Below, in pieces: positions 1 to 41,294 of a stretch of 41,294 nucleotides of DNA. The DNA is from an uncultured Methylocystaceae bacterium (GTDB taxonomy: Bacteria > Pseudomonadota > Alphaproteobacteria > Rhizobiales > Beijerinckiaceae). Both the position numbers and the translations under genes were made by a program. The notes beneath the pieces were generated by a model. That model searched no databases. It worked only from the letters and a program-made list of their open reading frames with translations, and had not been told where the DNA came from. The stretch is taken from the NCBI GenBank assembly GCA_903870245.1, contig CAIQCB010000063.1, forward strand, positions 1 to 41,294, read 5' to 3'. Within the stretch, counting starts at the first letter, position 1, and each line of letters opens with the position of its first letter.

Positions 1-703
1 AAGTAGAGAATCACAGAGCAGCACAAGGATCAATTTGCAAGAAAACCACGCCAAACATCGGCAAAACTTGCAAAAACCACTACTTCAGCGTGGCACAAAA
101 CTATACAACTTCAATGTCTTCCGAGTTCTTCACGGAAGACTAATTTCGTCAAAGCTTCGGATTGCCTCAAAGAAACTCATCATGCTTGGAATGAATTGGG
201 TGCCTGCCTGTCCCGCGGCGCCTGCCAGAGAGCGATTCGTTTTTATTCAAACCAGCCCTGTCTGACATTTGCAGTTTATATCGTCGCCATTTTTTGTTTG
301 ACGAACTGCAAATTAACCGTTGCAATTCGGCAACACTCGTAAGTTGAATTATGGCTGAAATGACGAATTGTGTCGCTTTAGTGTCAAACTTTATATCGCA
401 GGAGAATACAGATTTATCGATGAGTGAACTTGTAGCCATTTTTTCTTCGAGGAGCGCCTTTAATTTTAGGTTAATTAAAACTTAATTCTCTATAATATAC
501 TGAATATCATAATGTTTCGTGATGAGGTCGACCTAGGGCCGTCGAGGGATGTGACTTTCAAGTTACATCATATTTCAAACCCCTCTCAATAGGCTACCCT
601 TTTAGTAGACTTTATTGACCTTCGGCTTTCGCGCATGTCAAATCAGCTCAACGATCAACGAATCAAGACTTGAAACGCAAATTTGGATATAGGGGTAATG
701 TCG
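1..703. other. Leader region without a supported gene
   Basis: No open frame here has a convincing ribosome binding site or protein-like composition. The stretch is AT-richer than the gene that follows, especially around 460-520, and presumably carries the promoter and a long 5' leader of the outer-membrane gene starting at 704. An AGGGG at 691-695 is the ribosome binding site that decides that start. I could not assign a promoter with confidence. Confidence 0.5.
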
Positions 704-3700
704 ATGAAACGCACTCTTAGAAGCCAGCTTCTGCGCACAACGATTGTGGGAATTGTTGTCTTCTCTCCCGCCTATGCGTTCGCAGGCGAGGCTCAATATT
801 ATTTTCCCAAGGACGACGCGGCGAAATCATCTGACAAGTCGTCGTCCGCCGATGCAGGCAAGGATCAGGGCGGCAAGTCCGGAAAACAATCGGGCAACAA
901 GCAGGTTGCCGCTGGTAATAAAGCAGGTTCGGTGTCGGCGACGCCATCGAGCCGCGGCGGGTTTCGTCCCGATTTCGATGGAACGGGTGGCGGGGGACCT
1001 GCCGTAGCGCCAGTAGAGGGTAAAAAGAATCCCGACGACGAGGGCTACTACCTCAAAACGCGCGGCTATCGTCTTGAACCGGAGCCCGACATACCACCCT
1101 ATGTGCGTAATCTCGCCAAAACATACTCGGACTTTAAAGATATCGATTGGCTAAACGTCGGCCTCGACACCCGCACACGATATGAGTATCGCGAAAATTC
1201 CTACGTTCCTCGCGCCAACACCACGGGTATCGGAGATGCAGCGCAACGTCAGTATTACCCCTACACGCCATGGCTGCTTCGCACGCGCGGCTATGTCGGG
1301 GTGAAGGACATTTTCGATCCATTCCGATTCGTGATCGAGTTTCAGGATTCGCGCGCCTTCAACAGTCTATACCAGTTGCAGGGTCAGGACATTAACGAGA
1401 CCGAACTTCTTCAGGGTTACGGCGAACTCTATCTGAAAGACGCTCTGGGAACTGACGCCAAAGGCCAGGGCCGCGCGATTAGCATACGCGCCGGACGCAT
1501 GAAGTTCGAAGTTGGTTCCCGCCGTCTGATCGCAAGCAACGAATTCCGTAATACGACAAACAACTTTGAAGGATTTCGCCTGAGGCTGGGCGAACGCTAC
1601 AATGATGTGGATCTCGACAGTTTTCTGATGCGTCCAGTGATCCGTTATCCCTACGCATTTGATCAGCCGGAATGGAACAACTGGATCTATGGCAGCTTCC
1701 TTAGCGTTCGGAATATTTCCCCCTATTTTACGATCCAGCCCTATCTCATTGGTCGCCATCAGTATGGCGACCCGCTCAATCCCTCCGGCGCCCTCAAGGT
1801 AAAACGTGACACCCAGGCTCCCGGTCTTCGCGTTTATGGAAATTATAATAATTTCGACTGGGATCTTGATGTGATGAAGCAATTCGGCACTGTCGGAACC
1901 ATAACATCGACCTATCCCTATCTATATGGCTACAACAACATCACCACTCCCTATGGCGGCTATGCGCAGACAAAACAGCACGACGCGATCGCCTATGGAT
2001 TCGACGTCGGTTACACTTTCGCCGAACATCCCTGGAAACCGAGGTTCAGTGCGGTCTATATTTACGGTTCGGGCAACAGCAGCCCGTGGTCGAGCACGAA
2101 CAACAATGTCGATACGTTCTATGGATTTAACCAACCCTTCTCGCGTAACGATTACATTGGCTGGAACAACGTCAAGGATCCCAAGGTTCGCGTCGAGTTC
2201 GAGCCGATCAAGGACACCAAGATCGACACGGCTTTCAGCGCCTATTGGCTCGCCAGCGCGGCGGCAGCGTGGGATCGCGCCAATCTTTATGCGCCCCTTG
2301 GCAATCGTGGCACCTTCATGGGCACGGAATTTGATTTCCGCGTGCGTCAGAGGGTTAACCAGTTCATCAACATCAGCGCCAGCTATGCGCGTTTCTGGCC
2401 GGGCTCCTTCACATCAAGCTTTGCGCCGCCGACCGCACAACAATGGCCGCCAGTTAATTTTCCCGGCGGCAGCGTGCCTGGACAAACGGGAACCACCAAT
2501 GGGTTGACGGCGCGGCCAACCAATTTCTTCTATCTCGAAGCGACAGCCAATGCTTTCGGCGACGGCAAACCGATCGCCAAATTGCCCGGATCGGAATTCA
2601 TTGCTTCCTGGGAGCCAAATGCTCCCCAGTCGAAGGCCCCGAGCTGGACGGATATTTACCTCGGGTTGAATGCGGGCGGCGCATGGTCCAGGCCGAACAT
2701 TACGAGCCAGAATATTGGATGGGCCGGTTTGATTCCGACCAATACGCTTGGCAACAACAGCATTGGCGTCGCCAATTCGACGTTGACGCCGTTGCCGACC
2801 AAATTCACCAACGACATCAGCGGTTTCGTTGGCGGTTTCCAGATTGGCGCCAATTATAAATTCGCCGAGAGCTTTGTCGCCGGTGCAGAAGCCGATCTGG
2901 ATGGAACGGCCGGAAACACCAATTCCAAATGGACTCTTGGAGCGGCAAGAGGCGGCGGCAACAACCTCTTCACCAGCTATAGTCAGCGCACGACAACCTT
3001 GAGCTATCTCGGAACGATACGCGGACGCCTAGGATATCTCATCACCCCGACGCTTCAGGCCTATGGAACGGCCGGCTTCGCCTATGGCGGCGTCACCGCC
3101 GCCAACGCGAATGTGACGATCCGAAGCGGCGGAACAAATATCTTCTATTCCGGACCCCAATTTAACGGCACACTTCTGGGTTGGGCCGCCGGCGGGGGAC
3201 TGGAATGGATGTTCACTAAAGACTGGAGCGTGAAGGCCGACTATCTCTATTACAATCTTGGCAACGTCAGCATGGCCGATAACTTCTACTCGGTAACATA
3301 TGCGCCGTTCGTTCCGACGACTAATTATCTCAACAACGGCAACGCCTTCGGATTAACCGGTCTGGCTTCCGCGAACTTTAGCGGAAATGTGATCCGGGCT
3401 GGCGTCAATCGCCACTTCGATCTCTTGAACGATGACGCCAAAACGGCGGACAAGCCAGTGCTGGCGGCCGCAATCGACGCCACTGGCTCCGCCACAAAGA
3501 AAGCTGCCGCTCCGGCGCAACCTGTCAACTGGGGCGGCGCCTATGGCGGCGTCAATCTTGGCGGCATCTGGGCTACCCAGAACAGCATCAACAATGTCAC
3601 GGCCTGGCCAGCGGTTAATCGTGCGCCCCAATTCGTCAGTTCGGACGCCCTGCTTTCGGGATTGGTTCCGGCCTCCGGCACGGCGGCGCTTCTCGGCGGC

Positions 3701-4312
3701 GGACAGGTCGGCTACAATGTCGAACTTGACAAGTTGTGGAAGCTGAAACTCGTGACCGGCGTAGAAGCCGACATTCAGGGCGTTACGCCCCCGGGTACAA
3801 AAGGAACCAATACTTTCCTGACAACTCTCACTCCGGCTTCGGCCAACAATCAGGCGCTTGTATCGAAAAGCGGGGTGAATTCGCTCAACTTCATTGGCAC
3901 GGCGCGGGCCCGGTTCGGTTTCACGCTCATTCCATCTATCTTGCTCTATGGCACGGGCGGCTTGGCTTATGGAAACACCACCACCAGTCTGCAAAACTTC
4001 TCCGGCCTTGGTTCACTGGGCGGCTGGCAGGGTGGTTCGGGCAATGTCTCGAGCTTGCAGGTCGGTTGGACGGCTGGCGGTGGAACGGAATGGGCTTTCC
4101 GGGAGAACTGGAGCGTCAAGGGCGAGTATCTTTACTACGACCTTGGCAAGGCCAGCGGCTCGGTCGTGAACTACGCCTATCTTCCGGGCGCTGCGCCACA
4201 AATTGGCTCGCAGAGTCAATTTACCGAGCGTTACGCCGGCAACATCCTGCGCGCCGGCGTCAACTATCATCTGCCCGTCGAGAAGGCCGATCCCGTGGTG
4301 GCGGGCTATTAA
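704..4312 (+). CDS. Outer-membrane protein: alginate-export-like barrel fused to two Omp25/Omp31-like barrels
   Basis: The 1202-residue product starts with a Sec signal peptide (residues 1-27, cleavage after AYAFA). A Lys/Ser/Gly-rich, probably disordered segment follows to about residue 110. Residues 130-630 resemble the alginate-export porin family: many aromatic, alternating beta strands and a conserved RAGRMKFEVGSRRL strand. Two separate small barrels follow, opening with PSWTDIYLGLNAGGAW (about 647) and VNWGGAYGGVNLGGIW (about 950). Each has the glycine/aromatic strands of alphaproteobacterial Omp25/Omp31-like proteins, and they are joined by an Ala/Lys-rich linker. ATG 704 is preferred over TTG 683 and ATG 698 because AGGGG at 691-695 is correctly spaced only for 704. 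The gene stands alone and ends in a strong terminator. Export or diffusion of an anionic or sugar-like solute is a family-based guess; the three-barrel fusion is unusual. Confidence 0.85.
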   Translation: MKRTLRSQLLRTTIVGIVVFSPAYAFAGEAQYYFPKDDAAKSSDKSSSADAGKDQGGKSGKQSGNKQVAAGNKAGSVSATPSSRGGFRPDFDGTGGGGPAVAPVEGKKNPDDEGYYLKTRGYRLEPEPDIPPYVRNLAKTYSDFKDIDWLNVGLDTRTRYEYRENSYVPRANTTGIGDAAQRQYYPYTPWLLRTRGYVGVKDIFDPFRFVIEFQDSRAFNSLYQLQGQDINETELLQGYGELYLKDALGTDAKGQGRAISIRAGRMKFEVGSRRLIASNEFRNTTNNFEGFRLRLGERYNDVDLDSFLMRPVIRYPYAFDQPEWNNWIYGSFLSVRNISPYFTIQPYLIGRHQYGDPLNPSGALKVKRDTQAPGLRVYGNYNNFDWDLDVMKQFGTVGTITSTYPYLYGYNNITTPYGGYAQTKQHDAIAYGFDVGYTFAEHPWKPRFSAVYIYGSGNSSPWSSTNNNVDTFYGFNQPFSRNDYIGWNNVKDPKVRVEFEPIKDTKIDTAFSAYWLASAAAAWDRANLYAPLGNRGTFMGTEFDFRVRQRVNQFINISASYARFWPGSFTSSFAPPTAQQWPPVNFPGGSVPGQTGTTNGLTARPTNFFYLEATANAFGDGKPIAKLPGSEFIASWEPNAPQSKAPSWTDIYLGLNAGGAWSRPNITSQNIGWAGLIPTNTLGNNSIGVANSTLTPLPTKFTNDISGFVGGFQIGANYKFAESFVAGAEADLDGTAGNTNSKWTLGAARGGGNNLFTSYSQRTTTLSYLGTIRGRLGYLITPTLQAYGTAGFAYGGVTAANANVTIRSGGTNIFYSGPQFNGTLLGWAAGGGLEWMFTKDWSVKADYLYYNLGNVSMADNFYSVTYAPFVPTTNYLNNGNAFGLTGLASANFSGNVIRAGVNRHFDLLNDDAKTADKPVLAAAIDATGSATKKAAAPAQPVNWGGAYGGVNLGGIWATQNSINNVTAWPAVNRAPQFVSSDALLSGLVPASGTAALLGGGQVGYNVELDKLWKLKLVTGVEADIQGVTPPGTKGTNTFLTTLTPASANNQALVSKSGVNSLNFIGTARARFGFTLIPSILLYGTGGLAYGNTTTSLQNFSGLGSLGGWQGGSGNVSSLQVGWTAGGGTEWAFRENWSVKGEYLYYDLGKASGSVVNYAYLPGAAPQIGSQSQFTERYAGNILRAGVNYHLPVEKADPVVAGY

Positions 4313-4333
4313 AAAAAACAACCTGACAAGACT

Positions 4334-4377
4334 ACCGGACCGGACATGAAAACTTCATGTCCGGTCCGGTTTTCTTT
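4334..4377 (+). terminator. Rho-independent terminator of the outer-membrane gene
   Basis: A perfect 17-bp inverted repeat (arms 4334-4350 and 4354-4370, 3-base loop) is followed by TTTTCTTT. It lies 21 bases after the stop codon at 4312. Confidence 0.93.
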
Positions 4378-4562
4378 GGCGCCCAAAGTCGATCATGAAA
4401 GATGTATTTTTTAAGCCTAAAAATTCAGGCTAATCAATAAAATTCAGTCCGACATCAAAATAGTTTAGACACTTCCTCGCCGCCCAGGCTCGGTAACGTT
4501 CAACGACTATGTCGTTGAAACATCACCGGAGCGCGTACGAGCGAACTTTAAAACCCTCGATT

Positions 4563-6842
4563 TTATAAATTTGACTGAATTTTCAATAGCGCTGTGACCA
4601 AGGCATCGACATCTGCGCAAGTGTTATAGAAGGCAAGGGAGGGACGAACGGTCGCCTCCAGACCGAAGCGTCGCAAAATCGGTTGTGCGCAGTGATGACC
4701 TGCGCGCACGGCGATCCCTTCTCGATCCAGGGCCTTGCCAACGTCGAGCGGCTCATGGCCCGCGAGGATGAAGGAGAGGACCGAGGCTTTCTCAGCTGCC
4801 GTGCCGATCAAGGTCAGCCCCGGAACCATTTTCATTTTTTCTGTGGCGTAGACCAGCAGATCGTGCTCATAGCGCGCGATCACATCCATGCCGATGCTTT
4901 CGACATAATCGATTGCCGCGCCGAGACCGACAGCGTCGGCGATGTTCCCGGTGCCGGCTTCGAAACGCTCCGGCGCGCCCTGGTAGATGGTTTTCTCGAA
5001 CGTGACATCAGCGATCATATTGCCGCCGCCCTGCCAGGGGGACATATACGCCAGCACATCTTTCTTGCCGTAGACGACGCCAATCCCAGTCGGACCAAAC
5101 ACCTTGTGGCCGGAAAAAACGAAAAAGTCGCAACCAATGTCCTGAACGTCGATGGGTATATGCGAAACGGATTGGGCGCCATCAACCACGACGCAAGCTC
5201 CGTGACGATGCGCCATCGCCGTCATTTCTCTTACCGGCGTGACTGTGCCCAGAGCATTGGAGACCTGCGTTATCGAGACGATGCGGGTCTTCGGATTGAG
5301 CAGCTTTTCATATTCATCGAGAATAATCTGGCCGCGATCATCTACGGGAGCGACGCGCAAGCGGGCGCCGGTCTCGGCGCACAACATTTGCCAGGGTACG
5401 ATATTAGCGTGATGCTCCAGCCAGCTGATGACGATCTCGTCGCCCTTTTGGACATTGCGACGGCCCCATGCTTGCGCGATGAGATTGATCCCCTCGGTTG
5501 TGCCGCGAACGAAAATTATATCCTTCACGGAGGGAGCCTTGAGGAAGCCGCGCACCTTCTCGCGCGCCGCCTCGTAAGCATCGGTCGAGCGCGCCGCCAG
5601 CGCGTGCGCTGCCCGATGAATATTTGAGTTTTCATACTCGTAAAAATGCGCCAGCCGGTCGATCACGGACCGCGGCTTCTGAGTCGTCGCGGCGTTATCA
5701 AGCCAGATCAATGGCTTTCCATGAACTTGCTGTTGCAGTATCGGGAAGTCTTTTTTCACCCGATAGGGGTCGAAAATTCCGCGCACAGTCTCTGTCCGGG
5801 ACACCAGTTCCGGCTCATAGCCGGGCGCTGGATCTGTCGCCTGCGCCGGCACGCTTTCGTGGATGCCCGGATGGCCGCCGGCCTGCGAGAGGAAATACAG
5901 CGAGTCATGCGCGGCGGGACCCGCAGCTCCGGGCGAAACATAGCCATTGAAGCCTTCCGGGATCGGAGCCGGCGCTGGCGGGGTTAGCAAGGAGGCCGTG
6001 TCAGACAGCCGATGCGGGTCGGCGGGCGAGGGGCCGGATATGGCGTAAGTCTCTGCGCCAGGAGTGGAGGAAGGATATTGTGACGTAAGACCGGATTGAG
6101 GCTGCGTCGGATGATCGAGGGATAAGGTTTCGACCCGGGAGATCGGAGGCGGGTTTGTATGGAAATTGGGCGCCACAACGGGCGATTGGGCGCCGTCAGA
6201 ACGCGCAGCTAAAGCCGCTTCATCAAGAAAATAATAATGTTCGGCTTGATCCGGACGTATGCCGCCCGGCGTGGCGTTTGGATGCACGCCCAGCGGGTAA
6301 CCCGCGATATGCGCCGGCGGCACAAGCGAGTAATCGCCCTGGGTTAGATTTTGGTGAGATGCGCTGTCGATAACGCCGGGAATACCAATCGGTGTGGCCT
6401 GTCCGATAGAGGCGCCTGGCTGAGGCGCGTCGGCGATGCCGAAGGGACGTGTCGGCGACTGCATGCTCGTCGGCGCATTCGGCGCCGGAATATTTGGCGT
6501 TGGAACAACAGATGGAATTGTTGTTTGCGGAATGTCCGGCGGGCCATAGGGAGATTTTGCCGGTGCATGCGGCGCAACTGTATTTATGACAGACGGCGCC
6601 GGCAAATCAGGGAGTCCTGGCGTAGTCACTGGCGCGCCGATCGGCGACAGCGGTAGGCTGGAGACTGGCGCCAGCGGCGTGGCGGCGGGAGAGATCGGCG
6701 GAGTCTGAAAAAATGCGTTGGCGATCCGGGCGATCGCCTCAGGCGAGAAAGGAGCTTCGGCGTGACGCCCGACCAGATCCGGAGAAGGCGCGCCCTCAAA
6801 GGGATGGTCTGAGGGAGGTGAGGACGGCTGCGCGGAAGACAT
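4563..6842 (-). CDS. Encapsulin-cargo cysteine desulfurase (SufS-like, family 2A cargo)
   Basis: The catalytic half (about residues 356-759) is a type II, SufS/CsdA-like PLP enzyme that removes sulfur from L-cysteine as a persulfide. Visible landmarks are LDNAATTQKP, the PLP lysine K580 in FSGHK, and the catalytic cysteine C718 in RAGHHCAQP. In front lies an extension of about 355 residues, very rich in Pro, Ala, Ser and Gly and probably disordered. Within it sit an amphipathic IARIANAFF (38-46), HYYFLDEA (202-209) and LYFLSQAG (315-322). Long disordered N-terminal domains of this kind load cysteine desulfurases into family 2A encapsulins, and the shell gene is immediately upstream on the same strand. 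ATG 6842 is chosen because AGAGGAA lies 7 bases before it; TTG 6866 is less likely. The extension appears longer than the roughly 225 residues I recall for the cyanobacterial homologue. Confidence 0.93.
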   Translation of the reverse strand: MSSAQPSSPPSDHPFEGAPSPDLVGRHAEAPFSPEAIARIANAFFQTPPISPAATPLAPVSSLPLSPIGAPVTTPGLPDLPAPSVINTVAPHAPAKSPYGPPDIPQTTIPSVVPTPNIPAPNAPTSMQSPTRPFGIADAPQPGASIGQATPIGIPGVIDSASHQNLTQGDYSLVPPAHIAGYPLGVHPNATPGGIRPDQAEHYYFLDEAALAARSDGAQSPVVAPNFHTNPPPISRVETLSLDHPTQPQSGLTSQYPSSTPGAETYAISGPSPADPHRLSDTASLLTPPAPAPIPEGFNGYVSPGAAGPAAHDSLYFLSQAGGHPGIHESVPAQATDPAPGYEPELVSRTETVRGIFDPYRVKKDFPILQQQVHGKPLIWLDNAATTQKPRSVIDRLAHFYEYENSNIHRAAHALAARSTDAYEAAREKVRGFLKAPSVKDIIFVRGTTEGINLIAQAWGRRNVQKGDEIVISWLEHHANIVPWQMLCAETGARLRVAPVDDRGQIILDEYEKLLNPKTRIVSITQVSNALGTVTPVREMTAMAHRHGACVVVDGAQSVSHIPIDVQDIGCDFFVFSGHKVFGPTGIGVVYGKKDVLAYMSPWQGGGNMIADVTFEKTIYQGAPERFEAGTGNIADAVGLGAAIDYVESIGMDVIARYEHDLLVYATEKMKMVPGLTLIGTAAEKASVLSFILAGHEPLDVGKALDREGIAVRAGHHCAQPILRRFGLEATVRPSLAFYNTCADVDALVTALLKIQSNL

Positions 6843-6875
6843 GAACGTATTCCTCTGGCGTTGCAACGGCTGGTT

Positions 6876-6903
6876 ATGCGCCGGCGGGACGTCGCCGGCG
6901 CAT
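6876..6903 (-). promoter_or_regulatory. GC-rich hairpin between shell and cargo genes
   Basis: Two perfectly complementary 11-base arms (6876-6886 and 6893-6903) enclose a 6-base loop in the 85-base gap between the encapsulin stop and the desulfurase start. No run of T follows on the minus strand, so it is not a classical terminator. It could protect the 3' end of the shell message or partly attenuate transcription, giving more shell than cargo; that role is inference. Confidence 0.6.
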
Positions 6904-6927
6904 GTTTGTTAATTGCGTTCAATTCGC

Positions 6928-7875
6928 TCAGTTGTATTTATCGTCGTATTTGTGAAACTTGTTCACATCGACCTCTTCGAGAACGCCCAGAGCATCGTGC
7001 GTCAGCACAGCAGCCGAGCAATAGAGCGAGATCAGATAGGAGGCGATCGCCTTGCGGTTGATGCCCATGAAACGAACCGACAGACTGGGAGCGACCTCGC
7101 CCGGAACGCCCGGCTGGAACAGGCCAATAACGCCCTGTTTTTTCTCGCCGGTACGCAACAGCAGGATGTTCGTCTTGCCCTTGTCATTGATGTAGAGTTT
7201 GTCGCTCGGCACCAGTGGCAGGCCCCGCCATGTCAGGAAGGAGCTTCCAAAAAGCGTAACTGTTGGCGGAGGAACGCCGCGGCGCGTGCATTCCCGCCCG
7301 AAGGCGGCGATCGCGCGCGGATGGGCGAGGAAGAACGCTGGCTCTTTCCAGACTCTGGAAATCAATTCGTCCAGATCGTCCGGCTGAGGGGCCCCGGTGC
7401 GCGCCTTGATCCGCATGGATTTGTGCGCGTTGGCCAGAAAACCATATTCAGCGTTGTTGATAAGTTCTGCTTCCTGCTTTTCCTTGACCTTTTCGGTCAG
7501 GAGACGAAGCTGCTCCTGGATCTGATCGTAGGGGTGATTATAGAGATCCGACACGCGTGTCTGGACGTCGAGAACAGTCGTGACAGCGTTCATCGAATAT
7601 TCGCGCGGGGTATCTTCGTAATCCACAAAGGTTTCCGGCAGGTCGGCGTCACGATCGCGCGCCGGGCTGCACTGAACGTCCGCGTCGGTGAGGGCCGTTT
7701 CCTCTTTAACCCTGTTCAACCGATAGATGCCGGCCTCGACGGGCACCCAGGGGAGGAACGAAACAAGCCATCTTGGGGTGATCCCCGACCATTGCGGGCG
7801 GGTCTTTGTCGCATTTGCAAGCTGGCGCGCGGCCGACTCGCTTAATGTGCGACGGACTTCAGGTTCGGCAGTCAT
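6928..7875 (-). CDS. Family 2A encapsulin shell protein (SrpI-like)
   Basis: The 315-residue product has the HK97-fold encapsulin signature of the SrpI-type family 2A: an N-terminal arm with TLSESAARQLANATKT, then WLVSFLPWVPVEAGIYRLNRV, a long alpha-helical P-domain region (LYNHPYDQIQEQLRLLTEKVKEKQ) and a C-terminal A-domain ending in DVNKFHKYDDKYN. Its length fits the family. Such shells self-assemble into cytosolic compartments that hold a cysteine desulfurase; the gene directly downstream encodes one with the expected disordered extension. ATG 7875 is preferred over TTG 7893 because GAGGA lies about 7 bases upstream. Two small genes (8385-8877) are upstream on the same strand, separated by a 509-base structured gap. 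Cysteine synthase and serine acetyltransferase genes diverge from the locus. No cyclic-nucleotide-binding insert, as in family 2B shells, is seen. Confidence 0.93.
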   Translation of the reverse strand: MTAEPEVRRTLSESAARQLANATKTRPQWSGITPRWLVSFLPWVPVEAGIYRLNRVKEETALTDADVQCSPARDRDADLPETFVDYEDTPREYSMNAVTTVLDVQTRVSDLYNHPYDQIQEQLRLLTEKVKEKQEAELINNAEYGFLANAHKSMRIKARTGAPQPDDLDELISRVWKEPAFFLAHPRAIAAFGRECTRRGVPPPTVTLFGSSFLTWRGLPLVPSDKLYINDKGKTNILLLRTGEKKQGVIGLFQPGVPGEVAPSLSVRFMGINRKAIASYLISLYCSAAVLTHDALGVLEEVDVNKFHKYDDKYN

Positions 7876-8384
7876 CGAAGTTTCCTCGAACAATTGGTGA
7901 CGGCAGTTGCTATCTTTTCGGGTTTTCCAGTCTCAGCATTCAGAATGTCGAGATCGAAAAGCATGCCCGGTCTTCAGCAAGTTCACCCGAATAGGTTCTG
8001 CAAAAAAATTGGCCAAACTCAAGTATGACACAGGTAGAAAGATTTTCTTGCCGGGACTTTGTCCGATTATGTCGGATCGGACGCAGAAAGAAGAAATCTT
8101 CCCTGTAAAGATATTCTGTTTAAAACTCGCAGAGCGCATGCAGAACTAACAATTGCCTCGGGATTCCTGTTGCTTAGGACAAGAAAGGATTTATTTGATA
8201 TTCGGTCATCATTAGAATTTATATTTTCCTACATTGGGCGCGCAGATAAATAAATTCGTATTTTCTAGCTGTATTTAGATGAATATTCTCATGGGGCATT
8301 CGGGTGCTGTGCAACGATCCGGGCAAGCTCGTCTGGGATATAACTTGCTGATCAGAATTGAGAATCAATAATCGGGGCGCACCG
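7876..8384. promoter_or_regulatory. Gene-free region upstream of the encapsulin gene, with a structured element
   Basis: No supported gene lies in these 509 bases. The area 8036-8102 is rich in nested inverted repeats: an inner TCCGA-5-TCGGA palindrome (8062-8076), an overlapping GTCCG/CGGAC pairing, and outer arms around GAAAGATTT and AAATCTTCC. The encapsulin promoter is probably in this region. Whether the element is an operator, a leader RNA or the terminator of the small upstream genes cannot be settled by eye. Confidence 0.5.
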
Positions 8385-8684
8385 CTAACAGGCGGCGGGC
8401 AAGTCAATGGTTTGGATGTGGGCAAACTGCGCCGGATGATGTCTATCGGCGATGTGGGCGTCAGGGACGATCAAGGCTGTGGCAGAGTGGTTTCTCTGCC
8501 CGGAAATAATTTTGGCCGAGCGCCATGCGCTTTGAGGGTTTGAGAATATTTTTCCCTCCAGCGTCTGGAAGCTTTTTACAGAAGCGTAAAACCTGTATCC
8601 CTGACCCTGTCGGGAGTTCCCGGTTTCTTTTACGACAAGTCCAACAGCCTCTTCGTCAATTTCTATTACATAAGCGTTTGTCAT
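8385..8684 (-). CDS. Small conserved hypothetical protein next to the encapsulin locus
   Basis: The 99-residue product starts MTNAYVIEIDEEAVGLVV and contains YRFYASVKSFQTLEGKIF, then NPQSAWRSAK. It resembles small alphaproteobacterial hypothetical proteins with a compact beta-rich first half. The second half (from about residue 56) is His/Ala-rich and less protein-like, so a frameshift or extended C-terminus is possible. ATG 8684 has AGGGA 8 bases upstream. It follows a small membrane-protein gene by 10 bases, so the two are likely cotranscribed, perhaps together with the encapsulin gene. No function is assigned. Confidence 0.65.
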   Translation of the reverse strand: MTNAYVIEIDEEAVGLVVKETGNSRQGQGYRFYASVKSFQTLEGKIFSNPQSAWRSAKIISGQRNHSATALIVPDAHIADRHHPAQFAHIQTIDLPAAC

Positions 8685-8694
8685 TTTAGTTTCC

Positions 8695-8877
8695 CTAATC
8701 CGAGTAAGATTCATTTTGACGGGTGACCTTCAGCACGTTCGGCCGTCGAAAACGCGTGTCGGAACGCGCTTTTGCCGGAAGGAAGCGAACCTGCGGATAG
8801 CCGATCGCATTGAACAAAATTGCCAGCGCAGCGAGTACAGATAGCGCGCACGGCAACACAGAAATGAGATTGCTCAT
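8695..8877 (-). CDS. Small single-pass membrane protein
   Basis: The 60-residue product has one hydrophobic segment (about residues 5-25) followed by a basic tail with several Arg and Lys, suggesting the N-terminus in the membrane and a cytosolic tail. A strong AAAGGAG lies 7 bases before ATG 8877, which supports translation and this start over the upstream TTG. It is the first gene of the minus-strand group leading towards the encapsulin. A palindromic site (8960-8978) lies 83 bases upstream. I do not recognise the family. Confidence 0.65.
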   Translation of the reverse strand: MSNLISVLPCALSVLAALAILFNAIGYPQVRFLPAKARSDTRFRRPNVLKVTRQNESYSD

Positions 8878-9240
8878 GAAGCGACTCCTTTCATGATCTT
8901 GCGGGGAGTAACCGGTTTTCAACGTCAACCAACGCCCAGATAGGCTGATCTAAAACGTTCGATATGTCAATCATATCGTTCTTTTAAAAAAACACTCGGT
9001 GATCGAAAGGAATTCCAAAGTAAGGGTTGTTTGAAGAATTTAATTGCTGTTCCGAAACCTGGGGCGCTTGCTAATGTCATAATATATATAAATATAATCA
9101 ATGATATATGAGCATAAAAAACGCACGCTCGATACCGAAAGAAGGTGTGGAGGAGTGAATTGCGATAAATTAATTTCTATTCTATCGAAATTATGGAAAT
9201 TACATATGTGTCAAGTGAGATTGAGGCTAGAGGTTGGCAA
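8878..9240. promoter_or_regulatory. Divergent promoter region of the sulfur locus
   Basis: This region separates the minus-strand group (small genes, encapsulin, desulfurase) from cysteine synthase. It holds a perfect 7-bp inverted repeat, CGATATG-5-CATATCG, at 8960-8978, and a very AT-rich tract at 9076-9120 suited to promoter melting. The palindrome contains a T-N11-A pattern of the sort bound by LysR-type regulators such as CysB, but no regulator gene is nearby. The regulator assignment is inference. Confidence 0.55.
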
Positions 9241-10218
9241 ATGGCCAAGTGGTTTGAAGACAATTCGAGGTCGATAGGCGGAACCCCCCTGGTTCGTCTC
9301 AACAGGATCACGGACGGCGCGTCGGCCACCGTGCTCGCCAAGATCGAGGGACGAAATCCGGCTTACTCGGTGAAATGTCGCATTGGCGCGGCGATGGTAT
9401 GGGACGCCGAGCAGCGAGGCCTGCTGGCCCCGGGGAAAGAACTCGTGGAGCCAACGAGCGGCAATACTGGCGTCGCATTGGCGTTCGTCGCGGCGGCGCG
9501 CGGGATTCCGTTGACCTTGACGATGCCGGAAACGATGAGCCTTGAGCGACGAAAGTTGCTTCTCGCCTTTGGGGCCAATCTTATCCTCACACCGGGTACA
9601 GCGGGCATGACCGGCGCGGTCGCCAGGGCAGAAGAAATCGTTGCGAGCGATCCGGACCGTTATGTTTTATTGCAGCAATTCAAAAATCCGGCCAATCCGG
9701 GCATTCACGAAAAAACGACGGGACCAGAAATCTGGGGTGCCACAGATGGAAAAATCGACATTTTCGTCTCTGGCGTTGGAACAGGCGGAACCATCACTGG
9801 CGTTTCAAGATATCTGAAATACGTCAGGGGAGCGAAGGTCAAGTCGGTCGCCGTGGAACCTCTCGCCAGTCCGGTGTTGACGCAGCTGAAGGCGGGAGAA
9901 CCTCTCAAACCGGGCGCGCATAAAATCCAGGGGATCGGCGCTGGATTTATTCCCGAAGTGCTCGATCCGCAGATTATCGATGAAATAGAGACGGTAGATA
10001 ATGAAGAAGCCTTCCTTTTCACTCGTAAACTAGCGCGTCAGGAAGGCATTCTCGCCGGGATATCTTGTGGAGCCGCCGCCGCCGCCGCTGTCCGTCTTGC
10101 CAAAAAACCAGAAAATACCGGAAAGACGATTGTCGTTATCCTCCCGGATTCGGGGGAGCGTTATCTGAGCACGCCTCTATTCGAGGGCTCCTACAATGCG
10201 CAGGGAGCGCCGCTATGA
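9241..10218 (+). CDS. cysK: Cysteine synthase A (O-acetylserine sulfhydrylase)
   Basis: This PLP enzyme makes L-cysteine from O-acetyl-L-serine and sulfide in the cytosol. The 325-residue product shows the family landmarks: [19 protein letters not shown] at the start, the PLP lysine K45 in YSVKCRIG, the phosphate-binding [10 protein letters not shown] (72-81), [14 protein letters not shown], and the closing [14 protein letters not shown] 9241 gives the usual family start and has AGAGG 7 bases upstream; an in-frame ATG at 9193 would add 16 unneeded residues. Its stop overlaps the start of the serine acetyltransferase gene (ATGA), so the two pathway steps are translationally coupled. Placed opposite an encapsulin-desulfurase pair, it probably helps supply cysteine to the compartment. 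Confidence 0.95.
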
Positions 10219-11162
10219 CTTTTGTGACCGATCATCCCAACGAACAGCGTCGGGGCGTCGATATTGACGCCGTGATCTCAGAATTACAAAATATCCGCGC
10301 ACAGTCACAGCAAATTCGATACAGGGACGGCGCGATCCCCGAATTGCCATCGAAAGTAGCAATCAAGGAAATTGTCGATGGTCTGATTTCAATTCTTTAT
10401 CCACGACACTTCGGGCCCGCCGAGTTGTCGCCGGAAGCAGTCATCGAATATCAACGTCATACTCTGGTGTCTTTACTCCTGAGATTACAAAGACAGATCA
10501 TCAAGGAACTCAATCTGACTTCGTATGAGTCCGATGTCGTGCAATTGAATGTCGGCCGTCGGGCCATTGAAATTGCGAATGACCTTGCAAGCGGTCTTCC
10601 CTCGATCAGAAGCCTTTTGGACAAGGATGTCTACGCCGCATTTACAGGCGATCCATCGGCGAAGAGCATTGATGAAATTATTTTTTGCTATCCTGGATTC
10701 GCAGCGGTTACACGGCACAGAATCGCTCATCGACTGTATTTGTCCGGTGCTCCGATTATTGCTCGGATTATATCAGAAATGTCTCACTCCGAAACATCAA
10801 TCGACATTCATCCTGGCGCTGAAATAGGTGAAGGGTTTTTCATCGATCATGGCGCAGGAGTGGTCATCGGCGAAACGACGATCATTGGTCGCAACGTCAG
10901 AATTTATCAATCGGTCACACTTGGGGCCAGACGCTTTGAAAGCGATGAAAACGGGGTCCTGGTCAAGGGCAATCCTCGCCACCCGATCATTGAAGATGAA
11001 GTAATCATTTATGCCGGCGCAACCATACTAGGCAGGGTGACAATCGGCAAAGGTTCATCAATCGGCGGCAACGTTTGGTTGACGGAAAGCGTTGCTCCAC
11101 TCAGCTCTGTCACGCAAGCCAAAGCGAGAACAGAAACCTTCGACAATGGCGGCGGCATTTGA
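10215..11162 (+). CDS. Serine O-acetyltransferase (EpsC/CysE type)
   Basis: The enzyme acetylates L-serine with acetyl-CoA, the step before cysteine synthase. Of 315 residues, the first 170 or so form the helical N-terminal domain; the rest is a left-handed beta-helix of hexapeptide repeats with [24 protein letters not shown] (given here in pieces: IHPGAEIGE, then [14 protein letters not shown]), followed by [11 protein letters not shown] and a [20 protein letters not shown] segment. The long N-terminal domain matches the EpsC-like acetyltransferases reported beside family 2A encapsulins better than short CysE. ATG 10215 overlaps the cysK stop and has AGGGAG upstream. The C-terminus ends in DNGGGI rather than the classic Ile-terminated CysK-binding tail of enterobacteria, though it too ends in Ile, so complex formation with CysK is possible. 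Confidence 0.92.
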
Positions 11163-11180
11163 TTGCTTGAATGAAAGCTG

Positions 11181-11233
11181 TCCTGTTTAAGCTCAATATG
11201 AAAACATTACTTCGAAAGCTTGACAGGATTTTT
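11181..11233 (+). terminator. Terminator of the cysK-serine acetyltransferase pair
   Basis: An imperfect stem (11181-11193 with 11217-11228) pairs TCCTGT...AAGCT with AGCTT.ACAGGA and is followed by five T residues. It lies 18 bases after the acetyltransferase stop. Confidence 0.7.
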
Positions 11234-12019
11234 ATGTGGATAGCAGTTTGCGCGGTATGCGCAAACAGAATGCGGATTCCATTTTAGGAAAGAATAAGAA
11301 ACTATGACGCCAGAGCGCTTTCTGCTGAAGAGGAAACCGGTTTGGCGAAAGAAATTACGACAAGAGAAAAGAGCATAACCCCTCTCTGATTGTATCGGAC
11401 CGGGAAAAGCTACAGGCTGAACGCTCATTCAAGACCGTGATTAGCTGAAGCCCGCCATGACGCAAATATTGTAGCGAAGCGCGAATCATGGCCGCAGAGA
11501 TATCTGAACGAGCGACTGTGGGCGGTGATTGATTCGCTCATGCCGAGAAACCTACTCGTTGCATGGCGCGAAGATGATCGTCGAATCGTTGGCGTCATCC
11601 ATGAGCTGTCATCGCTCGGCGCCGTCAGGGCGCCAATGCCACGACGCTGAGGGCGGGATCGAACTACCGACACGGGGACTTTCAGCGAGGCAGAGGTGTC
11701 ACGGATATTGGTGGAAGTCGTCGTATGATTGAGCGGGGAAGAAATAAAAAAACTTAGTCAAATGTCTGAGATCTTGAGGCTACCAAAAACATTCGATGGA
11801 TTGCAAAAATATGTAGTGATTAACGCGGATGCTCGTTGATAAAATCCATCATTGGATGTTTGCCGATTTAGAGTATCGCAAGATGTACTCATTGAAACTC
11901 AAGTTGAACGGGGAAAAAGGAACTTTCAGCCTAACGGATCGGAATTTCAATGGCTTGATACTCAATCTCACACTCCGGGATCACACACTCCGGGCGTCGC
12001 AATGAATAGAAAAGTAAAA
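11234..12019. other. Gene-poor stretch at the edge of the AT-rich region
   Basis: I see no supported gene. At 11310-11400 there is a segment with GAGCGCTTTC, a central AACCGGTT and GCGAAAGAAA that resembles the dispersed extragenic palindromes of Hyphomicrobiales. A tRNA-like fragment lies at 11646-11686. Near 11970-11995 the sequence CACACTCCGGG occurs twice in close succession. The segment looks like decayed sequence at an insertion boundary. Confidence 0.45.
11646..11686 (-). pseudogene. Possible 3' half of a tRNA (tRNA-Phe-like), attachment-site remnant
   Basis: Read on the minus strand, the segment begins with an anticodon-loop-like CTGAAAG, then GTGTCGGTAGTTCGATCCCGCC. This closely follows the 3' half of alphaproteobacterial tRNA-Phe as I remember it. 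The T loop TTCGATC is intact, and the T stem (GGTAG with CCGCC) has one A-C mismatch and one G-T pair. No matching 5' half, anticodon-stem partner or acceptor stem is present. Starting at the anticodon loop is typical of a tRNA-derived attachment site. It could still be a chance match. Confidence 0.35.
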
Positions 12020-12047
12020 AGGCTTGCGGGATATTCGCCGCAAGCCT
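12020..12047 (-). terminator. Terminator of the HdeA-like gene
   Basis: A perfect 10-bp inverted repeat (12020-12029 and 12038-12047, 8-base loop) is followed on the minus strand by TTTTTACTTTT. It lies just after the stop at 12060. Confidence 0.88.
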
Positions 12048-12059
12048 CATATTAGAGGA

Positions 12060-12398
12060 TTATTTCTTTTTGTCTTCTTTGAAAATAACATCCATAGCCT
12101 TGATAATTTTCATGTCGCGATGTTCTTTGCAAAACACGATGACTTCATGTTCAGTGCCTTTAACCCGGTTGAGATGATAGAAATGTTTCTTCGCCAAACC
12201 ATTGTACCAACCTGAATACCAGTTTGCGAGAGCATTCGCGTCTTCTTGATAGGTATCCGCCAGTTGTGCGCAGGTAAGAGCCTGGACATCTATGTATCCG
12301 TTCTTATCTACATAAGCATCAAGGCCAGTTGCTGCATTGACATTGGAGTTAATTGCCAAGACAGCGATCATACCAATCGTTGCTAAAATTCTTTTCAT
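12060..12398 (-). CDS. HdeA/HdeB-family periplasmic protein
   Basis: The 112-residue product has a signal peptide (residues 1-22, cleavage after VNA). A small helical domain follows, with two cysteines, C43 in LTCAQLAD and C90 in VIVFCKEH, at the spacing that forms the single disulfide of HdeA-type acid-stress chaperones. The conserved core pattern, a cysteine-anchored first helix followed by WYSGWYNGLA, fits this family as found in Hyphomicrobiales. The ATG has GGGGAG 8 bases upstream. It is a single-gene unit with its own terminator, and it is visibly AT-richer than the sulfur locus. A true acid-chaperone function is not established for most family members in this order. Confidence 0.8.
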   Translation of the reverse strand: MKRILATIGMIAVLAINSNVNAATGLDAYVDKNGYIDVQALTCAQLADTYQEDANALANWYSGWYNGLAKKHFYHLNRVKGTEHEVIVFCKEHRDMKIIKAMDVIFKEDKKK

Positions 12399-12787
12399 TT
12401 GACTTTCTCCCCGGTTATTTCGTCACAAAATTGGAACGAAATATACAATTTCAAATATTACTTTTTTATTTGAGATAAATCAACTCAGCGGTATGAGGTA
12501 TATTTAAGCAAGAAATAATTATTAATTCGAAATCTTTTTCTTAAAAAATCTTGATATGCGCTCGGTTCAAATCCAGATAAGGTTGCCTTAGGTCAATCGT
12601 CTCTTCATCATCTCGGTTATCCTGTTATGGCCGGCTATCGCAGGGGGATGTTACAGCCTTGAGCTTTTTTCATTGCAACCCAATGTAGCCCATAGGAGCT
12701 TGATACGCTGTACAAGCCCACAATATCTCTGATTGAAACAAGCCTGCATATCTCTGATTGAAGCGCTCTCATGTGTTCATTAGGCGC
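12399..12787. other. Gene-free gap with a 15-bp direct repeat
   Basis: This AT-rich stretch separates the HdeA-like gene from the arabinose operon and should hold the HdeA promoter. ATATCTCTGATTGAA occurs twice, at 12723-12737 and 12748-12762, 25 bases apart. No coding region or clear terminator for the operon is seen. Confidence 0.6.
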
Positions 12788-14299
12788 CTATTCAAAAGAT
12801 GTTTTGAAAATACAGAAGTGTGGCCTGGAGATCATGCCGCCTGTAAAATTATTCCTTACGCCTTCTCCCTGAAGAAATAGCTGCAATTTGACGCCATTCA
12901 ATCTCGGTTGGTTGCAACTATGATTATAAACGAGCAGATGTGTAGCTTTACGATAGCGCAACAACTCACCAAGGCCCGCTAGAGGTGGCAGCCCAAAATC
13001 TTCACCTTCTGCTTTACGTGGCCCGTAGTTGGCTAAAAAATGCAGCGTTTTTTGGTCCGTCAACCCGTATAAATCGATAATATATGCAGTTGTGTAAAAG
13101 CCAAACGTACCTACCTCAACCATTGCAATTCTTGCTTCACCGCTTGTAAGCATATTAAATTTTTCGAAAAAAGGGGCATTTGTAGCTGCTTCTGATACTC
13201 GGGTCACGGGGAAAAAATAGAATAAGACAATAATATCGATGGTAAATTGCGCAACCAACATTAAAATCCATCCGATATTAAATATTCGCGACTGAGCCCT
13301 TTCCAAATTATCCGCAAGATAAAGAAGGCTAGCAAGCAAAAGAGGAAGCGCAAAATGCGTATCGTATCGAGTTGAGACAAGCTGATTTTTAGTAAGCATG
13401 TAGAGAAAAACAGTGAGAGATTGTAAGATGAGTATAAGGACAGGCATCTGAGGGCGATAAAAATTTGTGAAAAATATCAAAAATATAACTGAAAATGCGA
13501 AAAATCCAGTAACAAACAAAATCATAAGCATTTCTTTAAAGGCGTAGAATTTATCCGCCTGAGCCGTCGAGATAGCTTTGGCTAGGGCCGTTTGAGGAAC
13601 TATGCCTCCAAAGAAATTGACACATAAGGCCAGCAACAGAGTAAGGGTTGTACAATACGTAAAAACAAGAATAAAGCCCTGCTTCTGCGTGCCTGTATTC
13701 CTATTCAGTGTGTAAACACCAAGAATGCTGAAAAGGATTGACAAGACGGTGAGTTCAGGGCGGCAGAATGGTAAGAGTGAATATAAAATTCCTGCGCCGG
13801 CGACCTCGTGCCATTTCACTTGAGCGCAGCGATTTTGTATTGTGAAAGCGAAAATAATCGAAGATATCAATATAAATAATGTTAATCCATTCTCCATTCC
13901 AGACCCACTCCAGCGGAGAGTGAGGGGGGCCAATATGAGGGAGGTTGTTAATAGGATCGCTCTTTTAAATTCCAACTTTTCGGCTAGTAAAATGAAAAAC
14001 AAGCCGGATCCCACAGAAAAAAGCAGGGCGCTCGTTGTTTTCCAAACCTCAATCTTATTTCCAAAAACGTGCGCAACTGGTGTCATAAAAAGTGGCCATA
14101 GTGAACTTGTAACTCCGAAGGATTTTTCTCCGATGTTAAAAACGAAGCCGTGATCATTAAGCGCATGCTTCACATAATTCATGTAAATAAATGTGTCATC
14201 TCCATGAGATGGGCCGCTATACATGACGCACAAAATAAATGCGAAAAAAATGACGGCCAAAACGATGATGTATGTCATTAATTTATCTGCATAAGTCAC
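12788..14299 (-). CDS. GT-C-like polytopic membrane protein, probable arabinosyltransferase
   Basis: The 503-residue product has about ten to twelve hydrophobic helices and a C-terminal soluble part. Its first extracytoplasmic loop reads SHGDDTFIYMNYVKH, then GFVFNIGEKSFGVTSSLWPLF. The paired acidic residues D34-D35 in this loop and the overall layout match GT-C glycosyltransferases that use polyprenyl-phosphate sugars. It is the last gene of a run in which every junction is a 4-base overlap, downstream of genes that make decaprenyl-phosphoryl-arabinose. The natural inference is transfer of D-arabinofuranose from that lipid to a periplasmic acceptor, as TfpW does for type IV pilin in some Pseudomonas aeruginosa strains. 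Sequence homology to TfpW was not tested, and the acceptor is unknown. Confidence 0.75.
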   Translation of the reverse strand: MTYADKLMTYIIVLAVIFFAFILCVMYSGPSHGDDTFIYMNYVKHALNDHGFVFNIGEKSFGVTSSLWPLFMTPVAHVFGNKIEVWKTTSALLFSVGSGLFFILLAEKLEFKRAILLTTSLILAPLTLRWSGSGMENGLTLFILISSIIFAFTIQNRCAQVKWHEVAGAGILYSLLPFCRPELTVLSILFSILGVYTLNRNTGTQKQGFILVFTYCTTLTLLLALCVNFFGGIVPQTALAKAISTAQADKFYAFKEMLMILFVTGFFAFSVIFLIFFTNFYRPQMPVLILILQSLTVFLYMLTKNQLVSTRYDTHFALPLLLASLLYLADNLERAQSRIFNIGWILMLVAQFTIDIIVLFYFFPVTRVSEAATNAPFFEKFNMLTSGEARIAMVEVGTFGFYTTAYIIDLYGLTDQKTLHFLANYGPRKAEGEDFGLPPLAGLGELLRYRKATHLLVYNHSCNQPRLNGVKLQLFLQGEGVRNNFTGGMISRPHFCIFKTSFE

Positions 14300-15036
14300 A
14301 GTTTGATCCTCTTGAATAAATTTTCTGGGATTAATTTAATACAAAGCATTATAAAAAACCAAAAGTACGGAACATAGATTTCCTCAGAGAATCCTCCGTC
14401 AATGCTTCTTGTTATAATGGCGGCAGCATCGGCAGGCTTGACCCACAGAAATCCCTTACTAAATCCCTCAGTCATTCGCGTATCTATGAACCCTGGCTTT
14501 AAAGTCACCACTGAAACACCAGATTTTTGGAGGCGTTGCCGTAGCCCAGAGGTATAGGCGGTGACCATCGCTTTAGCGCTTCCATAGACGTAATTGCTGG
14601 ACCGACCTCTATCTCCTGCGACTGAGGATATGACCGCTATCGTTCCCTTTCGTTGGGCCTCTAAACGATTTGCGACGAGCGTCAGCAATGCAATAACAGA
14701 CAATCCGTTAGTCTCGATCTCACGCAGAGTTAACGCAACGCTTTGCTCGCAGGCTTTCTGATCTGAAAGCGTGCCATGCGCGATGAGCACTGTGTCCAAT
14801 CCTCCAAGCCCTCTCTCGGCTGCATCAAGCATTGCTTGATGAGAATTAAAATCACAGAGGTCTATTACCAGTTTTCCTACCTTTGTAGCTCCTCTCAAAC
14901 TTAGGTCCGATACAATACAATCTAACCTCTCTGGATTACGACCAACAAGAAAGAATTCATGTCCTTGAGTCGCCCATATTCTAGCGCAATGCTCGGCTAT
15001 TGTAGATGTCGCCCCTATGATAAGTATCTTACTCAT
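14296..15036 (-). CDS. DprE2-like short-chain reductase (decaprenyl-phosphoryl-2-keto-ribose reductase)
   Basis: The 246-residue product is a classical short-chain dehydrogenase: nucleotide-binding IIGATSTIAEHCA near the start, ISSVAGDRGR around the catalytic serine, and Y151/K155 in YGSAK. The C-terminal YFWFFIMLCIKLIPENLF helix is hydrophobic and could associate with membrane, like DprE2 of mycobacteria. In that pathway DprE2 reduces the 2-keto intermediate to decaprenyl-phosphoryl-D-arabinose, completing the 2' epimerization begun by DprE1. It overlaps the DprE1-like gene upstream and the membrane protein gene downstream, each by ATGA. The assignment rests on family resemblance plus this neighbourhood. 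Confidence 0.88.
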   Translation of the reverse strand: MSKILIIGATSTIAEHCARIWATQGHEFFLVGRNPERLDCIVSDLSLRGATKVGKLVIDLCDFNSHQAMLDAAERGLGGLDTVLIAHGTLSDQKACEQSVALTLREIETNGLSVIALLTLVANRLEAQRKGTIAVISSVAGDRGRSSNYVYGSAKAMVTAYTSGLRQRLQKSGVSVVTLKPGFIDTRMTEGFSKGFLWVKPADAAAIITRSIDGGFSEEIYVPYFWFFIMLCIKLIPENLFKRIKL

Positions 15037-16331
15037 AACAAACCTAGTCTGACTGATTGAGCCGATGAGAACTTGCCGATAGCGCCGTATTTTTGCCGAA
15101 CACTTTCAAATGTTTCCCATCGAGGGTACGTGCGCCTGAACGTGTTAGAAGTCATGCGCGCATCTTTTGTCAGGTAAATTCTACCACCCATGTCTATGAC
15201 GAGCTCGTCGAGCACATTCAACAAATCGATTGTTTTCTGTGAAACTTTGAAGTCTAAGGCCAGAGTATATCCACTGAATGGAAACGATAAAAGATTATCA
15301 TTCTCTCCGCCGAAAAGCTTTATCACGGCCAAAAACGATCCTTCTCCAAGATATGCAATTCGGCCTAGTAACTTGCGCATATTGTCTGCGCCATTCTGTT
15401 TGGGTATTACAAACTGGTATTGAATAAAACCACTATGGCCATACATCCGATTCCAATTATCGATTTTATCTAGCGGATAAAAGTAGTCAAACAGCCCGAC
15501 GAGCTTTTCATCACCTTGCTTGGCTTTGCTATAATACAGGCTGTTAAACGCTTTAATGCTCCATCGATTGAGCAAGAAGCCTGGCGCATCAATAGGAATT
15601 TTAAAACGTTGCCTGGAATCAATTTGCACCCCCCCCTTTTTGGCATGGTCACCAAGCAGGAGAACTGAACGTCCCAACTCTCTTTCCGGGGCCAAGCAAT
15701 CTACCCAGGCGACAGAATAGGGTACGTCGGCGTTCTCTTCGAATAACTCAAAAAGCTCTTCAAGGTTTGAGGCTTTTATCGTTTTTTGTTTTACCAAACC
15801 AGATTTTACTGGCGCCAGTTGTATTTTAGCTGATAGAATGACCCCTGTTAAGCCCATGCCGCCACAGGTTGAGTAGAACAGATCCGCGTATTGAGATGCT
15901 GAAGCTGTTACAATCTCTCCATTCCCGAGCATAATCTCAATTTCTTTAACATGCTCACCGAACGTTCCGACGAGGTGATGGTTCTTGCCGTGTACATCGC
16001 TTGCAATTGAACCACCAACCGTTGCGAAGCTTGTGCCAGGGGTAACAGGTAACCACCAGCCGCGCGGAACAAACACCTTAGTAATTTCGCGCAATTGCAC
16101 GCCGGCGTTTACAGTCAAAACGCCAGCAGCAGGATCAAAACCCGCAAATTGGTCAAACCATCGCATTTCCATAGTATTGATTGGGTTGATGGCGCTGTCG
16201 CCATAGGCTCGGCCGCTGCCGCGGGCGATAGTCTGTCCTATAGCCAAAAGTTTCGAAATTTCTTTGCGTGTGTGAGGGCGACTGACATTACTATCTATTT
16301 TGGGATATCTGCCCCAGCCAGAGACGATCAT
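15033..16331 (-). CDS. DprE1-like FAD oxidoreductase (decaprenyl-phosphoryl-ribose 2'-oxidase)
   Basis: The 432-residue product aligns by eye along its length with mycobacterial DprE1. Shared landmarks are the N-terminal GWGRYP, the FAD-binding IARGSGRAYGD, PGTSFATVGGSIASDVHGKNHH with H114 (H132 in M. tuberculosis), FYPLDKIDNWNRMYG, FIQYQFVIP, and LTKDARMT with K389 (K418). DprE1 oxidises the 2'-hydroxyl of decaprenyl-phosphoryl-ribose. The position equivalent to Cys387, the residue trapped by benzothiazinones, is alanine (A358 in YTLALDF). It overlaps its neighbours by 4 bases on both sides. The enzyme has no signal peptide; the mycobacterial one is membrane-associated. Confidence 0.9.
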   Translation of the reverse strand: MIVSGWGRYPKIDSNVSRPHTRKEISKLLAIGQTIARGSGRAYGDSAINPINTMEMRWFDQFAGFDPAAGVLTVNAGVQLREITKVFVPRGWWLPVTPGTSFATVGGSIASDVHGKNHHLVGTFGEHVKEIEIMLGNGEIVTASASQYADLFYSTCGGMGLTGVILSAKIQLAPVKSGLVKQKTIKASNLEELFELFEENADVPYSVAWVDCLAPERELGRSVLLLGDHAKKGGVQIDSRQRFKIPIDAPGFLLNRWSIKAFNSLYYSKAKQGDEKLVGLFDYFYPLDKIDNWNRMYGHSGFIQYQFVIPKQNGADNMRKLLGRIAYLGEGSFLAVIKLFGGENDNLLSFPFSGYTLALDFKVSQKTIDLLNVLDELVIDMGGRIYLTKDARMTSNTFRRTYPRWETFESVRQKYGAIGKFSSAQSVRLGLL

Positions 16332-16756
16332 GCTGAAGACTCTTCATGTAATATTTTGTCAGTGAATACAAATCTGCGATCAAGTTGATACTTTATCACA
16401 TAGCCAATAGAGAGGCCGATAATAGCTCCAGCTTCACGCATTGGTTCTGTCCGCCACAGAAGCCAAAACCCCGTTTCAAAACCCCAAAAAATCAAAGTCG
16501 TAAAGAGGCCCATGAGCACATAGCGCGTGAATTTCCGAGTGTGAGACCCAACACCAGATGCATGGTCTTTGAAGATCCACCGCTTGTCCAACGTATATTT
16601 TACCACAAGCCCCACCCCGGCGCCTGCCGAAATTGCTAGATAAAATGCATTTCCATCCGGCTTAAATAGAAATACACCTCGCTGCATGAAAAGATTTGCC
16701 GCTGTCGCGACAATCCCAAAAAATGCGTATTTTAAAACCACGAAACGGAGCCTCAT
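16328..16756 (-). CDS. GtrA-family membrane protein
   Basis: The 142-residue product has four predicted membrane helices and the family's internal symmetry: VVKYTLDKRWIF after helix 2 and VIKYQLDRRFVF after helix 4. GtrA-like proteins are thought to help move polyprenyl-phosphate-linked sugars across the inner membrane, and a family member (Rv3789) sits next to dprE1 in Mycobacterium tuberculosis. Here it lies between the UbiA and DprE1-like genes, with ATGA overlaps at both ends. Flipping of decaprenyl-phosphoryl-arabinose or anchoring of the pathway enzymes are the likely roles; which one is not settled for the family. Confidence 0.85.
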   Translation of the reverse strand: MRLRFVVLKYAFFGIVATAANLFMQRGVFLFKPDGNAFYLAISAGAGVGLVVKYTLDKRWIFKDHASGVGSHTRKFTRYVLMGLFTTLIFWGFETGFWLLWRTEPMREAGAIIGLSIGYVIKYQLDRRFVFTDKILHEESSA

Positions 16757-17700
16757 GGAAGGATGGCTCCAACGAGAAAAAATGAAATTAAAGCCAAACA
16801 GTAATAACTGACCCGGTCTTTTAAAGCGTAGACAATAGGGTCGTCGTGCATGGCGCCTCTATGCGTGACAAATACCATACGCGTCGTCCAGTAGAGAAGG
16901 ACAGGACAAACACCCCAAATAGCATGAGGCCTTTTGTACAAAGTAACGACCTCTGGCGAATTAATATATAGCGCCATTATCAGCACAGAGACATAGCCTG
17001 CAGACAATGCCATATTGCTGATTATAGGTAGGTCATTAATATGATAGCCTCGCCCGTGAGCTTTCACCTCTCCAGACGCAACACCATCAACTAGTTCTGA
17101 CTGTCGCTTTACGGCGGCAAGAGAAAGAAAAAAGAAAATGGAAAAAGCCAGCAGCCACTCTGATAAGGGTACGCCAGCAACAACTCCTCCTGCTACGATG
17201 CGAACTGTATAAAGACCGGCGAGAACGCATATATCAATGACAAGCTTCCTTTTAAGATACATCGAGTAGGCAGTGGATATGAGAAAATAGCACAGCAGAA
17301 TTGCTGCGAGAGGTAACCCAACATATAGTGCAATACTGAAAGCGACCGCGATCAATCCCCCGGCAATCCATATCCCTTGCGTCGCGGCTAATGCGCCTGA
17401 AGCAAAGGGTCTGTAGCGTTTTCTAGGATGAGCTCGATCCGCTTCGATATCGACAAGGTCATTTATGACATATACGCCGGATGCGAGCACACTAAAGGCG
17501 ATGAAAGCCAAGAGTGAATTCCATACATGGTCGAAACCAAATCTATGGGCAGTCAATATCGGTACAAAAATAAGTATATTCTTTAGCCATTGATGCGGCC
17601 TCAATACTTTGACGTACGGAAAATTGATCAACGCAACAGGTACGCCTTTGACGTTAAGATTTTGACTCATTTTATGATTCATGTTTGGTTGACAAAGCAA
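16753..17700 (-). CDS. UbiA-family decaprenyl-phosphate phosphoribosyltransferase (Rv3806c/NoeC-like)
   Basis: The 315-residue product is a UbiA-type membrane prenyltransferase with about eight or nine helices. The first aspartate motif is N80-D81-L-V-D84-I-E-A-D88, and YSMYLKRK lies in the second conserved loop. The RPHQWLKN motif (34-41) is typical of the branch that joins phosphoribosyl pyrophosphate to decaprenyl phosphate, committing it to arabinose donor synthesis. It is the first gene of the five-gene run. The start is uncertain: TTG 17700, ATG 17682 or ATG 17670, none with a clear ribosome binding site. A phosphatase for the 5-phosphoribosyl product (Rv3807c in mycobacteria) is not present in the window. 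Confidence 0.88.
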   Translation of the reverse strand: MLCQPNMNHKMSQNLNVKGVPVALINFPYVKVLRPHQWLKNILIFVPILTAHRFGFDHVWNSLLAFIAFSVLASGVYVINDLVDIEADRAHPRKRYRPFASGALAATQGIWIAGGLIAVAFSIALYVGLPLAAILLCYFLISTAYSMYLKRKLVIDICVLAGLYTVRIVAGGVVAGVPLSEWLLAFSIFFFLSLAAVKRQSELVDGVASGEVKAHGRGYHINDLPIISNMALSAGYVSVLIMALYINSPEVVTLYKRPHAIWGVCPVLLYWTTRMVFVTHRGAMHDDPIVYALKDRVSYYCLALISFFLVGAILP

Positions 17701-17725
17701 GCAGGGCTATTTGACCTAGCACCGG

Positions 17726-18205
17726 TCATTCGGACAACGAGTTAAGCACCTCCCACATTTCACTCGAACTCGCTAGAGCTGATATAGGGCTCCCGCGCGT
17801 ATGTTCGCATAGCGTGGTCAGGGTCCTATAAGCGCCGGTTGCTACAGGCTCTGTCGCAGCCCGGAGGCGAACAATAGCATCATTTAATTCAGTTATATTC
17901 AACTTCCCGGCGCTGTCGAGACCGACTTTACGATCATCATCATTATCAGCTGCGCATGTTGTGAAAAGATTGCGTTTCGCCTCAAGACTGAGACGGCCAG
18001 CCTGTCTGTCTCGCTGGCGGAAGTTGATGATAACGTCATCCTGTGGCTTGCGGAAATCGAAGTACCGAACTGCGGCGGCGCTTACGATTGCGCCTTCCAT
18101 TCCCTGCCATGCGTGCTCGCACAGCAATGCTGCAAGATGTCGGGCTGCTACGAGCCCTTCGAAAGTGAATTCGTCGCTTGCAGCAAATTCGGGAGATTGG
18201 GTCAA
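17726..18205 (-). CDS. Hypothetical protein of unknown function
   Basis: The 159-residue product starts at TTG 18205, which has a near-perfect AGGAGGAA 4 bases upstream. It is mostly helical and acidic, with no signal peptide or membrane segment. It contains a central Arg/Asp-rich portion (NFRQRDRQAGRLSLEAKRNLF) that I cannot place in a family. It ends 25 bases before the UbiA gene starts on the same strand, so it may be the leading gene of that operon. Its composition is closer to the GC-rich backbone than to the AT-rich operon. No function is proposed. Confidence 0.55.
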   Translation of the reverse strand: MTQSPEFAASDEFTFEGLVAARHLAALLCEHAWQGMEGAIVSAAAVRYFDFRKPQDDVIINFRQRDRQAGRLSLEAKRNLFTTCAADNDDDRKVGLDSAGKLNITELNDAIVRLRAATEPVATGAYRTLTTLCEHTRGSPISALASSSEMWEVLNSLSE

Positions 18206-18356
18206 TTATTCCTCCTGGAAATAGCCGGAGCGCACGCGATTCGTCTGTCAACGCTAATCGGCGCGGCACAGATTATTCAAAATCTTCAGGATTTCCTCTG
18301 ACACACTCGCAGTGATGATCTTATTGATTTGATCGTCTTGATAAGGAGGGACGATC

Positions 18357-18819
18357 ATGAAACCGGCAACCGCCACACAGCCTGCAAAAACCGCCGCCAT
18401 CCCTCAAATGGTTGTGGGTAAGGCTCTCAGCGCCGAGAAAAATCGATCCTCGGCTTGCGGTGAGAAGCTCCGCATCGTCGTCCGCGAGGCGAAAAAATCC
18501 CCTGAACACGCGAAGACGCATAAGCCAGGAGGAGGATGGGAATGGGTGAAGGGCTCGTCAGCAAAAAAGGCGAGGGCAGTGCTCGGTCAGTTAAGGGGGG
18601 GCGCGCTGATGGGGCGAGGCGTCAGTCTCGCTCATGATGACAATGCCTGTCGCAAAAATTGTGACCACCACATGCTGCTTAAGCGCAGCCCAGAATTCTC
18701 TGCGTCATCCCGCACCATTCAAGCACAGACTCTTGAAATCCCGGGACCGCACAAGGACGCAGGTTCAATTTTCGAAGGTAGGAAGAGTGTGTATAAGCAA
18801 TTGTATTTGAATAGTTTAA
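18357..18819 (+). pseudogene. Possible broken gene running into the tRNA-Leu antisense strand
   Basis: An open frame begins at ATG 18357 with a strong AAGGAGG 7 bases upstream. The first 80 or so residues are Lys/Ala-rich (MKPATATQPAKTAAIPQMVV, later KSPEHAKTHKPGGGWEW). It has no stop of its own before the tRNA and would be translated through the tRNA antisense strand to 18920. Reading through a tRNA is not expected of a real gene. It is either a truncated gene at an insertion boundary or a chance frame behind a good ribosome binding site. Confidence 0.35.
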
Positions 18820-18904
18820 TGGTGCCCAGGAGAGGACTCGAACCTCCACGGCTTTCACCACTGGTACCTGAAACCAGCGCGTCTACCAATTCCGCCACCT
18901 GGGC
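18820..18904 (-). tRNA. tRNA-Leu (anticodon CAG)
   Basis: The 85-base gene folds into a standard class II tRNA with an acceptor stem GCCCAGG/CCTGGGC, D-arm GGCGGAATTGGTAGAC, anticodon loop TTCAGGT reading CAG, a variable arm, T loop TTCGAGT, and an encoded CCA end. It decodes CUG. Its 3' end faces the AT-rich region to the left, as expected if the tRNA served as an integration site. Confidence 0.96.
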
Positions 18905-19096
18905 AACGTGGGTCTCTTAGGGCCGCTGGGTCGCCCATGTCAATGTGGCGGCGGCCGAAAAGCCTCCGGCGGCTGCGGCAATCGCGATTTTGGCGCAGGC
19001 TGGCGCTTGCGCCGCATTTCCTTCCTCGCCGATTTTCGCTATGACCCGGGCGTCGCCGATGCGGCGGTGCGGCATGAAGCGGAGTGAGGACAGAGC

Positions 19097-20104
19097 ATGA
19101 GCGGCGAGAGCGTGGGCGCGGGACGCATTGTGACGGTGTTTGGCGGCTCGGGCTTTATCGGCCGCTATGTCGTGCGGGCGCTGGCGCGCGACGGATGGCG
19201 CGTGCGCGTGGCCTGCCGCCGGCCCGATCTCGCCTTTTTCCTGCAGCCGCTCGGCCGGCCCGGACAGGTGGTCGCCGTGCAGGCCAATCTCCGCGATCCC
19301 GCCTCTGTCGTCGCCGCTGTTCAGGGCGCCTCGGCGGTGGTCAACCTGGTTGGTATTCTCGCCGAGACCGGCAAACAAAAATTTGCAACTGTGCAGGCGC
19401 AGGGCGCGCGCCTTGCGGCGGAAGCCGCCGCCGCTGTCGGCGTGACCAATTTCGTGCAGATGTCGGCGATCGGCGCGGACGCTCGGGGTTCAGCCGCCTA
19501 TGCGCGCAGCAAGGCCGAGGGCGAAGCAGCGGTGCTGGCCGCGATTCCAACCGCCGTCATCCTCCGTCCCTCGGTAGTGTTCGGCGTCGAGGACGAGTTT
19601 TTCAACCGGTTCGGAACTATGGCGCGGTTTTTCCCGGTGATCCCGATTGTCGGGGCGGAAACCCGCTTCCAACCGGTTTATGTCGGCGACGTCGCCGAGG
19701 CGGTGGCGGCGGCGATCGCCGGTCGCGCCCGCGCCGGCGCGGTCTACGAACTTGGCGGCCCGGAGACGAAAAGCTTCGGCGCCCTGGTCGACTATGTTCT
19801 GACAGCGTCGGAGCGCGACCGTTATGTGATGAAGCTGGGGTTTGGCGCTGGCAAGATCGTAGCGTGGATCATGCAACTGCTCACCGCATTGTCACTGGGT
19901 CTGTTTCCGAAAATCTTGCGCATGACCGCCGACCAGGTTGAACTGCTCAAACATGACAATATCGTGAGCGACGACGCGAAAGCGGAGGGCCGCACGTTCG
20001 AGGGGCTCGGAATCGCGCCGCAATCCATTGAGGCGATCGCGCCGACCTATCTCTATCGCTATCGCAAGACCGGGCAGTATCAGTCGCAACGGCTTGGCGC
20101 CTGA
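19097..20104 (+). CDS. Complex I NDUFA9-family NAD(P)-binding protein
   Basis: The 335-residue product is an atypical short-chain dehydrogenase. It has the Rossmann motif VTVFGGSGFIGRYVVRAL (13-30), then VVNLVGIL, FVQMSAIGADARGSAAYARSKAEGE and LRPSVVFGVEDEFFNRF, all typical of alphaproteobacterial homologues of the mitochondrial complex I subunit NDUFA9. This subunit binds NADPH and stabilises or tunes complex I at the membrane; it does not itself carry the main electron path. GTGAGGA lies just upstream of the ATG. The gene stands alone next to tRNA-Leu, and its last codons run into a short tandem repeat. Confidence 0.92.
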   Translation: MSGESVGAGRIVTVFGGSGFIGRYVVRALARDGWRVRVACRRPDLAFFLQPLGRPGQVVAVQANLRDPASVVAAVQGASAVVNLVGILAETGKQKFATVQAQGARLAAEAAAAVGVTNFVQMSAIGADARGSAAYARSKAEGEAAVLAAIPTAVILRPSVVFGVEDEFFNRFGTMARFFPVIPIVGAETRFQPVYVGDVAEAVAAAIAGRARAGAVYELGGPETKSFGALVDYVLTASERDRYVMKLGFGAGKIVAWIMQLLTALSLGLFPKILRMTADQVELLKHDNIVSDDAKAEGRTFEGLGIAPQSIEAIAPTYLYRYRKTGQYQSQRLGA

Positions 20105-20136
20105 GACGGGCGCCTGAGACGGGCGCCTGAGACGGG
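20098..20136. repeat. 13-bp tandem repeat, three copies
   Basis: CGCCTGAGACGGG is repeated three times without interruption at 20098-20110, 20111-20123 and 20124-20136. The first copy contains the stop codon of the NDUFA9-like gene. The array lies between two convergent genes and probably arose by replication slippage. Confidence 0.95.
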
Positions 20137-20139
20137 CGG

Positions 20140-20418
20140 CTAGCGCGCCGTCTCAAGATCGAGGCGTCGCTCAAGCCGCTCCAGCACGCAATTCCTGTCG
20201 AGCCGGATGAGTTTTGCGTCCAGATAACCGATCTTCGGCACGCCATAGACGAGCGCGCCGTTGCGGTAATAATAATCATAGATGGTTGTCTGATCGTTTT
20301 TGGCGTAGTCGCCCGCGCTTTTCAAAAAAACGCCCGTGCATGTGTATTCGGCCAGAGCCACGCCAGGCGCGGCGCAAAGCATAGCGCCGACTGTGATCGC
20401 TGCGAGACGTTGCATCAT
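20140..20418 (-). CDS. Small exported hypothetical protein
   Basis: The 92-residue product begins with a signal peptide (residues 1-23, cleavage after VALA). The mature part is about 69 residues, with two cysteines (C27 in EYTCTGV and C77 in DRNCVLE) that could form a disulfide in the periplasm. It includes a tyrosine-rich segment, TTIYDYYYRNG. The pair of ATG codons at 20413-20418 has GGGAG 5-7 bases upstream. It converges on the NDUFA9-like gene and diverges from the DUF1254 gene. The family is not recognised. Confidence 0.75.
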   Translation of the reverse strand: MMQRLAAITVGAMLCAAPGVALAEYTCTGVFLKSAGDYAKNDQTTIYDYYYRNGALVYGVPKIGYLDAKLIRLDRNCVLERLERRLDLETAR

Positions 20419-20706
20419 CTTGTCTCCCTGCATTTTGTCTTTGGGCCTTGCATGACGCGGCCGGGCGTTGCGCCAGACATTTGCGCCATGTGCCGCCCCA
20501 ATCGTTGCGCCAGGCATGGCGCCAAGCATGCCGTCAAGCATGGCTCGGGCGTCTTTGTGCCGGAATAGTTTTCCATCACCCGCCCCCGATGTCCAGCGGC
20601 GACGAAATTTGTGATATTTTCTCATCAAGCCAATTCTAAATGAGCGCTTGCCTGCCGATGAGATCGCCAATTACGATTGGGCTCGCATAAAACAGGACCA
20701 GACGGC

Positions 20707-21708
20707 ATGATCGGCAAAAAGACCCGCGTTCTTATCGCTTTGTTTTTCCTTTCGACGCCGGCAACGGGCGCAGGGAACGTCACTGTCGAAAATTTCAGAC
20801 GTGCGGAAACGCATTACTACATGCAAGCGCGCGCCGACGCCGGTTGCTTTGGAAAGCTGTGCAGCGAGCGCGGTCCGATGCCAGTCGACAAACAGGAAGT
20901 GATTCGGCTCAATCGCGACACGCCCTACACGGCGGGGGTTTTCGATCTGACCTCGCCGGCGACCATCGCCATGCCGAAGACCAATGGTCGGTTCCAGTCG
21001 CTCGTCGTCATCAACGAAGATCACTTCATCAAGCTTGTTTCATACAAGCCCGGTGACTACACATTGAACATGAAGAATATCGGAACGCGCTATGCCTATG
21101 TCATCATACGCACATTTATGGACCCGAACAGCGCTGCTGATGTCGAAAAAACCCACAAGCTCCAGGATGAGATCAAAGTAAGGCAGGCCAACGTCGGCAA
21201 GCTCGAATTGCCCGAATGGGATCAGGCGCAGCGACAGAAGCTTCACGACGCCCTGCTGGTTCTCGGCCCTTTCCAGCCTGACAGCCACGCCAGTTTTGGC
21301 GACATAAAAGAGGTCGATCCGGTCAAGCATTTGATCGCGACCGCTGTCGGTTGGGGCGGAAATCGTGAACAGGATGCGATCTATCTGAATGTCACGCCAA
21401 AGGAGAATAATGGTCGCCAGGCCTATTCCCTGAGAGTGAAAGACACGCCAGTCGATGGTTTCTGGTCCATCACGGTCTATAACGAAAAGGGCTTTTATGA
21501 AGCTCCCGAGAACGCGATTTCGGTCAACAACCTCACCGCCCGGAAAGAAGAGGATGGTTCGGTCGTGATTAATTTCGGCGGCGATCCCGGGTTGAAAAAT
21601 TATTTACGCATTATGCCCGGATGGAATTACATCGTGCGCCTCTATCGGCCTCATCCGGAAATCATCAACGGCAAATGGACGTTCCCTGAAGCTGTCGCCA
21701 AACATTGA
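20707..21708 (+). CDS. DUF1254/DUF1214 domain protein, exported
   Basis: The 333-residue product has a signal peptide (about 1-22). The DUF1254 domain follows with VENFRRAETHYYMQ, IRLNRDTPYTAGVFDLTSP and RFQSLVVINEDHF. The DUF1214 domain closes the protein with DTPVDGFWSITVYNEKGFYEAPE and NYIVRLYRPHPEIINGKW. These paired beta-rich domains are common in exported proteobacterial proteins of unknown activity. ATG 20707 is chosen because it places the signal peptide at the N-terminus and has AGGA upstream; TTG 20677 would add ten residues. It is a single-gene unit. Confidence 0.88.
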   Translation: MIGKKTRVLIALFFLSTPATGAGNVTVENFRRAETHYYMQARADAGCFGKLCSERGPMPVDKQEVIRLNRDTPYTAGVFDLTSPATIAMPKTNGRFQSLVVINEDHFIKLVSYKPGDYTLNMKNIGTRYAYVIIRTFMDPNSAADVEKTHKLQDEIKVRQANVGKLELPEWDQAQRQKLHDALLVLGPFQPDSHASFGDIKEVDPVKHLIATAVGWGGNREQDAIYLNVTPKENNGRQAYSLRVKDTPVDGFWSITVYNEKGFYEAPENAISVNNLTARKEEDGSVVINFGGDPGLKNYLRIMPGWNYIVRLYRPHPEIINGKWTFPEAVAKH

Positions 21709-21994
21709 TCTCGCGCGCCAACAGCAAGCGCCGGGTGGGCGGCTCGATCGACGATTGAACGCAGAATGCTCCTATGTTTCCGAGCAAGGGCAAAAAAGCA
21801 GCCTGGAGCAAGCCAGCGCTGAAATCGCCCGTGAACCATCGTTCACAGCGGGAGATCATTCGCCCTAGCGCGTTGCGCCACCGCGCAGATGACCGGCGTA
21901 TTGTTGTCGAGCGACCCGTTCGATTTCAGCGCGCGTCTGTGATGAAAACCACGCAGCTTGTCGGGCGAGGCCGCACGTCGGCGACAAATCCGGG

Positions 21995-23242
21995 TTAAGA
22001 TAGTAACTTCGGGGACAGCATTACGCGTCCCGCACCCTGTCGATCTTTTGGCAGATCGAGACTTTCCGCGTGATCCAGAAGTTCTGCTTCGAGCTGCGCA
22101 AGAGTCATGTCTGGCCAACGTTCGAGAAGGAGGCACGCCAGTCCCGTTACGATCGGCGCGGCAAGGGAGGTGCCGCTCCAGGCGGCGAATTCTCCTGACT
22201 TCGTGCAGGTGGTGACAGCCTCGCCCGGCGCCACAAGCTTGGGCGCGGTGACTGTCAGCCCTTCGAGAATAACGTTTCCACCGCCGCTGCGCGACCATAC
22301 GCCTCCAGAGGAGTTGCATGCGCCAACCGAGATGACGTTAGGGTAATTGCCCGGACTGCGCGTCTCGTCCTTCCCTTCGTTGCCGATGGCGCTTACCGTC
22401 AGCACATGCACCCGACGCAGCACCTCGGTCATGATCTGCATGTTGGGATGGAACCCTGACTGGCCTGCTGAAATATTCACGACCGAAATATTCGTTTGAG
22501 ACGCCACCCATTCGAGCGCCAGAACATATCCGCTTAAAGTCCCATATGATCCGGGAAGCATGATGACATTAACGAGTGACGCCCCCGGCGCCACGCCGAC
22601 GGTGCGGCCGGCGATCAAGCCGGCCACCATGGTTCCGTGACCATGGGTGTCTTTCGTTTGATCAAGTTTTCTGGTGCGCCAACCGTCGAGATCAAGTTCT
22701 TGCGCGTCGACGACGCGATCGGCGAGTTCCGGCACGTCGGCGACGCCAGTATCGAGAACGGCCGCAGTCACGCCATGGCCTGTGCCGGCGAAGCCGGCCT
22801 TGCGCGCGGCTTCAAGGCCTATTTGCCTCAGGTGCCAGAGCGTTTCGCCGTCGCCAACCGTGGGCTGAGCGGCGGCGATATCTCCCGATGCGGGCAGGGG
22901 AGCGATCAGATTCATCGAGTCGTCCTGGACCAGAACCGCCTCGGTGAGTTCGTCGCCAAGGTTGCTTGCGCTGGTCTCATCAGCCTCAATGACTGTAATC
23001 CCTGTGGAGATCATCTGCCGCTCGGGACTGGCAAGGACGCGCAGGATCCGTTGTGCGCCAGCGCTCTTCAGGCGACGCGTTTCGCGCTCGATAGCGTTCT
23101 TTATGGTCGAGTGCGCCTGATCATGGCTGACGCGAAATTCGTGGAGCTTTTCCCGCATGCGGGTGCGAAGGGCGGGTTGCGGAGCGACGCCGCCGAATTC
23201 GAGCGCCGCCAGATCCACTCTGGGTATTATCAGATAGCGCAT
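21995..23242 (-). CDS. S8-family serine protease (subtilase) without signal peptide
   Basis: The 415-residue product has a complete subtilisin triad: D164 in AAVLDTGVA, H202 in HGHGTMVAG and S359 in WSGTSLAAP, with the oxyanion asparagine N288 in AIGNEG. The first 130 residues form a helical N-terminal region of unknown type, rich in Arg/Glu, where a propeptide would normally sit. No signal peptide or membrane segment is seen, so the enzyme is probably cytosolic or released by another route. It is the last of three minus-strand genes (patatin, peptidoglycan-hydrolase-ankyrin protein, subtilase); the gap to the preceding gene is 54 bases. GGGAG lies 11 bases before the ATG. Substrate is unknown. 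Confidence 0.92.
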   Translation of the reverse strand: MRYLIIPRVDLAALEFGGVAPQPALRTRMREKLHEFRVSHDQAHSTIKNAIERETRRLKSAGAQRILRVLASPERQMISTGITVIEADETSASNLGDELTEAVLVQDDSMNLIAPLPASGDIAAAQPTVGDGETLWHLRQIGLEAARKAGFAGTGHGVTAAVLDTGVADVPELADRVVDAQELDLDGWRTRKLDQTKDTHGHGTMVAGLIAGRTVGVAPGASLVNVIMLPGSYGTLSGYVLALEWVASQTNISVVNISAGQSGFHPNMQIMTEVLRRVHVLTVSAIGNEGKDETRSPGNYPNVISVGACNSSGGVWSRSGGGNVILEGLTVTAPKLVAPGEAVTTCTKSGEFAAWSGTSLAAPIVTGLACLLLERWPDMTLAQLEAELLDHAESLDLPKDRQGAGRVMLSPKLLS

Positions 23243-23296
23243 TGTTCGATTGTCTCCCCGTCGGGACCGACAAACACGGTTCGTTAGTCCGGCGCT

Positions 23297-26200
23297 TTAT
23301 CGTGACCTCGCCGACAACAACGCAATGACGCTCTCGTAGTCGAACAAACGTTCCGGGTCGAGCGGTTCAAAATCGCGGCCCTGACGCGCGCAATCGAGGG
23401 CGTCGGAGCCGGGCGTATAGACGACATCGAAGGCGTCTTCGTCGTCGGGCGGCATGGGCTGAATCCTCGTCTTCAGAAGGGGATCAGCGCCGAGCGCGAG
23501 CAAACGCGCAACGGACTCCCTCGCGCCCTCATAAGCGGCCCGGTGCAGCGGCGTCATTCCGGCGCCATCGAAGGCGTCAATATCGGCGCCGAGTTCGCGC
23601 AGGCGATTGATCGCCCCGGGGCTATCAAGCGTAGCGGCCCAGCCCATCGGCGACAATCGCCCGTCCTTGTCGGCCACATCGACGTCGCGCTCTTTCAGAA
23701 GAGCGGCGATGCGATCGAGTTGGGCGATGATTGGAGCGCGGACGTCCTGTTCCGAGATCGCCGTCGCCGACCGCCAGGCGCTCACCCAGGGAATCCACAA
23801 ATTCTCACCGCGACGACCGCGCAGGCCCTTGATGTTAACTCCTTTGGCGACGGCTTTCTCGATCAGGCCCGGCTCCGCCATGCGGAGGTCGGCGCTAGCC
23901 TGCATCGAATCAGCGAGTGCGCCGAAGAGTTCGGCCTCGCTCGCCTTGTCGATTGTATGCTCCGTCGCCAGAATGTCCGCAGCCGTCGCCATCTCCGCCT
24001 CGGCGAAAACGCGCCGCCGCTCGCTCGCCGAGAGCGCCCCGCCGCCAGCGATGGCGATGTCGGTCTCGCGCGCCGGACCCGGCTCGCCGACGATCTGCAC
24101 GAACGCATTCTCGATGGGCTGGTTTTTGGCGTCGGGAAAGCGATCTCCAAGCGTCTTTTTGAGAAGATCAATGAGGGCGATGACGCGGCCCCGGCTATCC
24201 TGCCAATCGAGTTTAAATGCGACGTCGTTGAAGGGCTGCGAAAGATTGATGCAACCCACGCTCCAGACATAGTTTTGAGCGGGATGAATGAGAATTCCCG
24301 CACGCGATCCGGTTCCGCCGAGGCGCAGCGACGGCCTCGGCGCCGCACCGACGCTCCTATCTTCAGTGTATCCGTGCGTCTCATACATCGTGACGCCGTT
24401 GAGTTGCCGGCTCCCGTGGTGCGTATAAAGCGAGTAGACTCCAGCTTCGATCCGACGAGCGAAGCGACGGCCTTCAAGACTGTTGTCGCCGGGACCTTGC
24501 CTTTCAACCGCCATCCCGGAGGCGCCGTCGATTGGTTGGCCGTCAAGCAGAACCTGATAGCGACTGACGGTTCGATCATAGGCTGCGCCCTGCCGTCTCT
24601 CGGACCGAATGCGTTCGATCCTGACGACGACGCGCCCATCCTGCGCCGCTGGAGAGAGGGGTTTCGGCTCCGGGCCTTGACCTGTATTTGAAACAGGCGT
24701 CGTCGCAGCCGGTGTGAGGAGTCTGGCGTAGCGGATTTTCAAAGCTCCGCTGTAGCCAGCATCTTCGGGACGGTATGCGCTTGCCAGGAACTCAATAAAT
24801 TTTTCAGCGTCCGCGATGTGTTGACGCCATGCAGTCAATGCGTCGGCCCGATCGAGATAACGGCCATAACCGTCGACGAATTTTTGCAGTGTCAGAAAGC
24901 GGCAAAAGTCGCCTTTATCCGGGCGTGTGGGGTGGGGGACCCTGACAGCCAGATCTCCCATGAAATCGACCCATGGCACACCGGCAAAATTATAATGCAG
25001 TCGCGCCAGTTCCGAAGCGCCCCATGCGCTCTCGATGCCCCATTGCGCAGCAAGCACAGCGATCAGCGGCTTCAGCTCTTGAGGAAGCGACGTTTCGACG
25101 AGAAGCGCACGAAACTCGGGCGTGCTTTGAGGCGGAAGCGCCGAAAGATTGAGGGACGATTGCGTCGCGACGGCGCCGGTTGACGCGCCGTCGGCGGGAA
25201 CCGCGACGATCGCCGGCGCCGCCCCGGACGACGATGCCGGATTGAGCGCGCCGTTGGAAGCGCCGACGCCGAGTTCGCGCAAGGTGTCGGCGATAACGAT
25301 GACGCGCTCGGCATAGCCGGCTTTCTGCGCCCAGCCATGGTTGGCGAGGTGGCGTATAAAGGCTGCGGGCTCATGCGCAACCTCTCGCCAGCCGGCGTAA
25401 GGCGTGCGCTCCACAAAAAGCCAGTATCCCTTGATGAAATTGCTTATGGCGGCGAAGCGAAGATAGATATCCGACCCGTCATGGGCTTGATAAACGACTT
25501 TTGTCGCAGGCGCCTCCGAAATCACCCTCGCGACCTCGGAAATGGCTTTCATCCCCGCGTAATTGAAGTGCAGGCGCGCCAGCTCGCTCTTGCCCCAGTT
25601 CGACTCCTCAGCCCATTGCGCCAGTGTGATTAGTTTCAGGCGTTCGGCGACCTCTGGGGAGAGCCCGGGTAGATTCAGCGGCGTGGACTGATAGGTCGAC
25701 CAAAGCTCACGAAACTCCGGCGTCTGGATGGCGTCGGCGGCGGCTTCGAGGCGCGGCGAGACGATCGGGTTGTTTGAAGCGATAGCGCCAGGATTCGAGC
25801 CCGATCCGGTCTCGCTTTCCGCCAGTGGCGCGCCGGCGAAGCTGGCGAAGGCGGCGACAATTCGCTCCGCCAGCGCCTGCTTCCTGTCGATCGCCATCCG
25901 GCCTTCGTTCAGGTTATGCGCGAAAAAAGGCTCGATCAACGCCGAGGGGAAAATCTGCGTCACATTCGCTTGTCCCCGACTATAACCGTTATTGGGACCG
26001 GGAATGTGAATCCCGAGATTTTCGCGCGGCCCCCGGCGATCATAAAGATCGACGAGGACATCCAGCAGCATTTGCGCCCAGCGTCGCGAATCGTCGGCTC
26101 CGTAAAGCACGAGCGATCCCTTGACGTCAGGATTGTCCGCCGGTCTTGCAACCGAATTGAAGTGAAGCTCCACGGTCGCTGTCGGCTTCCAGGCGCGAAC

Positions 26201-26650
26201 GGCGTCGTAGGACGCGGCGACGTCCTTGCCGTCGCGTGTGAACACCTCGCAGCGTATGCCGCGACTTTGCGCGTATTTTCTGGCGCGTAGCGCCAGGTCC
26301 TTGTTCCAGCCGTATTCGTGGCGGTCGTCGTCGGGAAAGGGTGGGCTCGCCCCGGCGTAGCCCGGACTTCTGGCCGTATGTCCGACCATGAGCGCCAGAC
26401 CGCCGGTCTCGTCTGCAAGAATATCGCTCTGTCTTTCGGGGCGCGGGACGCGATTGATCTCGGCCTCCTCCGGGTGCAGGGCGTCCTGAATTTCATCGAG
26501 CTGTTCCTGGAGAACGATGGACAATTCCTCGCGAGAGGGACCGTCCATGGCACCGCTGCCGGATGTGCGCAGATCGTCCGGTTCAAGCTCTTCAATACGC
26601 CGCTGCGTCTCGGCGAGCCGATCAAGCGCGGCTTTTAAATCGAAGGTCAT
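23297..26650 (-). CDS. Multidomain protein: amidase, two glucosaminidase-like domains, DUF5675-like, ankyrin repeats
   Basis: Domains in the 1117 residues, by eye: a charged helical or coiled-coil segment (1-75). An N-acetylmuramoyl-L-alanine amidase of the Amidase_3 type (86-272), with H91 in MVGHT, E112, H163 in VELHFNS and E240 in ALIEPFFAHN. Two FlgJ-like glucosaminidase-type domains (305-460 and 510-645), each with a WxxExxWGxSELARLHxNxAG core. A DUF5675 or L,D-transpeptidase-like domain (675-810) with H789 and C800 in WSVGCINLS. A helical region. Two to three ankyrin repeats (980-1112), clearest in GMTPLHRAAYEGARESVARLL. Such an enzyme could cut both peptide stems and glycan strands of peptidoglycan. 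There is no signal peptide. ATG 26650 has GGGAG 7 bases upstream. It lies between patatin and subtilase genes. Confidence 0.88.
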   Translation of the reverse strand: MTFDLKAALDRLAETQRRIEELEPDDLRTSGSGAMDGPSREELSIVLQEQLDEIQDALHPEEAEINRVPRPERQSDILADETGGLALMVGHTARSPGYAGASPPFPDDDRHEYGWNKDLALRARKYAQSRGIRCEVFTRDGKDVAASYDAVRAWKPTATVELHFNSVARPADNPDVKGSLVLYGADDSRRWAQMLLDVLVDLYDRRGPRENLGIHIPGPNNGYSRGQANVTQIFPSALIEPFFAHNLNEGRMAIDRKQALAERIVAAFASFAGAPLAESETGSGSNPGAIASNNPIVSPRLEAAADAIQTPEFRELWSTYQSTPLNLPGLSPEVAERLKLITLAQWAEESNWGKSELARLHFNYAGMKAISEVARVISEAPATKVVYQAHDGSDIYLRFAAISNFIKGYWLFVERTPYAGWREVAHEPAAFIRHLANHGWAQKAGYAERVIVIADTLRELGVGASNGALNPASSSGAAPAIVAVPADGASTGAVATQSSLNLSALPPQSTPEFRALLVETSLPQELKPLIAVLAAQWGIESAWGASELARLHYNFAGVPWVDFMGDLAVRVPHPTRPDKGDFCRFLTLQKFVDGYGRYLDRADALTAWRQHIADAEKFIEFLASAYRPEDAGYSGALKIRYARLLTPAATTPVSNTGQGPEPKPLSPAAQDGRVVVRIERIRSERRQGAAYDRTVSRYQVLLDGQPIDGASGMAVERQGPGDNSLEGRRFARRIEAGVYSLYTHHGSRQLNGVTMYETHGYTEDRSVGAAPRPSLRLGGTGSRAGILIHPAQNYVWSVGCINLSQPFNDVAFKLDWQDSRGRVIALIDLLKKTLGDRFPDAKNQPIENAFVQIVGEPGPARETDIAIAGGGALSASERRRVFAEAEMATAADILATEHTIDKASEAELFGALADSMQASADLRMAEPGLIEKAVAKGVNIKGLRGRRGENLWIPWVSAWRSATAISEQDVRAPIIAQLDRIAALLKERDVDVADKDGRLSPMGWAATLDSPGAINRLRELGADIDAFDGAGMTPLHRAAYEGARESVARLLALGADPLLKTRIQPMPPDDEDAFDVVYTPGSDALDCARQGRDFEPLDPERLFDYESVIALLSARSR

Positions 26651-26758
26651 GTCCGAACTCCCAGACCAAACTGTCGCCCTTGATTATTTGGAAATCAGCG
26701 CGGTTAACACGATGGCGTGCGGAGAGGCGTTCGCGCGCTGGCGACGCTAGAGAGATGA

Positions 26759-26809
26759 CAGGCGCGCGCGTTGTAATCAGGCGCGCGCGTCGTCGTCAGG
26801 CGTCCGCTC
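26759..26809. repeat. Degenerate 19-bp tandem repeat
   Basis: CAGGCGCGCGCGT recurs at 26759-26771 and 26778-26790 with a 19-base period, and a third partial copy (CAGGCGTCCGCT) starts at 26797. It fills the gap between the patatin stop and the next gene on the minus strand. Confidence 0.75.
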
Positions 26810-26819
26810 AAAGGCGGTT

Positions 26820-27926
26820 TTAAAAGGTATGGGCGGGTACGGGCCATTCCGTCGCCTTGGGGATGGGCAGTTTGGCGTTGACGCGTAAGGAAATATCGCA
26901 AAGAGCGTAGCCCCAATTGATGATATGGCCCTGTGTTTGGGCGTCGAAGGCGTTCAGGCGCGTGGGTATGTTCTCGAGAGCCATCGTCACGGCCGTGTCA
27001 TTGGTCATGCCCGACGCGCCCTGGAAATTAGATAGACGCGTGCCGATGCCCCAAAAGGCTCCGAATTTGCGCTTGGCCTCGAATTCCTCGATCAGCCACC
27101 TTTTTCGCAAGGCGCGCGTCTGGTCGATCAGGATGTCTCTCACGCGGCCAAGCTGCATAAGGTAATCCTCTGGGGCCGATTCGACGATTTCAAAGGGCGC
27201 TCCCGCGTCACTGACCAGGGCGATATCGACATTATCGACGAGGGACTCCAGCCCCATGTTGTCGTATACGCCGCCGTCAGCAAGCGCGATGTGTTGACGC
27301 AGGGCGCGAATATTGGGGAGCGCCTCGCCGCCTTCCCAATCATCAGGATCAGTTGTCAGTTTCACGGGTGAAAAGACCGGCGGAAATGCGCTCGATGCCG
27401 CAACCGCGAAAGCAAGCGAGACATCCGTCTTTGCAGACGTTCCGAGCATCCAGTCCGCGATCATGTCCTGCCTGAAGCGGAAGCTGCGTCCAGTTTGCAG
27501 ATTGGTCGCGTAGATAATGAACTTCGGCTGGCCCTTGGCGGCGTCGGGCAGTCCGTTCTTGATCGTAGCGCCTTTGAATAGCGCGTCATCGTAAGAGTCG
27601 GCGAGGTAGTCTCCAGCGGTCTTGAAAGGATTCACGCCTCCCCAGAGGATCACGCTTTGGTCGATCGAACGCGAGCAGAAATCGGTAATGGGCTTCGCGA
27701 CGATCTCATAAAAATTTCCGGCGCGACCATTGTCGAATTTCAACTGGCTCCAGCGATGCGCCAAAACACCCGCGATGATTGATCCGCCCGAGACGCTTGT
27801 CACGCGGTCGAGATTGCCGAGGAGCCCGGCGTCATTGAGTCGCCACAATGAGCCCAATCCAAACAGGGTGGCGCGAAATCCTCCGCCCGAAAGGGCTATT
27901 CCCAGAGTTTTTCCGTTGATGGCCAT
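26820..27926 (-). CDS. Patatin-like phospholipase
   Basis: The 368-residue product has the patatin layout: the oxyanion loop SGGGFRA (13-19), the nucleophile S46 in TSVSGGS, and the catalytic aspartate D217 in ALADGGVYDN. Such enzymes hydrolyse acyl esters of phospholipids with a Ser-Asp dyad. No signal peptide or transmembrane helix is present, so it acts from the cytosol or is delivered by another system. ATG 27926 has GGGAG 7 bases upstream and removes 14 unneeded residues from a longer frame. It is the first of three minus-strand genes, with 169 bases before the next, and its promoter faces the metallopeptidase gene across a 573-base divergent gap. Confidence 0.93.
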   Translation of the reverse strand: MAINGKTLGIALSGGGFRATLFGLGSLWRLNDAGLLGNLDRVTSVSGGSIIAGVLAHRWSQLKFDNGRAGNFYEIVAKPITDFCSRSIDQSVILWGGVNPFKTAGDYLADSYDDALFKGATIKNGLPDAAKGQPKFIIYATNLQTGRSFRFRQDMIADWMLGTSAKTDVSLAFAVAASSAFPPVFSPVKLTTDPDDWEGGEALPNIRALRQHIALADGGVYDNMGLESLVDNVDIALVSDAGAPFEIVESAPEDYLMQLGRVRDILIDQTRALRKRWLIEEFEAKRKFGAFWGIGTRLSNFQGASGMTNDTAVTMALENIPTRLNAFDAQTQGHIINWGYALCDISLRVNAKLPIPKATEWPVPAHTF

Positions 27927-28499
27927 TGGCGATCTCCCAAGTGCAAAAAAATGAAACATAACGATCAATTTTTTTGATTATTGAGTCGAAGGACTGGTTA
28001 GTCAACTGTGGCGCGATGCAATTGGCGTGAGTGTCTTTTGATGAAGGTGATGTAACAATGCCGCGCCGTTTACTGCAGGCATGCGGATCATTAAAGGCAA
28101 TATGCAAAATTCAGGGGGAAACATTTTCCAGGCTATGGCGCGCTTTTTAAGTGTTGCGCTCCATGCGGAGGAATTGCTTCTGCCTCGATCGCCTGTCTGC
28201 AACAGCGATGAAAAAAACCTGCGCAAGATGATTTTTCTCATACGAGGCCCCGGCCTGAGCCGATGATCGCCATTCCTGTCTGTGGCTTCGAGTAATGCTG
28301 CATTCAGGGGCCTGCTAACCGAGATGCTCTACAGGAGCCGGACAAGAATAATTCTTGCCTTCCCGGCGGCAAGCACAGATAATATTTGGTAATCGAGGCA
28401 TCGGTCCGCATTGATGCGCCGGCAACAAAATGCACGCTGAGCGCTACATTAGAGCGCTACATTTCGCCCCGAAACGCTAATTGTGAGGAGGCAGCAGGC
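27927..28499. promoter_or_regulatory. Divergent control region of the hydrolase locus
   Basis: No gene is supported here. It separates the patatin and metallopeptidase start codons, so it should drive both gene sets. Visible structure: an AT-rich inverted repeat ATCAA...TTGAT at 27964-27978 near the patatin start, and a 13-bp direct tandem repeat at 28439-28464 just before the metallopeptidase ribosome binding site. Confidence 0.6.
28439..28464. repeat. 13-bp tandem repeat before the metallopeptidase gene
   Basis: GAGCGCTACATT is repeated at 28439-28450 and 28452-28463, a 13-base period. The pair ends about 20 bases before the GAGGAGG ribosome binding site of the gene at 28500, a position suited to an operator or a leader element. 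Confidence 0.7.
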
Positions 28500-30356
28500 A
28501 TGAAATACCCACCTCCCTCTACCCGGCGACTTCGCGTATATGCATTCGATCCACAATCAGCGATCATGCTCGGCACAGTCGGCTACGCCTATGCAACCAT
28601 CGATCTGCCATGGGAACAAGTCTGGGAGCAGCCACTTGAGCGAGGCCCGGTCAACGAATACTTCGAAGTCATCGATATTGATCCTGCCAGTAAACAATTC
28701 TATGATGCGGTGGATTTGAATGATAAATATCTTCTGGCCCAAAACGGATTGGCGCCGTCTGAAGGCAACCCCCAATTCCATCAGCAAATGGTCTTCGCTG
28801 TTGCAATGAAAGTCGTGCGATTATTTGAACGCGCGCTGGGAAGAAAAATATTATGGGCCCCGGTCTGGAACAGGGAAACCGGAACCTATGAGGCGGTAAA
28901 AAGACTGCGCATCTACCCCCACGCCATCCGTGAAGCTAACGCCTACTATAGTTTCGACAAGCATGCTTTACTGTTTGGTTATTTTCGCAGCCAGAACCTA
29001 TTTGCGGGCGCCAGCTGGATATTCACCGCTCTGTCGCATGACATCATTGCGCATGAGACTACTCACGCCGTGCTGGATGGATTGCACCGGCGTTACAAGG
29101 AGGCGACAAGCCCGGATAGTCGAGCTTTTCACGAAGCCTTCGCGGATATTGTGGCCCTCTTCTCTCATTTTACGCTAACCGAGGCCGTTTATGCGCATAT
29201 TCAGGAAAAAGGCGGCGATCTTGACAGCGAAAGCCTGCTGAGCGGCCTGGCGCGCCAATTCGCCGCTGGAACCTCGGGCCACGGAGCTCTCCGGCAATAT
29301 ATTGACAAGCAACCAGATCCAGAACTGCTCGCCAATACGCTAGAGTGTCACGACCGCGGAGCCATACTGGTTGCCGCTGTATTCGACGCCTTCTTGCAAA
29401 TCTACAAGACACGTACCGATGATCTTTTGCGTATCGGCAAGGTCGAGCGTGGTCAGGGAAAGCGTCTGGACTCGGATCTCGCCCGGCGGCTGACCGATGA
29501 GGCGACCAAAACCGCTGAACATGTCTTGCGCATGTGTATCCGCGCCATGGATTATTTGCCGCCCGTAGATGTTCGCTTCGGAGAGTTTTTACGCGCAATC
29601 ATCACCGCTGATGCGGATCTCGTTCCCGAAGACACCCGGAATTACCGTATCGCCTTTTCGGAGGCTTTCCTGCGGCGCGGAATTACGGCGGGCAACTGTC
29701 TGTCTACATCGCCCGAAAGTCTTCTGTGGGATAGTCCCGAGCAGTTGTTGGGCCAGGATGATCTCTCCAAGGATTTTCGAGATTTGAATTTGAGTCTGGA
29801 GCCGCAATACGACCGTGATGCGATCATCCATCAGGCGGAGGAGTTACGAAAGCAAGTATGGCGCTGGCTCGTGCTGCCGGACAAAAAGGATATTGCGATC
29901 GATTTGCAATGGGAAAAGGCGCTCGGCGTCTATTTCGCTCTACGAGAAAACGCTCCCAAATCAATCGCTCAGGCAGAGGGATTCCCCAAAGTAGAAGTGC
30001 ACAGCGTACGGGTAACGCGCCGCGCTGGTCCCGATGGTCAGGATTTACGTCAGCTCGTGATTGAAGTGACACAAAGACGACGGGGATATTTCGACCCGGA
30101 GCAACAAAAAAAGGCGGATAGGGGGGAGCCTGTTGGCAGGGAGGACTTCAATTTCCGTGGCGGCGCGACGCTTATCATCGATTTGCGCGACAGACATTTG
30201 AGGTTTGTGATCAGAAAGCGAATCGACGATCCCGAGCGGCTCAACGAACAAAGAGCCTATCTGCAACAGCCGGGCGGAGCCGCCTTCACCTATATTCCGG
30301 CAGCAACGGGCGCAGCGGCGCGTGAGCCCTTCGCCATGGCGCATCGCGGTGAATAG
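28500..30356 (+). CDS. HExxH zinc metallopeptidase, gluzincin-like
   Basis: The 618-residue product carries H185-E-T-T-H189 in DIIAHETTHAVLDGLH and, 23 residues later, E212 in FHEAFADIVALF. This is the zinc-site arrangement of gluzincins such as thermolysin-like peptidases. About 140 residues before the motif and 400 after it do not match a family I can name. No signal peptide, propeptide or membrane segment is seen, unlike secreted M4 enzymes. The C-terminal part contains an acidic, beta-rich segment. ATG 28500 has GAGGAGG 8 bases upstream; longer in-frame starts lack one. The MBL-fold gene begins 9 bases after its stop, so the two form an operon. Confidence 0.85.
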   Translation: MKYPPPSTRRLRVYAFDPQSAIMLGTVGYAYATIDLPWEQVWEQPLERGPVNEYFEVIDIDPASKQFYDAVDLNDKYLLAQNGLAPSEGNPQFHQQMVFAVAMKVVRLFERALGRKILWAPVWNRETGTYEAVKRLRIYPHAIREANAYYSFDKHALLFGYFRSQNLFAGASWIFTALSHDIIAHETTHAVLDGLHRRYKEATSPDSRAFHEAFADIVALFSHFTLTEAVYAHIQEKGGDLDSESLLSGLARQFAAGTSGHGALRQYIDKQPDPELLANTLECHDRGAILVAAVFDAFLQIYKTRTDDLLRIGKVERGQGKRLDSDLARRLTDEATKTAEHVLRMCIRAMDYLPPVDVRFGEFLRAIITADADLVPEDTRNYRIAFSEAFLRRGITAGNCLSTSPESLLWDSPEQLLGQDDLSKDFRDLNLSLEPQYDRDAIIHQAEELRKQVWRWLVLPDKKDIAIDLQWEKALGVYFALRENAPKSIAQAEGFPKVEVHSVRVTRRAGPDGQDLRQLVIEVTQRRRGYFDPEQQKKADRGEPVGREDFNFRGGATLIIDLRDRHLRFVIRKRIDDPERLNEQRAYLQQPGGAAFTYIPAATGAAAREPFAMAHRGE

Positions 30357-30365
30357 GAGCAAGTT

Positions 30366-32033
30366 ATGGCCGACAGGGAAAATCCCCGACCAAGAGCAAA
30401 TAAAAAAACAGAAAAGCCCGCGCAGGAAAGTTCACGGGAGAAGAGCACTGCAAAGGGCGGTCGAACCACAGCCAGCGTCAGAAAAAAGGCGGCGACAGAG
30501 CGGGAGAAACCCGCGAGGAGCATGGTCGCCATCCGCATGTATCGCGGGATACTTGGCGATTTCTTTTTCATCAGACACAGCCTCGACGACAAAAAGGTCA
30601 AGCCGTTCAAAATGCTGATCGATTGCGGCGTTCTGCAGAGAATAGGCTCGGAGGAAAAGAAGCCGACGACGGCTCTAGGCAAGGAAAGAATTATCGCTGG
30701 CGTCAAAAATCTTATTGGGGAGTTTGGTTCTGATTTTGATGTCGTTGTTGTCACTCACGAACATTATGATCACCTTTCTGGTTTCATTCACGCCAGGGAT
30801 ATTTTCGACTCTCTCGAACTCCGTAACTTATGGGTCGCGTGGACCGAGGACCGGAGCGACGCTCTGGCCAACGCCTATCGAGACAAGAAGAATCGGGCGG
30901 TCGCAGCGCTCACTGCATTGGTCGACAGTCCGGCGCTCAAAGACACGGAGAAGATGAACACTGTTCGGGATCTGATGCAGTTTTATGGTCCGCCAGGAAA
31001 TGTCGGGAGCGGCGTCGGCATGGTTGCCGACAACGGAGCGCTTTCCGGCAATGCGAGCTGCGAGGCGGTGATCGATTGGCTCAAGCAGCGTGCCGGAGCC
31101 ACAAATACGTCCTATCTGAAGCCGGGAGAAGTTCACAAATGGGGCGTAGGCAATACGTTGCGGGCATATGTTCTCGGACCGCCACGCGATGATGATCGGC
31201 TGCGCAAGCTGGATCCGTCCGGCGAGGGTAAGCGGGAAGTTTATCTTGCAAAAGGGGAGGATGTCGCCGCCGTAAGCAGCCTCGCCGCCGTTCATGCTGA
31301 TCTTGAGGGAGCTTCTGCAGGCAGCGATCAACCATTCAGTCTACCGTATCGACGCGAATATTTTCCCGGCAAGTTTGCTGCCGGCAACTCTGACGATATA
31401 TTGTCGAGCGATCCTATAGTAAAAAAATACGAGCAAATTCCAGCCAGTGAGCGCATTGATGAGGAATGGCTTGGCAGCGCTGAGTCGCTCGCCCTGAAGA
31501 TCGACGGCGATGTAAATAACACCTCGCTTGTTCTGGCGCTTGAATTGCCAGATCGTGAAATCCTGCTCTTCGCCGCCGATGCTCAGGTCGGCAACTGGTT
31601 ATCATGGAGAGATCAAGACTATCCAGCCGATGATGTCGTCAACACGGAGACTCTTTCGATAGATCGCCTGCTCTCGCGCACCATTTTATACAAGGTAGGC
31701 CATCATGCGAGCCATAATGCGACGTTGAGAGAGGGCGGTCTGGAATTGATGACAGACCCGAGACTCTGCGCAATGATACCGCTCGTCCAAAAAGTCGCCA
31801 GTGAACAAAAAACCAAAAGCGCTCCAAAGGGATGGCAGATGCCCTATGAAAATCTGGATAAGCGACTCAAAGAGCGCACGAGAGGAAGGATTGTAAGAGG
31901 AGATGGGGATGTGAATGAGGAAACGACGGCATTCAAGGGCTCGGTCTTCAATGTGAGTTACGGCCCGGATACGAAAACAAAAGATCCTCTGTGGGTAGAA
32001 CTGACATACGAGCAAAAGAATAATGCAATTTGA
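30366..32033 (+). CDS. Metallo-beta-lactamase-fold hydrolase with basic N-terminal tail
   Basis: The 555-residue product opens with about 52 Lys/Arg-rich, probably disordered residues. The MBL fold follows: the metal motif H131-E-H133-Y-D135-H136 in VVTHEHYDHLSGF, D405 in LFAADAQVGNW, and H446/H447/H450 in YKVGHHASHNAT. The last signature resembles ComEC/Rec2-type MBL domains, which act on nucleic acids, but there are no membrane helices here. Between the motifs lies an insertion of about 230 residues. AGGAG lies 6 bases before the ATG, and the metallopeptidase stop is 9 bases upstream. A nuclease or phosphodiesterase activity is inference; other MBL hydrolase activities are possible. Confidence 0.88.
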   Translation: MADRENPRPRANKKTEKPAQESSREKSTAKGGRTTASVRKKAATEREKPARSMVAIRMYRGILGDFFFIRHSLDDKKVKPFKMLIDCGVLQRIGSEEKKPTTALGKERIIAGVKNLIGEFGSDFDVVVVTHEHYDHLSGFIHARDIFDSLELRNLWVAWTEDRSDALANAYRDKKNRAVAALTALVDSPALKDTEKMNTVRDLMQFYGPPGNVGSGVGMVADNGALSGNASCEAVIDWLKQRAGATNTSYLKPGEVHKWGVGNTLRAYVLGPPRDDDRLRKLDPSGEGKREVYLAKGEDVAAVSSLAAVHADLEGASAGSDQPFSLPYRREYFPGKFAAGNSDDILSSDPIVKKYEQIPASERIDEEWLGSAESLALKIDGDVNNTSLVLALELPDREILLFAADAQVGNWLSWRDQDYPADDVVNTETLSIDRLLSRTILYKVGHHASHNATLREGGLELMTDPRLCAMIPLVQKVASEQKTKSAPKGWQMPYENLDKRLKERTRGRIVRGDGDVNEETTAFKGSVFNVSYGPDTKTKDPLWVELTYEQKNNAI

Positions 32034-32704
32034 ATATTTTTCTTTGGACATTACTCATGGACAGAATTTTTGGGAGCTGTCGGCAATTTGCAGGAAATAT
32101 ATCGAGCGGCGGTGAGCGACGGGGCGGGTCAACCCCGCTGAGACTTCCTCCATGCTCCGGCGCGGCTGTCGGTGACCCTATGAGAACAGCGCCGGAACAT
32201 GGCTGGTCGAAAGAGTCGAAAGAGTCGAAATTGTTCCGGTTTTATTCCGCTCGGAAAAACGTCGTTTTATGTTTTATTTTCAAAGAGATAAATGGTCGGA
32301 GTGGCGGGGTTCTATTTTTCCGTCGTAAATAACTGAAATATAATACTTTACATGCTCTTGGCGTGACTGGTCCCCCAAATCCGTCCCCCAGAAAAACGCG
32401 CATTGCAGCGACTTTCAAAGGACCATGGCGAACAAATATTCCGATTTTTTGTCTTTGATCCAAGCGCGGCGGTGATCCTGCCCGGCGTGGTCTAGGTCTT
32501 GATCCTGCCCGATGGCAACGGCGACGCCTCGATCATGCGCATGGCTCGCGCGGTCGATAGCAGGGCCAGGGCGATCTTATGACGGTCTTTGGCCGGCGTC
32601 GGGATGATCGAGGTCTCGCGTCTCGATCTTGCGCAGATGGTCAATCGCCCGGTGATCGGAACGTCACGCCATCGGCCGGGCGATCCCGTGCCGCGTCCAG
32701 ATGC
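32034..32704. other. Gene-free stretch between the hydrolase locus and the prophage
   Basis: No gene is supported in 671 bases. GTCGAAAGA is tandemly repeated at 32206-32232 (two full copies and one partial). GTCCCCCAAATCCGTCCCCC at 32370-32389 contains a short repeat of GTCCCCC. Below 32705 the minus frame of the next small gene stays open past its stop, which may be a decayed extension. The prophage's left end probably lies here, but no integrase or clear attachment site is visible. Confidence 0.5.
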
Positions 32705-32860
32705 TCAGTCGTCGCTGGCGAGCAAGGCGGCGGCCTCGATCAGGAGACGGCGCACGTCCGGTCTATCGATCCGCTCTAGCGTCCATATCAGGAGACGAAA
32801 AGCGATTTCATTCGGGCTTGGCTTTTCGTCGACGGGTGACTTGATAAATAATTCGAGCAT
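32705..32860 (-). CDS. Small phage-region protein, 51 residues
   Basis: The product begins MLELFIKSPVDEKPSPNEIA and is predicted mostly helical, ending in ALLASDD. ATG 32860 has GGCGAGGA 4 bases upstream. The frame stays open for roughly another 70 codons after the TGA at 32705-32707, so a nonsense mutation in a longer ancestor is possible. The family is not recognised. Confidence 0.5.
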   Translation of the reverse strand: MLELFIKSPVDEKPSPNEIAFRLLIWTLERIDRPDVRRLLIEAAALLASDD

Positions 32861-32875
32861 GTCCTCGCCTTCGAA

Positions 32876-33265
32876 TTATTGAAGGCTCACAAAATCAAAA
32901 ATTGCGACATGAGTAATGATGTTTTTTTGCCACGATGAATAGCGCAGTGTTAATCCGTCATTGGCAAGCGAACAATCCGGCTGGGCGGGTTGTGCCTGGT
33001 CCGGTCGAGATGCGCGCCTGTGGCGTTCTGTGGCTTGCGCGTTGCCTTTGCTAGCGGCGTTCCGTAGCCTGCGCAGTCCGGCGGCGGCGGTGTTGCCTTT
33101 GGGTTGATGCTCTGCCCGAAAAGAAACATTGTTATCTTTCGGCAACATGCGCCCGGTCTCTGGATCACGAGGCTGATCCTCTCCCGGCTTCCTCTGCATC
33201 GCCATGTCGAGCATGTTCATAGCGGCGGGGTCGACACGCATGTGCGACAGCTTCCTGCTAAGCAT
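32876..33265 (-). CDS. Hypothetical phage-region protein
   Basis: The product is about 129 residues from ATG 33265; ATG 33241 is an alternative, and neither has a clear ribosome binding site. The first part (MRVDPAAMNMLDMAMQRKPG) is protein-like and helical. A KGNTAAAGLRRLRN segment recalls a conserved block in small phage and plasmid proteins of this order. The C-terminal 60 residues are low in conserved pattern, so the gene may be frameshifted. A longer upstream frame overlaps the terminator at 33384-33421 and is rejected. Function unknown. Confidence 0.45.
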   Translation of the reverse strand: MLSRKLSHMRVDPAAMNMLDMAMQRKPGEDQPRDPETGRMLPKDNNVSFRAEHQPKGNTAAAGLRRLRNAASKGNAQATERHRRASRPDQAQPAQPDCSLANDGLTLRYSSWQKNIITHVAIFDFVSLQ

Positions 33266-33383
33266 GACGATCGGCTCAATTCGACAATTGGCGATTTTTC
33301 GGGATTTTGTGGGCAAGCCTAGAAGCGGCCGAAAATCTTCTAATTGTGTAGTCGGGACAGCGTGACGCAATCCAGACAATAAA

Positions 33384-33421
33384 AAACGCCCCGCCGTTAC
33401 ATCCACGGTCGAGGCGTTCAA
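33384..33421 (-). terminator. Terminator of prophage leftward genes
   Basis: On the minus strand, GAACGCC pairs with GGGCGTT around an imperfect inner stem and is followed by TTTTTT. It lies 80 bases after the stop codon at 33501. Confidence 0.7.
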
Positions 33422-33500
33422 ATGGCGGTCGCTATCCGCCGTTGCGTATTTTCTAAACTATCATCGGCGACGGCGCAAACCTTCGTCGCGCGCCATGCGG

Positions 33501-33836
33501 TCAGCGTATCGCGCGGCCGTCGTCAGCCATCCGGCGACGGTGATCAGGAGATAACAGGCGAAAGCCCATAGGATGCGTTTCATAGATCCTGCCCTTTCGG
33601 ATTTCCGGCGCCAGCGTGATCCGGCGCGACATGTGGTCGTCGATCATGTCGGCGATCATGCGCATGGTCGCGGTTATGTCCCGCTCCTGCCGGATGCGCG
33701 CCGCTCGCCATGCGGTTTGCAGGCAATGAGCAAAGGTCCAGTCTATGCCCAGCCGGCGGCCGTCGCGGAATCGCTTATGAGCGTCTCGCATAATCACGCG
33801 GCGATCATAAGCGCATGTCTGTGGTTGCTTCGTCAT
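33501..33836 (-). CDS. Hypothetical prophage protein
   Basis: The 111-residue product is basic, with YDRRVIMRDAHKRFRDGRRLG followed by DWTFAHCLQTAWRAARIR (residues 10-50). I have seen this pattern in small prophage proteins of Hyphomicrobiales without a known function. A GGCGGA sits 7 bases before the ATG. It is the last gene before the terminator at 33384-33421 and lies downstream of the iteron-like repeats. A DNA-binding role is possible from its charge, but that is inference. Confidence 0.6.
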   Translation of the reverse strand: MTKQPQTCAYDRRVIMRDAHKRFRDGRRLGIDWTFAHCLQTAWRAARIRQERDITATMRMIADMIDDHMSRRITLAPEIRKGRIYETHPMGFRLLSPDHRRRMADDGRAIR

Positions 33837-33947
33837 TTCATCGTCCGCCGGTTGTGTAATTTCGTCTCATGGTTTATTGGTCGCGCGCTTCTCTTAATCA
33901 GTCGTTCGCCGTTAGCAATGCTGTAGCAATGCCAGAGCATTGCCAAT

Positions 33948-34085
33948 GCGTTCGCATTGCGTTCGCATTGCGTTTGCATAGTGCAGCGCGTCATGATCCT
34001 CATTCCCGTTTTGCGTTACATTGCGTTACATCGCGTTTCATGCGTCTTATTCAGTCGGTTTGAGACGGTTTAAGACGGCGGGATC
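33948..34085. repeat. Iteron-like direct repeats, three short families
   Basis: Three adjoining repeat sets occur. An 11-bp set, GCGTTCGCATT, at 33948-33958 and 33959-33969, with a variant at 33970-33980. A 10-bp set, TTGCGTTACA, at 34011-34020 and 34021-34030, with a variant TCGCGTTTCA at 34031. A 10-bp set, CGGTTTGAGA/CGGTTTAAGA, at 34056-34075, running into the 3' end of the gene at 34070. Just upstream (33917-33960) GCAATGC and GCATTGC occur as inverted copies. Clustered direct repeats of one helical turn are typical of replication origins or multi-site regulators. Confidence 0.65.
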
Positions 34086-34423
34086 AGTGAAGGAAAGCGC
34101 CATCCGCCGCGTTTATCAGTCGGCGGCGTCCTGCCTTTGGTCTTGCGCCAGAATGTTTCCCACGCCTGCCATTCTGGCGCGCTGGCGCTTATCCAGATCG
34201 ATTGCGCTGGTGTCGTAGCGCTGCGCTCGTAGAACTCACGCACGGCCGCGACAACTTGATTGACGCTGCAACGTCGCGCCGCCATCTGCTCGATCATCTT
34301 GACCAGTTCCGCCATGTCGCCCCGTGCATGTCGCGCATGTGCGCACGCGTCGCGCTCGCGCGTTTTTTGAAAATTCCGGGTCTGTGGATCCGTACCCAGT
34401 CGATCAGGAGTGAATAAATCCAT
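34070..34423 (-). CDS. Hypothetical prophage protein
   Basis: The product is about 117 residues from ATG 34423; the start is uncertain because no strong ribosome binding site is visible. It contains DMAELVKMIEQMAARRCSVNQVVAAVREFYE, a helical block compatible with a small DNA-binding fold, and ends with EWQAWETFWRKTKGRTPP, DKRGGWRFPS. The end pattern with a Trp-rich, basic tail is common among phage replication-region proteins in this order. The iteron-like repeats begin at its 3' end, which fits a replication-associated role, but this is inference. Confidence 0.55.
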   Translation of the reverse strand: MDLFTPDRLGTDPQTRNFQKTRERDACAHARHARGDMAELVKMIEQMAARRCSVNQVVAAVREFYERSATTPAQSIWISASAPEWQAWETFWRKTKGRTPPTDKRGGWRFPSLIPPS

Positions 34424-34752
34424 CGGGGTTGCTCGTTTGGTGAGGTCGGAACAAGGGCATAGGACGCCCAGCCCCAGCCGCAATGCGACTAGGTGGCGTT
34501 CCTTGCCATTGTGATCTTGCTGCTCGTTCGGAGCCGGCCGTCACGTCAGGCCCGACAGGTGCAAGCGGCGCCCTGTCAGTCGATTGCTACTTTCGACGCC
34601 TGCCGTGGCGCCGGGATTCAGGCTTCAATCTTTCGGACTGCCTGTGACCTGTGAATCCGCCCCGTGGTTGGTCATTCAATCGCGCCGCCACTGTCATCAA
34701 ACCGTCCAGCGCGAAGGTTGCCAGCGCGGCCGTGAAGCCGCGCCATGCGTGA

Positions 34753-34992
34753 TTAGAAGATCCTGCGGATTTTCAGCGTCCGGCTACTTCCGCCGGGCAG
34801 GTGCGCCGGCAACCACGTGTTGCCCTCGTCGTCGCCGTCGTCGTCGAGTTCGGAATCCTCGGCCGGCGCGTCGTCCTCACGGTCGCAATCGCCGCTCAAT
34901 TCGTCGGCGAGTGCGATCAGGTTCTCGATCAGCCGTTCAAGACGCGGCAACAAGCTGGGGTCGATCTCAATAAATTCGCGGGGTGCGCTCAT
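34753..34992 (-). CDS. Small acidic prophage protein
   Basis: The 79-residue product has a helical N-terminal half (IDPSLLPRLERLIENLIALADELS) and a strongly acidic middle (DDAPAEDSELDDDGDDEG), ending in basic residues. Its start overlaps the stop of the preceding gene by ATGA at 34989-34992. No family is recognised. Small acidic phage proteins sometimes mimic DNA, but nothing here proves that. Confidence 0.6.
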   Translation of the reverse strand: MSAPREFIEIDPSLLPRLERLIENLIALADELSGDCDREDDAPAEDSELDDDGDDEGNTWLPAHLPGGSSRTLKIRRIF

Positions 34993-35444
34993 GATGCGCC
35001 CCCGTCTTTGTCACGGCCGGCGAGCAAGTTAATCAGTTGTTCGTCTTTGCGTTCGAACCATCCTTCAAGACGATCGATCAATTTCAGCGCATGGTCACGG
35101 CTTGCGCTTGGCGGCGAGACGAAGACAGCGCCGCGCAACTCACATAGATCATGCCAGCCGGTTTGATTGCAGAGGATTTGAGATTCGATTGATCCGTCAT
35201 AATCGAAGGCGTCTTCGTCGAATATTTCGTCTAGTTCCGCTTCCGTCCTATACGGCAACGGCCCTTCGTCTTCTTCGTCTTCGCTTGTCAACGGTTGCCC
35301 AACGTAGCCGAAAACAGGGATACGTTCAGGCTCGCCGGTCGTGACGATCTTGGCGCCATCGGAGATCATGCGTTGCAATTCCTCCCGGCCGTGGCGGGTC
35401 AAAATGATTTCATCCGGGTCACGTTTTTCAGATGATTTGCTCAT
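34989..35444 (-). CDS. Hypothetical acidic prophage protein
   Basis: The 151-residue product has DPDEIILTRHGREELQRMISDGAKIV at its start, then a very acidic stretch (LTSEDEEDEGPLPYRTEAELDEIFDEDAFDYDG) and a helical C-terminus ending DQ... no clear domain. It is read by the same leftward unit: the upstream gene overlaps its start by 17 bases and the downstream one by ATGA. GAAGG lies 8 bases before the ATG. Function unknown. Confidence 0.6.
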   Translation of the reverse strand: MSKSSEKRDPDEIILTRHGREELQRMISDGAKIVTTGEPERIPVFGYVGQPLTSEDEEDEGPLPYRTEAELDEIFDEDAFDYDGSIESQILCNQTGWHDLCELRGAVFVSPPSASRDHALKLIDRLEGWFERKDEQLINLLAGRDKDGGAS

Positions 35445-35763
35445 TTTTTTTACCTTCTCTTATTGACGATGATTTCGTAATTTGATTATTCCGCGCGCTC
35501 TCTGCGATGCGAATGCATTCATCAATTCTTTCGCAAATTGGTGTTTCCAACATCCTGTCATTGACGCCGGTTGTGTCGAAAAAATCTTTCAGCAATTTGA
35601 GAAATGCAGCAACGTCAGCAATGGTTTTGGCTTCGGTCTCGTATGCTGCAAGCTCCAATTTTTCGAGACGCGCATAAGTGGAGTCTTGATAGTTTCCTTT
35701 CGCGGCTTCATTTGCTGCAAGATATTTTTCGGCGCGATGCGCGAGGGTTTTCAGATGAGCCAT
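35428..35763 (-). CDS. Hypothetical prophage protein, helical
   Basis: The 111-residue product starts MAHLKTLAHRAEKYLAANEAA and is predicted almost fully helical, with a coiled-coil-like first half. ATG 35763 is chosen over a longer frame because AGGA lies 9-10 bases upstream and the longer N-terminus reads as shadow of the neighbouring gene. It overlaps the following gene by 17 bases. No family is recognised. Confidence 0.6.
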   Translation of the reverse strand: MAHLKTLAHRAEKYLAANEAAKGNYQDSTYARLEKLELAAYETEAKTIADVAAFLKLLKDFFDTTGVNDRMLETPICERIDECIRIAESARNNQITKSSSIREGKKNEQII

Positions 35764-35795
35764 GTCAACAAATCCTGTTACGGTTAAAAGCTGGT

Positions 35796-36014
35796 TCAAC
35801 TTACGGCGTAGGCGCCAGACAGCCGGGCGATAAAGCGATCCCGCTCGGCGATGGTCGAAAAGCAAAATTCGGAGAGGTTGCCGGAGTCCGGGTGACGGAA
35901 CTGGACGGCGAGACCGGCGGCCCGGTCGGCGTCTCTCTTCGCTCTGGCAAGGGCGATGGTCTCGGGCTTCACGCCCTCCGGCCAGCGCCATTCTTGGTTG
36001 TGGTCAAACTGCAT
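35796..36014 (-). CDS. Small prophage protein, first gene of the leftward unit
   Basis: The 72-residue product (MQFDHNQEWRWPEGVKPETI, then a basic helix and FCFSTIAERDRFIARL) is small and mixed alpha/beta. AAAGG lies 8 bases before the ATG. It is the first gene transcribed left from the operator region at 36070-36150 and is therefore a likely target of the XRE repressor. The family is not recognised. Confidence 0.6.
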   Translation of the reverse strand: MQFDHNQEWRWPEGVKPETIALARAKRDADRAAGLAVQFRHPDSGNLSEFCFSTIAERDRFIARLSGAYAVS

Positions 36015-36069
36015 CGGACAAGCCTTTCCCGTTCGCCGGAAAGTGCTTTCCCGGCGCTGGTTTCTATTG

Positions 36070-36150
36070 AGCGGTATTATCAGCGGTGATATATAACGCT
36101 CACGTTCCGGGATATGTCAAGCGGTATAAATCACAATGAGCGATAACGCT
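36070..36150. promoter_or_regulatory. Two matching 31-bp operators, 50 bp apart
   Basis: Each site has the arms AGCGGTAT and ATAACGCT in inverted orientation. Site 1 spans 36070-36100 and site 2 spans 36120-36150. The arms, their spacing (15 bases between) and the total length are identical, while the middles differ. Site 2 covers the ATG of the XRE gene at 36136; site 1 lies towards the divergent gene at 36014. This is the layout of a repressor controlling both itself and the opposite promoter. Confidence 0.75.
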
Positions 36151-36390
36151 AAGATTACAGGCAGGCAGATAGCGGCAGGCAGGGCATTGGCCCGATTGGA
36201 GCAAGCCCAACTGGCCGGCGCCGCTAATATCTCGATTCCGACGTTGCGCCGTATGGAAGCCAGCGACGGCCCGGCCCCCGGCATGGCGAACAATCTCCTA
36301 GCCATCAAAACCGCGCTCGAGTCGGCCGGGGTCGAGTTCATTGCGGAAAACGGCGGCGGCGCCGGGGTGAGGTTACGCAAAAGCGGGTGA
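36136..36390 (+). CDS. XRE-family helix-turn-helix regulator (prophage repressor candidate)
   Basis: The 84-residue product is a compact HTH_3-type domain: GRQIAAGRALARLEQAQLAGAANISIPTLRRMEAS, with recognition helix around residues 30-42, and a short tail. Many alphaproteobacterial regulators of this size have the same layout. There is no clear ribosome binding site; one operator overlaps the start codon, so translation or transcription may be tightly limited. It is the only plus-strand gene of the element, divergent from the leftward genes, and its 3' end overlaps the GcrA-like gene by 18 bases. It most likely controls the lytic or induction switch and itself. Confidence 0.8.
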   Translation: MSDNAKITGRQIAAGRALARLEQAQLAGAANISIPTLRRMEASDGPAPGMANNLLAIKTALESAGVEFIAENGGGAGVRLRKSG

Positions 36391-36675
36391 TTTCCTCGCC
36401 GGCCTCGATCCGCTCCAGGCGTCGGGATTGTCTGGGTTCTGGGGTGATTTCCTCGCGCCGGCGCCGGCCTCAATCATGGCGGGCGTCTGTCTCTGGCGAT
36501 ACTGCGGCTGGGCGCGACGGGTGCGCACATAGGCGACTGCATGATGAAATGCGCAGTATGGCGAACCCGTTCTTGTCGGCTCGCCGCAAAACAGCGTCGG
36601 CGGGTCGTCGCGCTCGCCTAACGGATAGCGACAGTCGCGCCGCGCAAGATCCATGAAGGCGACGCCCTCAGTCAT
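36373..36675 (-). CDS. GcrA-like cell-cycle regulator fragment or phage homologue
   Basis: The 100-residue product has the C-terminal block of GcrA: DLARRDCRYPLGERDDPPTLFCGEP, then SPYCAFHHAVAY, with cysteines at 15, 29 and 40 and the adjacent histidines, a likely metal site. GcrA is the alphaproteobacterial cell-cycle activator that binds sigma-70 RNA polymerase at GANTC-methylated promoters. The N-terminal DNA-binding domain of cellular GcrA is missing, and an Ala/Pro/Arg-rich tail follows the block. The start overlaps the upstream gene by ATGA. It may tune host transcription at GANTC sites for the phage; that is inference. Confidence 0.75.
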   Translation of the reverse strand: MTEGVAFMDLARRDCRYPLGERDDPPTLFCGEPTRTGSPYCAFHHAVAYVRTRRAQPQYRQRQTPAMIEAGAGARKSPQNPDNPDAWSGSRPARKSPAFA

Positions 36676-37181
36676 TTCTTGCCCTGCGCTTTGGCCAGCG
36701 CCAATAACGACGCGATGGCGGCCGGTGGTTTGATCTTGATTGACGGGCCAGGCCTATCGAACAACAGCGCGACGACTGCCGCTAATCCATGCTCGCCCCC
36801 GGCGCTCTGCATTTCCTTTTCCCATTCGCGGATTCGCGCGCCCCATCTCTCCCAATCTTCTAAACTCACGTCCGCGCCGTTTCCGCTTCCGCCCAGCCGA
36901 TCGATCATCGGCGCGCCGGCCTGTGCCTGCCATTTTCGGCGTAACGTGCCGTATGCGTCGCCTGCATCGTAAAGGGCTTGATCCAGCTTGTGGTCAAGAC
37001 AGAAACGCCCAAGAGGGTTTTCGGCAAGTTGCGATCGGTTGCCGCGGCGATGCGGTTGTTTCAGGACGGTGATCATATTTGCCTCGGCGACGGCGCGCTC
37101 GGCCTCGGCGATCTTCTCTAATGTGCGAGGCTTTTTCAGCCGGCCGTTCGGGTATCGTTCAACGGGCAGGATGCTGGGCAA
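36672..37181 (-). CDS. Hypothetical prophage protein
   Basis: The 169-residue product starts at TTG 37181 with GAGGA 6 bases upstream. A basic block, VLKQPHRRGNRSQLAENPLG, is followed by RFCLDHKLDQALYDAGDAYG and a helical rest with WERWGARIREWEKEM. I have seen this block in prophage proteins of Hyphomicrobiales, sometimes near terminase genes, but I cannot assign a function. It precedes the GcrA-like gene with an ATGA overlap. Confidence 0.6.
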   Translation of the reverse strand: MPSILPVERYPNGRLKKPRTLEKIAEAERAVAEANMITVLKQPHRRGNRSQLAENPLGRFCLDHKLDQALYDAGDAYGTLRRKWQAQAGAPMIDRLGGSGNGADVSLEDWERWGARIREWEKEMQSAGGEHGLAAVVALLFDRPGPSIKIKPPAAIASLLALAKAQGKK

Positions 37182-37367
37182 GGCGCGTCCTCATATCCAT
37201 GATCGAGGAAAACACATAGGACGGTCACGCAACGCGCGGGCGATCTCTGCGGCGATCCTGCCCGATGTCGGGATGCTCTTACGTTCAACGGAAACCGTCC
37301 AGGGCCCGCGTCTGGCGATGGCGCGGCGCGATGGCGCGGCGCTCGATTATGAAGGAAGGCGGGCGCG

Positions 37368-37676
37368 TCAATGCTTCGCCGTCAGGTCGCTCTCGTGAAT
37401 AGCGCGCGGGTCGTCGGGTCGAGTGATCCCGGACAGGATCAAGTCGACGCTGGGCATGATGTTTGGGTCGATTGCGGATATCTCGAAAACCCGTTTCAGC
37501 CGGTCGACGATCTCCGCGTCGCGCGCCGCGATGTCTTGCGCGATGGCTTGCACGATCTTGATATTCGCAACGGTCATGCGGTGGTTTTGCAGGCTCATTT
37601 CCGCCAGCGAATGACAAAGGCGCGAAAGGGTTTGAATGTCCGGCGCGTCGCCGGGATAGTCAAAAATCTTAAACAT
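37368..37676 (-). CDS. Hypothetical prophage protein
   Basis: The 102-residue product is predicted mostly helical (LSRLCHSLAEMSLQNHRMTVANIKIVQAIAQ, given in part) and may dimerise. ATG 37676 has AAAGG about 8-10 bases upstream and overlaps the stop of the terminase small subunit gene by 8 bases. A 186-base gap follows. No family is recognised. Confidence 0.55.
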   Translation of the reverse strand: MFKIFDYPGDAPDIQTLSRLCHSLAEMSLQNHRMTVANIKIVQAIAQDIAARDAEIVDRLKRVFEISAIDPNIMPSVDLILSGITRPDDPRAIHESDLTAKH

Positions 37677-38166
37677 CGGCTGCGCCTTTCTCATTCTCAA
37701 AACCGTCTGCGAGTTCGGTCAATGCGTCGCGGATAAGCCTGTCCAGCACGTCAATCTCGGCCCGGCTCATGGCAGGCATGGCGGCGGCGGCCTGTGTCGG
37801 AATCGCCAGCATTTTTTGCCGGATGCTCGCGCATACGCCGGACCATCGATCTTGAACGATTGCGGCCTCGATCAGCTCGCCGCGTGCTAACTGGTTTTTG
37901 AGCGCATGGCCGTCGGCTTGCTCTTTCGCCAGCCGGGCGCGTTCGGCCGTCAGGCTTTCGACAGCCTCATGTCCGCCCCGGCCCGATGCGGTCTCGCGTA
38001 GGTGTTCGATCAGGTTCCGTGTCGACGCTTTCAACAGATAACGGCCGCGACCGGATTTAACCGCGATGCCGCGCTCGGCATAGCCGCGCACGGTCCTTTC
38101 GTCGCAAGCGAAGACGCTGGCCAGCGTCGCCACGTCCACAAGGATGTCATCATCTTTAGGCTTCAA
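37669..38166 (-). CDS. Nu1-like phage terminase small subunit
   Basis: The 165-residue product has a MerR-type winged HTH at its start (LVDVATLASVFACDERTVRGYAERGIAV, then a RGRYLLKAS wing), as in Nu1 of phage lambda, which binds the cos site for DNA packaging. The middle is helical and the C-terminal part (DRWSGVCASIRQKMLAIPTQAA) matches the usual small-terminase layout. It starts at TTG 38166, with AGGGGGAA 10 bases upstream. No large subunit gene lies downstream, where it would normally be. It follows the prohead protease gene after a 280-base gap. Confidence 0.75.
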   Translation of the reverse strand: MKPKDDDILVDVATLASVFACDERTVRGYAERGIAVKSGRGRYLLKASTRNLIEHLRETASGRGGHEAVESLTAERARLAKEQADGHALKNQLARGELIEAAIVQDRWSGVCASIRQKMLAIPTQAAAAMPAMSRAEIDVLDRLIRDALTELADGFENEKGAADV

Positions 38167-38415
38167 CGGAAGCGGTTCCCCCTAAGAAAAAAATTGCATA
38201 GCGTCGCGTATTGGGATGCTGTGCCCCGCCCCGCGAGGAAGCGCTCACAGGACCCGCGAGGCCATAGCTGGCGCGTCGTTTTTCCTGCCCTGCTATGCAC
38301 CCAGCGCCATGATGCAAGCCGCATGTGCGGGCGTCTCTGTGAATGTGAGACGGCGGGCGACATGAGCCGCGCCGCCGTCCGCCGGGAATGTCTCCGCCTC
38401 ACGGCCCCGGCTATT

Positions 38416-38441
38416 GCACTCGATTGGAGAAGGTCGAGTGC
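38416..38441 (-). other. Hairpin after the prohead protease gene
   Basis: GCACTCGA (38416-38423) and TCGAGTGC (38434-38441) form a perfect 8-bp stem with a 10-base loop, 6 bases after the protease stop on the minus strand. No T run follows. The 280-base gap 38167-38446 holds no other supported feature. Confidence 0.6.
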
Positions 38442-38446
38442 AGGTC

Positions 38447-39094
38447 TCAATGCGTGGTCCCTGAATAAAATGGAATGTTGCGCGACAGATGTTTGATGGT
38501 CATGCGGGCGCGTGCGGCGTCGACACAATCCGCCGGCAAGGCGCGGGCGGTCGCGGGCGATGTCGTGACGGTCGCGCCGCGCTTCCCGTTCTGTGCTACC
38601 TGCGCTCCGGCGTCTGCGCCGATGGCCACGCCGGAGATTTCAAACGGGGTCCATTTCGTGACGCGATAAATCGGCGGCCCGTCATCCTGCGGGACAATTT
38701 CAACGGCGTCGATTGAATAACCGACAGATACGCCCCGAATGATCCCGTCCTTAATTTTCTGGATGGTGTCTGCGTCGCCGGCAGCTCTGGATAACAGGAC
38801 TTTGGCGACGCCACGTCCGCCGATGATCTTGGCGCTATTGGGAACAATAGACCCCAGCACATGCGACAGGTCGCCGTCGCGGTGCGAGTCGAGGAACGGC
38901 GCGCCGGAATTGAGACGCGATAAGTCACAAGCCTCTGCGCTCATAACCAACAATTCGACATAAATGCCATTCGGCCCCCGGCGTCGAACGGGCGCGCCGG
39001 TCGACCATGTTAATTCGATTGTATGATCTTTCTCGTTGAAACTTGCGGCGCGGAATGATGCGCCGGTCGAGGATGGTGCAAGGTCTATTTTCAT
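38447..39094 (-). CDS. HK97-family prohead serine protease
   Basis: The 215-residue product follows the phage prohead protease pattern: PFLDSHRDGDLSHVLGSI with the catalytic histidine H71, GIIRGVSVGYSID with the catalytic serine S123, and the closing WTPFEISGVAIGADAGAQV. In tailed phages it cleaves scaffold segments from the capsid protein during head maturation. ATG 39094 overlaps the stop of the upstream gene by ATGA. The capsid gene, normally next in line, is absent: the following gene is the terminase small subunit after a gap. Confidence 0.85.
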   Translation of the reverse strand: MKIDLAPSSTGASFRAASFNEKDHTIELTWSTGAPVRRRGPNGIYVELLVMSAEACDLSRLNSGAPFLDSHRDGDLSHVLGSIVPNSAKIIGGRGVAKVLLSRAAGDADTIQKIKDGIIRGVSVGYSIDAVEIVPQDDGPPIYRVTKWTPFEISGVAIGADAGAQVAQNGKRGATVTTSPATARALPADCVDAARARMTIKHLSRNIPFYSGTTH

Positions 39095-39762
39095 GATGCG
39101 TTGGTCCATATCGGAGAGATAGATTTCAGGGGTTTTGTCAGGTCGAACGGCCGAACGATTTCCGCGATGGCGACGCCCGTTAGTAACGTCTCCCGCTCCA
39201 GCGCCGCCGACAGCGCGTCCAGCGCGCCGGACCATGCCGGCGATCGGAATATGTCGGCGGTCATGTCGAATGCGTCGAAAACGCTGGCGACGTGCTCGCG
39301 AATGGGGCGCTCAGGGTTTTCAAGAACGAAAAGGCGAGACGCTCGGCAAGTGTCGCACAAGCCGACAAAACCATCTTGCGCCGCATAGACGCAATGCCAT
39401 ACATCGCCAAAGCGAAGGCCATCGGGATGGTCGCACGTCAAGCCGGCAAGCTGAATTGTCGCCTCGGCTTGAATGTCGTTGCGGCCGGTTAACGGCCTGT
39501 AAGCCATATGCGGCTGGGCCTCGCCCAGGGTCACATGATCGATTGTCTTTCCGAAAGCGACAGCCGCGACCACGTGCGCCGCTTCGTGGCGCGACAGCTT
39601 CGAATAAATCGCCGTGATCTTGTCTCCCGGCGCTTCGGCGGCCGTGGCCGAATAGCGGGCGATCATCGTTTCATCGGCCGCACGCTCACGATGCGGCTCG
39701 AAGCTAAAGGGGATGTCGGCGCACTTGCAGGTCACGCGGCAAGCCTTCCCGGCGCCGGCCAT
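39091..39762 (-). CDS. M41-like HExxH peptidase-domain protein of phage
   Basis: The 223-residue product has a zinc-peptidase motif H59-E-A-A-H63 in SRHEAAHVVAAVAFGKTIDHVTLG. This matches the peptidase domain of FtsH-type (M41) enzymes rather than thermolysin. There is no AAA domain. A cysteine-rich segment (CDTCRASR) follows in the middle. It overlaps the upstream gene by 31 bases and the prohead protease gene by ATGA, so it belongs to the same unit. It might cleave a phage or host protein; the target is unknown. Confidence 0.65.
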   Translation of the reverse strand: MAGAGKACRVTCKCADIPFSFEPHRERAADETMIARYSATAAEAPGDKITAIYSKLSRHEAAHVVAAVAFGKTIDHVTLGEAQPHMAYRPLTGRNDIQAEATIQLAGLTCDHPDGLRFGDVWHCVYAAQDGFVGLCDTCRASRLFVLENPERPIREHVASVFDAFDMTADIFRSPAWSGALDALSAALERETLLTGVAIAEIVRPFDLTKPLKSISPIWTNAS

Positions 39763-40820
39763 TTTACGTCCAGCGTCACAATCTCTTTATTCAGCTTTAG
39801 ACTCGGATGATGCACCCCGCGCTGATACCTCAATTCGAGTTGTTGAGCGGCTTCGGGTGATCCGGGATCGAACGCGACGCCGGCGGCTTTCGCGGCGAGA
39901 ATGACCGGCTCGGGCAAGTCCGCGGTGGCGTCCGCATGTTCGTGAATTTCGCCGGCCGCGTCGCGCCAACGGATAGGACGCACAAGGACGGCGATCCGAT
40001 GCTCATAGATCGGCGCGTCTGTTTCGTCGTCGTCGGCGGCGATCGGCCGCGCGGTCGCCAGCGGTCTGTCACCGGCAAGAATTTCCGATGCGGCCGCGCG
40101 CAATGGATCCACAAGATTTGCGGTCAGCGCGCCAGACAAGGGCGCCGGCCGGAATCCCGCGCCGGTTTCGTCGTCAAGCGGAAGATCGGCGCTCAATCCG
40201 CCGTCGCGCCGGATCATGAGCGGCAATGACGCGCTGGCAAAGGTCCGCGTCGGCGACATTGTGACGGCAAAGCCATCGGGGAGGCTTCGGAATAAGGCTT
40301 CCGCAAGTGCCGCGCTCGCCAGCGTGACGGCCGGAAGCGGCGCGCCTGGCCCCAGAATGGCGGAATATTGTTTCAGGATCAGGTCGCGGTCGTCTGCCAC
40401 GTCGATGATCTTCGTCAGGACGTCCGCCAAAGCCTCAAAATGACGCTCGGCCGTGGCGATCATCGGTTCCAGCTTCGTGATCTTCGCCTCGATCTCCGCC
40501 GCGCGTTTTTGCCGGGCGCTCGCCTCGCGGGCGGCGACGATGGCGGCGCGGCCTTCCTCGATCAGCTTGTCGAGTTCGCTCAGGGCGTCCTCGATTGCGA
40601 TCCGGTCACGGTTGGCGGCGTCGACTGCGGCCGAAAATTTCGCTCCGGCGCTTAAATCTTCGTCGTCGGATTCGACAAGGTGACGGCGCCTTGCTTCGAT
40701 AGCTGCGGTTTCCGCGCTCTGGGCAGACACAAGCCTGCCAGCAAGAGCGGCGCGCTTGCGAGTCAGCCGGTCGACTTCAGACTGCAATTTTGCGGCGGTG
40801 TCTGTCTGAAAAATTTTCAT
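39732..40820 (-). CDS. Phage protein with N-terminal coiled coil, possibly structural
   Basis: The 362-residue product has a long N-terminal coiled coil (about residues 5-140) with heptad-like Leu/Ala and Glu/Arg. A beta-rich part follows, and the C-terminal region (IAVLVRPIRWRDAAGEIHEHADATADLPEPVILAAKAAG, in part) is conserved-looking but not placed. A coiled-coil segment ahead of a globular part recalls scaffold regions of HK97-type capsid proteins, but I see no capsid-fold signature. ATG 40820 has GGAAAG 4 bases upstream. Function unknown. Confidence 0.6.
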   Translation of the reverse strand: MKIFQTDTAAKLQSEVDRLTRKRAALAGRLVSAQSAETAAIEARRRHLVESDDEDLSAGAKFSAAVDAANRDRIAIEDALSELDKLIEEGRAAIVAAREASARQKRAAEIEAKITKLEPMIATAERHFEALADVLTKIIDVADDRDLILKQYSAILGPGAPLPAVTLASAALAEALFRSLPDGFAVTMSPTRTFASASLPLMIRRDGGLSADLPLDDETGAGFRPAPLSGALTANLVDPLRAAASEILAGDRPLATARPIAADDDETDAPIYEHRIAVLVRPIRWRDAAGEIHEHADATADLPEPVILAAKAAGVAFDPGSPEAAQQLELRYQRGVHHPSLKLNKEIVTLDVKWPAPGRLAA

Positions 40821-40902
40821 GTTTCTTTCCGGTGATTTTCTTTTTGCACTCTGGCCCGATGCGGCGTTGCCGTCACGATGCGAAAACATACGAAAAATGA
40901 CA

Positions 40903-41241
40903 TTACCGGAAGACGGCGGCCGTCAGCTTTAAGGCGTCGATCATCCAGCGCCCGCCGATTTTGTGCAAAGCGCCGTGTCGATCAGCGAACGGTTTGAATC
41001 GCCTTTCGGTCATGTCCCACTGGTGCGCCGCGCATTTCAGCGCGATGAGTCCCTTCGGCGACGGCGCGTCCGATGTTTCCATACCGATGTCGGTCTCGGA
41101 TGGCGTGTCCGGCGTCGTCGCCTCTCCAGCGCCCGGCGCCGCGCCGGCCAGGGCGGCGAGTATGCGCTGCGCTTCGTCTGCGAGCGCGGCTTGCGTCGCG
41201 GCGATTTCCGACAAACGGAAAACGGAGTCTTTCATCGTCAT
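40903..41241 (-). CDS. Hypothetical prophage protein at the window edge
   Basis: The 112-residue product has a helical start, a Pro/Thr/Glu-rich linker (PGAGEATTPDTPSETDIGME) and a C-terminal block LIALKCAAHQWDMTERRFKPFADRHGALHKIGGRWMID, quoted in part as LIALKCAAHQWDMTERRF. A GGGGATGA lies just before ATG 41241; ATG 41235 is an alternative. It is the first gene seen on this strand, and more genes may lie to the right. No family is recognised. Confidence 0.6.
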   Translation of the reverse strand: MTMKDSVFRLSEIAATQAALADEAQRILAALAGAAPGAGEATTPDTPSETDIGMETSDAPSPKGLIALKCAAHQWDMTERRFKPFADRHGALHKIGGRWMIDALKLTAAVFR

Positions 41242-41294
41242 TTCATCCCCATCGGGACAAACGGGACAAGCGGGACATTTTTCCCGGAATGTCC

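Follow-up and report, generated by a model that had tools for sequence, protein, structure and literature searches.

The window, a 41,294-nucleotide stretch of contig CAIQCB010000063.1 from an uncultured Methylocystaceae bacterium, contains a divergent locus of five hydrolase genes. On the minus strand lie an S8 subtilase (21995..23242; Pfam E = 1e-38), a peptidoglycan hydrolase (PGH; 23297..26650; Pfam glucosaminidase and ankyrin, 1.5e-20) and a patatin-like phospholipase (26820..27926; Pfam 8e-20; alternative upstream start at TTG 27968). On the plus strand, a thermolysin-like (gluzincin) metallopeptidase with an HExxH motif, hereafter MP (28500..30356; alternative start at TTG 28386), is followed after 9 bases by a ComEC-like metallo-beta-lactamase-fold protein, MBL (30366..32033; Pfam MBL fold, 1e-4). 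All five open reading frames are uninterrupted, in agreement with a preliminary description of the locus as regards their coordinates and divergent arrangement. The shared region of 573 bases that it proposed between the two arms (27927..28499) holds for the starts ATG 27926 (patatin) and ATG 28500 (MP), and presumably carries the promoters of both genes. Because the two arms lie on opposite strands, each could be controlled separately. By eye, we saw no signal peptides or membrane helices in the five proteins, and we identified neither a sensor nor an NTPase in the set.

The prophage reported nearby is represented by genes for a terminase small subunit and a head protease/major head protein at 37669-39109, near the contig end. 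Elsewhere in the window, a type 2A encapsulin shell gene (SrpI-like, E = 4e-107) is found at 4563-11162 together with a class-V aminotransferase, a PALP-family enzyme and a hexapeptide transferase, a group that we take to resemble a cysteine desulfurase encapsulin cluster. The stretch 12000-18000, near tRNA-Leu (18820-18904), is low in GC (0.40-0.47 per kb compared with 0.46-0.66 elsewhere), carries FAD-binding and UbiA genes and is a possible island, and positions 704-4312 encode a 1202-aa protein composed of an alginate-export domain and an outer-membrane beta-barrel domain.

Pfam supports the family assignments of the patatin, the S8 subtilase, the glucosaminidase/ankyrin protein and MBL. 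For MP, the Pfam, NCBIfam and PADLOC models gave no match; its assignment comes from a six-row family profile, which weakly matched the catalytic stretch of thermolysin (E = 0.005). The catalytic residues, described earlier as intact, are indeed kept. In MP, the HExxH motif (H223/E224/H227) and the downstream E250 are invariant in 49 aligned sequences; the metal-site motifs of MBL are likewise invariant among its relatives (see below), and the D/H/S triad of the subtilase can be seen by eye. The patatin motifs GGGxR, SVSGGS and DGG are present in the window and in two relatives, with the first Gly of GxSxG replaced by Ser in all three. The predicted model of MP has a mean pLDDT of 84; residues 1-36 of the reading from TTG 28386 are modeled with low confidence, consistent with a start at ATG 28500. 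PGH had been called an amidase/glucosaminidase/ankyrin protein, and the latter two parts stand, whereas the proposed amidase part has no Pfam match and instead matches a PHROG endolysin profile. Its architecture thus comprises an endolysin-like region (residues 86-285), two glucosaminidase stretches, an unassigned domain (~690-857) and C-terminal ankyrin repeats.

To give an overview of where MP occurs, we counted its relatives in several collections. They were found in 11 of 150 related genomes at E <= 1e-3, six of them below 1e-30 (own genome counted), and in 7 of 398 genomes drawn from the phylum (6 of 397 without the window's own). A scan of species genomes yielded at least 561 stretches encoding an MP relative, and 41 plasmid records carry one, 24 of them predicted to be conjugative. 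The gene is therefore a fairly common element that is poorly annotated, given that no Pfam, NCBIfam or PADLOC model covers it; it is present in several phyla, sparsely and patchily. Phage cargo can be rejected as the rule for MP, with a single relative among 50,697 phage records at E <= 1e-5.

For the gene neighborhood of MP, we analyzed 85 loci, namely 5 from relatives and the best 80 of the 561 stretches from species genomes, a choice that biases the sample toward close relatives. Genes were called with a simple caller of our own, which called no MP gene in one locus (L079), leaving 84 usable loci. An MBL of the same family directly follows MP on the same strand in 79 of these 84 loci and stands two genes downstream in one more. 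The remaining four loci are without it: two stop at a contig end (L047, L053) and two lack MBL (L069, L094). The gap between the two genes is below 100 bp in 63 of the 79 loci. In the phylum draw, MBL lies beside MP in five of the six non-self matches and is absent from the most distant one (L150); there, MBL is split over two open reading frames in L145, and so is MP in L149. Distances between MP sequences correlate with those between their MBLs (r = 0.83, n = 73; 7 of 80 rows dropped), as expected from long co-inheritance, a correlation that by itself does not prove interaction. The conserved unit is thus the MP-MBL pair, which is smaller than the five-gene set.

Among the window's other genes, the patatin often accompanies this pair. 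Of the 84 loci, 30 have it within four genes of MP; it shares the strand of MP in 27 of them and lies directly upstream in that orientation in 18, whereas in the window it is divergent from MP. Its presence and absence require 20 changes on a quick MP tree with very long branches for L014-L016. When the window's proteins were compared with all 85 loci by tblastn, the patatin was found in 31 and MBL in 81, compared with one locus each for the S8 subtilase and PGH. Among the 149 other relatives, the subtilase had no match at E <= 1e-30 and PGH had domain-level matches only, in two. On these counts we reject the five genes as a single conserved set in this order, the co-occurrence that the preliminary description had suggested as a check.

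What recurs beside MP-MBL are enzyme classes. The neighbors include lipases (Tle1-like, LCAT/PGAP1-like and phospholipase D-like), wall enzymes (Amidase_2, alone or fused to a patatin; GH25 with an amidase; Hydrolase_2/CHAP; peptidoglycan-binding/M15), an astacin-like protease, a TGase_elicitor protein and, in opposite orientation, a DUF7379 protein. Fusions also occur: in L081 and on the plasmid L109, MP carries a divergent S8 domain at its N-terminus, with S8-MP fusions annotated on other plasmids as well, and a TPR-S domain is fused to MP in L054. MP open reading frames exceed 1000 aa in 16 of the 80 tree rows, of which L081, the one scanned, holds the S8 domain. Two further observations concern the gene neighbors of MBL proteins. 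A family of ~260 aa follows MBL, ahead of amidase and/or patatin genes, in L035, L044, L052 and L075 (no Pfam match in L044 and L075, the two scanned), and in L159 (6337-8605) a patatin open reading frame overlaps one for an LmuA-type MBL near the contig end.

The window's subtilase and PGH are therefore the variable part of the locus, in which the enzyme classes recur and the same genes do not. The strongest of the rival readings takes MP-MBL, with or without the patatin, as one module and these two genes as a separate accessory set that landed alongside. Close homologs of both are missing from nearly all other MP loci, and the 690-857 domain of PGH also turns up on a Rhizobium plasmid, alongside further hydrolases; the gene table of this plasmid, which is incomplete, lists no MP or MBL. 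However, peptidoglycan hydrolases and S8 proteases as classes do recur with MP-MBL, amidase-patatin and S8-MP fusions included. We regard such independence as a serious possibility that nevertheless falls well short of being the expected outcome, and the window's PGH and subtilase may participate in the module. The earlier proposal of a coordinated lytic, effector or defence module accordingly survives in part: these kinds of hydrolases recur together in a module that is probably of defence type, many genomes link a patatin with MP and MBL, and the pair repeatedly has lipases and peptidoglycan hydrolases for neighbors, but the window's own S8 and PGH genes are not conserved neighbors.

We next consider MBL itself. 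The best PDB matches of a six-row MBL profile are ComEC structures, led by 9ic4 (E = 7.5e-10). The metal-site motifs HxHxDH (131-136), D405 and H446/H447 are invariant in 61 aligned sequences, with the middle letters of HxHxDH varying. From HxHxDH to NNxS, the window's MBL spans 254 residues compared with ~80 in ComEC 9ic4. Both motifs could be located in 72 of the 79 MBLs, where the spacing ranges from 190 to 621 (median 251), so that all 72 measurable proteins carry a large insertion relative to ComEC. Conserved blocks (WTEDP, VLGPP and WRRID) lie within it. The predicted model has a mean pLDDT of 83, with a low-confidence stretch at 291-350 (block means 48-66); blocks below 70 are also found at 211-220 (mean 54), at 421-430, at the N-terminus and in the last five residues. 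At 291-350, every one of the 61 aligned MBLs has a long segment, with 52-112 residues separating the Y293 and R362 columns, and this segment is variable except for P323 (61/61) and F324 (60/61). Columns 214-227, on the other hand, are filled in just 8-29 of the 61 rows, and no conserved candidate cleavage residue was found at 211-227 in this alignment. As the 211-220 stretch is mostly missing from relatives, one loop is general rather than two. Such variability around a single invariant dipeptide is how a protease switch might look; that MP cuts at P323-F324 is a guess.

MBL also shows kinship with defence proteins. The window's MBL matches the PADLOC LmuA model weakly (1.8e-7) and neither the Avs1a nor the DRT MBL model at 0.01, and hhalign places it with LmuA-like MBLs at 96.7%, covering the first, metal-binding half only. 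A relative in L149 matches the PADLOC models more strongly, with LmuA at 1.3e-17, DRT MBL at 1e-9 and Avs1a at 2e-6. At 13816-17477 of that stretch, a caspase-like gene, a 446-aa protein and an LmuA/Avs1a-like MBL stand in a row, in a Canu-like arrangement convergent with an MP-MBL-patatin run. The defence-type reading first offered for the locus drew on its hydrolases, whose classes do recur; the likeness of MBL to known defence MBLs was missing from it.

The surroundings of MP-MBL are partly of the same character. One plasmid carries a CBASS cyclase and DUF1837/DEAD genes beside the pair; we take DUF1837 to be HamA and the DUF1837/DEAD pair thus to be Hachiman. A second plasmid stretch has DUF1837/DEAD, TcmP and restriction genes nearby, and another has CBASS/SAVED genes and a PtuA-like/HNH (Septu-like) pair. 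SIR2 proteins, ubiquitin-type genes, and TIR and TPR-S proteins are also among the neighbors. On a Hymenobacter plasmid, an LmuB-like ATPase (2e-20) lies immediately upstream of MP, and a second such plasmid has an SMC-like ATPase in the same place. To weigh these cases, we read 16 of the 41 MP plasmid records; one (L102) has no annotation and the two from Hymenobacter have no control, leaving 13 that were compared with one antipodal control stretch each. Toxin-antitoxin genes, present in MP and control stretches alike, were excluded from the count. Strict defence names occur within ~8 kb in 5 of 13 MP stretches (L097, L099, L100, L101 and L111) and in 2 of 13 controls (L113, Shedu; L120, SIR2). 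Adding multiubiquitin/ThiF raises the former to 7 of 13 (plus L098 and L108) against 2 of 13 (one-sided Fisher ~0.05, by hand), a comparison that is only suggestive, the list of names having been fixed after the MP stretches were read and the PLSDB gene tables being incomplete. Six of the 13 MP stretches show no defence-type names, ubiquitin-type included, and some plasmid loci sit amid metabolic or unrelated genes.

What we observe directly is a conserved adjacency, intact catalytic motifs, an insertion with a low-confidence loop, a likeness to defence MBLs and a mobile, partly defence-type setting. On this basis, MP-MBL is likely some kind of intracellular conflict module. More specifically, and tentatively, with slightly less than even confidence, we propose that it is a metallopeptidase-gated pro-nuclease module equipped with exchangeable envelope-lysing co-effectors, whose role would probably be abortive defence. 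MBL would be a ComEC-like DNase that a portion of the large insertion holds in an inactive state, and MP its dedicated activating protease. A trigger, probably phage infection perceived through some sensing part, would activate MP, which would cut MBL, perhaps at P323-F324 in the long loop, and so free the DNase. MP may activate the envelope enzymes too; the patatin or its substitutes would attack the inner membrane, PGH could then reach the wall, and the cell would die or arrest ahead of phage release. The order from trigger through MP activation, MBL cutting and DNA degradation to attack on membrane and then wall is conjectured from relatives, and we infer the DNase activity, the proteolytic activation and its site, the trigger, the cell death and the defensive role. 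Weighing against the proposal are the single general loop, the match to LmuA-like MBLs over one half only, the negative result for a sensor or NTPase among the five proteins, and the plasmid stretches free of defence names. The fullest version is more doubtful: MP as an initiator that opens a gated ComEC-like nuclease at the invariant Pro-Phe, with lipase and PGH co-effectors acting in parallel, so that genome and envelope are destroyed from two sides by a widespread immune module in which both the sensors (TPR-S, LmuB-like ATPase) and the effectors can be exchanged.

Two other readings of the locus deserve mention. The hydrolases could form an antibacterial weapon, as effectors freed by lysis or delivered to rivals, with MP and MBL serving as toxins or maturation factors. 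Genes for a Tle1-like lipase, a peptidoglycan amidase, GH25 and Hydrolase_2/CHAP adjoin MP-MBL, and these folds are known antibacterial effectors. However, neither VipB nor a phage-type sheath was found in the window's genome, which is 99.95% complete; this disfavors effectors of a T6SS or contractile injection system in this host, and the lack of signal peptides as judged by eye also speaks against export; we consider a weapon unlikely. Slightly less probable still is a degradative cluster for scavenging dead cells or turning over the cell's own envelope, with no part in immunity, which would suit the fact that every partner is a hydrolase and the metabolic or unrelated surroundings of some plasmid loci, but fits poorly with the patchy (6/397 phylum genomes) and plasmid-borne (41 records) distribution of MP, the resemblance of MBL to defence MBL models and the absence of any secretion sign by eye.

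Returning to the gated pro-nuclease module, we compared it with known systems; a search of the literature, at the level of articles, found no account of an MP-MBL-patatin module. Like T6SS lipase and amidase effectors, the partners of MP-MBL elsewhere include Tle1-like and Amidase_2 folds, but the window's genome has no sheath gene (VipB). With CBASS carrying a patatin effector, which we take to be CapV, the locus shares a presumably cytoplasmic patatin phospholipase, although no CD-NTase cyclase is found among the five proteins and the patatin here accompanies MP-MBL. Lamassu (LmuA-LmuB) likewise has an LmuA-like MBL, and the parallel extends to the Hymenobacter plasmid on which an LmuB-like ATPase gene immediately precedes MP; the window's five proteins, however, include no LmuB SMC-like ATPase.

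The closest parallel is with gated MBL pro-nucleases. According to PMC12799240, such pro-nucleases are found in Lamassu, DRT, AVAST and Hachiman-type systems; those of Hachiman and AVAST are opened by a trypsin-like protease and that of Canu by a caspase, and the active site is blocked by two disordered insertions, each of which contains a conserved residue for cutting. Compared with these pairs (HamM with protease-HamA of Hachiman, Avs1a/Avs1b of AVAST, the Lamassu and DRT versions, and CanABC), the window's locus differs in that MP is thermolysin-like rather than of the trypsin-like or caspase-like classes tested there, that MBL lies downstream of the protease and has one general loop instead of two, that MP-MBL is often accompanied by a lipase or a wall hydrolase, and that the window shows no known sensor. 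If our reading is correct, MP would represent a third protease class, after the trypsin-like and caspase-like ones, that switches gated MBL nucleases, although further protease families are mentioned in PMC12799240 and that of MP may be among them; a membrane- and wall-lysing arm would moreover be attached to such a nuclease, in an element that is common enough for direct testing. In common with the published pairs, the locus has a ComEC-like MBL with an insertion beside a protease gene, intact metal-site motifs, sequence kinship with LmuA (and, in one relative, with Avs1a and DRT MBLs as well), and a setting that is partly defence-type.
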